Program-made: the position numbers and the translations under genes
In this document: in pieces, positions 1 through 64,000 of the stretch
How positions within the stretch are numbered: position 1 is the first letter of the stretch
Layout of the letters: each line of letters opens with the position of its first letter
Assembly: GCF_913063105.1 (NCBI RefSeq)
Contig: NZ_CAJXYQ010000001.1
Coordinates: 248,001 to 312,000 of the forward strand
Direction: 5' to 3'
From: an uncultured Draconibacterium sp.
Lineage (GTDB): Bacteria > Bacteroidota > Bacteroidia > Bacteroidales > Prolixibacteraceae
DNA: 64,000 nucleotides
The notes under the pieces: generated by a model
Database searches by the model: none
Told to the model about the DNA's origin: nothing
What the model saw: the letters and a program-made list of their open reading frames with translations, nothing else

Positions 1-1814
1 TCAAGTTCTTCCACGGCATTTTCGTAGGAAATATGACGTTTAACGGGTTTTAATCCTTTGTAAAGGTTTACTTTGTTATTGCCGGCACCAACAAAACCAT
101 AGTCAACGTCGCCCATTTCGCCCGGGCCATTTACTACGCAGCCCATAATTCCAATTTTTAAATGGTCGAGGTGTTTGAAGTGTGCTTTAACGGCGCGCGT
201 GGTTTCGTGCAAATCAAAAAGTGTTCGTCCACAACCCGGGCACGAAATAAATTCGGTTTTGGTAACGCGCATCCTGCTAGCCTGAAGAACGGCAAAACTA
301 AGGTCTTTTAATTCGGTAAACGTAATGTTTTCATTGTCGTTTGATAAGCATACTCCGTCGCCATAACCGTCAATCAGCAAGCCGCCAAGATCGGCACTGG
401 CAGCAATCTGCAGATCCTCGAGTCGACTTTTATCGTAACGGCGGTAAAGAATAACCGGTACTTTCCAGATATGTGTTTCAAGCGACATAAAGAAAGCACG
501 CAATTCTGCCATTGGGTTGGCATTATAACTCTCCAGAATCAGTACGGTTTTTCGTGTCTGTTTCAGTTTCATTATAATCTCGGGGTGCATATCCATAAAG
601 CGGTCAAACTCTGCTTTGTTTGTACGGATAAACTTCATTCGGCCCCAACGGGTACTTTCAAAAAGGTATTCTTCAAGAGTAATTACGGGGTATTCCTCCC
701 CTTCTATATCCAAAATTTTATTTCCCGAGAGGAAGTAGTCAGGAATTAATTTCCCTCGAATTGGTATCATTTCACGCAGGCTTCTGTCGCCCAGGTCGGC
801 AATAACCACAGGTAATTGCTTACCTCCCATGTTTAGCACCGGGCGTGTATCGCGCCGTTCGTATTCAAACGGATTGGTTTGGGCAATCATAGGAGCCGAA
901 ATGGGCTCGTGATTTTGGTACCCTTTAAAATGATTTACCAATTTTAACGCTACGGGAATTTCATTTATTGGGCGCTCGGTTAACGAAATACGAATTGTAT
1001 CGCCAATACCATCACCAAGCAAGGCTCCCACTCCAACAGCCGATTTAATACGTCCGTCTTCGCCTTCTCCGGCTTCGGTAACACCTAAATGAACCGGGAA
1101 TTTCATGTCTTCAAGACGCATTTTAAAGTTTAACAAACGAACGGTGTATACCATTACCCGTGTGTTGCTCGACTTTATAGAAACAACCACATTGTTAAAA
1201 TCTTCTTTTTTGCAAATTCGCAAAAATTCCATCACCGATTCGGCTATTCCTGCCGGCGTATCGCCATAGCGGCTCATTACCCTATCAGAAAGGGAACCAT
1301 GATTGGCGCCGATACGAAGGGCTGTTTTTGTTTCTTTCAGCATTTTCACAAACGGAACAAACTGTTTTTCAATAACTACCAGTTCACGCTTGTATTCTTC
1401 GTCGGTGTATATTTTGTTTTTAAACTGCGCACGTTTGTCGTAAAAGTTACCTGGATTAATCCGCACCTTTGAAACATACTGAGCAGCAACTTCTGCCAAT
1501 TTTGGATTAAAATGAATATCGGCAATCAGCGGTGTATTGTATCCGCGCTCAACCAATTCCTTTTTAATATTTTTCAGATTTTCTGCATCTGACATACCTT
1601 TTACCGTAACCCTAACGTAGTCGGCACCAGCCTTTACCACGCGGATCACCTGCTCTACGGTAGCCTCTGTATCCGTTGAGTTGGTATCGGTCATCGTTTG
1701 AATTCGGATTGGATGCTTACTGCCAACCGGAACACCTCCTATGTTCACCTCGGTGGTTTCTTGTCGTTGGTAGCGGGTTAAATCTTTAATATAATTGAAA
1801 TTACGATCCTTCAT
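1..1814 (-). CDS. ispG: IspG/GcpE, 4-hydroxy-3-methylbut-2-enyl diphosphate synthase (3' end cut by window)
   Basis: This is the penultimate enzyme of the MEP isoprenoid pathway, a 4Fe-4S enzyme that converts MEcPP to HMBPP. The ATG at 1812-1814 opens a frame that stays open to the left edge, giving at least 604 codons. The N-terminus is of the IspG type, with VNIGGVPVG followed by IQTMTDT. Near the left edge the frame encodes SCPGCGRTLFDL and GCVVNGPGE, which carry the conserved cluster cysteines and C-terminal signature. The length fits the long three-domain form with a central insertion known from Bacteroidota, Chlamydiae and plants, not the ~370-residue proteobacterial form. It is divergent from gldA. 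A TAAATTTG -7 element for this strand lies at 1839-1846. The C-terminus is missing only because the window ends. Confidence 0.95.
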   Translation of the reverse strand, partial: MKDRNFNYIKDLTRYQRQETTEVNIGGVPVGSKHPIRIQTMTDTNSTDTEATVEQVIRVVKAGADYVRVTVKGMSDAENLKNIKKELVERGYNTPLIADIHFNPKLAEVAAQYVSKVRINPGNFYDKRAQFKNKIYTDEEYKRELVVIEKQFVPFVKMLKETKTALRIGANHGSLSDRVMSRYGDTPAGIAESVMEFLRICKKEDFNNVVVSIKSSNTRVMVYTVRLLNFKMRLEDMKFPVHLGVTEAGEGEDGRIKSAVGVGALLGDGIGDTIRISLTERPINEIPVALKLVNHFKGYQNHEPISAPMIAQTNPFEYERRDTRPVLNMGGKQLPVVIADLGDRSLREMIPIRGKLIPDYFLSGNKILDIEGEEYPVITLEEYLFESTRWGRMKFIRTNKAEFDRFMDMHPEIIMKLKQTRKTVLILESYNANPMAELRAFFMSLETHIWKVPVILYRRYDKSRLEDLQIAASADLGGLLIDGYGDGVCLSNDNENITFTELKDLSFAVLQASRMRVTKTEFISCPGCGRTLFDLHETTRAVKAHFKHLDHLKIGIMGCVVNGPGEMGDVDYGFVGAGNNKVNLYKGLKPVKRHISYENAVEEL

Positions 1815-1838
1815 CAAATAATCTGTTAAGCTGAAATG

Positions 1839-1846
1839 CAAATTTA
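1839..1846 (-). promoter_or_regulatory. Candidate Bacteroidota -7 box for ispG
   Basis: On the minus strand this reads TAAATTTG, a full match to TAnnTTTG, 25 bases before the ispG start. No convincing -33 TTG was found at the normal distance. Confidence 0.4.
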
Positions 1847-1877
1847 AAGTAATGCCGCTAAAATAAAAAGAATAGTC

Positions 1878-1885
1878 TATTTTTG
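1878..1885 (+). promoter_or_regulatory. Candidate -7 box for gldA
   Basis: TATTTTTG matches TAnnTTTG and lies 16 bases before the gldA ATG, which would leave a very short leader. No clear -33 element is visible. Confidence 0.35.
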
Positions 1886-1901
1886 TTTTGCATTCTTTAC
1901 T

Positions 1902-2816
1902 ATGATTGTTGAAACACGGAATATAACTAAATTGTTTGGAAAGCAGAAAGCACTCGACTCGATAAGCTTTACTGTAAACAAAGGTGAACTGGTGGGTTTT
2001 TTAGGGCCAAATGGTGCCGGAAAATCTACCACTATGAAAATTATAACCGGATATTTGCCGCAAGACCACGGCAATATTTTAATTAACGGAGAAACAGTAT
2101 CGGCCCAAAGCCTCGACTATAAACGTCAGATTGGCTACCTGCCCGAGCACAATCCTTTATACACTGATCTTTACGTAAAAGAGTTTCTGGAAATTACAGC
2201 CGGATTTTACCGCCTAAACAATACCAGGCAGCGTATTGCCGAGATGATTGAGTTAACCGGACTTGGCATTGAACAGCATAAAAAAATACGGGCACTATCA
2301 AAAGGTTACCGGCAAAGGGTTGGCCTGGCTCAGGCCCTGCTTCACGATCCTTCGATTTTAATTTTAGATGAACCCACAACTGGCCTCGACCCGAACCAGC
2401 TGGAAGAAATACGTACACTAATACGAGAAATCAGCAAGCAAAAAACGGTCATTCTTTCGTCGCATATTATGCAGGAGGTGGAGGCAGTTTGCAACCGTGT
2501 AATAATAATTAACAAAGGCAAAATTGTTGCCGATGGCGACATCCCGGAGATAAAAGCCGGAAACATGTTGCAAAACCAGGTAGTTATTGCCGGTTTTAAA
2601 GAAACAGTTTCTAAAGACCAACTTTTATCAATTAATGGAACAAACAGGGTAACCCCGATTGATGCTGGTTGGGAAATTGAAGCGGAGAATGATGCAGATA
2701 TCCGACAAGCCATATTTCATTTTGCCGTTGAAAACAAACTCACGCTACTTACCCTTTTTGAAAAACAGCAAAACCTCGAGAGCGTTTTCCACCAACTTAC
2801 CCGTAATCAGACCTGA
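1902..2816 (+). CDS. gldA: GldA-like ABC transporter ATP-binding protein
   Basis: This is a cytoplasmic ATPase of an ABC-2 type exporter. It is 304 residues, the usual GldA length. Walker A is GPNGAGKST (about residues 35-43), the signature loop is LSKGYRQR (not LSGGQ, as is usual in GldA), Walker B is ILILDEPTTGLD, and the switch histidine lies in LSSHIMQEV. The C-terminal ~80 residues form the extra domain seen in gliding-motility and Nos-type ATPases. No permease gene (GldF/GldG-like) follows; the next gene, 11 bases on, is a glycosyltransferase. In Flavobacteriia GldA supports gliding, but in this lineage homologues are common in non-gliders, so a role in motility is not shown. Confidence 0.85.
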   Translation: MIVETRNITKLFGKQKALDSISFTVNKGELVGFLGPNGAGKSTTMKIITGYLPQDHGNILINGETVSAQSLDYKRQIGYLPEHNPLYTDLYVKEFLEITAGFYRLNNTRQRIAEMIELTGLGIEQHKKIRALSKGYRQRVGLAQALLHDPSILILDEPTTGLDPNQLEEIRTLIREISKQKTVILSSHIMQEVEAVCNRVIIINKGKIVADGDIPEIKAGNMLQNQVVIAGFKETVSKDQLLSINGTNRVTPIDAGWEIEAENDADIRQAIFHFAVENKLTLLTLFEKQQNLESVFHQLTRNQT

Positions 2817-2827
2817 GAATTTTAGTA

Positions 2828-3835
2828 ATGAGTAGTGAGACAAAACCTGCGCTTTCAGTTGTACTCCCCTTTTTTAATGCTGAAAAAACATTAAAAGCAG
2901 CGACAAAGAGCATTTTGGATCAAACTTTTTGGGATTTTGAATTACTGCTGATCAATAATAACTCCACCGATGAAAGTCTGCAAATTGCCCAAACACTCTC
3001 CAAAGCCGATCGGCGCATTCATATTTTAAACGAAAGTAAAGCTGGTGTAGCCAATGCCATGAACTGCGGACTAAAAAATGCCCGTGCCCCATTCATTGCC
3101 CGCATGGATGCCGACGATGTGGCTTACCCAAAAAAACTGGAAAAACAATATAATTACCTTAAAGCAAATCCTACTATCGATTTTATCGGCAGCGAAGTTG
3201 AATATGTTCCATACATATCAGAAAATAAAGGCTTCCGGCGATTTGTAGATTGGGCAAACTCGTTTCACACGTCTGAAGAAATTGCGTTGAAACAGTTTAT
3301 TGAGATTCCGGTAATTAACCCGACCATCTTTTTTCGACGCGAATTATTTGAAAAATATGGGGGCTGCCGCGATGGCAATTTCCCGGAAGATTATGAAATG
3401 CAACTGCGCTACCTAAGCAAGGGTATCAAAATGGCAAAACTCACCGAAAAACAGCTGGAGTGGCACGACTACTCCACCCGGCTTACCCGCACCGATAAGC
3501 GTTATTCCACCGAAGCTTTTTTTCAAACCAAAGCCTTCTATTTTAAAAAATGGTCAGAGCAACACAATCGCTTTCACCCCAACATATGGGTTTGGGGAGC
3601 CGGGCGAAAAACCCGCCAGCGAAGTGCTAACCTTGTAAAACACGGGCTTAATATTGCGGGTTATATCGATATAAAAAAAACAAAACCCGATGCCATTTTC
3701 TACAAAGACCTCCCTCAACCCGGTAAGTTTTTTATTGTATCGATGGTAAGTAATACAGGAGCCGGCGAAAAAATCAAAGAGTTTCTTCTGCATCAAAACT
3801 ACCGCGAAGGAAAAGACTTTATTTTAATGGGCTAA
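2828..3835 (+). CDS. Family 2 glycosyltransferase
   Basis: This is a 335-residue GT-A fold glycosyltransferase. The N-terminal domain starts with LSVVLPFFNAEKTL and has the nucleotide-sugar/metal motif ARMDADDVAYP (about residues 90-100). No membrane segment is visible, so it is probably cytoplasmic or membrane-associated. After about residue 255 comes a Rossmann-like tail with IWVWGAGRK and IAGYIDIKK, a known extension in some GT2 proteins that may bind a nucleotide. The acceptor and donor sugars cannot be told. It follows gldA by 11 bases and is probably co-transcribed with it. Confidence 0.85.
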   Translation: MSSETKPALSVVLPFFNAEKTLKAATKSILDQTFWDFELLLINNNSTDESLQIAQTLSKADRRIHILNESKAGVANAMNCGLKNARAPFIARMDADDVAYPKKLEKQYNYLKANPTIDFIGSEVEYVPYISENKGFRRFVDWANSFHTSEEIALKQFIEIPVINPTIFFRRELFEKYGGCRDGNFPEDYEMQLRYLSKGIKMAKLTEKQLEWHDYSTRLTRTDKRYSTEAFFQTKAFYFKKWSEQHNRFHPNIWVWGAGRKTRQRSANLVKHGLNIAGYIDIKKTKPDAIFYKDLPQPGKFFIVSMVSNTGAGEKIKEFLLHQNYREGKDFILMG

Positions 3836-3902
3836 GATCAACTACCGCCTTCTTATTAAGAACAATTTTAAACAAGTTCTTTTTTATTCAAAATAAACCT
3901 AT

Positions 3903-3910
3903 TACATTTG
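3903..3910 (+). promoter_or_regulatory. Candidate -7 promoter box for the metK leader
   Basis: TACATTTG is a full match to TAnnTTTG. Transcription starting about 6 bases downstream would place the SAM-II-like element at the very 5' end of the transcript, which supports both calls. The -33 box is weak. Confidence 0.5.
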
Positions 3911-3916
3911 CCGGCG

Positions 3917-3975
3917 CTACGTGGAAAGATTTGAGATTGATTGCAACCACATGAAAAAAATGCTAAAGCAATCGT
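3917..3975 (+). ncRNA. SAM-II-like riboswitch in the metK leader
   Basis: The element matches the SAM-II (metA) pattern in order. A P1 5' strand GTGG (3921-3924) is followed by GATTTG, then TTGCAA and the P1 3' strand CCAC (3947-3950), an A-rich linker, and GCTAAAG (3962-3968). The pseudoknot helix can form between GATTG (3935-3939) in the P1 loop and CAATC (3969-3973), as in known SAM-II RNAs. P1 has only four pairs and the loop spacing is 2 nt longer than in the compact alphaproteobacterial forms, so it may belong to the long-loop variant. Its place before metK (S-adenosylmethionine synthetase) fits feedback by the product. Confidence 0.75.
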
Positions 3976-3985
3976 GCTTTTTTTT
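3965..3985 (+). terminator. Terminator-like hairpin overlapping the SAM-II-like pseudoknot
   Basis: AAAGCA (3965-3970), loop ATCG and TGCTTT (3975-3980) form a 6-bp stem ending in a run of eight T. It shares bases 3969-3973 with the pseudoknot strand, so the two structures exclude each other. The stem is A/T-rich and short, so termination strength is uncertain. Confidence 0.45.
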
Positions 3986-4081
3986 CTATTCAATCCATAT
4001 CCCGCAGCTAAAAATTTAATATTGATTTAGAGCAATTTATTTGCCGGGCAAATACATTGTTCAGCTAAAAATTTTAATGGG

Positions 4082-5335
4082 ATGAATTATTTATTTACAA
4101 GTGAATCGGTTTCAGAAGGCCACCCCGATAAGGTAGCCGACCAGATTTCGGATGCCCTGCTGGATCAGATACTGGCTTTTGACGCCAACTCGAAAGTGGC
4201 TATTGAAACCCTGGTTACCACCGGGCAGGTAGTTGTTGCAGGAGAAGTAAAATCGCAGGCTTATGTTGATGTGCAGGAAATAACCAGAAACGTTATTAAT
4301 AAAATTGGCTATACCAAAGCTGCTTATCGTTTTGACGGCGATTCGTGCGGGGTATTAACCGCCATACACGAACAAAGCGACGATATTAACCGTGGAGTTG
4401 ACCGCGAGGAAAAAACCGAGCAAGGCGCCGGCGACCAGGGAATGATGTTTGGATATGCCTGTAAAGATACCGAGAATTTTATGCCGTTAACACTCGATTT
4501 ATCGCATAAAATATTGCAGGAACTGGCCGACATTCGACGTGAAGGAAAAGAAATGACGTACTTACGTCCTGATTCAAAATCGCAGGTTACTGTTGAATAC
4601 AACGCTGCTAACGAACCCGTAAAAGTGCACACCATTGTTGTTTCAACCCAACACGACGAGTTTGATGCTGACGAACCTATGTTGGCAAAAATTAAGGAGG
4701 ATGTAATCAATATTCTGATTCCGCGTGTAAAAGCAAAGCTATCAGCAAATGTTCAGGCTTTGTTTGGTAACGATATTATTTACCACGTTAATCCAACAGG
4801 AAAATTTGTTATAGGTGGCCCACATGGCGATACCGGCTTAACCGGCCGTAAAATTATTGTAGACACCTATGGTGGCCGCGGCGCACACGGCGGTGGAGCT
4901 TTTTCGGGTAAAGACCCCTCAAAAGTTGACCGCTCGGCAGCGTATGCATCGCGCCATATTGCCAAAAATTTGGTAGCTGCCGGTGTTGCCGACGAAATTT
5001 TGGTTCAACTGGCTTATGCCATTGGTGTTGCCGAACCGGTTGGTGTTTTTGTGAATACCTACAACCGTGCAAACGTTGATTTAACAGATGGCGAAATCGC
5101 TCAGAAAGTTAAAGCAATCTTCAACCTTCGTCCGGCAGCAATTGAAGAGCGTTTAAAATTACGCAACCCGATTTACCTTGATTCGGCTGCTTACGGACAC
5201 ATGGGCCGCGAACCAAAAACTGTAACACGTACTTTTGAATCGCCTTATAATGGGAAAGTGACCAAAGAACTGGAACTTTTTACCTGGGAAAAACTCGATT
5301 TTGTTGATGAGATTAAAACGTCTTTCGGACTGTAA
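4082..5335 (+). CDS. metK: S-adenosylmethionine synthetase
   Basis: This enzyme makes S-adenosylmethionine from methionine and ATP in the cytosol. The 417-residue protein has the full set of MAT signatures: [19 protein letters not shown] at the N-terminus, [12 protein letters not shown] (about residues 118-129), and the glycine-rich P-loop-like segment [20 protein letters not shown] (about 264-283). The ATG at 4082 is the only sensible start. The 245-base leader holds the SAM-II-like element. A strong terminator follows at 5364-5394, so it is monocistronic. Confidence 0.98.
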
Positions 5336-5363
5336 TTCCGAGGGGTTGTATTAATATACGCCA

Positions 5364-5394
5364 AAAGGACGGCAATACTTGCCGTCCTTTTTTT
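5364..5394 (+). terminator. Rho-independent terminator of metK
   Basis: A 12-bp perfect stem AAAGGACGGCAA (5364-5375) / TTGCCGTCCTTT (5379-5390) has a 3-base loop and ends in a T run, 29 bases after the metK stop. Confidence 0.93.
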
Positions 5395-5415
5395 ATGCGA
5401 TTTAATGAAGAGAAG

Positions 5416-5445
5416 TTGCAGTTTAAAAAAAAGGTATTATATTTG
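5416..5445 (+). promoter_or_regulatory. Promoter of the tRNA-fMet gene
   Basis: TTG (5416-5418), a 19-base spacer and TATATTTG (5438-5445) match the Bacteroidota -33/-7 consensus exactly. Transcription would start about 38 bases before the tRNA. Confidence 0.7.
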
Positions 5446-5488
5446 CACCCGCGTTCACAAAGACATTTCAACAGAAATAAAGATATAT

Positions 5489-5561
<73 letters not shown>

Positions 5562-5575
5562 CTTTTAAAAACGAT

Positions 5576-5610
5576 AAAAGCCTTTAGGTCAATGACTTAA
5601 AGGCTTTTTT
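5576..5610 (+). terminator. Terminator after tRNA-fMet, supplied by the element
   Basis: AAAAGCCTTTAGGTCA pairs with TGACTTAAAGGCTTTT (one G-T pair) and is followed by more T. It lies just inside attL, so the element brings its own terminator and replaces the native one, now at 23954-23986. Confidence 0.9.
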
Positions 5611-5617
5611 GTTTTAT

Positions 5618-5639
5618 CTTGGGACACATTTGAGACACG
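5618..5639. repeat. Two 11-bp repeats at the left end of the element
   Basis: CTTGGGACACA and TTTGAGACACG lie head to tail, each close to the TTTGGGACACA unit that occurs three times at 23778-23810. They start 48 bases from the attL core. They could be integrase arm sites. Confidence 0.5.
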
Positions 5640-5656
5640 CTGTCCAATTACATTAA

Positions 5657-5878
5657 TTATTTCATTTCCTTCTCCACCTGCTCAATCAGCTTCGAAGGCA
5701 CAATGCCCAATGATTTGCTTATACGAAATATAGTAGTGAGGGTTGGTTGTCTTAAACCTCTTTCAAGTAGAGAAATGTAAGTTCGGTCCAGGTCGCATAG
5801 CTCTGCAAGCTTCTCTTGCGATAGCTTCTTCTTCTCCCGCTCAGCTCTTAATACCTTGGCAAATGCTTCTACGACCAT
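5657..5878 (-). CDS. XRE-family HTH transcriptional regulator
   Basis: This small 73-residue Cro/CI-type DNA-binding protein is essentially one HTH_3 domain. The helix-turn-helix is LSQEKLAELCDLDRTYISLLERG (about residues 18-41), followed by PTLTTIFRISKSLGI. It lies next to attL and is divergent from the 99-residue membrane-protein gene. Two copies of GACTWTAGTC in the shared intergenic region are its likely operators, one abutting its own start codon, which suggests autorepression and control of the divergent genes. Similar regulators control restriction genes or element excision; which applies here is not known. Confidence 0.88.
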   Translation of the reverse strand: MVVEAFAKVLRAEREKKKLSQEKLAELCDLDRTYISLLERGLRQPTLTTIFRISKSLGIVPSKLIEQVEKEMK

Positions 5879-5881
5879 GCT

Positions 5882-5897
5882 GCTGACTTTAGTCAGC
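5882..5897. promoter_or_regulatory. Candidate operator 1 of the XRE regulator
   Basis: This is an inverted repeat GCTGACT-TT-AGTCAGC with 7-bp perfect arms, 4 bases upstream of the XRE start codon. Its core GACTTTAGTC recurs as GACTATAGTC at 5932-5941. Confidence 0.6.
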
Positions 5898-5931
5898 GTA
5901 AAAGTCCAACAAATTCAAACCTCAATCCACG

Positions 5932-5941
5932 GACTATAGTC
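5932..5941. promoter_or_regulatory. Candidate operator 2 of the XRE regulator
   Basis: The 10-bp palindrome GACTATAGTC differs from the operator 1 core at one base. It lies just upstream of the TATATTTG box at 5951-5958, where a bound repressor would block the rightward promoter. Confidence 0.55.
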
Positions 5942-5950
5942 TGAATTTTT

Positions 5951-5958
5951 TATATTTG
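5951..5958 (+). promoter_or_regulatory. -7 promoter box for the 5997 gene pair
   Basis: TATATTTG is a full match to TAnnTTTG, 38 bases before the ATG at 5997. The -33 region overlaps candidate operator 2. Confidence 0.5.
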
Positions 5959-5996
5959 AATAGGTAAACCACAAAAGTATCACCAAATTCATTTTT

Positions 5997-6296
5997 ATGG
6001 CAAATATAATTTTTTGGCTTTTAGCTGTTGGAAATGGCATCTGGACCTTACAGTGGATTTTTAGTCGACATAATGGTATTGGGCATAAAACGATGTTCGT
6101 TCCGATACTACTATTATGGCTTGTTTTCTTCTATCTTTTTAAAAGACCTGAACTTTCAAGGTACCATATTCTTTGGATTGTACCTGTAGTTATTGTCGCT
6201 GAACTTTTAGTATCTTTTGTCGTATTAAGGATTTTTAGACGAGTATCAAGAAAAAAGGATCTTGAGAAGTTGAATCGGAGGAAAAATGAACTATGA
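5997..6296 (+). CDS. Small three-helix membrane protein, function unknown
   Basis: I do not recognise a family for this 99-residue protein. It has three hydrophobic stretches: about residues 3-21 (IIFWLLAVGNGIWTLQWIF), 31-49 (MFVPILLLWLVFFYLF) and 58-80 (ILWIVPVVIVAELLVSFVVL). The tail is strongly basic and charged (RIFRRVSRKKDLEKLNRRKN), which would be cytoplasmic by the positive-inside rule. Its stop overlaps the start of the next gene by 4 bases (ATGA), so the two are translationally coupled. It is probably controlled by the divergent XRE regulator. A small membrane effector is one possibility, but nothing in the sequence proves it. Confidence 0.65.
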   Translation: MANIIFWLLAVGNGIWTLQWIFSRHNGIGHKTMFVPILLLWLVFFYLFKRPELSRYHILWIVPVVIVAELLVSFVVLRIFRRVSRKKDLEKLNRRKNEL

Positions 6297-6796
6297 TGTA
6301 CAAAGTTCGAGAATTGGATCATTTAATACTTAAACCGGACCCAATAATTTATGGTGATAGAGCGTATGAAATCTGCGTAAATGTAATAGATGAATCAATA
6401 GAGGAAAATCCAGTTCAATTGGCTTCCGTTTACTGGCTTCAAAAACTAAGAATGTGGGGCAAAGAAGTATTAAATCCACTTGGCTATCTCATGCTTCTCA
6501 TTTATAACCAAGAAACATCGGAAAGTCTGGGTTTTCGTATGACTGAACAGGATGATATGGAAAAAATGGTTCTTCACCTGTCTGAGAACTCGGCAGGGGT
6601 AACTAATCAATTCCTGTTTCCCAGCAACCAAGGTCTTGAAATGGAAGAAATGATGGAAGAAAAAGAAAGGGTAGCCTCAGAGGTATTAACAGCAAAGAAC
6701 GAAGATGAATTAAGGTTAGTACTTATTGGGGATCTGTTATATCATGCTATGGTGAATAATATTGAAGATTGGCCTCCTCAGTCAATAATGATCTGA
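6293..6796 (+). CDS. Hypothetical protein coupled to the small membrane protein
   Basis: This is a 167-residue soluble acidic protein with no motif I recognise. ATG occurs twice in tandem at 6293 and 6296; the first overlaps the upstream stop. Residues 115-145 are rich in Glu and Met (EMEEMMEEKERVASEVL) and probably helical. No signal peptide or membrane segment is seen. The tight coupling to a small membrane protein and an XRE regulator suggests a partner or antidote function, but this is inference only. Confidence 0.6.
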   Translation: MMYKVRELDHLILKPDPIIYGDRAYEICVNVIDESIEENPVQLASVYWLQKLRMWGKEVLNPLGYLMLLIYNQETSESLGFRMTEQDDMEKMVLHLSENSAGVTNQFLFPSNQGLEMEEMMEEKERVASEVLTAKNEDELRLVLIGDLLYHAMVNNIEDWPPQSIMI

Positions 6797-6831
6797 AAAT
6801 TAACCATACTTTAATTCTTTGAAAGATACTT

Positions 6832-7017
6832 ATGGAGTTTAATTTTTATTGGAATGGCAGGGATTGGTACCCCAAAAGGACAGACTTTAGGGATGGAAGT
6901 GGAGTTATTGAGTACGAAGATGGTTCAATAATCATCTTGGAAAGTCAATTTGCTTACAATGGCAAAACGCAGCTTCTTTATTGTTGGTGCAGTTTAGGCC
7001 CCTTTTCTTTAAATTGA
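6832..7017 (+). CDS. Small hypothetical protein
   Basis: This 61-residue protein is rich in aromatic residues (FYWNGRDWYP at the N-terminus, YCWC near the end) and probably a small beta fold. It starts 35 bases after the previous gene and is likely the last gene of that transcript. I do not recognise a family. It may be a complete small gene or a remnant of the decayed stretch that follows. Confidence 0.4.
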   Translation: MEFNFYWNGRDWYPKRTDFRDGSGVIEYEDGSIIILESQFAYNGKTQLLYCWCSLGPFSLN

Positions 7018-7060
7018 TGATGCACGAAATTTTTTCCTAATAAAATCGTTTAGTGGCATC

Positions 7061-7353
7061 ATGATTAAAGTGTACAAACTTGCAGGTGGGTATAACATTG
7101 ACTTACCTGAAAATGCAAAATACATAACGTCCGTTGCCGGTGAGTAGTGTACACAACTGCTACCGGATTGTACATTGCTGTGTGCAGTAATGTAACAGAC
7201 CTGTCAGAAAAGCTATACGGCACACCAAGCCTTGATTTACAGGCAAATGCAGACTATCAGTTAAGAGTAAATCATATTCAGCTTGTACAGTTAGTTACCA
7301 GTTTATCTACAGTTGATGCAAAATTGTATACAACTGATGCTAAAATAGGTTAA
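7061..7353 (+). pseudogene. Frameshifted remnant of an unrecognised gene
   Basis: A frame from ATG 7061 encodes 28 residues (start MIKVYKLAGGYNIDL) and stops at 7145-7147. A second frame (start VYTTATGLYIAVCSN) continues at once in another phase to 7353. The two read as one protein broken by a frameshift at about 7145. Neither half resembles a family I know. The surrounding 7018-7795 stretch is poor in long frames, which fits decay inside the element. Confidence 0.4.
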
Positions 7354-7527
7354 AACCATAAATATAGGCAATTGGGTTGTACTAATAATTAGTAGATAGA
7401 GCGTGTGTAAGGGTCATTATATCAGTGTGTTGTGGTAGTGGTGGTGAGTTTGTGTAAGCTATTAGTTAATGCCTTCTTATTTTGCATAGTTTACAACCCA
7501 GACACCTGTATTGACAGGGGTTTCAGC

Positions 7528-7740
7528 ATGGGTAACGAACAGCTTAACAACAACATATCAGCACTTGTTACCACTCGCCCATGTAAAGTGAACGATAATG
7601 TTGATTTCGTTTTGATCCATCGCGATGTTCAAAGGTGCGTTATTGAAACAACTGCCGGTTGTTATGCAGGGTTTTATATTTACGGTTCAAACGATCTTCA
7701 TACCTGGCAGCTAATGGGTGGTAATGATAAGAAAACATAG
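7528..7740 (+). pseudogene. Possible C-terminal fragment of a larger protein
   Basis: This frame of about 70 residues from ATG 7528 ends with ETTAGCYAGFYIYGSND then LHTWQL, which looks like the beta-strand end of a larger structural or carbohydrate-binding-like domain. The frame is open upstream to 7432, but that part is hydrophobic and low in complexity. With the 7061-7353 relic it may come from one former gene. I cannot name the family. Confidence 0.35.
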
Positions 7741-7795
7741 AATGTGGTTGATTTTGTGTTACAGCCTCCCCATTTAAAAAGGATGTTCCTGGTTT

Positions 7796-9205
7796 CTAAC
7801 CAGTAATTCCTGCAATAGCAAATTTTTCTTTACTGATAAGTTCGTTTTGGTTGAATAAAGAAGGCTGACTGTTAAGTTTGTGAATCATTCTCCTTGTGTT
7901 GTGAATTTTGTTAAAGTATTCATTCCGTATTGAGTGATGAATTTCTTGGATCTGTTTTTCATGGGGGGCATCTTTCCATTTATCCGATAAACGTCGCATT
8001 AATTCGCGGTATACATTCGGGGCATTATCCATATAGTAATTTATACCTGTAGTACAAAGAAATTTACTATCGTCTTTTTGCATAGAAATATCTAATCCTG
8101 TTACTACACATTTCTTAATTTGAGGATTATCTTGTTGTACATTATTGTCACTATATAACAAGGGGTCAATTTGAGACTTTTCTGGATGGTTGTCATTCTG
8201 GTCAATTTGACACAAAGTGAGATTTTCTTTATAAGAGTTTGTTTTGGTCAATTTGACACACTTTTCAATATTGTGAGATTTATTCTTTGCATTAACCAAT
8301 AGTGTGTTGCTCTCAATTTCAATTTGCTGTCTTACCAGTTTTTGTTTCTTATCAGCTCCCGTTTTTGCTAATAAATTTTTAAACTTCCTCATTCTCCGAT
8401 AATAACTTGTCTTTTCAGCTCTATATCGTTTATCGCTTGCGCCACCTTCAAAATCAGAAGTCCTGGGTAAATGAGCATCCCAATAGCTGCTGTTATGCCC
8501 ATTAGCGAACAGCAACTGCTCCTTAACTGTCAATCCCTCTGGTTTTGAACTAATATCGCCCATCAATATCTCATCAAAGACACGGAACAATTCTTCTTGT
8601 AGTCTTTCGAGTTTTTTCGGATTTAGTATATCTGAAAGATATTTGATGCCCATTGCATTTATCTTTTCCATTTTAATATACTTCACTTCAAATCGTAACA
8701 CCTGATAGTCAAGACCATGTTGTAATCCTTTATCGTAAACTTTTATATAGTATTGACCATGACAACATTCCATATATTTCATGTTTCGTTCTTCCCTATA
8801 GGTGAACTTTTTACTTTTATGGAATATAATTGAATTGAGAATGCTCCCTGAACCAATTCCTATTTTTAGATTTACCCCAAATTCTATGTTTTTAAGTTTT
8901 GCGTGCTGTGTTAATATTGACAACTTATCTGCCAATTCATAAAGGGCCAAGTGAATACTTGAAAGCCCGAAACTATCATAGTTGTGAATACCTTGATTGA
9001 ACATCTTGTGAATGCTTCCTTTTACCTCAATGATACTTCCTTTATCAGTAAGAGTAAGCCCTTTGTATCTGGCAATCGGAAACTTCTGTGTTTTAACTTC
9101 ACCTGAACAAACACTCACCTTTGCAGGCAACTCAAAATCTATTAATTGATTAGCTCTTACCGCATCAAGGTTTTCGGACAATATGGCTTTGATACCATCT
9201 ATCAC
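7796..9205 (-). CDS. Rep-like replication/initiation protein of a mobile element (tentative)
   Basis: This 469-residue soluble protein starts with GTG at 9205, overlapping the stop of the upstream HTH gene (GTGA). The N-terminal ~220 residues contain YYIKVYDKGLQH and YQVLRFEVKYIK, which resemble the YDK/LRxE blocks of replication initiation factors of phage-II/Rep_trans type; the metal and tyrosine residues of a classical rolling-circle Rep are not clear to me. The C-terminal half is basic and low in complexity, with many Asn, Lys and Gln. Such HTH plus Rep-like pairs are common on Bacteroidota integrative elements. It may instead be an uncharacterised DNA-binding protein. Confidence 0.55.
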   Translation of the reverse strand: MIDGIKAILSENLDAVRANQLIDFELPAKVSVCSGEVKTQKFPIARYKGLTLTDKGSIIEVKGSIHKMFNQGIHNYDSFGLSSIHLALYELADKLSILTQHAKLKNIEFGVNLKIGIGSGSILNSIIFHKSKKFTYREERNMKYMECCHGQYYIKVYDKGLQHGLDYQVLRFEVKYIKMEKINAMGIKYLSDILNPKKLERLQEELFRVFDEILMGDISSKPEGLTVKEQLLFANGHNSSYWDAHLPRTSDFEGGASDKRYRAEKTSYYRRMRKFKNLLAKTGADKKQKLVRQQIEIESNTLLVNAKNKSHNIEKCVKLTKTNSYKENLTLCQIDQNDNHPEKSQIDPLLYSDNNVQQDNPQIKKCVVTGLDISMQKDDSKFLCTTGINYYMDNAPNVYRELMRRLSDKWKDAPHEKQIQEIHHSIRNEYFNKIHNTRRMIHKLNSQPSLFNQNELISKEKFAIAGITG

Positions 9206-9486
9206 TTACGACGATATTTTATTGATTGTCCAGAAGCTAACAATGCATCAATTTCATCCTTCCGAAATAACACTCGACCACTAATACGATGAGGATTCAG
9301 TATGCGTTTTCGTACATTTGTGTGCAAAGTCGGTAACGAAATTCTAAGTTTTTTTGCTACTTCCTTACGGGTTAAATACTCGACATCATCCTTTGGAGGA
9401 TCATAGTTATCTAAAACTTTTTGGAATGCAGCTTCCAGATGCGCTTCAAATTCCTCTTCTGTAAGTGGTATTATAATTCCTTTCAT
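9202..9486 (-). CDS. Excisionase-like helix-turn-helix protein (HTH_17 type)
   Basis: This 94-residue protein has an N-terminal acidic helix, then EYLTRKEVAKKLRISLPTL and RISGRVLFRKDEIDALLASG (about residues 38-86), the standard winged MerR/excisionase-like HTH_17 fold. On Bacteroidota mobile elements such proteins act as excision factors or as activators of the downstream rep or mob gene. It is translationally coupled to the Rep-like gene and divergent from the restriction cassette. The 173-base intergenic region contains a stem-loop and a direct repeat that could be its targets. Confidence 0.8.
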   Translation of the reverse strand: MKGIIIPLTEEEFEAHLEAAFQKVLDNYDPPKDDVEYLTRKEVAKKLRISLPTLHTNVRKRILNPHRISGRVLFRKDEIDALLASGQSIKYRRK

Positions 9487-9536
9487 ATTGATTTATTTGA
9501 GAGTAAAAGTAAATGGTGAGAGATAAAGAATTTGAG

Positions 9537-9583
9537 AAAATCAGGACGAAACTATCCTGATTTTTATTATTCTGATTTTTATT
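9537..9583. repeat. Stem-loop and direct repeat in the divergent control region
   Basis: AAAATCAGGA (9537-9546) and TCCTGATTTT (9555-9564) form a 10-bp perfect stem with an 8-base loop. CTGATTTTTATT occurs at 9557-9568 and again at 9572-9583 (15-base spacing). The site lies between the excisionase-like gene and the restriction cassette, so it could be an operator; a terminator role is less likely in this position. Confidence 0.5.
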
Positions 9584-9659
9584 TTATATGCACACATATT
9601 GGCTTTAATTCAAATATTAGTAAATTCGGGTTTTCACAATCAACCCATAGACGTTATTA

Positions 9660-12600
9660 ATGACCAAAGAGTTCATCACCAACCAAGAGAAACTACTCAC
9701 GAATGTTGTAAACAATTACATCAAGGATTCTGAAAACCTCTATTTCTTAGTAGGGTTCTTTTATTTCTCTGGATTTGAAGAGATATTCAACAACATCAAT
9801 GACAAAAAACTCAAAGTACTTGTTGGCCTCGAGATCGAAAGAGGGATAATGAACCAGGTGAAAGAAGTTGAAACATTGGTTGACCGGAATCTTTCGAGAC
9901 AAGAAACAAGAGAAAATTTCAACAATAGCCTTGTTGATTTATTCAACAACACGAACTTTTTCGACAGTCGGAAGAACATAGAAGCCTTCAAACTATTCTA
10001 TGAGAAGATAAAAGGGGGTACGCTTGAAATACGCAAAACGAAAGACCCGAACCACTCGAAAATGTATCTATTCGAGTTTGATGAAGATCACTCTCACCAT
10101 GGGGAGGAACTGGGACGTGTTGTTACCGGTTCATCTAACCTCACTCGATCGGGATTAAGGGCGCAGTATGAACTGAATGTTGTACTTAAAGATAATTCCG
10201 ACTTTGAGACCGGTAAAGAAATTTTCGATACACTTTGGGGCCAGGCAGTAATCATTGCCGATAAGGATAACATCAAGATATTTGAAGATGATGTAATTGA
10301 AAAGATATGGTTCGACAAGGTATATAAACCAATTCTACTTTACATTAGAGTATTGCATGAGTACTTTAGTATTGACCTGGATCAAAAGGTAAAATATCCA
10401 CATGAGATTACGAAAGAACGTTTCTTTAATCTACGATATCAGATGGATGCTATTCAACTGGCGTTAAGCACCGTTGAAAAACACAACGGAGTTATTATCG
10501 CTGACGTAGTTGGACTTGGAAAAAGTATTATTGCCTCATCGGTAGCACATAATCTTAACCTAAAGACGATTATCATTGCTCCTCCCCATCTTGTTAAACA
10601 ATGGGACGACGAATACCGTGATTATTTCGATTTTAATGCCAAAGTATTTAGTAGTGGCAAAATTGCTGCTGCATTAGAATACATGAACAACAACTCTGAT
10701 GGTGAGGAAAGATTAATAATAATTGATGAGGCACACAAATACCGTAACGAAGAAACTACAGATTACGGAATGCTGCATAACCTTTGCCAGGGGAATAAAG
10801 TTGTGTTGTTAACAGCAACGCCATTTAACAACCGGCCGCAAGATGTTTTCTCCATGATTAAGCTATTCCAGGTTCCGGCAAAATCAACTCTAAAAACAGT
10901 TGGCAACCTTGCAGAAGAGTTTTTTAGACTCATTGCAGAGTATAAGAGACTGGAAAAGACACAAAAGGATCAGTCGGAAACACCAGAGGCAATTAAACTA
11001 AAGGTAGATGATATTGCCCGGCAGATACGACTAATCATATCGCCACTGGTTATCCGTCGTTCACGTCTCGACCTGGACGAGATTTCAGCCTATAGTGACG
11101 ATATTAAGACACAGGGAATTGATTTCCCCAAGGTTAATCCACCCGAACAACTAACATACGACTTAGGCAGTATTCAAGACCAGTACATTTATACTCTTGA
11201 ACGTATTGCATCTGAAGATGGTAAGAATTGTTTTAAGGGAGCGCGCTACCGGCCTATCACTTACCTTAAAGACTTTAAAAAATATAAGAAAACCATCGAG
11301 GAAGAGTTTGGTAACTTCAACTTATTTAGAAACGCGCAGAACCAGATTTCAAAATTCATGCGCAGGTTATTAGTTCGCCGATTTGAGAGTTCAATAGCAG
11401 CCTTTGAATCAACATTGAACTACATGATTCGTTCATCAGAAAACATTGAGCAATGGATTGAAGTTCGTAAAACCGTCCCCATTTTCAAAAAAGGAAATTT
11501 ACCTGACATTGATAGCTATTACGAAATCAATTCGGATGACGTACTAAGAGAAATTGAAGGCATGAACCTGGATGATGAGTTGGCGAAGCTAAAAAAACGT
11601 GGCTTGTTTGAGATCCCGATTGAAGATATAAAGGTTGGATTTATAAACGATCTTAAATCAGACATAGCCATATTGAAAGCCTTGCATGAATTATGGTTTG
11701 AAGATGGCATTAAGGACGATCCAAAACTGAGTCAGATTGCAGTACTTCTAAAGAAACACATGAAACTGGAGCCGAAGCGTAAAATCATTGTCTTTTCGGA
11801 GTATGCCGATACGGTGGACTACCTCTACGAGAATTTAAAGAATGATCTGCCTGTGTTTAAATACACCTCCAACGATTCATCAGTTAAGAACAAACAAACC
11901 ATTGATACCAATTTTAACGCCGGATTAGACAAAGAAAAACAGGAGAACAAGTTCAAAATACTATTAGCCACCGATGCCATTTCAGAGGGTTATAACCTGC
12001 ACCGGGCAGGAATGATTATCAACTATGATATTCCGTATAATCCTACACGCGTTATACAACGGATTGGAAGGATAAACCGCATTAATAAGAAAGTGTTCGA
12101 CACCCTGTTTATTTATAACTATTTCCCCTCATCGGTTGGAGAGGATGAAACACGCACTAAACAAATATCGACACTTAAAATTGCCATGATACAAGCCCTG
12201 TTGGGTGACGATACGAAAGTATTAACTGATGAGGAACAACTACAATCCTTCTTTAAAGAACGATATGCCGTTGAACTGGAAAAGAGTGAAGAACGTTCGT
12301 GGGACACCAGATACAAAGACTATTACCTGAACCTTTCCGACACCAACTCAGAATTGTTAAAATTGGCCCTGGAAATTCCTAAACGAACAAGAATCGCACG
12401 CGCTAACGAAGAACAGGAAGGGGTACTGGTATTTGGTAAAAAGGCAAACGACTTTGTGTTTCGTATGGCCAGATCGCAAGATAAAACAGAACCACTACCA
12501 CCGGAAGAAGCCTTAAAACTATTTGAGGCTACTGCAACAGAAAAGGCATTTAAAACTTCGGAACAATTTGAAACACTCTACGAAAAGGTAAAAGACGATT

Positions 12601-12932
12601 TATTCAAACGCAATACCCAGGTGCCCAACGAAAAATTAAAACGAGAGGTACTCGACCGACTGGAAGTGATCACACAAAACAGTAATGGAAGTATTAAAGA
12701 CTACTTATCTGATTTAGTTGCCGTAATTAACCTGGACGGGTTACCACGACATTTCCTAAAATTCCTGAATAAGATAAAACCAAACGAAGCAGAAACTATA
12801 CCTGAAAAAATAAATCCACACTATATCTCAACCATCCTTAAAACAGCACGAAGTGTCGATGAAGGAGAAGAGTTATTGATATTGTCGGAAGAATTTATTC
12901 ACCCAAAAACAAACATTAAAACTGAAGCATGA
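9660..12932 (+). CDS. PLD-nuclease/SNF2-type helicase, restriction motor subunit
   Basis: This 1090-residue protein has two functional parts. The N-terminal phospholipase-D-like domain (about 1-200) has HSK (H132, K134), GSSN (157-160) and ELNV; this is the single-motif type that works as a dimer, and the usual acidic residue after HxK is Glu. Then comes a superfamily 2 helicase: motif I GLGKS (285-289), motif II DEAH (356-359), motif III LLTATPFNN (383-391), and motifs V-VI in ATDAISEGYNL and QRIGRINR (about 769-807). Known relatives pair DNA translocation with PLD cleavage. Its stop overlaps the methyltransferase start (ATGA), so it is presumably the R partner of that enzyme. It lacks the drmA/drmB genes of DISARM. 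Confidence 0.88.
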   Translation: MTKEFITNQEKLLTNVVNNYIKDSENLYFLVGFFYFSGFEEIFNNINDKKLKVLVGLEIERGIMNQVKEVETLVDRNLSRQETRENFNNSLVDLFNNTNFFDSRKNIEAFKLFYEKIKGGTLEIRKTKDPNHSKMYLFEFDEDHSHHGEELGRVVTGSSNLTRSGLRAQYELNVVLKDNSDFETGKEIFDTLWGQAVIIADKDNIKIFEDDVIEKIWFDKVYKPILLYIRVLHEYFSIDLDQKVKYPHEITKERFFNLRYQMDAIQLALSTVEKHNGVIIADVVGLGKSIIASSVAHNLNLKTIIIAPPHLVKQWDDEYRDYFDFNAKVFSSGKIAAALEYMNNNSDGEERLIIIDEAHKYRNEETTDYGMLHNLCQGNKVVLLTATPFNNRPQDVFSMIKLFQVPAKSTLKTVGNLAEEFFRLIAEYKRLEKTQKDQSETPEAIKLKVDDIARQIRLIISPLVIRRSRLDLDEISAYSDDIKTQGIDFPKVNPPEQLTYDLGSIQDQYIYTLERIASEDGKNCFKGARYRPITYLKDFKKYKKTIEEEFGNFNLFRNAQNQISKFMRRLLVRRFESSIAAFESTLNYMIRSSENIEQWIEVRKTVPIFKKGNLPDIDSYYEINSDDVLREIEGMNLDDELAKLKKRGLFEIPIEDIKVGFINDLKSDIAILKALHELWFEDGIKDDPKLSQIAVLLKKHMKLEPKRKIIVFSEYADTVDYLYENLKNDLPVFKYTSNDSSVKNKQTIDTNFNAGLDKEKQENKFKILLATDAISEGYNLHRAGMIINYDIPYNPTRVIQRIGRINRINKKVFDTLFIYNYFPSSVGEDETRTKQISTLKIAMIQALLGDDTKVLTDEEQLQSFFKERYAVELEKSEERSWDTRYKDYYLNLSDTNSELLKLALEIPKRTRIARANEEQEGVLVFGKKANDFVFRMARSQDKTEPLPPEEALKLFEATATEKAFKTSEQFETLYEKVKDDLFKRNTQVPNEKLKREVLDRLEVITQNSNGSIKDYLSDLVAVINLDGLPRHFLKFLNKIKPNEAETIPEKINPHYISTILKTARSVDEGEELLILSEEFIHPKTNIKTEA

Positions 12933-15900
12933 TTGATTTTAGCCTACCCTACAAGAAAAAGGATTTTTTAAACTTTCTCGAATCATTTTTACCCGAAGAT
13001 TATAAGGAGCATAATGAAGAACTTGAGATTCCTTTTAAATCGAAATACACGAATAAAGTAACATTTTGGGGCGAAAGTAACAGCCTTAACCTTGCTGTAT
13101 ATAAAGTTAAACACAGCTCCGAAAACGATGCCCGGGTAAGTTTAACACGCGAAATGTTTCGTTTAATGGCTGCATTTGGCAAACGCAGAGCATTGGTAGT
13201 TCTTATTCCAAAAACCGGCGATAGTTACCGCTTCTCGCTTGTAACCATCGACCTAAAAATTGACGAAAAAAACAAAATCCAACGCGATTATTCCAATCCC
13301 AAGCGTTACTCGTTTATTCTTGGAGTAAGAGCCGTTCATACTCCACAGAAATTTTTAGTTACCCAAGGACGAGTAACAAGTTTCGAGGATCTGCAGAAAC
13401 GCTTCTCGGTTGAAGTTGTTAACAAGGAGTTTTACAACCAGATTGCAGTTATGTTCTCGCGCTTGGTGGGCGGTAAGCGCAAACAAGGCTCACGTACCAA
13501 AAATTACGACCACGAATTGGAACTACCCTCAACACCTTATGAACACAACGAACAGAAATATAAAGAATTTGCGGTACGCTTAATTGGTAGAACAGTGTTC
13601 TGCTGGTTCTTGAAAAAGAAAAAATCGGCCGATGGTATTCCTTTAATTCCTGAAGATGTACTATCAACTTTTGCCATTTCATTTAATCCGAACTATTATC
13701 ATGGCAGAGTAGAACCATTGTTTTTTAATGTATTAAACACACCGGTTAATGAACGTTCTAAAGAGTTTAAAGAAAAACCCTATAATCAAATCCCTTTTTT
13801 AAACGGTGGATTATTTGAACCACAACCCGATGATTTTTACCCAAACAATAAACCCAACTACGCTTTAAAAATACCTGACCAATGGTGGCGTGATTTTATT
13901 GATATACTGGAAACTTACAATTTCACCATTGATGAAAATACCAGTATTGATATTGATTTATCGGTTGACCCCGAAATGTTAGGCCGTATTTTTGAAAACC
14001 TGCTGGCTGAGATTAATCCTGAAACCGGAGAGAGTGCCCGGAAATCGACCGGAAGTTATTATACACCGCGCCCCATTGTGGAATACATGGTTGATGAAAG
14101 CCTGAAACAATACCTTGTAACACAAACAAGCATAGATGAAGAAAAACTGGATTTATTGCTCGATTACAGCCGCGAAGAATCTGGATTAGATGCTAATGAA
14201 GAAGATACAGTAAACGAAGCACTGAGCAAAATAAAAGTACTTGACCCTGCCTGTGGTTCCGGGGCATTTCCTATGGGTATTTTGCAAAAGATGCTCCTCA
14301 TCCTGCAAAAGGTTGACCACAATGCTGAAAACTCAATAGAACAAATACTTGCTGATATTAAAGATCCGGTTTACCGGAAATTGATAGAGTCGAAACTAAA
14401 AGCTGCACAGGTTTACGATGATGATGATCTGGACGATTATGCCAGAAAACTCAACATTATCCGGCGTTCAATTTATGGTGTAGACATTCAACCTGTTGCA
14501 GTTGATATTGCTAAACTCCGTTTTTTCTTGTCAATAATAGTAGATGAGGTAATTCAAGACGATTTACCCAACCGTGGGATTGAACCACTGCCCAACCTCG
14601 AATTTAAATTCGTTTGCGCGAATACGCTTATCCCTTTGCCTCCCGACCGTCAACTATTTGAAAACGTTGATTCTATTAATAAGCTGGAAGAGTTACGTGA
14701 CCAATATTTTATTAGCTATGGTGAAGAAAAACAGAACATTAAAAATGAGTTCCGTAAGGTACAAGCCCAAATGTTTAATACCAGTATTGACTTATTGAGC
14801 CGTGAACCCGGCAGCCACAACACTGTACCGCAAACTCAGACCCAGATGTTAGCCACCTGGAATCCGTTTAGTAACGATTCAACTAAATGGTTTGATCCAA
14901 AATGGATGTTTGGGGAGCGGGATGGATTTGACATTGCTATTGGTAATCCACCATACATCGGAGAAAAGAAATTTACTAATCTTTTTGCTCCAATAAAAAA
15001 TCATATTTTTTGGAAACCATTTTACAGAAGGCGCTCAAATCTATACTACTTTTTCATAATTTACGGCATCTTCTTGAATGCAAAGAATGGTGTTCTGAGT
15101 TACATCGTCCCAAATGAATTTATGACAGCTGATTGGGCTAATCGTGTTAGAAAATACATCTTAAAAAACACGAACCTATCACAACTTCTACTCTTTGAAA
15201 ACAGTGATGTATTTGAAGATGCAGGCACGTCAAGTGCTGTATTGCTGCTAATAAAAAATCAAAAGAGAAAAAATGGAAAGCTATTTTTAATCGATGAATT
15301 TTCGAAGGAATTGAACTTAAAAACCTGTTTGGATAAAGAAGCGATTATCAACCAGGATAATTTCGACGAGTCAGGTACTAATATTTGGCATTTCTTTGAA
15401 TCAGAAAATAAAAGAATTGAAGAAATAGAATTAGGAGAAATATGTGAAGTTTCGCAAGGTATTGTGACAGGATGCGACAGGGTTACATCCAGGCATGCAG
15501 AACAAGGATTAATAGAAAAAAGTCTAATAGGTAGAGGAATTTTCGTTTTGCGAGAAGATATTGATTACAAATACCATAATGACAGAATATATCTTAAAAT
15601 AGAAGAAGCCTGGGTAAAATTAAAGAGAAAGGATGAGAACTATTTAAAGCCATTTATTAATAGTACCCATTTAAAAAGATATAAAGTAAAAAAAACAGAT
15701 GAGCTTATCATTTATGTGGGTAACCAAGAGCCTTCAGACAACATCTACGATTACTTATTTCAGTTTAAGACAGTATTAATAAATCGTTCGACAACCGTTG
15801 ATTATAACATTACCACGAATACTTTTGATAAATATACAGAAAGAGACATTAAAAAAGTTTATAGTTCAGCTGGAGCAGTACAGAAAGTAATGAAACGCAA

Positions 15901-16441
15901 GCACTGGTACAAACCATTATATGAAAGATTGAGTGTGCCATTTGACAATGCAAAGATAGTAGTTAATACAAAGAAAATGGATTTGTTCTCTTATTCAGGC
16001 AAGCCAGTTTATGCTTCCGGTGGAGGATTGGGTGGTCAAAACTACATCTATCTTAAACCTAAACAGAAATCGAACTATCTCCTCGAAGTGCTAAAGCTTA
16101 CCACAAGTAAAGAATTTACAAAATTAATTTCAATTATACTTAACAGCAAATTAACAAAGAAACATATCAAAGAAGGAAACTTCAACCAGCTCAGTACATC
16201 AAAAATCAAACAACTAAAGATTATCAAGTTGCCGTTAGATTGTGCAGAAGTATTCAGCAATTATATAGCCATCGTCAAGTGTTTAAAGTCTCCTCCTGCG
16301 ATCCTGGACCTCATGGTCTACAAGCTCTACGAACTAAGCTACGAAGAAGCCTTAATTGTTGACCCGGAGTTGCCCGGCATTATTTCGCGTGAGGATTATG
16401 AGCAGGCTGGTATTGAGGAGTTGGCGGAGTGGGAAGTGTAA
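12929..16441 (+). CDS. Eco57I-like adenine-specific DNA methyltransferase (large, PglX/type IIG-like)
   Basis: This 1170-residue protein is predicted to methylate adenine N6. The AdoMet motif VLDPACGSGAFPMG lies at about 436-449 and the catalytic motif IV GNPPY at about 671-675; between them is the long insertion usual for the Eco57I family. YYTPRPIVEYMV (about 374-385) precedes motif I as in many type I/IIG methylases. Residues ~700-1150 should hold the target recognition domain. The N-terminal ~250 residues could contain a nuclease, but no clear PD-(D/E)XK triad is visible. No pglZ or BrxC gene is nearby, so it is not BREX. It is coupled to the helicase gene. A relic of a second copy's 3' end lies at 20387-20524. 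Confidence 0.88.
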   Translation: MIDFSLPYKKKDFLNFLESFLPEDYKEHNEELEIPFKSKYTNKVTFWGESNSLNLAVYKVKHSSENDARVSLTREMFRLMAAFGKRRALVVLIPKTGDSYRFSLVTIDLKIDEKNKIQRDYSNPKRYSFILGVRAVHTPQKFLVTQGRVTSFEDLQKRFSVEVVNKEFYNQIAVMFSRLVGGKRKQGSRTKNYDHELELPSTPYEHNEQKYKEFAVRLIGRTVFCWFLKKKKSADGIPLIPEDVLSTFAISFNPNYYHGRVEPLFFNVLNTPVNERSKEFKEKPYNQIPFLNGGLFEPQPDDFYPNNKPNYALKIPDQWWRDFIDILETYNFTIDENTSIDIDLSVDPEMLGRIFENLLAEINPETGESARKSTGSYYTPRPIVEYMVDESLKQYLVTQTSIDEEKLDLLLDYSREESGLDANEEDTVNEALSKIKVLDPACGSGAFPMGILQKMLLILQKVDHNAENSIEQILADIKDPVYRKLIESKLKAAQVYDDDDLDDYARKLNIIRRSIYGVDIQPVAVDIAKLRFFLSIIVDEVIQDDLPNRGIEPLPNLEFKFVCANTLIPLPPDRQLFENVDSINKLEELRDQYFISYGEEKQNIKNEFRKVQAQMFNTSIDLLSREPGSHNTVPQTQTQMLATWNPFSNDSTKWFDPKWMFGERDGFDIAIGNPPYIGEKKFTNLFAPIKNHIFWKPFYRRRSNLYYFFIIYGIFLNAKNGVLSYIVPNEFMTADWANRVRKYILKNTNLSQLLLFENSDVFEDAGTSSAVLLLIKNQKRKNGKLFLIDEFSKELNLKTCLDKEAIINQDNFDESGTNIWHFFESENKRIEEIELGEICEVSQGIVTGCDRVTSRHAEQGLIEKSLIGRGIFVLREDIDYKYHNDRIYLKIEEAWVKLKRKDENYLKPFINSTHLKRYKVKKTDELIIYVGNQEPSDNIYDYLFQFKTVLINRSTTVDYNITTNTFDKYTERDIKKVYSSAGAVQKVMKRKHWYKPLYERLSVPFDNAKIVVNTKKMDLFSYSGKPVYASGGGLGGQNYIYLKPKQKSNYLLEVLKLTTSKEFTKLISIILNSKLTKKHIKEGNFNQLSTSKIKQLKIIKLPLDCAEVFSNYIAIVKCLKSPPAILDLMVYKLYELSYEEALIVDPELPGIISREDYEQAGIEELAEWEV

Positions 16442-16473
16442 AAAAGAACAGAACTTAACTTTAAACACATGGT

Positions 16474-17364
16474 ATGAGGCAACTTGACAAAACAGAAAAA
16501 CGCCTTTTGTGCACTTTAAAGGAATTGTGCGGAAATAAAACCGTGTCGATAAAAATTGAAACCATTATAGAATCGTTCGAGACCTTTAAAAAAGTAGAGT
16601 TCGAGTTAATTGCAGACCCTCCAACAAAAATCGTGCGTTATAGGGCAAAAAATGAAGCTGATTATAATCTTTACAAAAACACCCTGGCAACTTTTATTAA
16701 CCTCATCGACCAGCTTCGTAATGAGCACTGGATATTCATGGTTCCTCGAAATTTGCATGGATTTGAAAGTGGCACTTATAATCCAATTAATGGAGAAAAA
16801 AAGGATTATACGGATATTAACAGGAATCTTCATGATAGATTTGTTGACCTTTTTGACTATGAAATTTATTTAACAAAAGGACTCCTCGACTATATTAAAA
16901 ACAATTTTAAAACAGAAGAAAAAAGGCGATTCAATAAATCACACAGAGCTACCTGGATTGCGATTTTAATTGCGTTTATCACTTTAGTTATTACAAATCT
17001 GCCTTGCTCTAAAAAAAATGAATCGTTCGTCAAATTAGAATCAAACGATATTAAAGCTATTACAAGTCATATTGACAGCATCAACGAAAAACTTGATTCG
17101 ATTACACTTTATCAAACTTTAGATCTGTCAACTTCATTACCTAATTACAAAGTTACTGCTGTAGACAATTTAAATATCCGAAACAACCACATTTTATCCA
17201 ATAATACTATTTCCGGTCAATACTTAAACAAGGGCGATTTAGTTGTTATACAGGAAGAAAAAACAGTTGGCTCTGAAAAGTGGTTGAAGATTTTATACGC
17301 AAATGATTTAAATGGAGACTTGGCAGAGGGTTGGGTTTGTGACCGGTCTGGATTTTTTTACTAA
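16474..17364 (+). CDS. Single-pass membrane protein with C-terminal SH3-like domain
   Basis: This 296-residue protein is not of a named family. An N-terminal soluble part (1-155, basic towards its end) is followed by one hydrophobic helix at about 160-178 (WIAILIAFITLVITN). A short helix linker (about 185-215) and a bacterial SH3-like domain (about 225-296) follow, with NLNIRN, YLNKGDLVVI and GWVC. By charge the N-terminus is cytosolic and the SH3 part periplasmic. Bacterial SH3 domains often bind cell wall. It lies 32 bases after the methyltransferase and 20 before a nuclease-like gene, so it is part of the cassette. A wall-anchored protein inside a restriction operon is unusual. Confidence 0.7.
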   Translation: MRQLDKTEKRLLCTLKELCGNKTVSIKIETIIESFETFKKVEFELIADPPTKIVRYRAKNEADYNLYKNTLATFINLIDQLRNEHWIFMVPRNLHGFESGTYNPINGEKKDYTDINRNLHDRFVDLFDYEIYLTKGLLDYIKNNFKTEEKRRFNKSHRATWIAILIAFITLVITNLPCSKKNESFVKLESNDIKAITSHIDSINEKLDSITLYQTLDLSTSLPNYKVTAVDNLNIRNNHILSNNTISGQYLNKGDLVVIQEEKTVGSEKWLKILYANDLNGDLAEGWVCDRSGFFY

Positions 17365-17384
17365 CAATAATAAACTTGTGTATA

Positions 17385-18416
17385 ATGCCAAATATTTTCA
17401 AAATAATAGAAAAGGTTACAAGTAGAATAGAGCCATTCCATTCTGAGTTTTTGGCAGATGCATTACGTAAAAATAGCTCATTATTAGTTGGCCTGCTGCA
17501 TTTAATACAAAACCAAACCAGAATTAACCTTTCCGACCTCATCAATGCCAACCAATTTGAAGTCATCAGCGAAGATTCCTTTGACGATAATAAAAGAATA
17601 GATATTGTTATTCTCTCCCCTGCTTCCAAAGATATTGTAGGTATTGAGGTTAAAACAACTGATTCGAGTGTACGAGACAATCAGCTAAACGAGTATTACG
17701 CCAAACTCACGAACAAATACCCTGGCAAGAGAATTATTTTTGTCTTTCTCACCCCATATAACATTGATAACTTGCCAGAAGAAATTAATCCCTCTAACAT
17801 TAAAGCCATTAAGGAATTTTCTTACTATGCCAGTAACCACACTAACTCAGTGCATCTAAATTGGGATCAGGTGATTAGCTTGTATCAAGATCTCGATAAT
17901 TATGCAGGAAGCATTTTTGAATCACACCATGATTTCATTCAAAAAAGAGTAACAAATACCGCCAAGTTAATTAGCAGATTATCAAACTTGGAAAGAAACA
18001 GAGGTCTTGCTGATTTCTTTGGAGAAGAATGTGTTGAAACTTTTTTAGAAAAAATTATGGATAGTAATATAACATACCAGGAGAATGAGAGCAATATAAC
18101 TTTCCCCATTCCCAATAATACAACAGCAATAGGAAATCTACTTTCATTGTTTAGCATCCTTATTGAATCTGATAATCTTAAAAAAACCGTTAAAAGACAG
18201 GATAGAGTCGAGAAGGCATTAATCCTCAGCTACGAAAACAGCTCACATGGAGATTTCTTTATATCCTTCTTTGACTTGATCCATTCTTATAAATACCTTT
18301 GGATAGAAGGGAAAGGAAACCTGGGAATAAGAGCAGCACACGAATCACACCCAAGTTCGGGTGTGAGCTTATTTACGATAGACAGAAATTCAATAGCGAT
18401 CCGTAAAACAAGATAG
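17385..18416 (+). CDS. PD-(D/E)XK nuclease superfamily protein
   Basis: In this 343-residue protein the N-terminal part shows the nuclease core: RIDIVI (D73), then GIEVK (E88, K90), and QLNEYY (Q100), the D-x14-ExK spacing of the PDDEXK_4-like group. This predicts a metal-dependent DNA endonuclease. The C-terminal ~200 residues are of unknown fold. ATG 17385 is chosen; a TTG three codons upstream is less likely. Gaps of 20 and 17 bases to its neighbours indicate one operon with the methyltransferase and the GmrSD-like gene. It may be a second effector of the same system or an independent defence protein. Confidence 0.75.
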   Translation: MPNIFKIIEKVTSRIEPFHSEFLADALRKNSSLLVGLLHLIQNQTRINLSDLINANQFEVISEDSFDDNKRIDIVILSPASKDIVGIEVKTTDSSVRDNQLNEYYAKLTNKYPGKRIIFVFLTPYNIDNLPEEINPSNIKAIKEFSYYASNHTNSVHLNWDQVISLYQDLDNYAGSIFESHHDFIQKRVTNTAKLISRLSNLERNRGLADFFGEECVETFLEKIMDSNITYQENESNITFPIPNNTTAIGNLLSLFSILIESDNLKKTVKRQDRVEKALILSYENSSHGDFFISFFDLIHSYKYLWIEGKGNLGIRAAHESHPSSGVSLFTIDRNSIAIRKTR

Positions 18417-18433
18417 AACTAAAAACTAATAAG

Positions 18434-20386
18434 ATGGAAATATCAACACTTTTATCACACATTGACAACGGCCATATGGCTTTACCTGAGTTTCAACGAG
18501 GCTATGTTTGGAACAGAGATCAGGTACGTAGTTTTTTTGATTCATTATACAAGAGGCATCCTGTTGGAAGTTTACTTGTCTGGGCAACGCAATCAACCAA
18601 TGCAGTGCATCGTGGTGATGGACAGTTAGCACCCGGAATTGTAAAACTAATACTTGATGGCCAACAAAGAATGACAACGCTATACGGGGTAATACGAGGT
18701 AAAGCTCCGAAGTTTTTCGAAGGCAATGAGAAGGCATTTACAGGGCTTTACTTTAACCTGGCGACGGAACAGTTCATGTTTTACTCGCCAATGAAAATGG
18801 ACGAAGATCCGCTATGGATTAATGTTACCGAACTGATGAAAAAAGGACACGATGGGATTGATGAATTAACTGCCAGGCTATATAGTAAACCGGAATTAAC
18901 AGGACAATCGAGATATGTTGGTAAACTGGCTAAATTACTTGGGATTAAAGATGTCTCGTTCAACATTGAAGATGTTACAGGAGAAGATAAAACTATTGAT
19001 GTTGTAGTTGATATTTTCAACAAAGTTAACAGCGGCGGAACCAAACTATCAAAAGGAGACCTTGCCTTAGCTAAAATTTGTGCAGAATGGCCGGATGCCC
19101 GGGATTTAATGAGAGGGCAGATTGATGATTGGAAACATTCGGAATATCATTTCAACCTGGATTGGTTATTAAGGTCTGTAAATACCATCTTAACAGGTGA
19201 AGCAAAATTTCAATATCTACATAATCAGAAAGCTGTGGACATTGAGAATGCGTTTAAAAAGGCAACAAAACATATTGATAATGTACTTAATCTAATTTCA
19301 GGCAGATTAGGATTAGATCATGACCGAGTATTATTTGGCCGTTTCGCCATACCAGTCATGGTTCGATTGTTAGATAACTTAAATGGAGGATTAGACGAGA
19401 CAACAAGAGACAAACTCTTATTTTGGTACGCTCAGGCTGGTATGTGGGGACGATTTTCCGGTTCAACAGAATCTTATATCGATAAGGATTTATCAGTGAT
19501 AGAAGGTAAGGAGAATGGAATTGATAATCTTATAGAGCAACTAAGACTATGGCATGGAGGATTAAAAGTGGAACCAGGGCACTTTTCCGGCTGGAGTCTT
19601 GGTGCCAGGTTTTATCCGGTTTTGTATATGCTAACCCGTATGGGAGAGGCCAAAGATTGGGGTACTGGAATTCCATTAAAAGCCAGCTTGCTGGGTAAAA
19701 TGAATAAACTTGAGGTACACCACATATTTCCAAAGGCACAACTTTATAAGTACGGTTATTCAAGGGCAGAAGTTAATGCACTTGCAAACTTCTGTTTCCT
19801 TACTAAGGATACAAATCTAAAAATTAGTGACAGGTTGCCGGAAATATATTTTGAAGAAGTGGAAAGCAGTCATCCTGGCGCACTATCTTCTCAATGGATT
19901 CCAATGAATGAGGATTTATGGAAAATTGAAAACTACCGATTGTTCCTTCAGGAGAGACAAAAACTTTTAGCTGAAGAAACGAATAAGAAAATGGAAGAAT
20001 TGCTACATGGCGACACAAAATGGTTGTCTGGTTCGACTGTTCAACCACCGCAAAAAATATATGGAGGAATTTCTTCTGACGATGAAGAAAAAGAACTGGA
20101 AGAACTTGCATCGTGGGTAGAAGAACAAAACCTGACACCCGGTGAGATAGCATATGATTATTCCAATCCTGAAACAGGCCAGCAAGAAGCCATATTTGAC
20201 TTAGCATGGCCAAATGGCATTCAGGAAGAATTAAGTGAACCGGTGGCTGTTCTGCTTAACGAAGGAGCAGAAACTCTTGCCATAGCTAATAATGCTGGAT
20301 TTAGATGTTATACATCAGTAGATGATTTTAAACGATATATTGAAAAAGAAATATTGAGAAAAGACAAACAGCTTATGCTCTACTAA
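18434..20386 (+). CDS. GmrSD-like fused DUF262-DUF1524 protein (type IV restriction-like)
   Basis: This 650-residue protein has two domains. The N-terminal DUF262 (ParB/Srx-like, GmrS type) has PEFQRGYVW (about 18-26), LILDGQQRMTTLYG (71-84) and FNKVNSGGTKLSKGD (about 194-208). The later HNH-type nuclease (DUF1524, GmrD type) has EVHHIFPK (about 426-433) and the distal NFCFLT and NLKIS. In characterised relatives (GmrSD, BrxU) the first domain hydrolyses NTP and the second cuts DNA with modified bases. The ~110 C-terminal residues are an extra acidic domain. It starts 17 bases after the PD-(D/E)XK gene and is probably the last gene of this operon. Confidence 0.88.
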   Translation: MEISTLLSHIDNGHMALPEFQRGYVWNRDQVRSFFDSLYKRHPVGSLLVWATQSTNAVHRGDGQLAPGIVKLILDGQQRMTTLYGVIRGKAPKFFEGNEKAFTGLYFNLATEQFMFYSPMKMDEDPLWINVTELMKKGHDGIDELTARLYSKPELTGQSRYVGKLAKLLGIKDVSFNIEDVTGEDKTIDVVVDIFNKVNSGGTKLSKGDLALAKICAEWPDARDLMRGQIDDWKHSEYHFNLDWLLRSVNTILTGEAKFQYLHNQKAVDIENAFKKATKHIDNVLNLISGRLGLDHDRVLFGRFAIPVMVRLLDNLNGGLDETTRDKLLFWYAQAGMWGRFSGSTESYIDKDLSVIEGKENGIDNLIEQLRLWHGGLKVEPGHFSGWSLGARFYPVLYMLTRMGEAKDWGTGIPLKASLLGKMNKLEVHHIFPKAQLYKYGYSRAEVNALANFCFLTKDTNLKISDRLPEIYFEEVESSHPGALSSQWIPMNEDLWKIENYRLFLQERQKLLAEETNKKMEELLHGDTKWLSGSTVQPPQKIYGGISSDDEEKELEELASWVEEQNLTPGEIAYDYSNPETGQQEAIFDLAWPNGIQEELSEPVAVLLNEGAETLAIANNAGFRCYTSVDDFKRYIEKEILRKDKQLMLY

Positions 20387-20524
20387 CCCTGTCAAAACTC
20401 TAACCTAACTCAAATCAACAGGCTCAATGAGATTAGCAATAAAGAGGCCTTAATTGTCGCCCAAGAGTTCTCCGGTATTATTTTGCGTGAGGATTATAAG
20501 AAGCTGGCAGAGTTGAATGTTTGA
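20387..20524 (+). pseudogene. Relic of a methyltransferase 3' end
   Basis: A frame without its own start runs from 20387 and ends TGA at 20522-20524. It reads NRLNEISNKEALIV, then GIILREDYKKLAELNV. This parallels the end of the methyltransferase at 12929-16441, which reads YKLYELSYEEALIV, then GIISREDYEQAG and ELAEWEV. The DNA is also similar (for example TTGCGTGAGGATTAT against TCGCGTGAGGATTAT). So the last ~40 codons of a second, diverged methyltransferase survive here, between the GmrSD-like gene and the AlbA-type gene. Confidence 0.8.
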
Positions 20525-20570
20525 TATAGATTTTTATAACTTTGATAAAAAAGCTTAAACGATTGCATTA

Positions 20571-22214
20571 ATGGAAGAAAACATATTCTTCGACAGAAAA
20601 TCATTAAAACTGGTTACCGGAAAAACTGCCGACTGGAATGAAATAGCCAAGGATTGTGTAAGTTTTGCAAATTCAAGAGGCGGCAGCATACTCATTGGAA
20701 TTGAAGATGAAGAAAATGAACCTGCAGTTAATCAAAAAATAAATCCGGATTTACCTCAGAAAATTATAAAAAGAGTTTCAGAACTCACAATTAACGTCGG
20801 AACAACGGCTACAATTATTACCAGTAAAAATGGTGGTGAGTATGTCGATTTAAAGGTATTACCAAGCATTTCAACAATTGCCAGCACTACCGATGGAAAG
20901 TACTACTATCGAGTCTCAGATAATTGCCTCCCACTACCTCCTGACGAGCTTATGCGGTTGCTTACCGATAAACCATCATACATTTGGGAGACTAAAGTCG
21001 TTCGCAATGTACCGAAAACCGAAATTGATGAAGCCAAACTTCAAAGTTTCATTCTAAATATTCAAGCATCTGACCGTATTAGCAAATTTGTAAGAGATAA
21101 AGGCAAAGACGAACTACTGGAATACTACTTAATGGCAGAAGGCCAACATTTAACGAACCTGGGCGTGCTTTGGCTTGGCAAAAGAAACGATCGTGCTAAA
21201 CTTCTCTATGCACCGGTTGTTCAATTCCTTAAGTATGACGAGCATGGACAGCGTGTTAATAAAATGGTTTGGGACGACTTTTGGTTGAACCCTAAGGAGT
21301 TAATAGAAGCTGTTTGGACACAGATTCCCGACTGGAAAGAAGGAATAGAAGTATCAGATGGCATGTTCCGAAAATTTATCCCTAATTACGAAGAAGAAGT
21401 TGTACGAGAACTCTTGGTAAATGCCCTTGTCCACAGACCATATACAACGCGTGGCGATATTTTCATTAACCTATATCCAGACCGATTAGAAATTCGTAAC
21501 CCGGGTCTTTTCCCGCTCGGAGTTACCACAGAAAACATTCTTCATAAAACCATACGAAGAAATGAACACCTTGCAAAAGTCTTTTACGATTTAAAACTGA
21601 TGGAACGCGAAGGATCTGGTTATGACAAGATGTATGAGATTCTGTTAGGTAATGGCAAAGAAATTCCTATTCCAAATGAAGGAGATGACAGTGTTTGGGT
21701 TACTGTAAAAAAACGTATTACAAAAAATGAGATTGTGTCCTTCATTAATCGAGTAAATAATGAATATCAGTTACGACAAAAAGAACTTATATGCTTAGGC
21801 TTGGTCGCGCAGCATACAACCCTATCCGCAATCGAATTTTCATCACTTCTAAATCTGCCAGGACAAAATGCCATAAAAGACTGGTTAGGAAGATTAATTG
21901 ACCTCGGAGTTATCAGAACAAAAGGCAAAACCAAAGGAACCGAGTACTTCGTGAACCCGGAATTATTAAGAAAAACCAAATTTAAAGGCAAAACTACTCT
22001 TAAAAAGATTGAAGATCACAGGCTCCGAGAATTGATATATCAAGACCTAATTACTTATCCCAAAAGCGCAATAGGTGATATTCATAATAGAATTGGAAAG
22101 GAAATCTCGAAGCGTCGAATAAAATTTCAATTAGATCAAATGAAAGAAAAAGATGAAATCGTTTGGGATGGAGAAAAGAGATGGCGCCGATATTCTATCA
22201 ACAAAAAGGCATGA
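20571..22214 (+). CDS. AlbA_2 (Schlafen-like) and HATPase domain protein
   Basis: This 547-residue protein is often annotated as an ATP-binding protein or transcriptional regulator. The N-terminal AlbA_2 domain (about 5-130) has DCVSFANSRGGSILIGIED and YYYRVSDNCLPL. The middle HATPase_c_4-like part (about 275-360) has ELLVNALVHRPY, RLEIRNPGLFP and EREGSGYDKMYE. Two winged-helix segments follow, and the C-terminus is basic. Members are frequent in defence islands and next to restriction genes; whether they regulate or cut nucleic acid is not settled. It is separated from the cassette by 184 bases holding the methyltransferase relic, so it may be a separate transcription unit. Confidence 0.8.
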   Translation: MEENIFFDRKSLKLVTGKTADWNEIAKDCVSFANSRGGSILIGIEDEENEPAVNQKINPDLPQKIIKRVSELTINVGTTATIITSKNGGEYVDLKVLPSISTIASTTDGKYYYRVSDNCLPLPPDELMRLLTDKPSYIWETKVVRNVPKTEIDEAKLQSFILNIQASDRISKFVRDKGKDELLEYYLMAEGQHLTNLGVLWLGKRNDRAKLLYAPVVQFLKYDEHGQRVNKMVWDDFWLNPKELIEAVWTQIPDWKEGIEVSDGMFRKFIPNYEEEVVRELLVNALVHRPYTTRGDIFINLYPDRLEIRNPGLFPLGVTTENILHKTIRRNEHLAKVFYDLKLMEREGSGYDKMYEILLGNGKEIPIPNEGDDSVWVTVKKRITKNEIVSFINRVNNEYQLRQKELICLGLVAQHTTLSAIEFSSLLNLPGQNAIKDWLGRLIDLGVIRTKGKTKGTEYFVNPELLRKTKFKGKTTLKKIEDHRLRELIYQDLITYPKSAIGDIHNRIGKEISKRRIKFQLDQMKEKDEIVWDGEKRWRRYSINKKA

Positions 22215-22356
22215 AATAATTAACAATTGTTGATAGATTGTTGATAGAATCTGTTAATAGAAATTAATACATGATGCTATGATTGATTCCCATTAAGAAC
22301 AGAAATGCACATCTATATCACTGATTTACTGATTCATTTTACACTAAGCCAGTCTG
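22215..22356. other. Convergent gap with short repeats
   Basis: This gap between the AlbA-type gene and the integrase contains the palindrome AACAATTGTT and two copies of ATTGTTGATAG 12 bases apart (about 22222-22246). No T-rich terminator hairpin is visible. Confidence 0.4.
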
Positions 22357-23748
22357 CTAATTTGCCTTTTTAAGAACCCTCATTTTCATATCAACAACAC
22401 TGAATGTATTCTCTAAATTCTTTCGCAACGCATCCGGATCTTCGTTAATATACTTACGAAGTGTTTTAAAGTCTGTGTGCTGAGTTATATCCATGACTTG
22501 AGGAATTGGCATCTTCGCCACATTTAGAAGCAAGGAAACACATGTTCTACGCCCCGTGTGCATTGTTATGTGCTTATGAAGGGGTTCTGTCCTAACCAAT
22601 TTATCGCGACCTCTCATACGTTCAGTTGAGACCATCCTATCAAGTTCAGCCTCCTCAGCTGCTTCCTTCACGTAATCGTTAAACTTTTGGTTACTGATCT
22701 CAGGCAGTTTAAAGTTGTACTTTTTCAAGACTTGGAGTGCTGGTGCAATGTAACCGATAAAAGGAACAATAGTCTTCTTACCTGTTTTCTCAGCCTTAAA
22801 AATCCAGGAGTCACCTACAATATCTGCCTTATTAAAGTTTGCAATATCTCCCCATCGCTGTCCGGTAAACGCGGCAAAACAGAATAAGTCACGCACTTGT
22901 TCCAAGCGTTTATCCGCAGAAAAATCATGTTCATAGAATTTCTTTAACTCATCCATTGAGAGTGTAACAATATCTTGTTTAGGTTTCCTTCGCGAAGAAA
23001 AGTCGGTACGCTGAAACTCACGATTCTTGTGATGTCCGCGTTCAAGGGACCACTTAAGAAAGTGTTTTAAGTTTTCAAGATATTTTGACACGGTGTCATT
23101 CAACAATCCTTTTTCGTTATTACCTTCCTTGTCCTTTCTCTTTGGATTTTCTACTTCTGTCAAAAGGTAGTTCCTGTAATCATCATAGAAATTCATATCA
23201 ATCTGTGAGAAGGTGAGGTTCTGGTACTTTCTTTTGTCCGCGCAAAATCCTTCCAATGACTTTTTCAGCGTCTTATACTTCTGAATAGTCCTTGGTGACA
23301 CATTCGTTTTATTCTTATCTATATAGTCCTGTAATACATCAAAGAAGCCCGTTCCATCTTCAAAGTCAGGATTCTGCTCTGACTTTACGAACTCTACGAT
23401 TTTCTCCTTTACCTGATTGAATGTAATGTCTGCATTCTCGTTTACCAAACCGTTATAGAAGTCCGTTACATTTTTGTATAGTGTAGTGATTCTTTTATTG
23501 AATTCAGAACTCCCCGTTAGATTCGTCTTCATTCGTTGTTTGCTGAAGTCCCAATCTTTCGCGCGAATATTGAGGTCTGTCTTACATTTAAACCTGTTTT
23601 TCCTATCAAAACCAAATACCATTAAGATCGGTGTTTCAATAGGATTGAAGTACTTATCAAGCCTACCGTTTTTTTGCTTCTGCTCTTTTACTTTATCTGA
23701 GCTACCTTTTTTAAATTTCTCTCGTAGTACAAAATTGATGTTTGCCAT
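22357..23748 (-). CDS. Tyrosine-type site-specific integrase of the element
   Basis: This 463-residue recombinase has an N-terminal arm-binding part, a core-binding SAM-like domain (about 130-245) and a catalytic domain (about 260-440). Catalytic residues are R298 (TGQRWGD), H397 and R400 (HTGRR), H424 (TQHTD) and the nucleophile Y433 (LRKYI). It belongs to the Bacteroidota phage_int_SAM_5-like integrases that use tRNA genes. The ATG at 23748 (start MANINFVLREKF) is preferred to an upstream GTG-type frame, because that stretch would translate the 11-bp tandem repeats at 23778-23810. It lies 188 bases from attR and transcribes into the element. Confidence 0.95.
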   Translation of the reverse strand: MANINFVLREKFKKGSSDKVKEQKQKNGRLDKYFNPIETPILMVFGFDRKNRFKCKTDLNIRAKDWDFSKQRMKTNLTGSSEFNKRITTLYKNVTDFYNGLVNENADITFNQVKEKIVEFVKSEQNPDFEDGTGFFDVLQDYIDKNKTNVSPRTIQKYKTLKKSLEGFCADKRKYQNLTFSQIDMNFYDDYRNYLLTEVENPKRKDKEGNNEKGLLNDTVSKYLENLKHFLKWSLERGHHKNREFQRTDFSSRRKPKQDIVTLSMDELKKFYEHDFSADKRLEQVRDLFCFAAFTGQRWGDIANFNKADIVGDSWIFKAEKTGKKTIVPFIGYIAPALQVLKKYNFKLPEISNQKFNDYVKEAAEEAELDRMVSTERMRGRDKLVRTEPLHKHITMHTGRRTCVSLLLNVAKMPIPQVMDITQHTDFKTLRKYINEDPDALRKNLENTFSVVDMKMRVLKKAN

Positions 23749-23777
23749 GCTATTCAAGGTTTTTAGAATAATTAATT

Positions 23778-23810
23778 TTGGGACACATTTGGGACACATT
23801 TGGGACACAA
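23778..23810. repeat. Three tandem 11-bp repeats at the right end of the element
   Basis: TTTGGGACACA occurs three times in perfect tandem, and two diverged copies lie at 5618-5639 in the same orientation. The block lies between the integrase start and its likely promoter, 127 bases from the attR core, as expected for integrase arm-type binding sites that also allow autoregulation. Confidence 0.65.
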
Positions 23811-23840
23811 TGTCTTAATCATTCAATATTTCATCGAATC

Positions 23841-23848
23841 CAAAAATA
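23841..23848 (-). promoter_or_regulatory. -7 promoter box for the integrase
   Basis: On the minus strand it reads TATTTTTG, a full match to TAnnTTTG. The 11-bp tandem repeats would lie in the leader of the transcript. Confidence 0.45.
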
Positions 23849-23936
23849 AAGAAATATTCCTAAAAGCACTATATATAGAGACTTTTATTTAACTGGCCGA
23901 TTAAAATAAAAATTAAGAAAAAATAATTTTGTAGCG

Positions 23937-23957
23937 CGGCTCCCGCTACTTTTAAAA
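23937..23957 (+). repeat. attR: right 21-bp direct repeat
   Basis: It is identical to 5550-5570. It is the leftover 3' tip of the tRNA-fMet gene, from which the original gene continued into the terminator that follows. Confidence 0.93.
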
Positions 23958-23986
23958 GCCAGAAGACATTTTCTTCTGGCTTTTTT
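23954..23986 (+). terminator. Displaced native terminator of tRNA-fMet
   Basis: AAAAGCCAGAAGA pairs with TCTTCTGGCTTTT and ends in more T. Before integration it would have followed the tRNA gene by 12 bases. Confidence 0.9.
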
Positions 23987-24076
23987 CGTATTATCGCACC
24001 CGTTAAACACCTATATCTTTACTACTTTTAATTCCGATTATTATATCCTTATCTATTCAAAAAAAATTTATATAAA

Positions 24077-24107
24077 AGGTAGGGGTAAATTGTTTGAGTT
24101 CGGTATG
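24077..24107 (+). promoter_or_regulatory. Candidate ECF-sigma promoter of the sigma/FecR/TonB operon
   Basis: AGGTAGGGG (24077-24085), a 15-base spacer and CGGTATG (24101-24107). The same pair with the same spacing (AGGTAGGGG, 15 bases, CGGTGTG) precedes the gene at 28243. This suggests -35 and -10 boxes read by the ECF sigma factor encoded just downstream (autoregulation). Confidence 0.65.
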
Positions 24108-24215
24108 TTTATGAAAGTTGGGAAAAACCATCTTTTTTATGCAGGCAAAAAGAAGCAAACAACTAAAGCTTGTAAGGTGCACTAAGTTGATATAAACCCG
24201 ATAAAACAAAGAAAA

Positions 24216-24713
24216 TTGACCAAGGAAGAGTTTAAAGGATTATTTGACGAACAGTTTGATCGGATAAGAAACTACATCTATTACCGGTCGGGCGACAAAG
24301 AACTGGCTACTGATATTGCGCAGGAGGCATTTATGAAATTATGGGAGAAAGATTTTGAATTCCATCCGCAAAAAAATGTAGGATTGCTGTACAAGCTGGC
24401 TACCGAACTTTTTATTTCGAGATACAGGCGCAATAAAATTGCCGACAATTATAAAAGCTATGTACAATTTAAGTTAAACGACGATGCTATTAAGCCCGAC
24501 GAAATGATGGAATACGAACAACTTAAAGAAGACTACGAAAAAGCACTTGCTGAAATGAGCGAAAAACAACGAACGGTATTTTTACTCAATAAACACGAGG
24601 GGTTTAAACAAACCGAAATTGCCGAACAACTAGGCATAAGTATTAAAGCCGTTGAAAAACGAATGAAAAATGCCTTAAGTCTGCTACGCGTAAAATTGAA
24701 TTACAATGGTTAA
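24216..24713 (+). CDS. ECF-type RNA polymerase sigma-70 factor
   Basis: This 165-residue sigma factor has region 2 at about 8-75 (DEQFDRIRNYIYY, DIAQEAFMKLWE) and region 4 at about 105-160 (MSEKQRTVFLLNKHEGFKQTEIAEQLGISIKAVEKRM), the form that pairs with FecR in Bacteroidota. No ATG is available before region 2, so TTG 24216 is taken as the start. The next genes are an anti-sigma factor (17 bases later) and a TonB-dependent receptor, a cell-surface signalling unit in which the receptor passes a signal through FecR to this sigma factor. Confidence 0.92.
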   Translation: MTKEEFKGLFDEQFDRIRNYIYYRSGDKELATDIAQEAFMKLWEKDFEFHPQKNVGLLYKLATELFISRYRRNKIADNYKSYVQFKLNDDAIKPDEMMEYEQLKEDYEKALAEMSEKQRTVFLLNKHEGFKQTEIAEQLGISIKAVEKRMKNALSLLRVKLNYNG

Positions 24714-24730
24714 CAGAAAAATTTGAAGTG

Positions 24731-25561
24731 ATGAAAAAAGATAATACGGAAAAAATAAACAGCTTAACCGAGATGGTGGAAGTAGACTATCCGCAATCAA
24801 AAGAAAGCATATGGAATTTAATGGAAGAGCAACTTACAAGGCCTGCCACAAAAGAAACAAAAGTGCGAAAATTGAATTTTCAGCACTTGGCTATTGCCGC
24901 GTCTGTTGCTATTTTACTGGGTATTGGCTCTTTTATGCGTTTTTACCAGATAGATTATACCGCCACCGCTGGCGAACACCTCACTGCCCAACTGCCCGAT
25001 GGTTCAGTGGTTGATTTAAACGGACAGTCAAGCTTGCAGGTAAATCCTTACTGGTGGAAAGTAAAACGAACCGTTAAACTTAAAGGTGAGGCCTATTTTG
25101 AAGTGGAAAAAGGAAAACGTTTTTCGGTGGTGAGCAACAATGGTAGAACAACGGTATTAGGCACAAGTTTTAATATATATGCCCGCAATAACCATTACGA
25201 GGTAAGCTGTTTAACTGGTAAAGTTGAGGTAGAAGTTGGAAGTGGAATAAAGCAAATTATTTATCCTAATCAGCAAGCCATTTTAAAAAATAACAGCATT
25301 GAGGTTGCCGAAACTAACGTTACACACGCTACTGATTGGAGAAACAATACATTTTTCTTTACATCAGAACCTTTACAAAGGGTATTTAACGATATTGCAA
25401 TTGCTTACAACATAAATATTGATGTACAAACAGAAGATATTTACACCGGCAGCTTTAAACAGTCAGACAACATTGAAGATGTTTTAAGTATAGTATGTGT
25501 GCCTTTAAATCTTACATTTGTAAAACAACAATCAGGCGATTATGTAATAAAAAAGAATTGA
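24731..25561 (+). CDS. FecR-type anti-sigma factor
   Basis: This is a 276-residue inner-membrane regulator. The N-terminal ~55 residues are cytosolic and would hold the sigma factor. One membrane helix follows (about 57-74, LAIAASVAILLGIGSFM), then the periplasmic FecR domain with LPDGSVVDLNGQSSL, GEAYFEV and VLGTSFNIYA (about 100-190). A C-terminal domain of DUF4974 type follows (PLQRVFNDIAIAYNINI to the end). ATG 24731 is preferred to the GTG one codon earlier. It ends 3 bases before the receptor frame. Confidence 0.92.
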   Translation: MKKDNTEKINSLTEMVEVDYPQSKESIWNLMEEQLTRPATKETKVRKLNFQHLAIAASVAILLGIGSFMRFYQIDYTATAGEHLTAQLPDGSVVDLNGQSSLQVNPYWWKVKRTVKLKGEAYFEVEKGKRFSVVSNNGRTTVLGTSFNIYARNNHYEVSCLTGKVEVEVGSGIKQIIYPNQQAILKNNSIEVAETNVTHATDWRNNTFFFTSEPLQRVFNDIAIAYNINIDVQTEDIYTGSFKQSDNIEDVLSIVCVPLNLTFVKQQSGDYVIKKN

Positions 25562-25564
25562 TTT

Positions 25565-28084
25565 TTGAGGTACGTATTATTATTATCAACACTGTTTCTA
25601 TGGACACTAACCCTAAATGCTCAAACTGTTCATTTGCGATACAACAATCAGTCGCTTGATAAAATATTAATTGATCTTCAGGCAAAATACTCCGTCAATC
25701 TTTCGTTTAGCAATAACCAGCTTTCAAAATATACTTGCACTGTTAATAATGATTTTTCCAACGTACACGATGCGTTGGAATTTCTGCTTATAAAAACCCC
25801 GTTGGTAGTTGAGCAGTTCGGAGATGTTTACCTTATAAAACAAGGCACAGAAAAGGAGAGCAAGACTTTTTTACTGGCCGCAAATATAATCGACAAAAAC
25901 ACGCGCGAACGCTTGCCCTATGCACACATTTTGGTGAATGAACGGCCACTTACCACCAACCAGAACGGCAGTTTTTCGGTTAAATGTAAAACCGATTCAG
26001 TTTTTAGGGTAAAAGTAAGCTACCTGGGTTTTTACCTCTGCGATACCGTGCTAACCGCCTCAACACAACACCAACTGGAATTAAAAGCTATTTCTTATGA
26101 AATTGAAGAAATTAACATAAATGCCCTTCATTCGATCCATAAAACCGGAGAGGTGAGCAAGCCGGGAGCAATTAGGCTGAACAGTTTTGTAAGTAATTAT
26201 TTACCGGGTAACGGCGATCAATCGGTATTTAATCTGCTGAGGTTACAGCCTGGAATACTGGCCGCCGGAGAGCAATCGTCTGATCTGCTGATTTGGGGCA
26301 GCTACGAGGGGCAAAGCAAACTGATACTGGATGGTATTACGCTTTTCAGTATGAAAAATTACAACGACAACATTAGCACAATAAATCCTTTAATTGTAAA
26401 AGATTTAAGTGTATTTAAAGGAGCTTACGGGATCGATTACGAAGGCAGGGTTGGAGGCATTGTTGATGTGTCGGCAAAGGACGGAAACAGGCAGAAATTC
26501 AGCTCGAGCCTTAATGTAAACAACCAAACCGTAAACGGACTGGCTTCCGTTCCCTTGTTCAGCAAGAAAGCCTCTTTGCTAATGGCCGTCAGACAAACCT
26601 ACTACGAGCTGTACGACCAAAGCAGGCTTACCTTAAATTCAGGCAAAGGTGAAAATGCTGCCACAGAACGAATTTTACACCCCGATTACAATTTCAGAGA
26701 TTACAACCTCAAACTATCAGGTGATTTTAACGACAAAACAAGCTACCGGATTAACTATTTACACGGTAAAGACAGATTTGAATACGCTCTGAACCTCGAG
26801 GGGAAACAGTCGAATTTTATCTACAACGACTCGGAAAAAAACAGGCAAAGCGGCTGGTCGGCACAAATCAATCATATTTGGAACAATGGAATAACTTCCC
26901 GGATTTCGGCTTCCGGTTCTTCATTAACACGGAACATTACAAACGAACAGCAGGCCGGAGGTGGTACCGGTGGCGGAAATGGCAGTGGAGGAGGAAATTC
27001 GGACTCCAGCATTCCATCAGGAAGTGCTATTTATCAAACCTTGTTAAACGACAAGATCGAGAACCACATTCATGAACAAAATATAAAAATTGAAACACAT
27101 ATTCCGCAGGCAGAAAACTACCAAATAAAAGGATTTGCTGCCTGGAATCATCATGAAACAAAATACAAAGAAGATTCGCTTAATGTTAACATTCATCGGT
27201 TGGACAATAAGCTAAACCGCCTAAACCTTGGCATAAACAACCACCTAACAATTGGCAAAAAACTGGATATAAATGCAGGCCTTATTTACGAACACATTTT
27301 ACAACACAACAAAAATTACTGGCAGCCAAGGCTTAGCCTCAGGTACCTGGTAGACAAAAATTTAGACATTAGTTTATCGTACGGCAAATACACACAGCAC
27401 GTTACTCAATTGCCACAAATAGATGATTTTAACCACATCAGGTACTTTTGGATGACCAGCGATTTTGACCAGATTGCCGTACAAGAAGGCACACACAAAG
27501 TATTGGGTTTTAACTATAAGACTGGAGGCTTAAAATTCGACTTGAATGTATTTCAGCGAAACACCAAGGGCTTAACACGTTTTATTAATTACGAGTACAA
27601 CTCGGCTGTTTATAGCGGAAAAAGTCGCTCGTCTGGTTTTGATTTTCTTTTTAGCCAAACCTACCGAAATTTGAACTTTTGGATAGCTTACACCTACAGT
27701 AAAACCGAAGAACATTTTGATTATTTTGAGACTGATAATTTTGCGCGTGCACTGCACGACCAGCGCCACGAACTAAAAGGTGCAGCCATTTACCGTTTTA
27801 ACAAATGGCATTTTTCGGCTAACTATGTTTTGGGCTCTGGTTTTCCCGATTTACTTAGCAATACCGTACTTGATAATTACCAACGCCTGGATATGGCCAT
27901 TAACAAAACCTTTAATCTCAGGAAACTAAACATCAATACCGGAATCTCCATTTTAAACCTGCTCAACCATAAGAATATTAAATACGACAATTTTTACCGC
28001 CTCGAAAGCGACGAAGGAGATGTAACCTTACATGCTGAAGCGCTTCCTTTTACCCCTACAATTTATTTAAACCTTACTTTTTAA
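25565..28084 (+). CDS. TonB-dependent outer-membrane receptor with STN signalling domain
   Basis: This 839-residue outer-membrane transducer starts with an unusual TTG (25565) that gives a clear signal peptide ending LTLNA-QT. Domains in order: an STN (secretin/TonB N-terminal) signalling domain about 25-95, a carboxypeptidase-regulatory-like beta domain about 100-185, a plug about 205-305 (QPGILAAGEQSSDLLIWG) and a beta barrel to the terminal Phe of NLTF. The STN domain should contact the FecR protein of the same operon. A Gly/Asn/Ser-rich loop (GGGTGGGNGSGGG, about 461-473) would be surface exposed. No SusD-like partner follows, so a small ligand (siderophore- or metal-type) or a signalling role is more likely than glycan import. 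Confidence 0.9.
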   Translation: MRYVLLLSTLFLWTLTLNAQTVHLRYNNQSLDKILIDLQAKYSVNLSFSNNQLSKYTCTVNNDFSNVHDALEFLLIKTPLVVEQFGDVYLIKQGTEKESKTFLLAANIIDKNTRERLPYAHILVNERPLTTNQNGSFSVKCKTDSVFRVKVSYLGFYLCDTVLTASTQHQLELKAISYEIEEININALHSIHKTGEVSKPGAIRLNSFVSNYLPGNGDQSVFNLLRLQPGILAAGEQSSDLLIWGSYEGQSKLILDGITLFSMKNYNDNISTINPLIVKDLSVFKGAYGIDYEGRVGGIVDVSAKDGNRQKFSSSLNVNNQTVNGLASVPLFSKKASLLMAVRQTYYELYDQSRLTLNSGKGENAATERILHPDYNFRDYNLKLSGDFNDKTSYRINYLHGKDRFEYALNLEGKQSNFIYNDSEKNRQSGWSAQINHIWNNGITSRISASGSSLTRNITNEQQAGGGTGGGNGSGGGNSDSSIPSGSAIYQTLLNDKIENHIHEQNIKIETHIPQAENYQIKGFAAWNHHETKYKEDSLNVNIHRLDNKLNRLNLGINNHLTIGKKLDINAGLIYEHILQHNKNYWQPRLSLRYLVDKNLDISLSYGKYTQHVTQLPQIDDFNHIRYFWMTSDFDQIAVQEGTHKVLGFNYKTGGLKFDLNVFQRNTKGLTRFINYEYNSAVYSGKSRSSGFDFLFSQTYRNLNFWIAYTYSKTEEHFDYFETDNFARALHDQRHELKGAAIYRFNKWHFSANYVLGSGFPDLLSNTVLDNYQRLDMAINKTFNLRKLNINTGISILNLLNHKNIKYDNFYRLESDEGDVTLHAEALPFTPTIYLNLTF

Positions 28085-28170
28085 TTACAATTTTCTACCA
28101 CCTAAAACACACTGTTTTACTGCTGTTTACATAAATAACCTCAATATTTTTTCATTTTTTTTCGTTCCGC

Positions 28171-28201
28171 AGGTAGGGGAAAAACCACTTCAAACGGTGT
28201 G
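28171..28201 (+). promoter_or_regulatory. Candidate ECF-sigma target promoter
   Basis: AGGTAGGGG (28171-28179), 15 bases, CGGTGTG (28195-28201). It repeats the bipartite motif upstream of the sigma gene at 24077-24107 with identical spacing and places a start about 35-40 bases before the gene at 28243. Confidence 0.65.
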
Positions 28202-28242
28202 AAGATGTAAACATTATTTAATAAATTAAAAAATTGTATATC

Positions 28243-28698
28243 ATGAAAACATTAGTAAAATTTTTAGCAGCATTTTTCTTTATTGCATTTGTAGCCAACA
28301 CATCATTCGCTCAAACCGAAGAAGGAGCAGTTTGCGATGGAACCGGAGTACCACAACAATTAAACGAAGGAACTGGAGAAGGCGTGCGTGGAGCCGGTAA
28401 TGGTAACGGCAATGGAGTAATGACACAGATAAAAGAAAATGGAGGTGAATTTCAGGCTACATTTAAAGCCACATTAACCGAAGAACAATTGGCAATTATT
28501 GAAAACCTGGAATTAACCCGCGAAGAAAAAAGAGAAGCTCTTCAGGCTACTTTCAGCGAAGCTCAACGTGAAATGTATGATGGCCACATGGCAGAGGTTG
28601 CAGAAAGACAAGCAGCACGGGGTAGCAATGCATTAAACAAAAGCCAAATGGAGCAAGCCGTAAAAAATGGCCTGCAAAAAGGAAAAGGAGGCAAATAA
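28243..28698 (+). CDS. Small exported protein, possible ECF-sigma target
   Basis: This 151-residue protein has a signal peptide (MKTLVKFLAAFFFIAFVANTSFA-QTE). After it come one Cys, a Gly/Asn-rich segment (GAGNGNGNGV) and a charged helical part (about 75-125) with LTEEQLAIIENLELTREEK, reminiscent of LTxxQ-type periplasmic stress proteins. The end is Lys/Gly-rich. ATG 28243 is preferred to a TTG three codons upstream. The ECF-like motif upstream suggests it is induced together with the sigma operon. A terminator follows. The function is not known. Confidence 0.7.
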   Translation: MKTLVKFLAAFFFIAFVANTSFAQTEEGAVCDGTGVPQQLNEGTGEGVRGAGNGNGNGVMTQIKENGGEFQATFKATLTEEQLAIIENLELTREEKREALQATFSEAQREMYDGHMAEVAERQAARGSNALNKSQMEQAVKNGLQKGKGGK

Positions 28699-28717
28699 TT
28701 AAGAGCTTAAGAACTAC

Positions 28718-28743
28718 AAAAAGGCACTTAAAAGTGCCTTTTT
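28718..28743 (+). terminator. Terminator after the small exported protein gene
   Basis: AAAAAGGCACTT (28718-28729) pairs perfectly with AAGTGCCTTTTT (28732-28743) around a 2-base gap, giving a near-perfect hairpin with a T end. Confidence 0.9.
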
Positions 28744-28871
28744 GTTCTGCTGTTTCCAACAAAAAATAATTTTTTATTCTTCTTGCCGAGGCTGTTTTCA
28801 GGCATTTTACGCTTTCAATCTTGTAAAAGCAAAGCATTTAAAATCATTCACGAAGTTTAAATTACCACACC

Positions 28872-29801
28872 ATGAAATCATTTACTTACATCATTATTCT
28901 TCTGGCTTGTTTACCGGTTTTATTGCATGCTCAAAACGACAAGGTAATTTCTACTGTTTTAGATACCCAAAAAGAAGCAAGACTTGATTCGTTAATTAAC
29001 GACCTGTTCGCTAACGATGCTGAATTACAGAGTTTGCTTGGTGGTGGCAGCCCGTTTAAAACCCATTATTTTTACTACCGAAATTCATACAGCACCAAAA
29101 CCATCTTCTCTGGTCGCGAAATTGGCAACAACCAGATGAACATTGGCAACCAGTTCTTTTATTTAAATGGCTCTGGCTTTTACGCCGGTATTTCCGGAGT
29201 TTGGTATAATCAACTCGACCCGGGCTACCGAACAACGGTGTTAATGGGAGGTTACAGCAACAATTTATTTAAAATAGATGCGCTTCGGGTGAGGCTATCG
29301 TACCTGCGCTATATTTCGCATATAAACGACCCTGCCTACGAACCGCTATACACCCAAAGCGTAAGCTCGGGATTTACTTTGAGTAATAAAAAAGTTGGCT
29401 TGAGCGTTGACGGAGCCCTAAATTTAGGAAATTACGATAGTGGAAGAAGCCTATCGGCCGATGTTTTTGGCAACATCGTACTGTATAAAAACGGCCCACG
29501 CAAAAAGATAAAACTTCGCCCTGAAGCTTCGGTAACCTATGGCATCGACTACCAGGAATTTATTCTGCCCGAGAGTTTTATCGATCCGCAAACCGGTATT
29601 GAATACAACTCGTACTACGACGACAAATTCGGACTGATGAACATTCAATTTACCCTGCCTCTTTATGTCAGCTACAAAAACTTCGACTTTCAGCTTTCGT
29701 ACCAGTACAATATGCCCCAAAATTTTGTCGATGATATTGAACACCCCAACGTTTCAGCATTTCAGTTCTCGATGGGCTACTTTTTTAGCTTAGGCAAATA
29801 A
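28872..29801 (+). CDS. Exported protein, probable outer-membrane beta-barrel, function unknown
   Basis: This 309-residue protein has a signal peptide (MKSFTYIIILLACLPVLLHA-QND). The rest alternates short strands rich in Tyr, Ser and Gly (GSGFYAGISGVWYNQLD, RVRLSYLRYIS, FQLSYQYNM) and ends in an aromatic-rich strand (FQFSMGYFFSLGK), as expected of a 10-14-stranded barrel. No named family is recognised. It follows the terminator at 28743 and has its own unit. Confidence 0.7.
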   Translation: MKSFTYIIILLACLPVLLHAQNDKVISTVLDTQKEARLDSLINDLFANDAELQSLLGGGSPFKTHYFYYRNSYSTKTIFSGREIGNNQMNIGNQFFYLNGSGFYAGISGVWYNQLDPGYRTTVLMGGYSNNLFKIDALRVRLSYLRYISHINDPAYEPLYTQSVSSGFTLSNKKVGLSVDGALNLGNYDSGRSLSADVFGNIVLYKNGPRKKIKLRPEASVTYGIDYQEFILPESFIDPQTGIEYNSYYDDKFGLMNIQFTLPLYVSYKNFDFQLSYQYNMPQNFVDDIEHPNVSAFQFSMGYFFSLGK

Positions 29802-30151
29802 GCATCTGATTCGTTATTTAATTATCGCTGAAGGATAGTTAACTTTTGACACAAGAGCTATTAGCTTTTCATCGCTGGATACTCAAAAACATCCGGAATT
29901 AAATTAATCGTTTTCAGGCACAAACCGCTCTACATTCAAAGTTAGCTGCTCAGCAAGCATTCACAGTAACTATGGGCACTAGAAAATTGTGCATTCAAAG
30001 CTTATCCTCTTATTTTAAACGCCGCATCTTTTCCCAATAAAAACCGTATAGTAAATCAGGCCGGTCTCAGAAGTTTTTTTCTTGTCGCTTTTCATCTCAT
30101 TAACTGATTGATAATCACATCTCCGGATTGTTTAACCAAAAATCAGTTATT
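29802..30151. other. 350-base intergenic stretch without a gene
   Basis: No open frame of note, tRNA or clear terminator was found between the two outer-membrane-type genes. A TTG-started extension from 30128 is possible but adds no signal-peptide sense. Confidence 0.5.
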
Positions 30152-30808
30152 ATGAAAAAAATTATCTTTTTTGTATTTGTTACAACTATGCTTTGTGCTT
30201 GCGATTGCCAATGGCGACTAGCCGTAAGTGAGGATATTGCCCTTATTGCCAATGCCGGGATGACACATGTTAACGGTGGAGAAAGTTACAACCCTGCATT
30301 TGGAGGAGCTATTGGAGCTGAAACAACCGTACTCAGACGCGATGAAAAATCATCCTTCAAAACCGGTGTAAATATTTCATTTCAGGGAGCAAGCTACGAG
30401 GAAACAATTTCTTACGATACCTATTCACTCAAAAGTGTACAATTGGAAGAAAATACCTTTTCAGGCAAAGTAAACCTATCGTACCTGAATATTCCCTTAT
30501 TGTACCATTACCAATCGAATAGTGGATTTTATGCAGAAGGCGGTCTGCAACCCTCGTTTTTATTAAGTGCTAAAGATAAACCTGATGAAGGTGCAAGCTA
30601 TGATTTTAAAGACTATATAAAAACTGTAGATATTGGAATTCCCGTGGGTTTGGGATATCAACTAAATGACAACTTAAGCCTGGGAGTTCGTGCTGTTTAT
30701 GGGTTATCTAATATAAACACGGAAGGAACCGAGATGTATTCAAGTGAGGATAACGACCATAACGTAACCGTATTTGGTGTATTCCGTTATACCTTTTCTA
30801 AAAAATAA
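30152..30808 (+). CDS. Outer-membrane beta-barrel protein (PorT/OMP_b-brl type)
   Basis: This 218-residue protein starts at ATG 30152 with MKKIIFFVFVTTMLCACDCQW, a signal peptide with a poor lipobox (Cys at -2), so lipidation is doubtful. The mature part has strands typical of eight-stranded OMP_b-brl barrels: FKTGVNISFQGASY, YLNIPLLYHYQSNSGFYAEGGLQPSFLLSA, GIPVGLGYQLNDNLSLGVRAVYGLSNI and the last strand VFGVFRYTFSKK. The ligand or role is unknown. It is convergent with efp and shares a terminator with it. Confidence 0.78.
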   Translation: MKKIIFFVFVTTMLCACDCQWRLAVSEDIALIANAGMTHVNGGESYNPAFGGAIGAETTVLRRDEKSSFKTGVNISFQGASYEETISYDTYSLKSVQLEENTFSGKVNLSYLNIPLLYHYQSNSGFYAEGGLQPSFLLSAKDKPDEGASYDFKDYIKTVDIGIPVGLGYQLNDNLSLGVRAVYGLSNINTEGTEMYSSEDNDHNVTVFGVFRYTFSKK

Positions 30809-30817
30809 GCAAAAGAA

Positions 30818-30844
30818 AAGCCGGCATTAAAAAAATACCGGCTT
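30818..30844. terminator. Bidirectional terminator between the OMP gene and efp
   Basis: AAGCCGG (30818-30824) pairs with CCGGCTT (30838-30844). On the minus strand a CTTTTCTTTT run follows, so it mainly ends efp. Confidence 0.7.
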
Positions 30845-30866
30845 CTTGTATGTATTAAAAATGTAT

Positions 30867-31436
30867 TTACTGCTTTACGCGCTCGCTGTAAGAACGGTCG
30901 GCTGTACTAACGCGAATAACATCGCCTTCGTTTATAAACATGGGCACCATAACCTCTGCTCCGGTTTCAACGGTTGCAGGTTTTAATGCTGTTGAACTGG
31001 CGGTGTTTCCTTTTTCACCCTCAATAGTTGCTGTAATTGTTAACTCCACTTTGTCGGGCATTTCAGCTGTTAACGGAAGCTCTTCTTCTGCATGAAACTG
31101 AATTTCAATTACCTGTCCTTCTTTCATCAGGTCGTTATTTTCAACCATCGATTCGGGTATTGAAATCTGCTCGTAAGTTTCGGTATTCATTACATTTAAC
31201 CCCATATCATCGCGATACAGGAACTGGTAAGGACGGCGCTCAACACGAACATCATCAACTTTAACACCTGAGTTAAAAGTATTTTCAATTACCCTACCGG
31301 TTTTTACATTTTTAAGTTTTGTACGTACAAAAGCGGGGCCTTTTCCCGGTTTTACGTGCAGGAATGATACAATGGTGTAAATGTCACCTTTAAACATAAA
31401 GCACATTCCATTTTTAAAATCTGCTGTAGAAGCCAT
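30867..31436 (-). CDS. efp: Elongation factor P
   Basis: This 189-residue translation factor relieves ribosome stalling at polyproline. It has the standard three beta-barrel domains. The KOW-like N-domain has [15 protein letters not shown] with the loop lysine at about residue 34; domains II and III contain ETYEQI and the C-terminal motif [13 protein letters not shown] (here [11 protein letters not shown]). The start is ATG 31436 ([10 protein letters not shown]); a longer frame upstream is not used by the family. No epmA or epmB gene is visible in the window. Confidence 0.96.
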
Positions 31437-31528
31437 GATAAATTTTTTTCTTTTTAAACCGCTGCAAAAATAATTAAATCCATTAAATATCAAGCATTTC
31501 TAGCTGCTTTTGCTCTTTTTCAAAAAAT

Positions 31529-32263
31529 CTATTGCAATACGCGCTCAACGCCGTTGGTTTTGTAATGTTTTATTACTCCTTTTAAGGCACCAACACGCAT
31601 ATCGAATTCAATGTAAACAGGCACTTTATCTTTTTTTGCCAGGTAAAACCGTACGCCGTCTGATTTCTCCAACACCCGGCCTTTCCGCACGGTTGGTGTT
31701 AATACGTGGCAATCAATTTCTCCCACATCGGTTTTAATTTTCTCATCGCGCAAATACCGAATGGAAACATCTGATATTTTATCGGCATTTATGGTTGGAT
31801 AAATTACGGCATCACCGGGTTGAAGATTTTCAAATGGATTTTTATGAACGAAATAGAAAAAAACCGAAATCAGGTCGAGTAAATCTTCCGGAACAGCACG
31901 CCAACCGCTACGCTGGCTGTAAATCGAATCAACATCATGGTAAAACAGTGTTTCGTTATAGCGCCGGTAACTGCCTTCTTTTACATTTCTAATGGTTTTT
32001 ACTGGCAACCTTGTTTCGGCATCAACAGTGGTTTCGTATATGTCGTAAACACCATATAATTTATTGGCAAGGCCGGTAGTTTTTCCCATTACGTGGTAAT
32101 GAATGGCCGGTTGCCCGTTAAATATTGTATCGTAGATAGTCATTTCTGCCTCGCCGCCTTTTACAAAACCAAACTTTAAATGAAATTTTATCGAGATTTC
32201 ATTGGCATAAAGCAAGTGTGTGGCAAAAACAAAAACAGTCAGTATTACAATTACTTTCTTCAT
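31529..32263 (-). CDS. DUF3108 exported protein
   Basis: This 244-residue protein has a signal peptide (MKKVIVILTVFVFATHLLYA-NE). The body matches the DUF3108 pattern: FGFVKGGEAEMTI near the N-terminus, HYHVMGKTTG, PVKTIRNVKEGSY in the middle and VRFYLAKKDKVPVYIEF near the end. It is a periplasmic beta-rich protein of unknown role. The start overlaps the tsaB stop by 4 bases, so it is in that operon. Confidence 0.85.
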   Translation of the reverse strand: MKKVIVILTVFVFATHLLYANEISIKFHLKFGFVKGGEAEMTIYDTIFNGQPAIHYHVMGKTTGLANKLYGVYDIYETTVDAETRLPVKTIRNVKEGSYRRYNETLFYHDVDSIYSQRSGWRAVPEDLLDLISVFFYFVHKNPFENLQPGDAVIYPTINADKISDVSIRYLRDEKIKTDVGEIDCHVLTPTVRKGRVLEKSDGVRFYLAKKDKVPVYIEFDMRVGALKGVIKHYKTNGVERVLQ

Positions 32264-32973
32264 TTTAAAATTTTGTTTTTCGGAATAGTTGCTACAAAAT
32301 CCTTTAAATAAAAAGGTTCGAAATAAGCAACGTTTTCAAATTCCTTTTTGTTGTACTTAATTTCTGCCAGATTTTGCATAAATCGTGCCGATGTTTTTTC
32401 CGGACCAGTAAACAACGCATTTTCGTGTTTTATTTTACCGTCGCATTTTTGGGCACCATTTCCAAAAAACAATATTTTTTTCTGCTTAAGCTGTTCAGCA
32501 AAAGAATTGTCGTCAATAATTTCAGCACTAACTTTTGTAAGTGCTTTTCCTGTTTTATCGTAAAGTGCCGTGTACACTTCCATGCGGCGTGCATCAATCA
32601 TTGGGCAAAAAAGTAGCTCTTCGTTATCCGTTGAGGTATAAAAACCTGCTACATTTTCAGCCACAAAATGTCCCATTGCCTCTATAGACCCAATACCGAT
32701 AAGTGGTTTATCAAGTGCATAACACAAGCCTTTTGCTACCGACACACCGATTCGGAGTCCGGTGTACGATCCGGGGCCTTTGCTAACCGCAACCGCATCT
32801 ATGTTCTGAATGTCAAAGTGGTTCTCTTCAAAGAGTTCTTCAATAAAAACAGTAAGCAACTCCGAATGCTTTAAACCATCTGCACTTTCTTTTAAAAACA
32901 TTGTTTTGCCATTCTCGGCCAGCGAAACCGAACAAACATCGGTTGATGTTTCGATATTTAATAGTATTGCCAT
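32260..32973 (-). CDS. tsaB: TsaB, tRNA threonylcarbamoyladenosine biosynthesis protein
   Basis: This 237-residue ASKHA-fold protein is the inactive partner that holds TsaD in the complex making t6A37 on tRNA. Signatures are LNIETSTDVCSVSL at the N-terminus, GPGSYTGLRIG (about 67-77) and PMIDARRMEVYTALYD (about 124-139). The length is usual. It overlaps the DUF3108 gene by 4 bases and follows the carbamoyltransferase gene after 32 bases. Confidence 0.95.
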   Translation of the reverse strand: MAILLNIETSTDVCSVSLAENGKTMFLKESADGLKHSELLTVFIEELFEENHFDIQNIDAVAVSKGPGSYTGLRIGVSVAKGLCYALDKPLIGIGSIEAMGHFVAENVAGFYTSTDNEELLFCPMIDARRMEVYTALYDKTGKALTKVSAEIIDDNSFAEQLKQKKILFFGNGAQKCDGKIKHENALFTGPEKTSARFMQNLAEIKYNKKEFENVAYFEPFYLKDFVATIPKNKILK

Positions 32974-33005
32974 TTGATTCTTTTAACAAACTTTCGCAAA
33001 AATAG

Positions 33006-34655
33006 TTAAAGCTGCGTAAACTTTCCGTTTAAAATTATGCCATCAAGCTGCATTTTTTTTGCTGCTTTCAAAGCATCTTCTTCGGTATGTACAATTGGCT
33101 CTCCTCCTGCATTAAACGAAGTATTAATTAGTGCTTTTATTCCGTATGTCTTATCCAAATGTGTGAGCAAATCAAAAAGAAAAGGGTTTTTTTCCCGTTT
33201 AAAGAGGGTTTGAAAGCGGGCTGTTCCGTCGGCGTGAATAGCTCCGGCTATTTCATTTTGTTTCTGGGGCAAAACGGCAAAATCAAGAAGCATATGCTCC
33301 GATAAGGCATCGATTGTTTTCTGCCCGGTAAAATATTTTACATTTTTTTCTAATGCCACCGGGGCCAACGGACGATACCATTCGCGCCCTTTTTTCTCGG
33401 TACTTAATTTTTTTGCCAGAGCTTTTGAGCCCGCAAAGGACAGAATACTTCTATTACCAAGTGCGCGGGGTCCGGTTTCGCCAAAACCATTACAAATGCC
33501 AATAAGCTTTTTATCGACCAGCTTTTTGGCCAGCAACTTTATTTCTTCCTCGCTAATGGTAGCTTCATAGTTTTCAATACCCCAATTGTTTAAGTAGGCT
33601 GTTCCGGGTTCAACCTTTCCATGCTTTTTCCACTCGACACAGGCGGCAGCTCCCAGAGCCAACCCCGAGTCTTCGGTGCAGGGCGGAATAAAAACCTGCT
33701 TAAACATACCACTGTCAATTATGCGTGTGTTGGCCACGATGTTTAATGCCGAACCTCCGGTATAGTAAAGAAAATCTGCCCCTGAGTTTTCTTTCAAGCG
33801 CTTTAAACTCTTGAGCAGCTCCAGGGTAAAAAGTTCTTGAAGTGTGGCAGCAACATCTTGCAGGAAAGGATCTTTTTGATTAAAAGACTTTAACTCCACT
33901 CCCCAATCCTTTTTTGCTGCAACTAAAAACAGCGATGTCTTTCCCCAGATATCCTGAAAAAAGTTGTTTTCTTGCAACCAGATTTTCAATTCTGGTTTAT
34001 AGCTTCCCAAACCGGCATAGCCCATAAATTTACCAGGTACAGCATTCTGTTCGGCAAGCCTGGCTCCAATTATTGCAAAAACCAGGGCATTGGCATTAAA
34101 CAGGGTGGAGTAAGGCTTTAATTCCCAATGGTATTCCAACCACTTTATTTGGCCATTTTGGTATACCGCAGCCGAAAAATTGGATAAGCTGGCGCCGCCA
34201 TCAAAATGCACCAGTAAACTGTTTTCCCTGAAATTACCAAAGAAAGGAAGACATGAAAACATATGGGCCATTTCGTGGTTTAAAGCCCATGCTTCTTTTT
34301 CCTGTCCAAACCACCAACATCTACCTTGCTCGGGTTCGGTTGCCAACTCATTTGTGAGTGGAGCTTCAAAACGAACCTCTCCATTTTGAAGAAGAAAGGA
34401 GCGCCCCACCACATTGTCAACAAAAACAAGGTCATAGTCCTGTCCAACAAGTTTTTTCTCTTTTAAAATGCTTTTTAAATTTTTATGAAGGGTGTTATCG
34501 CGTTTTCGTCTCGAAATTCGCTCCTGTTGCACAAACCATTCAACTTTCCCCTTGCGCATAAAAGCCATGTTATGATCGTGTACATAAAACGGGTGTTCAT
34601 AATCAAATCGATCCTGAATACCGTAAATGGCTAATGTAGGTTTGTTTTTATCCAT
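33006..34655 (-). CDS. NodU/CmcH-family carbamoyltransferase
   Basis: This 549-residue protein belongs to the family that transfers carbamoyl from carbamoyl phosphate to sugar or antibiotic hydroxyls through a carbamoyl-adenylate. The N-terminal Kae1-like part has YVHDHNMAF, VQQERISRRKRDN, LNHEMAHMFSC (metal-binding histidines) and LVHFDGGASL. The C-terminal domain has YTGGSALNIVANTRI, CNGFGETGPRALGNRSIL, EWYRPLAP and INTSFNAGGEPIVHTEEDAL, the most conserved block. ATG 34655 is chosen and overlaps the DUF6427 gene by 8 bases. The acceptor is not known; no biosynthetic cluster surrounds it, so surface-polysaccharide modification is a reasonable guess. Confidence 0.88.
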   Translation of the reverse strand: MDKNKPTLAIYGIQDRFDYEHPFYVHDHNMAFMRKGKVEWFVQQERISRRKRDNTLHKNLKSILKEKKLVGQDYDLVFVDNVVGRSFLLQNGEVRFEAPLTNELATEPEQGRCWWFGQEKEAWALNHEMAHMFSCLPFFGNFRENSLLVHFDGGASLSNFSAAVYQNGQIKWLEYHWELKPYSTLFNANALVFAIIGARLAEQNAVPGKFMGYAGLGSYKPELKIWLQENNFFQDIWGKTSLFLVAAKKDWGVELKSFNQKDPFLQDVAATLQELFTLELLKSLKRLKENSGADFLYYTGGSALNIVANTRIIDSGMFKQVFIPPCTEDSGLALGAAACVEWKKHGKVEPGTAYLNNWGIENYEATISEEEIKLLAKKLVDKKLIGICNGFGETGPRALGNRSILSFAGSKALAKKLSTEKKGREWYRPLAPVALEKNVKYFTGQKTIDALSEHMLLDFAVLPQKQNEIAGAIHADGTARFQTLFKREKNPFLFDLLTHLDKTYGIKALINTSFNAGGEPIVHTEEDALKAAKKMQLDGIILNGKFTQL

Positions 34656-35649
34656 TAAAAATGTTGAATGAAAACTGCATTGAAACAACAATTACCAAGA
34701 GTAAAATAAAAAGCAATTCGCTCCAAAAGCGACTTTTCATAAACACAAAAAAATTGGCTATTAAATAGGTTACCGGAATGGCTGTAATCACAAGCATTTC
34801 ATGTGATGTTACCGGCATAAACACAAAACTGGCCAGGGAAAAAATAAATATCCAGAAAAAGACTGTAAAATATTTTCTGGAGCTGATTTTCTTTGTATCG
34901 TACTGCTTAAACATACCTACACTTCCGGCGATTGTTAAGAGTACGAGTGTAACAACATAAACCTGTAAAGGAATGTTGGATTGAAAATGATTAACAGGTG
35001 TTATTATGTTTTCCTGAAAAATAGCAATGGTTTCAAGAAACTGATTTTTAAGTGCCATAAAGGATAAGGCAAATATAAAAGGCAGGAAAAATCCCATCGG
35101 CATAATTACAAATTCGCGCCAACCGGCTTCGCGCCCCAATATAACAATGCCAATCATAAACGCAGGCAAAAGCACCAGAAGATTTAGATAGAACAAAGCC
35201 CCAATCCCCAGTAAAAAGCCAACATCAAACACCAATGAATAGGGCCTTTTAATTTCAAAAGCAGAAAACAACCTGTAAACGGCCAGTAGCACAAATACAG
35301 CCCCAAAATAAACCGGATGCAAGGTATGCATTGGCACAATACCACCAATAACAATAGCAAACAATAAAGCCGGCAGTTTACTCTTAATCCGAATAAACAT
35401 ATACCGGTCGTTTACCAATTGCATTAGGTAGGCAAGTGCAACTGCCAGCAGTATCCCGCTAACTACCTGTGCTAAATCACTATTTTTAACCAGCTGAAAA
35501 AACAAAGCAAAAAGTACATTTTCCTGTTCGCCAGGATAAAAGTCGTATGCCAAAGGTTGCTGAATGCTTTTTACCCACAGTGCCAATGAAACTATTGGCA
35601 CCAGAATTAAGCTTACAGAACTGTTTGACTTCAGCCTTTTTAATATCAT
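34648..35649 (-). CDS. DUF6427-like polytopic membrane protein
   Basis: This 333-residue integral membrane protein has about nine to ten hydrophobic helices spread over the whole length (for example VSLILVPIVSLALWV, LLFAIVIGGIVP, LLVLLPAFMIGIVIL, FMPVTSHEMLVITAIPVTYLIANFFVF). The pattern fits the Bacteroidota family DUF6427, often close to purD or glycosyltransferase genes. It has an 8-base overlap with the carbamoyltransferase gene, so the two are likely coupled. No catalytic motif is evident. Confidence 0.75.
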   Translation of the reverse strand: MILKRLKSNSSVSLILVPIVSLALWVKSIQQPLAYDFYPGEQENVLFALFFQLVKNSDLAQVVSGILLAVALAYLMQLVNDRYMFIRIKSKLPALLFAIVIGGIVPMHTLHPVYFGAVFVLLAVYRLFSAFEIKRPYSLVFDVGFLLGIGALFYLNLLVLLPAFMIGIVILGREAGWREFVIMPMGFFLPFIFALSFMALKNQFLETIAIFQENIITPVNHFQSNIPLQVYVVTLVLLTIAGSVGMFKQYDTKKISSRKYFTVFFWIFIFSLASFVFMPVTSHEMLVITAIPVTYLIANFFVFMKSRFWSELLFILLLVIVVSMQFSFNIFNG

Positions 35650-35747
35650 GCTCCTTTGCTTTTCAAGAAACTAACAACACCAAAAGTCGTGCGATTTAAA
35701 TGAAAGCATCGCCAACTGCAATCGTTTTATCCGTTTAAAACTATAGT

Positions 35748-37016
35748 CTACAAGTCAAATCCCAGGTCCTTACGGTAGTATTTTCCTTCAAAACTGATTT
35801 TTTCGGCATTTTTATACGAGGTTGCCAAGGCATCGTTCATATCAGTTCCATAAGAACTAACTGAAATTACGCGACCTCCTGCGGTAACAACATCCGATTC
35901 ATTGGCTTTTGTCCCTGCATGAAAAACAATACTGTCAGAAACCTTTTCGGTTCCGGTAATTACTTTTCCTTTTTCATAACTTCCGGGATAACCTCCTGAT
36001 ACCAACATCACGGTAACTGCCGTACGATCATCAAATTCTATTTCTTTTTCGTTTAAAGTACCTGTTGCGGCACCTTCAAGCAAATCAACAAAATCTGATT
36101 TTACGCGTAACATAACGGCTTCTGTTTCCGGGTCGCCCATTCTAACGTTGTATTCAATAACGTAAGGATTATTGTTTACATTAATTAAACCAAAAAAGAT
36201 AAAACCACAGTAATCAATACCATCTTTTGCCAAACCTGAAACCGTTGGTGCAATAATCTGCTTTTCCACTTTCTCCATAAATTGAGCATCGGCAAAAGGT
36301 ACCGGTGTTATGGCGCCCATTCCTCCGGTGTTTAAACCGGTGTCGCCTTCACCAATTCGTTTATAATCTTTTGCTTCGGGCAGAGTTTTATAGTTTTTCC
36401 CATCGGTTAGTACAAATACCGAAACTTCAACACCACTTAAAAACTCTTCGATAACTACTTTGCTGCTGGCCGCACCAAACTGGCCGTCGAGCATTTCTTT
36501 TAAAGAGTTTTGAGCTTCTTCTAACGAATCGATTATCAACACCCCTTTTCCGGCCGCCAAGCCATCGGCTTTTAGCACATAGGGGGCTGTCATGGTGGTT
36601 AAGAATTCGATTCCCTCATCGAGATTTGCTGCAGCAACCGTGCAATATTTTGCAGTAGGAATGTTGTGACGAGCCATAAAGGCTTTTGCAAAATCCTTGC
36701 TTCCTTCCAGTTCGGCACCTGCTTTTTTAGGGCCAACCACTTTTACCGAAGCTAATTCAGCATCGGCTGCAAAGAAATCGTGCAATCCTTCAACCAAAGG
36801 CACTTCCGGTCCTACCAACATCAGGTCGATGTTGTTCTTTAATACTTCAGCTTTTAATGTTTCAAAATCCGAAACATCCGCATCAATATTGGTTCCAAGC
36901 TCTGCGGTACCGGCATTTCCCGGTGCAAAAAATAGTTTCTCAACTTTGTTGCTCTGTTTTATTTTCCACCCCAAAGCATGTTCTCTGCCTCCCGAGCCTA
37001 CTATTAAAATATTCAT
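35748..37016 (-). CDS. purD: Phosphoribosylamine-glycine ligase (GAR synthetase)
   Basis: This ATP-grasp enzyme catalyses the second step of purine synthesis. In this 422-residue protein I see [19 protein letters not shown] at the N-terminus, [15 protein letters not shown] (about 69-83), [14 protein letters not shown] (about 145-158), the ATP-grasp loop and [13 protein letters not shown] (about 290-302). It is complete and standard in length. It lies 39 bases after the DUF2723 gene in the same direction. Confidence 0.97.
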
Positions 37017-37055
37017 TCCTATACTGTTTTTTGTTTTTTAATTAATCTACCGGTG

Positions 37056-40000
37056 CTACATATTGCCATAACGTTCGAAATAGCTCTTCAGGCTGGCACC
37101 AATTTGTTCCGACAACTCATTATCACCTGCTCTTCGGGCGGCACGCTCCATTTTTTGCAGGTAAAACATATTTCGCTGAATTTCTTCTCCAATACCCATG
37201 GTTCCCAACAACTTCGGCTCTAACGAGAAATAATAATTCAGCTCATCGTTAAATGCATTGTAAGCGGTTTCAATCATTTCCAGGCCTTTATCATTGGCAC
37301 CTGCCCCAATATAACTTTCAGCCAGTTCCATAGCGAAATATTCGTAAGGAACGATTGTGCTTGGAAGCAGCTCGTTACAGCGGTCGATTACTGCAATAGC
37401 CGAATCCTTTTTGCCTTCTTCAACCAAAGCCGACGCCAGACGATTAAAACTATTTCGAATATTGGTCATCATTCGCGTATTGGTTTCATCCAGGTATATT
37501 TCCGGGTCATTCATATTTCCCCAGCTAAAATTATTCATCAGGTTGTTGTACATTATTTTTGTATTTACCCTACCAAACTTAAGCTGCTGCGGGTTACTTG
37601 CCGTTTTTATAGGTACCAAACGGAAAGCAAAACCTTCTACCTGGAAATAATCACTTAGGTTCATATATTTGCTTCGTCCAACTGTAATCGACCAGTATAC
37701 CGGTCGGCTCCAATCGTTGGTGGCCAGCATATCCAGTATCATCATTTCATCTTTCGATAACATATTTTTATCCGAAAGATCAATAACAATTTCGTCCACA
37801 ATTTTATCGTAATCCTCAGGTGCTACCACATTATTTCTGATAACAGCCTCTTTATCTACCTTAAAATGTATTTTCTTTTTGGGTAAATAAGCAGCGTTAT
37901 CGGCTTGCTGCAATTTGGTGGCCGGGTTGTCGTTTGCAATAAAATCAACAGCTTCTTTTAAGCCCACATAATCGCGTTTTATCCTTGAGTCATCGAGCAG
38001 GTAAACTGCATCGCGAGTGCCCAGTCGGTACTGATCGGGTTTTAAAGTATAAGCAATTGGTTCCGATTCGTACGCTTTGCGGCGCATTTGATTGATGTAC
38101 CAATCGGTTTGCAAATAGCTGAGGTTACAAACGCGTACATCGGTACGCACGCCTTCCACCTCCTGGTTGTACCACAAGGGGAAAGTATCGTTATCGCCGT
38201 TGGTAAAAATTACGGCATTGGGCTGGCAGGTTTTCAGGTAATTGGCACCAAAATCGCGGGCTGTGTATCTTCCAGACCGGTCGTGGTCGTCCCAGTTTTG
38301 GGCTGCCATAATTCCGGGAACCAGTACTAATGTTAGCACCCCGGCAATGCCACCGGCAACCGTTTCCGGAAGGTATTTTTTTAAGGTTTCGGAAATGGTG
38401 AGTACCCCCAGTCCAATCCAAATAGCAAAGGCATAAAACGAACCGGCGTACGCATAATCGCGTTCGCGCGGTTGGTGCGGATACTGGTTTAGGTAAACCA
38501 CAATGGCTAAACCGGTTAACACAAATAGCAAGAACACTACCCATAATCCTTTGCGGCCTTCTTTTCCGCGCTTATATTGAAAAATAATTCCCAGTATTCC
38601 GAGAAGAAGGGGCAAAAAGTAATAGGTATTGCGGGCTTTGTTATTGGCCAGTTTAGCAGGTAAAGTGTCCTGGTCGCCCAAACGAGCTTCATCAAGAAAC
38701 TTAATACCGCTTAGCCAATTGCCATGAAAAATATTGCCATGACCCTGAATATCGTTTTGGCGCCCAACAAAGTTCCACATAAAATAGCGCCAATACATGT
38801 GATTTACCTGGTAATTAAAGAAAAAGCGCAGATTTTCTCCCATCGTTGGTTTAACAATAGTTTCCATTTCGCCGCGTTCGTTACGGTGCTGAATACGATT
38901 CCCTTTAACTCTTCCCCACTGCTGGTAATCCTGTTCATGTTGCGGATCCATTGAGCTCCACATACGTGGAAAAACTGTTGTGAATTTTTCGTCGTAGTTC
39001 GGATTAAAGCGGCTATAGGTAATTACGTATTTTCCATCGATTTGCGAATATACCGGACTACCTTCCGAAAAACGATCGCCCACTTTATACGGCGAGTTGT
39101 AGTAATGCCCGCTAAATAATGGGCGCGAACCATATTGTTCCCGGTTCAGGTAACTTAACAACGAGAATATATTATTAGGGCTGTTTTGATCCATGGGTGG
39201 TTGCGCCGACGACCGAATGATAATTACGGTAAACGACGAATAACCAATAAGAATTACGGTGATACCCAACAGAATGGTATTCCAAACCACTTTATGTTTT
39301 TTGTGGGTATAATAAATACCAAAGACCTGTGCTGCAACCACTAGCACACAGTAAAATATTACCCCTGAATGATAGGGCAGCCCCAAACCATTAACCAACA
39401 TCAGCTCGAATACCGAAGCTATTTTTACAAAACCCGGAATTATGCCGTACATAACAGCACCCAGCAAAATTACCGACGCCACCAAGGCCCAGATAATCCC
39501 TTTCCGGTTAACTTCATATTTTCTGAAATAGTACACAAATACAATTGCCGGAATAGCCAACAGGTTTAACAAGTGTACCCCAATTGACAGGCCAATAACG
39601 TATGCGATAAATATTAGCCAGCGATTGGCAAAAGGCTCATCGGCCACGTCTTCCCATTTTAAAATGGCCCAGAAAACCAAAGCTGTTAACAAGGATGAAC
39701 TGGCGTAAACTTCGCCCTCAACCGCCGAGAACCAGAAAGTATCGGAAAAAGTATAAGCCAGGGCACCAACCAACCCGGCAGCTACAATGGATACCGTTTG
39801 TCCCACTGAAACTTCTTCGGATTTAACCATTACTTTTCGGGCCAGGTGGGTAATTGTCCAGAACAAAAACAAAATGGTACCGGCACTAGCCAAAGCAGAT
39901 AGCACATTTACCATTTTTGCTGCTCCTTCGGGGCCTGCAAACAGGGTAAAAAAGCGGCCAACAATCATAAATATCGGCGCTCCCGGTGGGTGACCCACTT

Positions 40001-40139
40001 CAAACTTAAAAGCAGTTGTTATAAATTCGCCACAATCCCAAAAACTTACGGTCGGCTCAATAGTCATTAAATAAACAATGGCTGCAATTAAAAAACTAAC
40101 CCAGCCAAATACGTTATTAAACAATTTGTATTGCTTCAT
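37056..40139 (-). CDS. DUF2723 membrane protein (GT117-like, protein O-mannosyltransferase fold)
   Basis: This 1027-residue protein has an N-terminal multi-helix membrane domain. TIEPTVSFWDCGEFITTAFKFEVGHPPGAP (about 27-56) has the acidic D/E residues of the first luminal loop typical of GT-C enzymes, written here in two parts: SFWDCGEF and GHPPGAP. A second membrane block (about 525-640) ends near PREREYAY-like PRERDYAYAGSF. The last ~350 residues are periplasmic and helical, TPR-like (DSAIAVIDRCNELLP, GLEMIETAYNAF). It is widespread in Bacteroidota; glycosylation of secreted proteins is the supposed role. ATG 40139 is preferred to an upstream TTG. Confidence 0.88.
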   Translation of the reverse strand: MKQYKLFNNVFGWVSFLIAAIVYLMTIEPTVSFWDCGEFITTAFKFEVGHPPGAPIFMIVGRFFTLFAGPEGAAKMVNVLSALASAGTILFLFWTITHLARKVMVKSEEVSVGQTVSIVAAGLVGALAYTFSDTFWFSAVEGEVYASSSLLTALVFWAILKWEDVADEPFANRWLIFIAYVIGLSIGVHLLNLLAIPAIVFVYYFRKYEVNRKGIIWALVASVILLGAVMYGIIPGFVKIASVFELMLVNGLGLPYHSGVIFYCVLVVAAQVFGIYYTHKKHKVVWNTILLGITVILIGYSSFTVIIIRSSAQPPMDQNSPNNIFSLLSYLNREQYGSRPLFSGHYYNSPYKVGDRFSEGSPVYSQIDGKYVITYSRFNPNYDEKFTTVFPRMWSSMDPQHEQDYQQWGRVKGNRIQHRNERGEMETIVKPTMGENLRFFFNYQVNHMYWRYFMWNFVGRQNDIQGHGNIFHGNWLSGIKFLDEARLGDQDTLPAKLANNKARNTYYFLPLLLGILGIIFQYKRGKEGRKGLWVVFLLFVLTGLAIVVYLNQYPHQPRERDYAYAGSFYAFAIWIGLGVLTISETLKKYLPETVAGGIAGVLTLVLVPGIMAAQNWDDHDRSGRYTARDFGANYLKTCQPNAVIFTNGDNDTFPLWYNQEVEGVRTDVRVCNLSYLQTDWYINQMRRKAYESEPIAYTLKPDQYRLGTRDAVYLLDDSRIKRDYVGLKEAVDFIANDNPATKLQQADNAAYLPKKKIHFKVDKEAVIRNNVVAPEDYDKIVDEIVIDLSDKNMLSKDEMMILDMLATNDWSRPVYWSITVGRSKYMNLSDYFQVEGFAFRLVPIKTASNPQQLKFGRVNTKIMYNNLMNNFSWGNMNDPEIYLDETNTRMMTNIRNSFNRLASALVEEGKKDSAIAVIDRCNELLPSTIVPYEYFAMELAESYIGAGANDKGLEMIETAYNAFNDELNYYFSLEPKLLGTMGIGEEIQRNMFYLQKMERAARRAGDNELSEQIGASLKSYFERYGNM

Positions 40140-40789
40140 TTTCAAGTGTTTTCTGAAAGCGTATTCGTTATGAAATTTTTAATCCTTGCGAAGATAAGGC
40201 TTTTGCTGAAAACTCAGAAAACAGCACATTATAATTAAACCTTCTTAACAAGAAATGGATGCAAAATTCCCATTTTTTAGTGCGAAAGAGGCCATTTCTG
40301 AAAACAAATACTGCCTTCTGCAATTATCAGCGAGCATTTTTTTAAAAAAATAGGGTCTCCTGCATGCGGAAGAGGTCATTTCTTTAAAAACGAGGAGGCT
40401 TCCGCATGTGGAAGAATAGATATTCCGGACAATATGCCCGCTTCTAACTACAGAAGAATAAGATTTGGTAACAAAATGCCTATTTATAACTGCAAGAGCA
40501 TAGAAATTTACATCTCGAACTTTTACCGGGTTTTACATTATTTCCATCACCGATTTGGCTTTGCTAATTTAATTTATACCTCAGCGTGAATGAATAGAAT
40601 TTTATTTAGCTGGTCGTAATCAAAAAAAGAATAGCTCAATGCAATCCGGAATCAGGTTGAAACACCTGCCCCGGTATATATTGAACTTGCCCCGGTGGCA
40701 CGGAGTAAAAAGACAGGGAAACAAGTGTTTTTTGGGCGAAAAAGGTAAAACCACTTTCGCAAAACAGAAAAACAGAACTGCCGTTGTGT
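40140..40789. other. 650-base intergenic region with degenerate repeats
   Basis: This divergent-free stretch between DUF2723 and pgeF (both minus strand) has no credible gene. Its left half holds the 42-bp degenerate repeats described separately. The right half (40520-40789) shows no structure I can name. Confidence 0.6.
40248..40520. repeat. Degenerate ~42-bp tandem repeat, about six units
   Basis: Units begin at about 40282, 40323, 40366, 40408, 40450 and 40492. Recognisable unit starts are GCGAAAGAGGCCATTTCTG, GCGGAAGAGGTCATTTCTTT, GTGGAAGAATAGATATTCC, ACAGAAGAATAAGATTTGG and GCAAGAGCATAGAAATTT; unit ends are GCTTCCGCAT-like. Period 41-43 bases. Identity between distant units is low, so this is an old array. 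Confidence 0.5.
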
Positions 40790-41521
40790 TTATGCTTTCA
40801 GCATTATTCCCGAAACCATCCGCCCGGTTTCTACTCCATCGCGGCGTGCCGAGAAATACTTTTCTGATTCGGAAAAAGAACAGGTTTTAAGCACTTCAAT
40901 ATTATGCTCCTGCACCCCGTTTTTCAAGAGTAATTGCCGATTGGCTTCCCAAAGGTTAAAATGAAATTTGCCCGACCCGTTTTTATGCAGCGTCTTTTCG
41001 GCCTGGGGAATATTTATATGTGCAGCAGCTACCACCTCGCTGCCAACTTCGTAAGCGGCAGGACCAACTGACGGGCCTATTACCACAATGGTATTTTTGG
41101 CAGAAGCACCAAAATTTGCCACCATGCTTTCGAGTGCCTTTTCAACAATTCGGCCAACAGTGCCGCGCCATCCGGCATGCACTGCTGCAATAACCATTGC
41201 TTCAGGATCAAAAAGCAACAGCGGAACACAGTCGGCCGTTTGCACGCACAAACACAAACCCGGTTTATTGCTAACCAATGCATCAGTTTCGGCTATTTTT
41301 GTTGATGGAGCGGTGTTTATTTCAGCAACACAAGAGCTGTGAGTCTGATCGGGAAAAACCAGCTGTTTTGTTTGCAGCTGCAGCGCAAGAGCCAGTTTTT
41401 CTTTGTTTTGGGGATTGTGGCTATACCTTATATTTTTTACCGGTAAAGTATGTTTTGTTGTGGTAAAAGCCATTAGCTGTTGATATGGCTTGAAGAGCTG
41501 GTAACGAACAAACTTATCCAT
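40790..41521 (-). CDS. pgeF: PgeF/YfiH-family (laccase-domain) protein
   Basis: This 243-residue protein belongs to the Cu/Zn-binding YfiH/LACC1 family, reported as purine nucleoside phosphorylase/adenosine deaminase and as a factor in peptidoglycan fidelity. Key blocks are FPDQTHSS (metal His), VQTADCVPLLLFD (Cys), AAVHAGWRGTVGRI (His) and SARRDGVETGRMVSGIML at the C-terminus. Complete. The start overlaps the end of the Crp/Fnr regulator gene by 8 bases, so it is transcribed from the regulator's promoter. Confidence 0.93.
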   Translation of the reverse strand: MDKFVRYQLFKPYQQLMAFTTTKHTLPVKNIRYSHNPQNKEKLALALQLQTKQLVFPDQTHSSCVAEINTAPSTKIAETDALVSNKPGLCLCVQTADCVPLLLFDPEAMVIAAVHAGWRGTVGRIVEKALESMVANFGASAKNTIVVIGPSVGPAAYEVGSEVVAAAHINIPQAEKTLHKNGSGKFHFNLWEANRQLLLKNGVQEHNIEVLKTCSFSESEKYFSARRDGVETGRMVSGIMLKA

Positions 41522-42191
41522 TCAACAATAATTTATTTAAGCCTTTTTTATCCAACAGGGTAACGGTCTTTTTCTCAATTTTAATCAGTTCATCGTTCTG
41601 CATTTCGCCCAGTACGCGTGCTAACGAGGGCCGGGTAACCCCAAACAATTCGGCAAGCTGCTGCTGTGTATTTTTAAGCTCAAACGAATGAAACTTTTCG
41701 CCGGCCTGCTGCAGTAGAAAGTGAGCCACCTTTTCTTTTATGGTTTTAAAACTTAAAAAATGCAGCTTTTGCGAAAGAAATTGAGCACGCGTTGAAATGC
41801 TGTTGAGGTAATTGCGCAGCAGGCGCGTATTTAATTGCAACAGTTTTAAAAATTCGGCAACTGGAATAGCCAGTAACTCTGCCTTTTGGTTAGCCGTTAC
41901 AGTTACCGGAAACTTATTTTCTTTCCCAAATAAAAAGGCAGAAGCCAAGGGCCGCGGAGCTTCAATATCCTCAATTTTTACAGTTTTTCCCGAGTAATCA
42001 ATCATTTCGCCACGCACACTTCCTGAAAGTACTACCAGCAAATTTCGCACCTCTTCACCTCCCTGCACCACCAACTCATTTTTTTCAAATTTACGCAACT
42101 GGTAATGAATTTTTGAAAACAACATCCGGCATTCTTCTTCCGGAATACCTTGAAACAAGGGACTTTTAATAATCTGAGAATAATCTGTCAT
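41514..42191 (-). CDS. hcpR: Crp/Fnr-family regulator, HcpR-like
   Basis: This 225-residue protein has a cyclic-nucleotide-binding-like beta barrel (about 20-130, with VVQGGEEVRNLLVVLSGSVRGE), a dimer helix and a C-terminal winged HTH with TQQQLAELFGVTRPSLARVLGEM (about 170-192). No cluster cysteines of the Fnr type are present, so it is not a classical Fnr. It is divergent from a ferredoxin gene and hcp, the arrangement of HcpR regulators of nitrosative stress in Bacteroidota. A Crp-like palindrome abuts its start codon, suggesting autoregulation. The HcpR name rests on this context. Confidence 0.78.
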   Translation of the reverse strand: MTDYSQIIKSPLFQGIPEEECRMLFSKIHYQLRKFEKNELVVQGGEEVRNLLVVLSGSVRGEMIDYSGKTVKIEDIEAPRPLASAFLFGKENKFPVTVTANQKAELLAIPVAEFLKLLQLNTRLLRNYLNSISTRAQFLSQKLHFLSFKTIKEKVAHFLLQQAGEKFHSFELKNTQQQLAELFGVTRPSLARVLGEMQNDELIKIEKKTVTLLDKKGLNKLLLNG

Positions 42192-42193
42192 AT

Positions 42194-42209
42194 TGTAACA
42201 ATTGGTACA
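42194..42209. promoter_or_regulatory. Crp/Fnr-type operator between hcpR and the ferredoxin-hcp genes
   Basis: TGTAACAATTGGTACA is palindromic at 14 of 16 positions. Its centre is about 42 bases before the start predicted from the TACTTTTG box at 42231-42238, the classic class II activator position. It also lies 3 bases from the regulator's own start codon. Confidence 0.7.
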
Positions 42210-42230
42210 TTTTGAAAAACACTACTGCCC

Positions 42231-42238
42231 TACTTTTG
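42231..42238 (+). promoter_or_regulatory. -7 promoter box for the ferredoxin-hcp operon
   Basis: TACTTTTG matches TAnnTTTG. The -33 region is poor (TTTG at 42211-42214 is 16 bases away), as expected for an activator-dependent promoter. Confidence 0.6.
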
Positions 42239-42269
42239 TTGCGTAAACTTAAAGAAAAAGAACAGAAAG

Positions 42270-43151
42270 ATGATACGTGAGATTATAAAAATAGACGAAG
42301 AATTATGCAACGGCTGCGGAGTTTGTGTACCCAACTGCCATGAAGGAGCACTTCAGATTATCGACGGCAAAGCACGGCTGGTAAGCGAATTAATGTGCGA
42401 CGGGCTGGGAGCCTGCATTGGCCATTGCCCCGAAGGCGCTATTACCATTGAAGAACGCGAAGCAGATGCCTACGACGAAATTGCCACCATTTCACAAATG
42501 GTAAAACAAGGCAAAGCCACCATGTTTGCGCATTTAAAGCATTTGCAAGACCATAACGAAAGCGGCTATTTAAAACAGGCACTTGGATTTATTAAAGCAA
42601 ACGCCGATGCCATGCCTTTTGAGATTAGCGAAGTTCATGCTTTGTTAAACGGCACAAACGAAGCCGGCGAAAAGCAGGCGTGTGGCACCGGTGGTGGTTG
42701 CCCGGGATCGGCACCAATGAGTTTTGATGCCGGCGGATTAAAAATGGCAGCGCCCGCAGCCGAAACACCAACGGCTCTTACCCAATGGCCGGTACAAATG
42801 CACCTGATTAACCCGGCAGCAAGTTATTTCCAGGGCGCCGATCTGTTGGTTGCTGCCGATTGTGCAGGTTTTGCTCACGGAAATTTTCATAACGATTTTA
42901 TAAAGGGACGTAAAATGGTTATTGCCTGCCCAAAACTCGACAACAGCACCGATACCTACATTTATAAACTTTTACAGCTGATTGAAGAAGCCAAAGTAAA
43001 CACCATTACTGTAGTAATTATGGAAGTTCCGTGTTGTGGCGGCCTATCGCACATGGTATCGCGGGCTACCCAAATGGCCTCACGCAAGGTGCCCGTAAAA
43101 GAAGTGGTAATTGGAATTAAGGGCGATGTGATTAGCGAAGAGTGGTTGTAA
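42270..43151 (+). CDS. 4Fe-4S ferredoxin-type protein upstream of hcp (FrdX-like)
   Basis: This 293-residue iron-sulfur protein is probably the electron donor of Hcp. Two N-terminal clusters are visible: CNGCGVCVPNC (about 13-23) and CDGLGACIGHC (about 43-53). A spacer with CGTGGGC (about 137-143) follows. The C-terminal domain has further cysteines in AADCAGFAHGNF, VIACPKLDN and VPCCGGLSHMV (about 193-265), which may bind another cluster. Similar genes stand next to hcp in other anaerobic Bacteroidota and are co-regulated with it. The gap to hcp is 86 bases. Confidence 0.85.
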   Translation: MIREIIKIDEELCNGCGVCVPNCHEGALQIIDGKARLVSELMCDGLGACIGHCPEGAITIEEREADAYDEIATISQMVKQGKATMFAHLKHLQDHNESGYLKQALGFIKANADAMPFEISEVHALLNGTNEAGEKQACGTGGGCPGSAPMSFDAGGLKMAAPAAETPTALTQWPVQMHLINPAASYFQGADLLVAADCAGFAHGNFHNDFIKGRKMVIACPKLDNSTDTYIYKLLQLIEEAKVNTITVVIMEVPCCGGLSHMVSRATQMASRKVPVKEVVIGIKGDVISEEWL

Positions 43152-43224
43152 AACCACCCCTGCAATAAATTAAGTTATAATAAAACCAAGGCCCCAGTTC
43201 AATAAAAAAGTAATAATAATCAAT

Positions 43225-43230
43225 AGGAGG
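43225..43230 (+). promoter_or_regulatory. Strong Shine-Dalgarno of hcp
   Basis: AGGAGG, 7 bases before the ATG at 43238. A perfect Shine-Dalgarno is uncommon in Bacteroidota, whose genes mostly lack one, and suggests high translation of hcp. Confidence 0.7.
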
Positions 43231-43237
43231 AAATAGT

Positions 43238-44890
43238 ATGAGTATGTTTTGTTTTCAATGTCAGGAAGCAGCCAAAGGAACCGGCTGCACTATAGCAGGC
43301 GTTTGCGGAAAAACCAGCGATGTAGCCAATTTACAAGATACCTTGTTGTATGTTTTGAAAGGTGTTTGCTGGTACAACGAAAAGTTACGAAACGTTGGAG
43401 CTAACCCTAAAAAGGTAGACAAAATTGTTTTTGATGGTTTATTCAGCACCATTACCAATGCCAATTTTGATGCTGCTGTATTTACCAAACGTATCATTAA
43501 AGCACTTCAGCTGAGAAACGAGTTGCACGTATTGAGCAAAGAAGCAGGAGTGGCTTTGCCAGAAGAATTACCAGCCATTGCAACATGGACAGGCAACACT
43601 ACTGAAGAGTTTGAAGCAAAAGCTGAAGAAGTTGGCGTTTTGAGTACTGAAAACGAAGACATCCGCTCGTTGCGCGAGTTAATTATTTATGGTGTAAAAG
43701 GACTGGCAGCTTATGCTGAACACGCTTACAACCTGGGAAGCCAAAAAGATGAGGTTTTTGCTTTTATGCAACGTGCACTGGTTGCCACAACTGAAGATTT
43801 GAGTGTTGACCAACTGGTAGCACTTACCCTTGAAACCGGAAAATTCGGAGTTGATGTTATGGCATTATTGGATGCTGCCAACACGGGCTCTTACGGAAAT
43901 CCGGAAGCTACAAAAGTGAATATCGGCGTACGCAACAATCCGGCAATTCTTATTTCAGGCCACGACATGAAAGACATGGAAGAGTTACTGAAACAAACCG
44001 AAGGTACCGGCGTTGATGTGTATACCCACAGCGAAATGTTGCCGGCTCACTATTATCCTGCTTTCAAAAAATACGATCACCTGGTTGGTAACTACGGAAA
44101 TGCCTGGTGGAAACAAAATACGGAATTTGAAAGTTTTAACGGACCAATACTTTTTACAACAAACTGTATCGTTCCGCCAAAAGCATCGGCAACTTACACC
44201 GACCGGATTTACACAACCGGCGCATCAGGTCTTGACGGAGCCATCCACATTCCGGATCGCGAAAACGGTAAAATGAAAGACTTTAGTGCAATTATTGAGC
44301 ATGCCAAAAAATGCGCGCCACCACAAGAAATTGAAACCGGAGAGATTATTGGAGGTTTTGCTCACGCTCAGGTTTTTGCGTTGGCCGACAAAATTGTTGA
44401 TGCCGTAAAATCGGGTGCTATCAAAAAGTTCTTTGTAATGGCCGGTTGCGACGGACGAATGAAAAGCCGCGATTACTACACTCAATTTGCCGAGCAGTTA
44501 CCACAAGACACTGTAATTCTTACAGCCGGTTGTGCAAAATACCGTTACAACAAACTGCCTTTGGGCGATATCGGCGGTATTCCGCGTGTTATTGATGCCG
44601 GACAATGTAACGACTCTTACTCGCTGGCTGTAATTGCACTAAAACTAAAAGAAGTATTCGAATTAAACGACATTAATGAATTGCCAATAGCTTATAACAT
44701 TGCCTGGTACGAGCAAAAAGCAGTAATTGTACTACTTGCCCTGTTGCACCTTGGTGTAAAAAATATTCATCTTGGCCCTACACTACCGGCATTCCTTTCG
44801 CCAAACGTTGCAAATGTTTTGGTTGAGAATTTTGGAATTGGAGGCATTACTGAAGTAGAAAAAGACCTGGAAATGTTTATGAGTGTATAA
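43238..44890 (+). CDS. hcp: Hydroxylamine reductase (hybrid cluster protein)
   Basis: This 550-residue redox enzyme has a proximal 4Fe-4S cluster bound by C5, C8, C17 and C23 (CFQC, then C-x8-C and C-x5-C spacing, as in class I/III Hcp) and the hybrid Fe-S-O cluster bound by residues in later blocks such as [25 protein letters not shown] and [10 protein letters not shown]. It reduces nitric oxide or hydroxylamine and can drive protein S-nitrosylation. It is regulated through the Crp-type site upstream of the ferredoxin gene and ends in a strong terminator. Confidence 0.97.
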
Positions 44891-44944
44891 AAAATAAAGA
44901 CCGGGGACAGAAAACCATGGTTAAAGCTTGATCAATGGTTTATA

Positions 44945-44979
44945 GAGGCACCTGTTTTAGGCAGGTGTCTCTTTTTTTT
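44945..44979 (+). terminator. Terminator of hcp
   Basis: GAGGCACCTG (44945-44954) pairs with CAGGTGTCTC (44962-44971; one G-T) and is followed by eight T. It overlaps the last codons of the convergent kinase gene. Confidence 0.9.
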
Positions 44980-47900
44980 CAATATAATCTTCATACAAAG
45001 GCAGGGTAAGCCAAAAAACAGCTCCCTCGCCGGGTGTACTTTCCACCCATATCTCACCACTATGCTTTTCAACAAACTCTTTGCAAAGCATAAGGCCCAA
45101 ACCGCTGCCTTTTTCGCCTTTAGTTCCGGGAGTAGTTTCCTGTTTCCCCGGTTGAAAAATAAATTCCATCCTTTCCGGATCAATACCAATGCCTTCGTCC
45201 TTTATTCCCAGGGTAATATAGTTATTACTTACAGCCCCTTCTACCAAATAAATCTTTCCTCCTTGATTACTGAATTTCACCGCATTGGTAAGCAAATTCC
45301 GAAAAACCAACAACATCATATTAAAATCGATATACAAGTTGGCATTTTTAGACTCAATGCAATTGATAAGGGCAATATTTTTCTTTATAGCTAATGCTTC
45401 AATTTCCAATAATGCTGTTTCAATAAAATCGCACAACAATGCCTGTTTAGGCAAAAACTCAATAACTCCACGTTGCGATCTTGACCAATTCATCAGGTTT
45501 TCGAGTAGGGCAAAAGCACTGTCTCCGGCAGTTTTCAGATTATCAAGAATCTGATCCATCATCCGCTGGTCGAACTTCTTATACCCTTCAATTAACACAT
45601 CGGTATAACCAAGAATTACATTAAACGGATTGCGAAGATCATGTGCAATTACAGCAAACAATTTATCTTTTGTTGTATTAATTTCTGCCAATTCTTTGGT
45701 ACGTTGTTTTACGGCTATTTCCAGTTTTTGCTTTTGTTGCTCGAGCGATGCGATTCTTAAATGATTAACAAAGAGAAAAATACCGATAAACAAAATTAAA
45801 ATGAGAAACATAAACCATAATGTTTTCCACCAGGGCGGAATAATTGTAATAGTCAATGCCACTCCTTCTTCATTCCAAACTCCATCGCTGTTGGCACCTT
45901 TTACCCTTAACACATATTTCCCGGGATCGAGATTGGTGTAAGTTACCTGCCTGCGCGTTCCACAATAGGTCCAATCTTTATCAAAATTCTCGAGCTTATA
46001 GGCGTGCTGGGTTTTTCCTATACCGGCATAGTCTAATACGCCAAAATGAAAAGTAAGCACCGATTTACTGGCCGGAATCCTTAGCTCGTCTTCTTCCGAA
46101 ATTATTCGCTGTAAAGGAGAATGGAGCGTATTGGGTAAAACAGGTTTATTAAAAATTTCAAAACCGGTGAAACTTACAACCGGTGCCTGACTGTTCTTTT
46201 TAAGTTTTTCAGGATAAACAATACTGAAACCATTGATTCCGCCAAAGTATAAATGTCCGTTGCTATCGCTTAACAAACTACGCGGCCGAAATTCGTTGCT
46301 TTGCAATCCATCGTGCTTGTTGTAAATTTCAATGGTTTCGGTACTTAAGTTATAAGAACAAATACCACCTAAGGTTGAAAACCACAACAAACCATTTTCA
46401 TCTTTTAAAACTCCGTTTATCGAATTATTGGGCAAGCCGTTTTTTACGGTAAATGTTTTGTTATCGCCTGTTTTCGGGTTAAAATGAACTAAGCCGGAAA
46501 GCGTTGCCGCCCATACCGATGTTTTGCTTTCAACAAACACATCGTAAACATGAGCCTTTTCAATGCCGCTAAATTGTTCTTTTTCTGCCAGTTCAGTTAT
46601 TGTTTCGCTTTTAGAATTAAAAAGAAACACACCGGAATTTGTACCAATAACAAACGTTTGGTTATCGAGTTTTTTGACTGCATTGATGTAACGCACTGCC
46701 AACTTGCTGTTGCCGGGATCATACACTTTCCATATATTTTTGTAGGGCTCGAAATAAGCAAGCCCCGAACTAAATGTTGCAATAAGCAAGGCTCCGTTAT
46801 CGGTTACACAAACATCAAACAGATTATTGTCGGGAATGGAAGAATTTGTTTTATCATAAACGGTATAACTGTTGTCTTCAGGACGATAGCAAACCAATCC
46901 TGACCCCCAGGTTGACATCCATATTTCTCCATTTTTGCCTTCGTCGATGGATAGAATATAATTGGTTGGCAAATCTGAGTTTTCGGTACTTATGCAACGA
47001 AAATAGCCTGTATTTTTATTTAGAATATTTATTCCACCACCATCGGTTGCCACCCAAATTAAGCTGTCGTTTTGTTGGTAAAATGCATTTACCATATTAT
47101 TGGTATTGCTTAAATCGCCACCTTTAAATTTGTTAAATGCCACAATTGATCCACTATTCTTGGGTGCCAAATTAAGGCCGTTGGCAAAAGTTCCTACCCA
47201 TAAATTATCCGAACGGTCGAAAAACAGGCACTCTCCTGAATATGTTTTTGTGAGAAACGGATCGGCTTTAGCAGACAGGTAATGCTTAAAGCGGTTTCTG
47301 TTTGGATTTAAACAATAAACTCCGTCGTTTTCTGCTCCAACCCAAATATTATTGCTTTTGTCCACCTCTATGCACATCAGTCGGTTAGCAGAAATGGAGT
47401 TCGAATTGCCCGGCTCATGTTTAAAATTTTGCAGGCATTCTTCCCCTTCGTCGTTTAAAGCTACCCGAAACAGGCCTTTTGTATAACTGCTTGCCCAAAT
47501 AACTCCTTTCTGATCGGCAATAATATCATGAAATCTACCGGAAGAATAATCTGTCCCATCCAGGCCTTTGCCTATATGTTTTAATTCGCCGGTTTTGATA
47601 TTCAAAACATCCAACCCACTTGTCGTTCCAATCCAGAGGCGATTATCGTTGGCCAAAAAAACCTTATCAATTACAGAATTACATAAACCATTCTCCTCAT
47701 TATAACAAGAATAAGTATTCTGTTTTGGATTAAAACAAATAACTCCAATGGTAGAGGCAATGTAAAGCGTACCATCTTTAGCAGCCGTCACAGAACGGGC
47801 CTGAAAATTAACATTGTACAAACACGAGTTTGAATCTGACTGGTAATTATGAAAATTATCGAATTGAGGCTGGTACAAAGATAAGCCTTTCATGGTGCCC

Positions 47901-48220
47901 ACATACAAACGATTGTCCACGTCGAAACAAATATCAAGCACCAGATTATCAGGCAAAGTGTTTACTGCATTAGCCTCGTTATCTGCTTTATAAATTTTAA
48001 ATGTGTTACCGTCGAACCGGTTTAATCCGTTTCGGGTGCCAATCCAGATAAAGCCCTTAAAATCCTGGCTAATACACGTAATAGTTGAAGACGACAAACC
48101 ATCTTCAGAAGTAAATTGTTTGAGTTGCAAATACCTGGGCTGAGCAGAAATAGTATTAACCGATAAAAGAATTAACACAAGCAGACCAGAAATGCTTATT
48201 TTCCCCCGTTTTACTATCAT
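44957..48220 (-). CDS. Reg_prop-type sensor histidine kinase, without receiver or AraC domain
   Basis: This 1087-residue membrane sensor has a signal peptide (MIVKRGKISISGLLVLILLS...). Next come about twelve two-component regulator propeller repeats forming two periplasmic beta-propellers (about 30-690; motifs such as GFIWIGTRNGLNRFDG, GLLWFSTLGGICSYN), then a Y_Y_Y domain (about 700-780, GIGKTQHAYKLENFDKDW). One membrane helix follows (about 795-815, FMFLILILFIGIFLFV), then HisKA with phosphorylatable His at about 860 (AVIAHDLRNPF) and HATPase (NLLTNAVKF, KDEGIGI, GSGLGLMLCKEF). Hybrid sensors of this layout normally end in receiver and AraC domains; here the protein stops after HATPase. Its response regulator is not in the window. 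Confidence 0.9.
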   Translation of the reverse strand: MIVKRGKISISGLLVLILLSVNTISAQPRYLQLKQFTSEDGLSSSTITCISQDFKGFIWIGTRNGLNRFDGNTFKIYKADNEANAVNTLPDNLVLDICFDVDNRLYVGTMKGLSLYQPQFDNFHNYQSDSNSCLYNVNFQARSVTAAKDGTLYIASTIGVICFNPKQNTYSCYNEENGLCNSVIDKVFLANDNRLWIGTTSGLDVLNIKTGELKHIGKGLDGTDYSSGRFHDIIADQKGVIWASSYTKGLFRVALNDEGEECLQNFKHEPGNSNSISANRLMCIEVDKSNNIWVGAENDGVYCLNPNRNRFKHYLSAKADPFLTKTYSGECLFFDRSDNLWVGTFANGLNLAPKNSGSIVAFNKFKGGDLSNTNNMVNAFYQQNDSLIWVATDGGGINILNKNTGYFRCISTENSDLPTNYILSIDEGKNGEIWMSTWGSGLVCYRPEDNSYTVYDKTNSSIPDNNLFDVCVTDNGALLIATFSSGLAYFEPYKNIWKVYDPGNSKLAVRYINAVKKLDNQTFVIGTNSGVFLFNSKSETITELAEKEQFSGIEKAHVYDVFVESKTSVWAATLSGLVHFNPKTGDNKTFTVKNGLPNNSINGVLKDENGLLWFSTLGGICSYNLSTETIEIYNKHDGLQSNEFRPRSLLSDSNGHLYFGGINGFSIVYPEKLKKNSQAPVVSFTGFEIFNKPVLPNTLHSPLQRIISEEDELRIPASKSVLTFHFGVLDYAGIGKTQHAYKLENFDKDWTYCGTRRQVTYTNLDPGKYVLRVKGANSDGVWNEEGVALTITIIPPWWKTLWFMFLILILFIGIFLFVNHLRIASLEQQKQKLEIAVKQRTKELAEINTTKDKLFAVIAHDLRNPFNVILGYTDVLIEGYKKFDQRMMDQILDNLKTAGDSAFALLENLMNWSRSQRGVIEFLPKQALLCDFIETALLEIEALAIKKNIALINCIESKNANLYIDFNMMLLVFRNLLTNAVKFSNQGGKIYLVEGAVSNNYITLGIKDEGIGIDPERMEFIFQPGKQETTPGTKGEKGSGLGLMLCKEFVEKHSGEIWVESTPGEGAVFWLTLPLYEDYIEKKETPA

Positions 48221-48518
48221 TTATACATTTTGATGTTCTCAAAATACGCTACAATTCTAATACTCAAACAAGGACTAAAGCAAATCAAAGATGGAATCAT
48301 CTTGTTTTGCGTGTTTGTGTCGGTTAAACACGTGTAAACTTAAAAAATAAAAACGAAACCGCCAATTGAGTTTCAACACTTTTTTTTGCTATTAAATTAA
48401 GAACTAGGAGTTAAAGGCTAAAACTACAAAAATGTTCCCTGGTAATACTTTAGTCTCTTTCGCATTAATTAATCCATTTTTTCGTGTAATTTTAACACAA
48501 ACAATTATTCATACTGCT
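48221..48518. other. 298-base divergent intergenic region
   Basis: This region lies between the sensor kinase (minus) and the exported coiled-coil protein (plus). It is A/T-rich with no tRNA or hairpin that stands out. The frame is open upstream of the plus-strand gene from 48432, but the signal peptide argues for ATG 48519. Confidence 0.5.
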
Positions 48519-49298
48519 ATGAGACTTATCGCATTAATCCTCTTTATAACAGGCACAACAGGCCTTTGGGCGCAGGAAAACATCAGTGTAAAAATGATTG
48601 ATCTGGCCATCGACTCCTCCATGCAAAGTGCATTTGTGGTTGAAATCCCGGAAGCATCAGCTAAAAAAGCCATTAAAATTTGGGAGGACAGACTGGTACC
48701 TAAAAATCTGCTAAGTACCTTTAAAAAGGTACCCCGAATGGAGAAAACCAACAAAGACACCTGGCAAATCGATGGAATTGTTATTGAAGAAATTTGCGCC
48801 GATTCTTTAAGTATTACTACCCGAATAACACCCCTGAAAGGCAAAATAGTTTTTGCCACTTTATATAAAACACCCAGCGGTTTTATTGGCAGTGCAAACA
48901 CAAACAACGACTTAACTGAACGAACAAGAAAATTTCTGAGAAGCCACGCCATTGAAGTGTATAAAGATGCGGTTGCCGAGGAGTTAGACCAGTTGGAGAA
49001 GGAGCTTAAAAAAATGAACAACAGCTATGATGCATACAGCAAGGATAACCGCAAGCTTAAGCGAAAAACAGACGACTCGGAAAGTACCCTGGAGTTGATG
49101 ACCAACACAGAAAAAAACCAAACGGGTGCAACTACATTAGAAGAATTGAAAGAAATTGAAAAGGAAAGGAAGGCTCAAAAAAAATACGCAAAAAAGATAG
49201 ATAACAATTCTGCCAAACAAAAAAAATTAAGTAAAGAAATTAGGAAAAAAGAAAAAGAAATTGAAGCTGTTGAGGAGAAATTGAAAAACATTAGATAA
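48519..49298 (+). CDS. Exported protein with C-terminal coiled coil, function unknown
   Basis: This 259-residue protein starts with a good signal peptide (MRLIALILFITGTTGLWA-QEN), which sets the start at 48519. The mature N-terminal half (about 20-150) is a mixed alpha/beta domain of no family I know. The C-terminal ~110 residues are highly charged and coiled-coil-like, rich in Lys and Glu (QLEKELKKM, KEIEKERKAQKKYAKK, EIRKKEKEIEAVEEKL). The protein should be periplasmic. It has no operon partner. Confidence 0.7.
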   Translation: MRLIALILFITGTTGLWAQENISVKMIDLAIDSSMQSAFVVEIPEASAKKAIKIWEDRLVPKNLLSTFKKVPRMEKTNKDTWQIDGIVIEEICADSLSITTRITPLKGKIVFATLYKTPSGFIGSANTNNDLTERTRKFLRSHAIEVYKDAVAEELDQLEKELKKMNNSYDAYSKDNRKLKRKTDDSESTLELMTNTEKNQTGATTLEELKEIEKERKAQKKYAKKIDNNSAKQKKLSKEIRKKEKEIEAVEEKLKNIR

Positions 49299-49399
49299 CT
49301 TAATGAGAGTTGATAAAATAACGAACTTAAGCATAAAAAACATTCACGATTCCCGGGAATCACCAACAGGAATGAAAGTAGTACAAATATTCAGCTAAC

Positions 49400-49480
49400 T
49401 CTCCCTCCTTCTCCTGATAAAATCGGCACAAGCTCTCTCTTTGTAAAGAGAGGATGATTGGGTCGAAGGCACAATCAGGG
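49400..49480. repeat. Possible small non-coding repeat with palindrome
   Basis: A C/T-rich stretch (CTCCCTCCTTCTCCTGATAA) is followed by a hairpin CTCTCTTT-GT-AAAGAGAG (49435-49452) and a G-rich tail (GATTGGGTCGAAGGCAC). It is unlike its A/T-rich surroundings and could be a member of a dispersed family, but only one copy is in the window. Confidence 0.3.
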
Positions 49481-49534
49481 CGAGTCAATATGTTGTGAAC
49501 CAGCTATTACCATTATTTTTCAAGAGACTTTCAT

Positions 49535-49566
49535 AAAAAAAGACATGCAAATACATGTCTTTTTTT
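49535..49566. terminator. Bidirectional terminator downstream of fba
   Basis: AAAAAAAGACATG (49535-49547) pairs perfectly with CATGTCTTTTTTT (49554-49566). It is T-rich at both ends, so it can stop transcription from either side. Confidence 0.9.
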
Positions 49567-49585
49567 ATGCTAAGTGTATTGCTTT

Positions 49586-50581
49586 TTAAGCTTTTCCTGC
49601 CGAACCCAACACGTTTTCGTTTTTGTGTTTGTACAATTCTTTTAACGAATCGCGCGCTGGTCCTAAGTATTTTCTTGGATCAAACTCTGCCGGATTTTCC
49701 TTCATCGTTTTTCGAATGGCAGCTGTCATAGCCAAACGACCATCTGAATCGATATTTATTTTACATACGGCTGATGCTGCAGCTTTACGCAACTGCTCCT
49801 CAGGAATACCAACTGCCGCTTTTAAGTCGCCACCGTTTTCGTTAATAATATTTACCTGTTCCATCGGAACAGAAGAAGAGCCATGCAACACGATAGGGAA
49901 TCCGGGAATACGTCTTTCAATTTCCTCAAGAATCTCAAATTTTAATGGGGGAGGAACAAGTACGCCTTCTTCATTTAAGGTACACTGCTCGGGCGTAAAC
50001 TTATGTGCTCCGTGCGATGTTCCTATTGAAATAGCTAATGAATCAACGCCAGTACGTTTAACAAAATCCTCCACTTCTTCCGGACGGGTATAAGTCGACT
50101 CTTCGGCCACAACATCATCTTCAACCCCGGCTAAAACACCCAGCTCGCCTTCAACAGTTACACCGTTTGCATGCGCATACTCCACCACTTTTTTGGTTAA
50201 AGCTACGTTTTCTTCATACGGATGGTGCGAACCGTCAATCATTACTGAAGAGAATCCGCTGTCGATACAATCTTTACACAGTTCAAAAGTATCGCCATGG
50301 TCGAGGTGAAGAACAATTGGAATTTCGCAACCCAGTTCTTTTACATATTCAACAGCTCCGCGTGCCATGTTACGCAATAAAGTAGCGTTGGCATATTTAC
50401 GAGCGCCGGAAGATACCTGAAGAATTACCGGAGATTTTGTTTCAACGCAAGCCTGAAGTATTGCCTGCAATTGTTCCAGGTTATTAAAGTTATAAGCAGG
50501 AATAGCATATCCGCCTTCAACTGCTTTAGCAAACAGCTCCTTACTGTTCACCAATCCTAAGTCTTTGTAACTTACTGCCAT
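49586..50581 (-). CDS. fba: Class II fructose-1,6-bisphosphate aldolase (short type)
   Basis: This 331-residue zinc aldolase of glycolysis/gluconeogenesis has the zinc and catalytic blocks VLHLDHGD (Asp-His pair), SVMIDGSHHPYEEN and EGELGVLAGVEDD, then ISIGTSHGAHKF and VLHGSSSVP. INIDSDGRLAMTAAIR near the C-terminus binds the phosphate. Its sequence type differs clearly from the second aldolase at 50830-51906 (class IIB-like against the E. coli FbaA type). It is divergent from that gene. Confidence 0.95.
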   Translation of the reverse strand: MAVSYKDLGLVNSKELFAKAVEGGYAIPAYNFNNLEQLQAILQACVETKSPVILQVSSGARKYANATLLRNMARGAVEYVKELGCEIPIVLHLDHGDTFELCKDCIDSGFSSVMIDGSHHPYEENVALTKKVVEYAHANGVTVEGELGVLAGVEDDVVAEESTYTRPEEVEDFVKRTGVDSLAISIGTSHGAHKFTPEQCTLNEEGVLVPPPLKFEILEEIERRIPGFPIVLHGSSSVPMEQVNIINENGGDLKAAVGIPEEQLRKAAASAVCKINIDSDGRLAMTAAIRKTMKENPAEFDPRKYLGPARDSLKELYKHKNENVLGSAGKA

Positions 50582-50757
50582 CTTATTAGTTTAATCAGTG
50601 ATTTTTGTTTTTTTGCGTTGTGAAAATAAATAAAAATCAGGAAATGAATGGGTTTGGCTTGCAGCCGGTTTCTATATTTAACGTTAAACAATAAATTCTC
50701 GCAGGGTTAAATTACAGATAATTATGTCTTGTTTTAATCATCATTAACAACGAATAA

Positions 50758-50788
50758 TTGGTTAACCTAAACTCAAATTGTAATTTTG
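50758..50788 (+). promoter_or_regulatory. Promoter of the second aldolase gene
   Basis: TTG (50758-50760), a 20-base spacer and TAATTTTG (50781-50788) match the Bacteroidota -33/-7 consensus. It lies inside the upstream-extended frame and so supports ATG 50830. Confidence 0.7.
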
Positions 50789-50829
50789 CATCCGTATTCT
50801 ATTTGAAACTAAAAGTAAAACGATTAATT

Positions 50830-51906
50830 ATGGGAAAAATATCCGAAAACGTTAAGCCGGGAGTTGTAACCGGTGCTGACGTACAATTTATTTTTGAAGA
50901 AGCTAAAGCCCAAAAATTTGCCTTGCCGGCAGTAAATGTTGTAGGTTCTTCTTCTGTTAATGCCATTATGGAAGCTGCCAAGCTGGTGAACGCACCGGTT
51001 ATTATTCAGTTTTCGAATGGTGGTGCTGCTTTTAATGCAGGTAAAGGTTTAAAACTCGACGGACAAGAAGCACAGGTATTAGGAGCTGTTGCCGGAGCAA
51101 AACACATTCACACACTTGCTGAAGCTTATGGTGTTAGAGTAATTTTACATACCGACCACGCAGCTAAAAAACTATTACCATGGATTGATGGCTTACTTGA
51201 TGCCAGCGAAAAACATTTTGCCGAAACAGGTAAACCTTTGTTTAGCTCGCACATGCTTGATTTAAGCGAAGAGCCTCTTGAAGAAAATATTGAAATCAGT
51301 AAAAAATACCTGGAGCGCATGGCTAAAATGGGTATGACACTGGAAATTGAATTAGGTATTACCGGAGGAGAAGAAGATGGAGTTGACAACAGCGATGTAG
51401 ATGCATCTAAACTTTATACTCAGCCAGAAGAAGTATGTTATGCTTACGAAGAGCTGAGCAAAGTATCGCCTAACTTTACCATTGCGGCTTCGTTTGGTAA
51501 TGTGCATGGTGTATACAAGCCAGGTAACGTAAAACTTACTCCAAAAATCCTTGACAACTCGCAAAAGTACATTCAGGAAAAATTAAGCACCGGTGAGAAA
51601 CCAGTAAATTTTGTATTCCACGGTGGTTCTGGTTCATCTCTTGAAGAAATTCGCGAAGCAATCGATTACGGTGTAATCAAAATGAATATCGACACTGATA
51701 CACAATGGGCGTACTGGGATGGTGTTCGTGCTTTTGAGGCAGCCAACCGCGATTATCTGCAAGGCCAGATTGGTAACCCTGACGGGGATGATAAGCCAAA
51801 CAAGAAATTTTACGATCCACGTGTTTGGGTACGTAAAGGAGAAGAAGCAATGATTGCCCGTTTGAAAAAGGCATTTGAAGATTTAAATGCTATTGACGTA
51901 CAATAG
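50830..51906 (+). CDS. fbaA: Class II fructose-bisphosphate aldolase (E. coli FbaA type)
   Basis: This 358-residue enzyme starts MGKISENVKPGVVTG. Zinc and catalytic motifs are VILHTDHAAKKLLPW, SSHMLDLSEEPLEENI, ELGITGGEEDGVD, AASFGNVHGVYKPG, NFVFHGGSGSS and KMNIDTDTQWAYWDG. The 37-residue longer C-terminus is typical of the FbaA branch. Two distinct class II aldolases side by side imply different expression or direction (glycolytic against gluconeogenic), but sequence cannot tell which. A terminator follows. Confidence 0.95.
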   Translation: MGKISENVKPGVVTGADVQFIFEEAKAQKFALPAVNVVGSSSVNAIMEAAKLVNAPVIIQFSNGGAAFNAGKGLKLDGQEAQVLGAVAGAKHIHTLAEAYGVRVILHTDHAAKKLLPWIDGLLDASEKHFAETGKPLFSSHMLDLSEEPLEENIEISKKYLERMAKMGMTLEIELGITGGEEDGVDNSDVDASKLYTQPEEVCYAYEELSKVSPNFTIAASFGNVHGVYKPGNVKLTPKILDNSQKYIQEKLSTGEKPVNFVFHGGSGSSLEEIREAIDYGVIKMNIDTDTQWAYWDGVRAFEAANRDYLQGQIGNPDGDDKPNKKFYDPRVWVRKGEEAMIARLKKAFEDLNAIDVQ

Positions 51907-51928
51907 AAACTTGTTTAACAAGACATAA

Positions 51929-51957
51929 AAACCGCTCTTTATTAGGAGCGGTTTTTT
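51929..51957 (+). terminator. Terminator of the second aldolase gene
   Basis: AAACCGCTC (51929-51937) pairs with GAGCGGTTT (51946-51954) and runs into T. Confidence 0.9.
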
Positions 51958-51963
51958 TATGCC

Positions 51964-53400
51964 TTATTCCACCAGTTGGCAGTAATGTTCGTAACGGCTA
52001 AATATTTGCTTCACGTAACTAACCGGCTCAATTCCCCGCACATAGCCATACTTGATAAACGGTTTATTGTAATTCTCGGGGTAACTGAGCTTTAACATCG
52101 ATTCTTCTACACATTCGTCCCAACGGTAACTGTCTATACCTTCTTCTTCGGCCAGTACGCGGGCATCAATTACATGGCTGTAGCCGCAATTATAAGCAGC
52201 CATCGTAAATTTAATTCGCTGAACAGAATCGGGAATATCAATAAACCGATCCCATAACACCTGCAAAACTTTGGTTCCGCCTTCCATACTCATTTCCGGA
52301 TCGGTTCGGTCTGTTACTCCATATTTTTCGGCTGTTTGTGGCATCATTTGCATCAGGCCTTTTGCTCCGGCCCACGATTCGGAAGTAGGATTAAACTTCG
52401 ATTCCTGGAAAATCATGGCAGCATACAAACGCCAATCCCAACCCAACGAATCAGCGTATATTTGTATTAAATCGTCATATTCACTTATCCGGTTATGATT
52501 AATGCTGTACAACTCGCTGTTTTCACGACGCCTGAAATCACGTTCGTTTTTAAAGTACTTATTATAAATCACGTAATATTCTACACCATTTTTCATCGAA
52601 TCAATCCAGTTATCCAGCTCTGTTAATAGGCTCTCTGAATTAGGCCGCACAGCCCATGCCATTCGTTGCGAGAAACTTACCGGAACACGAATATCAAGAT
52701 TGGGATAATAAGAGGCATTTATACTGGCGATGTTGTTATCGGCAAAGGTGTATTTTATTTCGCCCTTAGCCACCATTTCAATAATTTTATCAGTTGAAAG
52801 ATCGCCCGAAAGTGTATCAACATAAATTTCGCCACCCATCTCATCCTTAAGATTATCAATACGGTTTAGATACGATGAATTGGCCCGCACCGAAACAGTA
52901 TCACCTATGAGTTCAATAGCGTCGTGAATCAAGGAACTCTGAAGCTCGCTCCACCTCATTTTTCGCCAATTATCGGGTTTTTTTTGTACCAAAACCTGGT
53001 GGGTCAAATATAAATAATCGGTAAACCGTATAAACTCTTTTCGTTTACCGGTAATGGTAAGTCCGTGTGCAATCAGGTCAACATCGCCCTGGTGCAATTT
53101 CTCATACATCACATCTAAGTTATTCGACACCTCCACTTTAAAATCAACGCCTATGTGTTTGGCAAATCGTTTCAGCAAATCATATTCGTACCCCATAGGT
53201 TGCCCGCGGTACAAAAAATAGCTGGTACTGCTGTACGTAGTTACCACGTTTAACACCCCTTCTTTCTTAATTTCCTCCAAATCGCGGTCAACAACCGCAA
53301 GATCTTTTTTACTTTTTTTATTTTGCTGTTTGTTTGAGGAGCATGAAGCTATCATAAAAAGCAGGGCGATACTTGCTATACCTAAGTATTGTTTCAGCAT
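51964..53400 (-). CDS. mltF: MltF-like membrane-bound lytic murein transglycosylase
   Basis: This 478-residue lipoprotein from ATG 53400 has lipobox IASC-SSN (about 20-25). A substrate-binding-protein-like domain (SBP_bac_3, about 55-275) has GVLNVVTTYSSTSYF and MGYEYDLLKRFAKHIG. The SLT lysozyme-like domain (about 300-455) has AAMIFQESKFNPTSESWAGAKGLMQMMPQT, given here in parts: FQESKFNP holds the catalytic Glu, and GAKGLMQMMP and AAYNCGYSHV are the other family blocks. It cleaves peptidoglycan glycan strands from the membrane side. The upstream region is divergent with the TPR kinase gene. Confidence 0.92.
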   Translation of the reverse strand: MLKQYLGIASIALLFMIASCSSNKQQNKKSKKDLAVVDRDLEEIKKEGVLNVVTTYSSTSYFLYRGQPMGYEYDLLKRFAKHIGVDFKVEVSNNLDVMYEKLHQGDVDLIAHGLTITGKRKEFIRFTDYLYLTHQVLVQKKPDNWRKMRWSELQSSLIHDAIELIGDTVSVRANSSYLNRIDNLKDEMGGEIYVDTLSGDLSTDKIIEMVAKGEIKYTFADNNIASINASYYPNLDIRVPVSFSQRMAWAVRPNSESLLTELDNWIDSMKNGVEYYVIYNKYFKNERDFRRRENSELYSINHNRISEYDDLIQIYADSLGWDWRLYAAMIFQESKFNPTSESWAGAKGLMQMMPQTAEKYGVTDRTDPEMSMEGGTKVLQVLWDRFIDIPDSVQRIKFTMAAYNCGYSHVIDARVLAEEEGIDSYRWDECVEESMLKLSYPENYNKPFIKYGYVRGIEPVSYVKQIFSRYEHYCQLVE

Positions 53401-53588
53401 ACATTTCACGGTTTACATTCTCAATCTTACTACCACAAGGTAAAAAAAGAAATAGAATTATGAAATTTATCATGTTTGGCAAACGATGTGGTTAACATTA
53501 GCCTGAATTTAAGTAGAATAACAAAGGTTGTTACAATTAAAAATCAGTCATTTTATTATTCAACAGTATCGTATGTTGCTGATTGTAT

Positions 53589-53596
53589 TATATTTG
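53589..53596 (+). promoter_or_regulatory. -7 promoter box of the TPR kinase gene
   Basis: TATATTTG matches TAnnTTTG and lies 19 bases before ATG 53615. It lies within the longer open frame, which argues against the earlier start at 53528. Confidence 0.5.
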
Positions 53597-53614
53597 CACA
53601 TTCTGTACAAACCT

Positions 53615-55696
53615 ATGACAATTTTTAAAATACATACCGCACTACTTTTTATTTGGATAACATTTGGTTATTTTCCGCCCGTTTTTGGTTTTGAATCGCC
53701 GGAAATAGATTCGTTAAAAGCCAGCCTTACAAACGAAACCAATGCCCAAAACATGGTTGATACCTACATCACCCTTTCCGATCAATACAGCTATTTTAAT
53801 TCGGATAGTTCTTTAGCGTTTGCCCAAAAGGCGCTCAACCTTTCGCAAAAAATTAATTACAAATTCGGAGAAGGAACGGCGCTGTTTCTTATTAGTTACA
53901 ACTACGACCAATCAGGCGATTGGTTGCCCGCAATTGCCAACCTGGAGCAAGCAATAAATATCTTTACCGAAACAAAAGATACCTTATCATTGATTTCGTG
54001 TTTTCATAACCTTGGCGTACTCTACTCTTACGGTAAAGACCAGGTTAAAGCACTTCAATACCTGATTAACGCTAAAGTACTTTGCGAAGAGAACAATGAA
54101 ACTCACGTATTATCAGAGGCATACAGTAACATTGGGTGGTATTACGAGTATTTAAAAGAATATCGGAGCGCGCTGCTTTTTTATGAAAAAGCGCTGGATG
54201 TTGACATGGTAACCGGAAACATCGACAACCAATGTCTTTCGCATAATTCAATTGCCTATTCACTGTTAAAATTAAACCGGCCTGATGAAGCTTTAAACCA
54301 TTTAAACCATGCACTTGAACTCTTGCCCCAAGTTGCCGACAAACAGCGGGAAATTGAGGTAATACTGGGGTTTATAATTTATTACCTCGAAATAAACGAC
54401 CTGTCCTCAGCACAAACCTACATCAACAAAATTAGGCAATTGGCCAACGAGCAACAATTTACAAAACTGGCCGTTGAAATCTATTCTGTTGAAGGCAAGT
54501 ATCAGCTTAAAAGAAAGAACTTCCATGCTGCCATACGTTTATTTGATAAGGCGATTGAGCAAAGCAGGGAACTTGAAAAATACGACTACATCTCTGATTA
54601 TTACACTGAAAAAGGAGCAGCATACGCCGGGCTGCAACAATACAACAAAGCTTACGAAATGATTTCGAAAGCAAAAGAAGCTTACGAAATGTTAAGTCCG
54701 GATGAAATTGCAGAAGCACTTAGTAACTTTGAGCGTGATGAAATTGTTCGTGCCGAAAGAAAGAAACTGGTTTTGGAGCAAGAATTGGAATCGGCCAAAA
54801 CGCAAAGCGATCAATTCAGGTTTCGTGTGAAAGCAGCTTTTGCCATTATTGTTCTTTTAATTATTCTTCTGGTACTTAGCTTTTATCTTATTCTTCGAAA
54901 AAAACATACCGATGAGCTAAAAGCCAACTACAACACCATTAACCGGCAAAAATTAATGCTCGAAAACAACCTGGTAAAACTAGCCGAAGATGAAAAGAAC
55001 CTAAAAAAATTGAACGCCACCAAAGACAAATTCTTTTCGATAATTGCACATGATTTAAAAAACCCGTTTAATGTTTTAATTGGCATTTCCGATATGCTTC
55101 GGAATGAAAAAGAGGCCAAAAACACCGAAGATTTTGATGTGCTTATTGATGGCATGTACCAGGCGGCAACAAGTGGTTACCAGTTGCTCGAAAATCTTTT
55201 GGAATGGTCGAGAACACAAACCGGAGCAATAAAATTCGAACCTCAGCCATTCTTTATTCATAAAGTTTTTGAAGCCAACAAAGATCTTTTTCTTGAAGTG
55301 GCAAAATCAAAAGAATTAACCATCGATCTTTCAACAATAAAAGTGATGGTGTATGCCGATTTAGACATGGTAAATTTTGTGGTTCGAAACCTGCTGAATA
55401 ATGCCATCAAATTCTCGAGAAAAAAAGGCAAAATAGCTTTGCTTGCAAGTAAAAAGGAGAACATGCTAATTGTTACGGTTAAAGACAATGGCATTGGCAT
55501 GCCAGAGCAACTGATACAGAACCTGTTTAAAATTGAAAAACAGGTACAGCGCGATGGAACAGCCCATGAAAAGGGAACCGGACTTGGACTTATTATGTGT
55601 CACGAGTTTGTTAAAATAAATGGGGGCAATATTTGGGTTGAAAGCGAGGTTGACCAGGGAAGCAGTTTCCATTTCAGCCTGCCTCTCTCACTGTAA
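53615..55696 (+). CDS. TPR-containing sensor histidine kinase
   Basis: This 693-residue kinase begins at ATG 53615 with a signal peptide (MTIFKIHTALLFIWITFGYFPPVFG-FE). About six TPR repeats lie in the periplasm (about 60-390; for example ANLEQAINIFTETKD, YYEYLKEYRSALLFYEKALDVD in parts). Then come a membrane helix (about 405-425, FAIIVLLIILLVLSFYLIL), a coiled coil, HisKA with His at about 479 (FSIIAHDLKNPF) and HATPase (NLLNNAIKFS, VKDNGIGMP, GTGLGLIMCHEF). No partner regulator is adjacent. It lies 200 bases before the polysaccharide cluster and could sense its substrate, but this is only proximity. Confidence 0.88.
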   Translation: MTIFKIHTALLFIWITFGYFPPVFGFESPEIDSLKASLTNETNAQNMVDTYITLSDQYSYFNSDSSLAFAQKALNLSQKINYKFGEGTALFLISYNYDQSGDWLPAIANLEQAINIFTETKDTLSLISCFHNLGVLYSYGKDQVKALQYLINAKVLCEENNETHVLSEAYSNIGWYYEYLKEYRSALLFYEKALDVDMVTGNIDNQCLSHNSIAYSLLKLNRPDEALNHLNHALELLPQVADKQREIEVILGFIIYYLEINDLSSAQTYINKIRQLANEQQFTKLAVEIYSVEGKYQLKRKNFHAAIRLFDKAIEQSRELEKYDYISDYYTEKGAAYAGLQQYNKAYEMISKAKEAYEMLSPDEIAEALSNFERDEIVRAERKKLVLEQELESAKTQSDQFRFRVKAAFAIIVLLIILLVLSFYLILRKKHTDELKANYNTINRQKLMLENNLVKLAEDEKNLKKLNATKDKFFSIIAHDLKNPFNVLIGISDMLRNEKEAKNTEDFDVLIDGMYQAATSGYQLLENLLEWSRTQTGAIKFEPQPFFIHKVFEANKDLFLEVAKSKELTIDLSTIKVMVYADLDMVNFVVRNLLNNAIKFSRKKGKIALLASKKENMLIVTVKDNGIGMPEQLIQNLFKIEKQVQRDGTAHEKGTGLGLIMCHEFVKINGGNIWVESEVDQGSSFHFSLPLSL

Positions 55697-55862
55697 TTCG
55701 TTGTAATCTGTCGGCTTCAGGGCTGATTAGTACCTGGCATCCCACAAAAATATCAGATTTCTTTGCATATTTGTAGTAAAACCATGCCTGCCCGAAGTTC
55801 AATTCACATTGGTCTTTGGAAAAAAATTACTACCTGCTGTGCGTAAATTTCCGGGCAATAAC

Positions 55863-55882
55863 GTCTTTACTTTTATAAAGAC
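55863..55882 (+). promoter_or_regulatory. Small hairpin in the leader of the GH2 gene
   Basis: GTCTTTA (55863-55869) pairs with TAAAGAC (55876-55882), 14 bases before the ATG. It could affect translation. The 200-base region shows no full promoter match. Confidence 0.3.
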
Positions 55883-55896
55883 TTTAAACAAAAGCT

Positions 55897-58329
55897 ATGA
55901 AACCTATTTATTCTTTTCTTTTCCTGGTAATTCTTTTCGCCTCCTGCGCAAAAACTGAAACAACAACAAGAACCACTCAGTCCCTTACCAACGAATGGAA
56001 ATTTATTAACGAAGATATTACTCACGCCCAACTTCCCGAAACCGACGTTAGCCATTGGGAAACCGTTGACATTCCGCACGACTGGGCTATTAAAGGTCCA
56101 TTCAACAAGGAAATTGATGCCCAAAAAGTACAGGTTACGCAAGACATGGAAAAAACAGCACGACTGAGAACAGGTAGAACAGGTGCCTTACCTCACATTG
56201 GCGTAGGCTGGTATCGAAAAACGTTTAAAGTGCCAGCTTTAACGAGCGGCCAAAAAGTGCTGTTGGTTTTTGATGGCGCCATGAGTGATGCCCATGTATG
56301 GATTAATGGCACCAAAGTTGGAAACCACCCCTACGGTTATGCTTATTTTTATTTTGATATAAGCGAGCATATTAAACCCGGGCAGGAAAACCTGTTAGCA
56401 GTTCGGCTCGAAAACAAAGAGTCCTCTTCGCGCTGGTATCCGGGTGCAGGAATCTACCGAAAAGTGCAGCTGATAGTTAAAAACCAGGTAAACTTTAAAC
56501 AATGGGGTACATTTATAAGCACTCCTTTTGTTTCGGAAGAAATGGTCCAGGTGAACATAAAAGCCGAAATTAACGGTGAAGATGTAAAAGTACTCACTGA
56601 AATTAAAGATGCCGATGGGAAACTGGTTGCCAGCAATACAAGCAATGAAATTTTTGGAAATAAAACAGAACAAAACATTGCTGTACCCAATCCAAAACTT
56701 TGGGATATTGAAACACCCTATCTGTACACCGCAACAATGAAACTCTACCAGGGCAACACCTTAAAAGACGAACAAAACATTCGCTTTGGAATTCGAAGTG
56801 TTGAATTCAAAAGAGGATTTGGATTGGTACTGAACGGCAATGTTACCAAATTTAAAGGGGTATGTTTACACCACGACCTGGGTCCACTCGGAGCTGCGGT
56901 AAACAAAGCTGCCTTAAAACGCCAGCTCACCATTTTAAAAGATATGGGCTGTAATGCCATCCGCTCATCGCACAACATGCCCTCAATAGAACAGCTGGAA
57001 CTTTGCGATGAAATGGGTTTCCTTTTTCTGGCCGAAAGTTTTGATGAATGGGCCAAACCAAAAGTAAAAAACGGCTACAATCGATTTTTCAACGAATGGG
57101 CAGAAAAAGACGTGGTAAACCTGGTGCGGGCCACCCGAAATCATCCGTGTATTGTAATGTGGAGTTCGGGCAACGAGGTTCCCGATCAATGGGGAAATGA
57201 AGGGGTAAAATTGGCAAAATGGCTCCAGGATATTTTTCATCGAGAAGACCCTACACGCCCCGTAACTGTTGGTATGGACCAGGTGGGTAATACGCTTAAA
57301 AATGGTTTTGGGGCAATTATGGATATTCCGGGCTTGAATTACCGGCTACCTCTGTACAATGAAGCTTACGAACGGTTCCCTCAAGGATTTATTCTGGGTT
57401 CCGAAACGGCATCAACAGTGAGTTCTCGCGGGGTGTATAAATTTCCGGTTGAGCAGGCAAAAATGAAAAGATACGATGATTTTCAAAGCTCCTCTTACGA
57501 TCTTGAGGCTTGTTCATGGTCGAATATTCCGGATGAAGATTTTTACTGGCAAGACAATTTTGATTGGGTAATTGGAGAGTTCGTATGGACAGGTTTTGAT
57601 TACCTGGGCGAGCCAACACCCTACAACGAGGCATGGCCCTCGCGCAGTTCATATTTTGGCATTTGCGATTTGGCCGGTCTGCCCAAAGACCGTTTTTACC
57701 TGTACCGCAGCCGCTGGAATACCACCGATGAAACCTTACACCTGCTACCCCACTGGAACTGGCAGGGGCGCGAGGGAGAAAGCACGCCGGTTTTTGTATA
57801 CACCAATTACAACAGTGCCGAACTATTTGTAAACGGCAAAAGTCAGGGAATAAGAACCAAAAGTAAAGAAACACTGCTTACGCGAAACCGCCTGATGTGG
57901 ATGGATGTAAAATACGAACCCGGAACGGTAAAAGTAGTGGCTTTTGATGATGATGGAAATGCTGTTGCTGAAAAAGAAATGCATACCGCCGGTGCACCGC
58001 ACCATGTTGAACTGATGGCTGATCGCACCAACATTTCTGCTGATGGAAACGACCTGAGTTACATAACTGTTTCGGTAGTGGATAAAGATGGCAACCTTTG
58101 TCCAACAGCAAACAATCAGTTAAGTTTCAGTGTTAGCGGAGCCGGAAAATTTAAAGCTGTTTGTAATGGCGATGCCACCTCCCTCGAACTATTTCACTTG
58201 CCAACAATGAAAGCTTTTTGTGGGCTGTTGGTGGTTACTGTTCAAGCAGCAAAAAATCCGGGAGAAATAGAACTCGAGGTTTCAGGAGAAAATCTTCAAA
58301 GCAAAAAAATAGTCATTAACGCTAAATAA
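55897..58329 (+). CDS. Glycoside hydrolase family 2 lipoprotein (beta-galactosidase/glucuronidase-like)
   Basis: This 810-residue enzyme has lipobox FASC-AKT, so it is anchored to the outer or inner membrane. GH2 layout: a sugar-binding jelly roll (about 30-190, IPHDWAIKGPF, GVGWYRKTFKVP), an Ig-like domain (about 195-290), and a TIM barrel (about 295-590) with KGVCLHHDLGPLG, NAIRSSHN, the acid/base Glu in SSGNEVPDQWG (about 426) and GEFVWTGFDYLGEP, which carries the likely nucleophile. Two further Ig-like C-terminal domains (DUF4982-like and a Big-like one) follow. Such long GH2 lipoproteins are mostly exo-beta-galactosidases. It is first of five co-directional genes. Confidence 0.9.
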   Translation: MKPIYSFLFLVILFASCAKTETTTRTTQSLTNEWKFINEDITHAQLPETDVSHWETVDIPHDWAIKGPFNKEIDAQKVQVTQDMEKTARLRTGRTGALPHIGVGWYRKTFKVPALTSGQKVLLVFDGAMSDAHVWINGTKVGNHPYGYAYFYFDISEHIKPGQENLLAVRLENKESSSRWYPGAGIYRKVQLIVKNQVNFKQWGTFISTPFVSEEMVQVNIKAEINGEDVKVLTEIKDADGKLVASNTSNEIFGNKTEQNIAVPNPKLWDIETPYLYTATMKLYQGNTLKDEQNIRFGIRSVEFKRGFGLVLNGNVTKFKGVCLHHDLGPLGAAVNKAALKRQLTILKDMGCNAIRSSHNMPSIEQLELCDEMGFLFLAESFDEWAKPKVKNGYNRFFNEWAEKDVVNLVRATRNHPCIVMWSSGNEVPDQWGNEGVKLAKWLQDIFHREDPTRPVTVGMDQVGNTLKNGFGAIMDIPGLNYRLPLYNEAYERFPQGFILGSETASTVSSRGVYKFPVEQAKMKRYDDFQSSSYDLEACSWSNIPDEDFYWQDNFDWVIGEFVWTGFDYLGEPTPYNEAWPSRSSYFGICDLAGLPKDRFYLYRSRWNTTDETLHLLPHWNWQGREGESTPVFVYTNYNSAELFVNGKSQGIRTKSKETLLTRNRLMWMDVKYEPGTVKVVAFDDDGNAVAEKEMHTAGAPHHVELMADRTNISADGNDLSYITVSVVDKDGNLCPTANNQLSFSVSGAGKFKAVCNGDATSLELFHLPTMKAFCGLLVVTVQAAKNPGEIELEVSGENLQSKKIVINAK

Positions 58330-58402
58330 ATTTTTGGGATAATACAAAAACGTTATGCGTATATATTCTGTAATAATAGTCGTACATTAACAAATAACAT
58401 CA

Positions 58403-59833
58403 ATGAAAAAACTACTTAGCCTTTTATTTCTAGTTTTCATTTTGCTATCAGCATGCCAAACAAAACAAAGCCGGAAAGACAAAATAATACAAAGTCCCAA
58501 CATCATCTTTATATTGGCCGACGACCTGGGCTATGGAGACATAAGCTGCCAGGGGCAAACCAAATTTAAAACACCAAATATTGATGCAATGGCTGCTGGT
58601 GGCATAACCTTCACGCAACACTACTCCGGCTCAACGGTTTGTTCGCCTTCACGTTCGGTTTTATTAACCGGTCAACATACCGGTCACACACCAATTAGAG
58701 GAAATAAACGCGACGAATTTGGCAACTGGCCCCTACCCGCAAATACCAAAACAGTAGCAAAAATGCTAAAAGAGAAAGGCTACACCACAGGTGCTTTTGG
58801 CAAATGGGGACTTGGCTATACCGGCTCAACCGGCGCCCCAAACGAACAAGGCTTCGACGAGTTTTTTGGCTATAACCACCAAACCCTGGCACACAATTAT
58901 TACCCCTATTTTTTAAACCATAACCAAGACACGATATGGCTGGAAGAAAATGAAGGAACCGCCCAAGGAATATATGCACCTATACCCATTCACCAACAGG
59001 CCATTAAGTTTATCGAAAACAATAAGAACAAACCGTTTTTTATGTATTATCCCTCCATTATTCCACACGCCGAGCTATTTGCGCCCGAAGAATATATGGA
59101 AAAGTACAGGGGAAAACTACTGCCCGAAAAGAAGTATATTGGATCAGACGAAGGACACCCCCGGTTTAAAGCAGGAGGTTACGGCTCGCAACCCGAAAGC
59201 CATGCCGCATTTGCTGCAATGATAAACCTACTGGATGATCAGGTGGGTGAAATTGTTGCAAAACTAGAGGAACTCGGAATCGAAAAAAATACGCTGATCA
59301 TATTTTCATCGGATAATGGCCCACATTTAGAGGGAGGTGCCGATCCTGATTATTTTAACAGCAATGGCCCTTTTAAAGGTTATAAACGCGATTTATACGA
59401 AGGCGGAATCCGAATGCCGATGATTGCCTACTGGCCCGGAAAAATTAAAGCCGGTAGCAAAACAAATCACCTCTCGGCTTTTTGGGACTTTTTGCCAACC
59501 GTTGCCGAATTAACCGGTGCCCAACAGCCAGAAAATATCGACGGAATCTCGTACCTGCCGACATTACTTAATACCGGAAAGCAAGCTCAGCACGATTATT
59601 TGTACTGGGAATTTCATGAGAAAAACGGACGTATAGCATTGCGAAAAGACAACTGGAAACTGGTTCGGTACGATGTGCTTTCTCCGGAAATAACAACCAC
59701 TGAATTGTACGACATTTCTACCGATATTGGCGAAGAAAACAATCAGGCAGAACAACAACCGGAGCTTGTAAAAGAACTGTTGAAACTTATGAAAGACGCC
59801 CGAACCAAATCGGAAGTGTTTACTTTTGAATAA
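58403..59833 (+). CDS. Sulfatase lipoprotein (S1 family) 1
   Basis: This 476-residue formylglycine-dependent sulfatase has lipobox LSAC-QTK. The metal site is NIIFILADDLGYGD (Asp-Asp), and the modified residue is C80 in CSPSRSVLLTG, which needs a formylglycine-generating or anSME-type maturase encoded elsewhere. GKWGLGYTG and FSSDNGPHLEGG hold further active-site residues. Length and order are those of the arylsulfatase A-like S1 family. It removes sulfate ester from a saccharide; the position is not predictable. Confidence 0.92.
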   Translation: MKKLLSLLFLVFILLSACQTKQSRKDKIIQSPNIIFILADDLGYGDISCQGQTKFKTPNIDAMAAGGITFTQHYSGSTVCSPSRSVLLTGQHTGHTPIRGNKRDEFGNWPLPANTKTVAKMLKEKGYTTGAFGKWGLGYTGSTGAPNEQGFDEFFGYNHQTLAHNYYPYFLNHNQDTIWLEENEGTAQGIYAPIPIHQQAIKFIENNKNKPFFMYYPSIIPHAELFAPEEYMEKYRGKLLPEKKYIGSDEGHPRFKAGGYGSQPESHAAFAAMINLLDDQVGEIVAKLEELGIEKNTLIIFSSDNGPHLEGGADPDYFNSNGPFKGYKRDLYEGGIRMPMIAYWPGKIKAGSKTNHLSAFWDFLPTVAELTGAQQPENIDGISYLPTLLNTGKQAQHDYLYWEFHEKNGRIALRKDNWKLVRYDVLSPEITTTELYDISTDIGEENNQAEQQPELVKELLKLMKDARTKSEVFTFE

Positions 59834-59985
59834 AAAACTATTATGAGATAAGAAAATAAATTGCCATTCTTAAAGCAATAAATTTAACTATAACATACAC
59901 AATCCTTCCCTTTTTTGTACAAATTTTCTCACGAGAATTGACAGATTACATTTACTTTGTATACCAATAATTTAAACCAATCATT

Positions 59986-61104
59986 ATGAACAAGTTATTT
60001 TCCCTTCTACTTCTATTTGCAACCTTCTTAATCTTTGCAAATTATTCATCGGCACAGGAAATTAAGCCCGCCGAAGTAAAAACAGTTATGAAAAAAGTTG
60101 CCGACTGGCAAATTGAACATTTTAACGAATGTTACAGCGGCAGACAAAAACCTCACCATCCACTGGATTGGACCAACGGAGCACTTTACGTTGGAATGGT
60201 AAAGTGGGCAAAAATGGCCAACGATGAAAAATATTGGGAATGGTTGAAAAATATCGGTGAAGAAAATGAATGGTTGCTATACAAACGCCAATACCATGCT
60301 GACGACCATACCGTAGGACAAATGTACATTGAATTATACCGCAAGTACAGGGATAAAAAAATGATCGAACCAACCCAAAAACAGTTTGATTTTATTATGT
60401 ACCACCCTTCTCAATCGGTTTTAAACTGGAAAACACCATTTCACCAGGACCGTTGGAACTGGTGCGACGCACTTTTTATGTCGCCACCGGTTTGGGCAAA
60501 GCTGTATAAAGTTACCAGCGAAAAAAAATACCTCGACTTTATGTTTGAAGAGTACAAGGCAACAACCGACTTTCTGTTTGATAAAAAAGAACATTTGTAT
60601 TACCGCGACGAACGTTACATAACAGAGCGCGACAATGGAACAAAAGTATTCTGGTCACGCGGTAACGGCTGGGTATTTGCCGGACTTGTAAACATTTTGA
60701 ATGAGCTAAACCCGGAGAGTAAAGAGTACAAATATTTCTTAAAAATTTACAAGAAAATGGCCAAAAAACTTTTGGAGATTCAAACACCTGAAGGGCATTG
60801 GGCCATGAGCTTACTGGGACAGAAATTCTATCCTACTCCTGAAACCAGTGGCTCATCGTTTTTTGTATTTGGGCTTGCCTGGGGCATAAACCAGGGTATT
60901 TTAGATAAAGCCACTTATGAGCCGGCCGCAAAAAAAGGATGGAATGCCATGGTTAGCCATGTTACCGACGATGGCATGTTGGGATACGTACAACCCATTG
61001 GTGCTGCACCCGGAAAAGCATGGCCCGACAAAACAGAAGTATACGGAACTGGCGCATTTTTAAGCGCAGGTTCAGAGATTTATAAACTAACCGGAGGAGA
61101 ATAA
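59986..61104 (+). CDS. Glycoside hydrolase family 105 (unsaturated glucuronyl/galacturonyl hydrolase)
   Basis: This 372-residue enzyme has a signal peptide (MNKLFSLLLLFATFLIFANYSSA-QE). It has an (alpha/alpha)6 barrel with family blocks DWTNGALYVGM (about 58-68), RQYHADDHTVGQMY (about 100-113), the catalytic Asp at about 161 in RWNWCDALFMSPP, WSRGNGWVFAGL (about 223-234) and TSGSSFFVFGLAWG. It removes the unsaturated uronic residue left by polysaccharide lyases, so the target glycan contains uronic acid. It lies 17 bases before the second sulfatase gene. Confidence 0.93.
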   Translation: MNKLFSLLLLFATFLIFANYSSAQEIKPAEVKTVMKKVADWQIEHFNECYSGRQKPHHPLDWTNGALYVGMVKWAKMANDEKYWEWLKNIGEENEWLLYKRQYHADDHTVGQMYIELYRKYRDKKMIEPTQKQFDFIMYHPSQSVLNWKTPFHQDRWNWCDALFMSPPVWAKLYKVTSEKKYLDFMFEEYKATTDFLFDKKEHLYYRDERYITERDNGTKVFWSRGNGWVFAGLVNILNELNPESKEYKYFLKIYKKMAKKLLEIQTPEGHWAMSLLGQKFYPTPETSGSSFFVFGLAWGINQGILDKATYEPAAKKGWNAMVSHVTDDGMLGYVQPIGAAPGKAWPDKTEVYGTGAFLSAGSEIYKLTGGE

Positions 61105-61121
61105 ACCAAAATTAAACCGTT

Positions 61122-62705
61122 ATGAAAGGCTTTTCGTGGGTAACTATTTTTTGCGCACTTTTTGCTTGCTGCGCATGTCAACCCCAAACTCCGCAAGAAT
61201 CCGTAAAGAAACCCAATGTACTTTTCATTTTAGTCGACGATTACGGCTACACCGATTGCGGTATTATGGGAAGTAAATACTACGAAACGCCCAACGTTGA
61301 CCGCATAGCCCGCGAGGGAATGATTTTTACCGATGGCTATGCAACCTGCCAGGTGTGCAGCCCTTCGCGGGCAAGTATTATAAGTGGCAAATTTCCGGCC
61401 CGCCATGGCATTACCGACTGGATTGGAGCAAAAACCGGAGAAGAATGGAGTAAAGTTGGCCGTGCAACCCAATTGCTTCCTCCAGAGTACAAACATGCTT
61501 TAGCGCACGACTACATTACCTTACCTGAAGCGATGAAAGAAGCCGGTTATAAAACTTTCTTTACTGGGAAGTGGCATGTGGGCGGAAAAGGATCGTGGCC
61601 CGATGATCATGGTTTTGACATTAACAAAGGTGGTTGGGATGTTGGTAGTCCCAAAGGTGGTTATTTCGCCCCCTGGGAAAATCCAACTTTACCAAGCGGA
61701 CCTGATGGCGAAAACCTGTCGATGCGTTTGGCCAAAGAAACGGTTAAGTTTATTGAAGCGAATAAAGACACTGCTTTTTTCGCCTATCTTTCGTTTTATG
61801 CAGTTCACGGTCCAATTCAAACTACCCAGCAAAAATGGGCCAGGTACCGCCAAAAAGCCGAACAAATGGGTATTGCCGAAAACGGCTTCGAGATGGGGCG
61901 TTTCCTGCCCATTCGCCAGGTACAGGACAACCCGGTTTATGCCGGTTTGGTTGAAGCAATGGACGACGCCGTTGGCCTTGTTTTAGATGCACTGGAAGAA
62001 ATGGGACTGAATGAAAATACCATTATTTGTTTTACAGGTGATAACGGGGGGGTGGCTGCCGGCGATGCTTTTGCTACATCAAACAAACCCCTTCGCGCCG
62101 GAAAAGGCTACCAATTTGAAGGCGGAATTCGCGAACCCTATTTTATTAAAGTTCCGGGAATGGGAAACGGACAAAAATGTTCGACACCGGTTACAGGAAC
62201 CGACTTTTATCCGACGATTTTGGAGCTATGTGGAGTAGAATTAAAACCTAAAGAACACATTGACGGCAAAAGTCTTGTTCCGCTTTTAAAAGGAGAAACT
62301 ATGGCCGAACGACCATTGGTTTGGCATTACCCGCATTATGGAAACCAGGGGGGAGAGCCTTCATCAATCATTCGGCAGGGCGATTGGAAATTGATTCATT
62401 ATTACGAAGATAGCCGTGAAGAATTATACAATCTGGAAAACGATTTGTCGGAAACAACTAATTTAGCTGCCGATAACCAGGAAAAAGTAAAAGAACTAAG
62501 TGCAACCCTCTTCGCTATGTTGGAAGAAATGGGAGCCCGTTTTCCTGAACGTGACCCAAGCTGGACAGCCGAGCGCGAAGCTGCCCACCTAAAAAATATT
62601 GTTGAAAAGCGCTGGCCGGCATTGGAGAAACAACGCAAGCAGTTTCTATCTGAAGATTTTGATCCGGGAAACAACTGGTGGGGCAGCATGGTTGTAAATG
62701 ACTAA
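61122..62705 (+). CDS. Sulfatase lipoprotein (S1 family) 2
   Basis: This 527-residue sulfatase has lipobox CCAC-QPQ. The metal site is VLFILVDDYGYTD, the formylglycine Cys is C79 in CSPSRASIISG, with GKWHVGGKG and CFTGDNGGVAAGD. It differs from sulfatase 1 in length and in the C-terminal region, which suggests a different S1 subfamily and sulfate position. It is co-transcribed with the GH105 gene. Confidence 0.92.
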   Translation: MKGFSWVTIFCALFACCACQPQTPQESVKKPNVLFILVDDYGYTDCGIMGSKYYETPNVDRIAREGMIFTDGYATCQVCSPSRASIISGKFPARHGITDWIGAKTGEEWSKVGRATQLLPPEYKHALAHDYITLPEAMKEAGYKTFFTGKWHVGGKGSWPDDHGFDINKGGWDVGSPKGGYFAPWENPTLPSGPDGENLSMRLAKETVKFIEANKDTAFFAYLSFYAVHGPIQTTQQKWARYRQKAEQMGIAENGFEMGRFLPIRQVQDNPVYAGLVEAMDDAVGLVLDALEEMGLNENTIICFTGDNGGVAAGDAFATSNKPLRAGKGYQFEGGIREPYFIKVPGMGNGQKCSTPVTGTDFYPTILELCGVELKPKEHIDGKSLVPLLKGETMAERPLVWHYPHYGNQGGEPSSIIRQGDWKLIHYYEDSREELYNLENDLSETTNLAADNQEKVKELSATLFAMLEEMGARFPERDPSWTAEREAAHLKNIVEKRWPALEKQRKQFLSEDFDPGNNWWGSMVVND

Positions 62706-62827
62706 ATTTCGTAACGAATCTTCACTATTCAATTTGTAGCGTTTAAAACAAGAAGACAGAACCTACAGGACATTTTTTATTACAGAATAAACTAACACCA
62801 CTATAAAATTATTTAAACCACAGTAAC

Positions 62828-63751
62828 ATGAAACGTAGAAACTTCATAAAAAACACGGCAGCAAGTGGCATTGCCCTCACGGGGCTAACCGGAGCTTTAC
62901 AGGCATCGGGGGGCGAAAAGAAAAAATCGAACAAAGCAAAATTTAACCTGAAGTATGCCCCAAGCCTGGGCACATTTAACGAACATGCAGGAGAAGATCC
63001 GATTGACAATATAAAATTTATGGCCGACCAGGGATTTCGGGCAGTTTTCGACAACAGCCTGATGAAAAAAGAACCGGCATTACAGGAAAAAATAGCCAAC
63101 GAACTGGCACGCAACAACATGGATTTGGGGCCCTTTGTATTATATGCTGATTTTAAAACAAAATCGTTTGTTACCCAAAACGAAGATATCAAACAAATGC
63201 TAAAAGACACCATGCACAAGGGGCTGGAAGTTCAGAAAAGAACAGGGGTAAAAACAGCATTGATTGTGCCCGGAAGATTTGATGAAGGCCTGGAGCATGG
63301 CTATCAAATGGCCAATATTATTGACAACCTGCGCATGTGTTGTGACATTGTTGGCCCCACAGGCCTGGAGCTGGTTATGGAACCATTAAACGCCTGGACC
63401 AACCACCCGGGATTAATTTTAACCAAAATGCCCGAGGCCTATATGCTTTGTGTAGCCGTTAACCACCCCAGTTGTAAAATTGTTAACGACATGTACCACC
63501 AGCAAATTACCGAAGGAAATATTATCCCCAACATCGATAAATGCTGGGATCACATTGGCGCTTTTCACATTGGCGATAATCCCGGGCGCAAAGAACCCGG
63601 AACTGGTGAAATAAATTACCTGAACATTTTTAAACACATCTACGATAAAGGATATAACGGAGTACTGTGCTGCGAACATGGTAAAAGCATATCAGGCAAA
63701 AAAGGAGAAAAAGCCTTTATCGAAGCCTATCGGACAGTAGATAATTTTTAA
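62828..63751 (+). CDS. Tat-exported hydroxypyruvate isomerase-like TIM-barrel protein
   Basis: This 307-residue protein has a twin-arginine signal (KRRNFIKNTAASGIALTG). The rest is an AP-endonuclease-2/xylose-isomerase-like barrel close to hydroxypyruvate isomerases: FNLKYAPSLGTFNEHAGEDP, LELVMEPLNAW (metal Glu), CKIVNDMYHQQITEG, AFHIGDNPGRKEPGTGEI and VLCCEHGKS (Glu-His), given here in parts. In catabolic clusters such proteins are thought to isomerise or epimerise sugars. Periplasmic location is predicted. A terminator follows, so it ends the cluster. Confidence 0.88.
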   Translation: MKRRNFIKNTAASGIALTGLTGALQASGGEKKKSNKAKFNLKYAPSLGTFNEHAGEDPIDNIKFMADQGFRAVFDNSLMKKEPALQEKIANELARNNMDLGPFVLYADFKTKSFVTQNEDIKQMLKDTMHKGLEVQKRTGVKTALIVPGRFDEGLEHGYQMANIIDNLRMCCDIVGPTGLELVMEPLNAWTNHPGLILTKMPEAYMLCVAVNHPSCKIVNDMYHQQITEGNIIPNIDKCWDHIGAFHIGDNPGRKEPGTGEINYLNIFKHIYDKGYNGVLCCEHGKSISGKKGEKAFIEAYRTVDNF

Positions 63752-63757
63752 CAATAA

Positions 63758-63787
63758 AAAAGGTGGCTAGCTAGTAGGCCACCTTTT
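63758..63787 (+). terminator. Terminator of the polysaccharide cluster
   Basis: AAAAGGTGGC (63758-63767) pairs with GCCACCTTTT (63778-63787) around a 10-base loop, 7 bases after the last gene. Confidence 0.9.
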
Positions 63788-64000
63788 CTTTTAGTTTCAT
63801 CTAAGGAGGAGGGTTGGCAGTTTACAGCAGCGAAATATACTACTAAAGAACTACCAAATATTTTTATTGAAAATTCTGTTTCTTCAAAACGCTCCGCTAA
63901 TTTCGACATATACCCGAACAAAACAGATTCAAATCGTAAAACAGAGTTGCATATCGTAAAAAACAACTTCAAATAACATTTTTTGTACCTTTACTCCATA

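Follow-up and report, generated by a model that had tools for sequence, protein, structure and literature searches.

In E. coli, the FecI-FecR-FecA system combines adjacent genes for an ECF sigma factor and a FecR-domain anti-sigma factor with a TonB-dependent receptor that has an N-terminal signalling-type domain; fecIR is described as being under Fur control and not autoregulated, FecI driving the receptor gene (PMC9249621). The HasI-HasS-HasR-HasA system of Serratia is described as a FecI-like sigma factor, an anti-sigma factor, a receptor and a small exported protein encoded at one locus, with hasI likewise reported not to be autoregulated (PMC9249621). Among the Bacteroidota, the Das/Dma ECF sigma systems of Bacteroides thetaiotaomicron are reported to have their strongest effect on their own operon and its neighbours, Das2/Dma2 also altering polysaccharide loci (PMC13088901), and the SM6 promoters of Flavobacterium psychrophilum, which include that of one ECF/anti-sigma pair, have been inferred to be of ECF type (PMC9723704).

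Promoter prediction for Bacteroidota ECF sigma factors was described in 2013 as challenging and in need of start-site data (PMC3878776). A 2020 account gives a promoter as known for EcfO of B. fragilis and for no ECF sigma factor of B. thetaiotaomicron (PMC7366714), and a 2025 account ties a -30/-10 motif to two ECF sigma factors of that species, significance not being reached in one of the motif analyses (PMC12596196). The promoter sequences of these sigma factors are poorly known. A conserved site of two boxes that goes with a single sigma clade, together with a simple target-gene pattern and a genome holding three paralogous systems, would open sigma specificity and insulation to direct tests; the same site and target pattern would also allow exported targets to be found from sequence. 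Title and passage searches of the literature found no GTAGGG motif for Bacteroidota ECF sigma factors; the 2021 ECF classification lay outside their reach and reportedly may include a predicted promoter motif.

The locus described here lies in a 64-kb stretch of DNA (the window, meaning the whole stretch analysed) from the 4.93 Mb assembly of an uncultured Draconibacterium sp. (41 contigs, 91% complete). It resembles the E. coli Fec system in its adjacent ECF sigma, FecR-domain and receptor genes, but differs in having one predicted promoter site before the sigma gene itself and a second before a separate exported-protein gene. Both sites are very probably the sigma factor's own promoters, one for the sigma-FecR-TonB receptor genes and the other for a small exported LTxxQ-like protein.

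Gene content of the locus

The features of the locus are collected in Table 1. The sigma gene was assigned a TTG start, since the frame back to the preceding stop contains neither ATG nor GTG and no second TTG. Its product scores above cut-off for PF08281 and PF04542, as does the adjoining gene product for FecR (PF04773); the best NCBIfam match of the sigma factor, TIGR02985 (Sig70_bacteroi1), reaches 116.1 bits against a cut-off of 126.4, leaving it outside that family. The receptor combines a plug (29.5 bits, cut-off 23.9) with an N-terminal signalling-type domain that was matched as FecR_C and only barely passes (24.5 against 24.4), the STN profile being absent among the profile matches listed. 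Two features of FecIRA-type systems are present at the locus, a sigma gene adjoining a FecR-domain gene and a receptor with both plug and, by this narrow margin, N-terminal signalling domain.

Table 1. Predicted features of the sigma locus (positions are those of the window)
Feature	Position	Strand	Remarks
Intrinsic-terminator-like stem	23954..23984	+	5' of promoter 1
Predicted ECF promoter 1	24077..24107	+	-35 GTAGGG 24079-24084, 16-base spacer, -10 CGGTATG 24101-24107; predicted start ~24113
ECF sigma factor	24216..24713	+	165 aa, TTG start; Sigma70_r2 and Sigma70_r4_2 profiles
FecR-like anti-sigma factor	24728..25561	+	277 aa from GTG start (ATG at 24731); PF04773 FecR, PF16344 FecR_C
TonB-dependent receptor	25565..28084	+	839 aa; N-terminal signalling-type domain, carboxypeptidase-regulatory-like domain (under cut-off), plug
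Predicted ECF promoter 2	28171..28201	+	-35 GTAGGG 28173-28178, 16-base spacer, -10 CGGTGTG 28195-28201; predicted start ~28207
Small exported LTxxQ-like protein	28243..28698	+	151 aa from ATG start; signal peptide assigned by eye
Intrinsic-terminator-like stem	28716..28745	+	3' of small gene
Outer-membrane beta-barrel protein (predicted)	28872..29801	+	309 aa; conserved neighbour of small gene

The predicted barrel protein has no Pfam match. Its structural model (mean pLDDT 72) retrieved mostly porins, autotransporters and other barrels among the 50 Foldseek matches listed, with query-normalised TM-scores of 0.20-0.47; a FapF-like secretion role was set aside. An Rfam search at the gathering threshold found nothing within 23700-30200. 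The possibility that the sigma locus is cargo of the neighbouring integrative element was also rejected, because a tRNA-Met 3'-end repeat closes the element at ~23937-23957, before promoter 1. In a plasmid search with the sigma factor, all relatives were below 60% identity and were left out of the comparisons.

Conservation of the two-box site

The sequence-only reading had reported AGGTAGGGG, exactly 15 bases and CGGTRTG before both genes, and this is exact to the base on re-reading: AGGTAGGGG occupies 24077-24085 at site 1 and 28171-28179 at site 2. These are the sole exact matches to GTAGGGG-N15-CGGTRTG in the window. Up to three mismatches yield 5 matches against 3.05 expected, and GTAGGG-N{12,20}-CGGT occurs twice against 0.26 expected, with two or more matches in 4 of 100 shuffles. 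Identical pairs of 9+4+2 bases with the same geometry number 55 over both strands of the window and 8-22 in each of ten base-shuffled copies of it.

Relatives were collected by a scan of species genomes, which found at least 532 and from which the best 80 were kept; 53 of the 80 encode a sigma factor at least 45% identical to that of the window, and 47 of these 53 loci have about 1.3 kb or more of upstream DNA. TAGGG-N16-CGG lies upstream of the sigma gene in 43 of the 47 and GTAGGG-N16-CGG in 42, any other spacing from 8 to 24 being found in at most two. Rearranging the boxes (59 pairs, same loci) gave a mean of 1.2, a top value of 27 and a next value of 3. The outlying 27 comes from reading the true site with a shift of one base. 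Allowing one mismatch, GTAGGG-N16-CGGTAT was found within 1.4 kb upstream in 26 of the 53 loci, against a mean of 0.11 and a maximum of 2 for 288 permuted pairs; a count by start position with an intergenic filter gave 27, its limits being slightly different. Over the 970 kb of all 80 loci (the best of at least 532), a fuller motif with at most one mismatch has 38 matches, of which 36 lie between genes on the strand of the sigma gene; the reversed pattern gave 3 matches in all. An earlier sample, drawn from within the order, comprised 32 of 41 sigma matches, counting the sigma factor of the window and its two paralogues, and shared at least two loci (L135 and L118) with the 80-locus set. It had the GTAGGG-N16-CGGTAT motif (up to one mismatch) within 300 bases upstream in 10 of 32, compared with 1 of 1600 shuffles.

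The same two-box site is present at the same kind of locus in many related Bacteroidota. Judged from these relatives, the conserved core is GTAGGG-N16-CGG and not the longer string common to both window sites. Aligned sites of the relatives also have a conserved Y-R-N-A 9-12 bases past CGG, and the two window sites have ATG-x-A in common 8-12 bases past it. This element is likely the transcription start point, and on its position rest the predicted starts in Table 1. GTAGGG-N16-CGG was absent from the expected places in 8 of the 53 loci (from the best 80 of at least 532). Four of these have sufficient upstream DNA (L107, L126, L137 and L139), L126 containing one stray match at -3454 and L139 a spacer of 17 bases; the other four (L114, L118, L128 and L142) have less than 0.8 kb upstream.

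These results bear on the earlier assertion that the repeated motif was unlikely by chance. The pair alone is weak evidence, because shuffled windows hold 8-22 pairs of the same geometry, and to that extent a coincidence of two matches in an AT-rich genome might have been entertained. What excludes chance is that relatives conserve the site, as measured against permuted pairs, other spacings and whole genomes; coincidence is left vanishingly improbable.

The position of the site relative to the genes varies. Within the 53-locus set (best 80 of at least 532), 37 loci have a single site 0.65-1.3 kb upstream, before the gene heading the sigma operon, and six have one site at the sigma gene and a second behind the receptor, before a separate exported-protein gene. 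One further locus has only the near site, its contig ending there, and one has only the downstream site under the exact rule, its near site beginning TTAGGG. Near and far sites occurred together in none of the 53. The near and downstream pair is also found in L140 and L141, which lie outside this set and encode identical sigma factors. Four close relatives (L089, L090, L091 and L108) have a site before the sigma gene and another before an LTxxQ-like homologue, the second box of the latter reading CGGTTA in L089. Among the close relatives, the order sigma-FecR-receptor-small protein-barrel with both sites recurs in Gaoshiqia sediminis (L089) and Sunxiuqinia dokdonensis (L091) as well as in two assembled genomes.

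Specificity of the -10 box and reach of the predicted regulon

The window genome encodes three paralogous sigma systems which have the -35 box GTAGGG in common and differ in the -10 box: CGGTRTG at the present locus, CGGATTA at C16 (spacing 16) and CTGTATTA at C4 (spacing 15). On an 83-row tree of sigma factors, 51 rows were typed as CGG, nine as YTG and 23 as neither. A single change accounts for CGG and YTG over the 60 typed rows, and all nine YTG rows fall in one starred clade, on what is a quick tree, 12 of whose 79 inner branches are starred. With "neither" as a third state, 14 changes are needed against a shuffled mean of 28.3, and 5 for YTG alone. Of the 27 loci below 45% identity (best 80 of at least 532), eight have GTAGGG and (C/T)TGTAT at spacing 15 upstream, 16 have a (C/T)TGTAT-type site somewhere, and three have the CGG type upstream. 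None of the 16 other ECF-sigma matches of the window genome has the core within ~1.4 kb upstream, and a box common to all ECF sigma factors of the genome was rejected for this reason; in longer regions of those sigma genes the matches are intragenic, the exception being the promoter that belongs to the C16 paralogue itself, as viewed from L182.

The suggestion that the consensus could identify the rest of the regulon was not borne out, since scanning the 4.93 Mb assembly revealed no wider set of targets. The refined CGG pattern matches three times, two of the matches being the window sites and the other lying at the sigma operon of the C16 paralogue, and the C4-type pattern also three times, always at C4, with no match for either reversed control. 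The looser first pattern has one more exact match, within a gene on C16, and, with one mismatch, 11 matches against 40 for its reversed control, so weak sites are indistinguishable from background; given that the assembly is 91% complete, further sites may be missed. The strict CGGTAT pattern gave 12 matches in 11 of 37 genomes with the sigma factor (reversed control 1), all within ~4 kb of a sigma gene, and none in 37 of the 258 genomes without it. Judging by these scans, the regulon in the window genome looks local.

A two-box site of fixed spacing could also be an operator, bound by an unrelated DNA-binding regulator travelling with the locus. We regard this as very unlikely, because the boxes lack palindromic symmetry, the type of -10 box tracks the sigma tree, nearly all matches (36 of 38) are intergenic and co-oriented with the sigma gene, and the site is absent from the 37 scanned genomes without that gene. 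A rather unlikely alternative accepts the sites as promoters but has them read by the C16 or C4 sigma factor too, producing cross-talk among the three systems. The common -35 box, together with the spacing of 16 and the CGG of the C16 promoter, would permit such overlap; the differing -10 boxes, and the restriction of all three C4-type sites to C4, argue against it. It is also conceivable, if rather improbable, that promoter 2 is real and its product a mere passenger, the true output being the receptor as in ferric citrate uptake, where FecI is reported to drive fecA in E. coli (PMC9249621); the receptor does sit in the sigma operon here. Against this, the gene after a site begins like that of an exported protein in 42 of the 53 loci, as judged by eye. 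Such a site is present in 44; for the two exceptions, L103 and L115, the gene past it was either missing from the search or without recognisable signs of export.

The proposal that these are the -35/-10 boxes of this ECF factor, giving autoregulation and an LTxxQ-like target, gains support from the upstream sites in 43 of 47 loci, from the 36 of 38 well-placed matches, from the single -10 change on the tree and from the four relatives repeating the pair. We consider it highly probable that the sigma factor encoded at 24216-24713 reads both sites, forming a self-activating loop with a local exported target. That this sigma factor recognises the sites, where transcription starts, that signalling is of the FecIRA type and what the exported protein does are all things we infer. 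The receptor and the FecR-like protein would release the sigma factor, with which RNA polymerase would transcribe promoter 1 (sigma, FecR and receptor), closing a positive loop, and promoter 2, yielding the small exported protein. Read-through past the terminator into the beta-barrel gene may also occur.

Probable exported targets and comparison with known systems

The 151-aa small protein has no Pfam or NCBIfam match, and its LTxxQ label rests on resemblance, the gathering cut-off of PF07813 LTXXQ (CpxP/Spy type) not being reached. Among nine scanned relatives one passes this cut-off (L108, 25.2 against 24.3), two match weakly (L148 and L154) and six not at all. The structural model is weak (mean pLDDT 63; best structural match E 4.1), and six profile matches (E 0.025 to 0.84) to chains of solved structure were taken as chance. 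CpxP and Spy have a periplasmic role. A similar role would fit the helical LTxxQ-like core of the window protein, which itself fails profile membership. Single-linkage clustering of 52 products encoded downstream of sites (loci down to 42% identity plus seven added by hand, namely the window and earlier fetched loci) assigned 36 to a single lipoprotein family, with 35 of the 36 encoded ahead of the sigma gene, and eight, including the window protein, to the LTxxQ-like family. Two other clusters have three members each and two products stand alone, one being that of L115, which is not evidently exported.

Several relatives differ in the sensing genes. L038 encodes a FecR-like protein with a terminal LTxxQ segment and has no receptor after it, and in L039 an open reading frame with an LTxxQ segment lies directly 3' of the sigma gene, with no FecR domain detected. 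In the Flavobacteriaceae loci L148 and L154 the sigma gene is followed by those of a short protein, an LTxxQ-like protein and a barrel, without FecR or receptor; the short protein has one hydrophobic stretch and is presumed to be the anti-sigma factor. Because the small protein and barrel recur while the FecR/receptor part differs between relatives, they look like old partners of the sigma factor, the sensing part being variable. The LTxxQ segment of the L038 anti-sigma factor resembles the target protein. A much broader scheme, which we think distinctly doubtful, would have single-output modules across the Bacteroidota with a common -35 GTAGGG, -10 boxes that differ so that paralogues stay separate, and the sigma operon plus one exported envelope protein as targets, the exported protein itself being sensed to keep an envelope component in homeostasis. 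Sensing would then run through the receptor or, where the lineage is that of L038, through the LTxxQ segment that its FecR-like anti-sigma factor carries.

Compared with Has, which also combines these components with a small exported protein, the exported protein here is LTxxQ-like. The FecR-like protein and receptor are separate at this locus, whereas in Dma a single protein is described as uniting an anti-sigma domain and a tether with a beta-barrel at the C terminus (PMC13088901). For the SM6 promoters, the reported -10 box is CGT and the targets are several and unlinked (PMC9723704), as opposed to CGG, a -35 GTAGGG and local targets here. As would be expected of an ECF-dependent promoter, predicted -35 and -10 boxes ~16 bases apart precede the sigma factor's own operon. 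This predicted promoter sets the wiring apart from that of Fec and Has, since fecIR and hasI are reported not to be autoregulated (PMC9249621). The locus is most likely a FecIRA-like variant, a relay with predicted autoregulation and a local target.

Predicted promoter placement in a paralogue and in relatives

The genome that supplied the window also carries a paralogous sigma system (C4; see table), in which two of the CTGTATTA-type sites precede the sigma gene and the third precedes a gene located after the receptor. Two relatives, L103 and L115, are exceptions to the pattern of a site ahead of a gene for an exported protein: their site lies ~1270 bases ahead of the sigma gene and precedes a gene whose product does not look exported (MSFILKDLSIITVHDRD... 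in L115; similar in L103).

Variation in the presumed sensing components

The C-terminal LTxxQ segment of the L038 anti-sigma resembles that of the exported target, and no receptor gene follows this FecR-LTxxQ anti-sigma. Both Flavobacteriaceae loci, L148 and L154, are without FecR and without a receptor; at L154 the promoter core is present 1063 bases upstream.

Features of the window and of related loci
Feature	Locus	Position	Strand	Content
Paralogous sigma system	G000:C4	6355-10785		three CTGTATTA-type sites
Anti-sigma	L038	6510-7814		FecR domain, C-terminal LTxxQ segment
Flavobacteriaceae locus	L148	209-2528		sigma, short presumed anti-sigma, LTxxQ-like protein, beta-barrel
Flavobacteriaceae locus	L154	6998-9260		as L148
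Apparent integrative element	window	5489-23957		~18.4 kb
tRNA-Met	window	5489-5562		apparent element
Direct repeat of tRNA-Met 3' end	window	5550 and 23937		apparent element
Tyrosine integrase	window	22357-23808	minus	within apparent element

Surroundings and start codon of the sigma gene

An apparent integrative element lies to the left of the sigma locus. Close to either end of it are copies of a GGGACACATTT-type repeat (5613, 23772 and 23783), two of them in tandem where the integrase begins.

The window sigma gene starts with TTG (24216), as do the sigma genes of 47 of the 51 relatives examined (L089-L143), 44 of these 47 having no in-frame ATG or GTG upstream. This conserved weak start codon may maintain low sigma levels.
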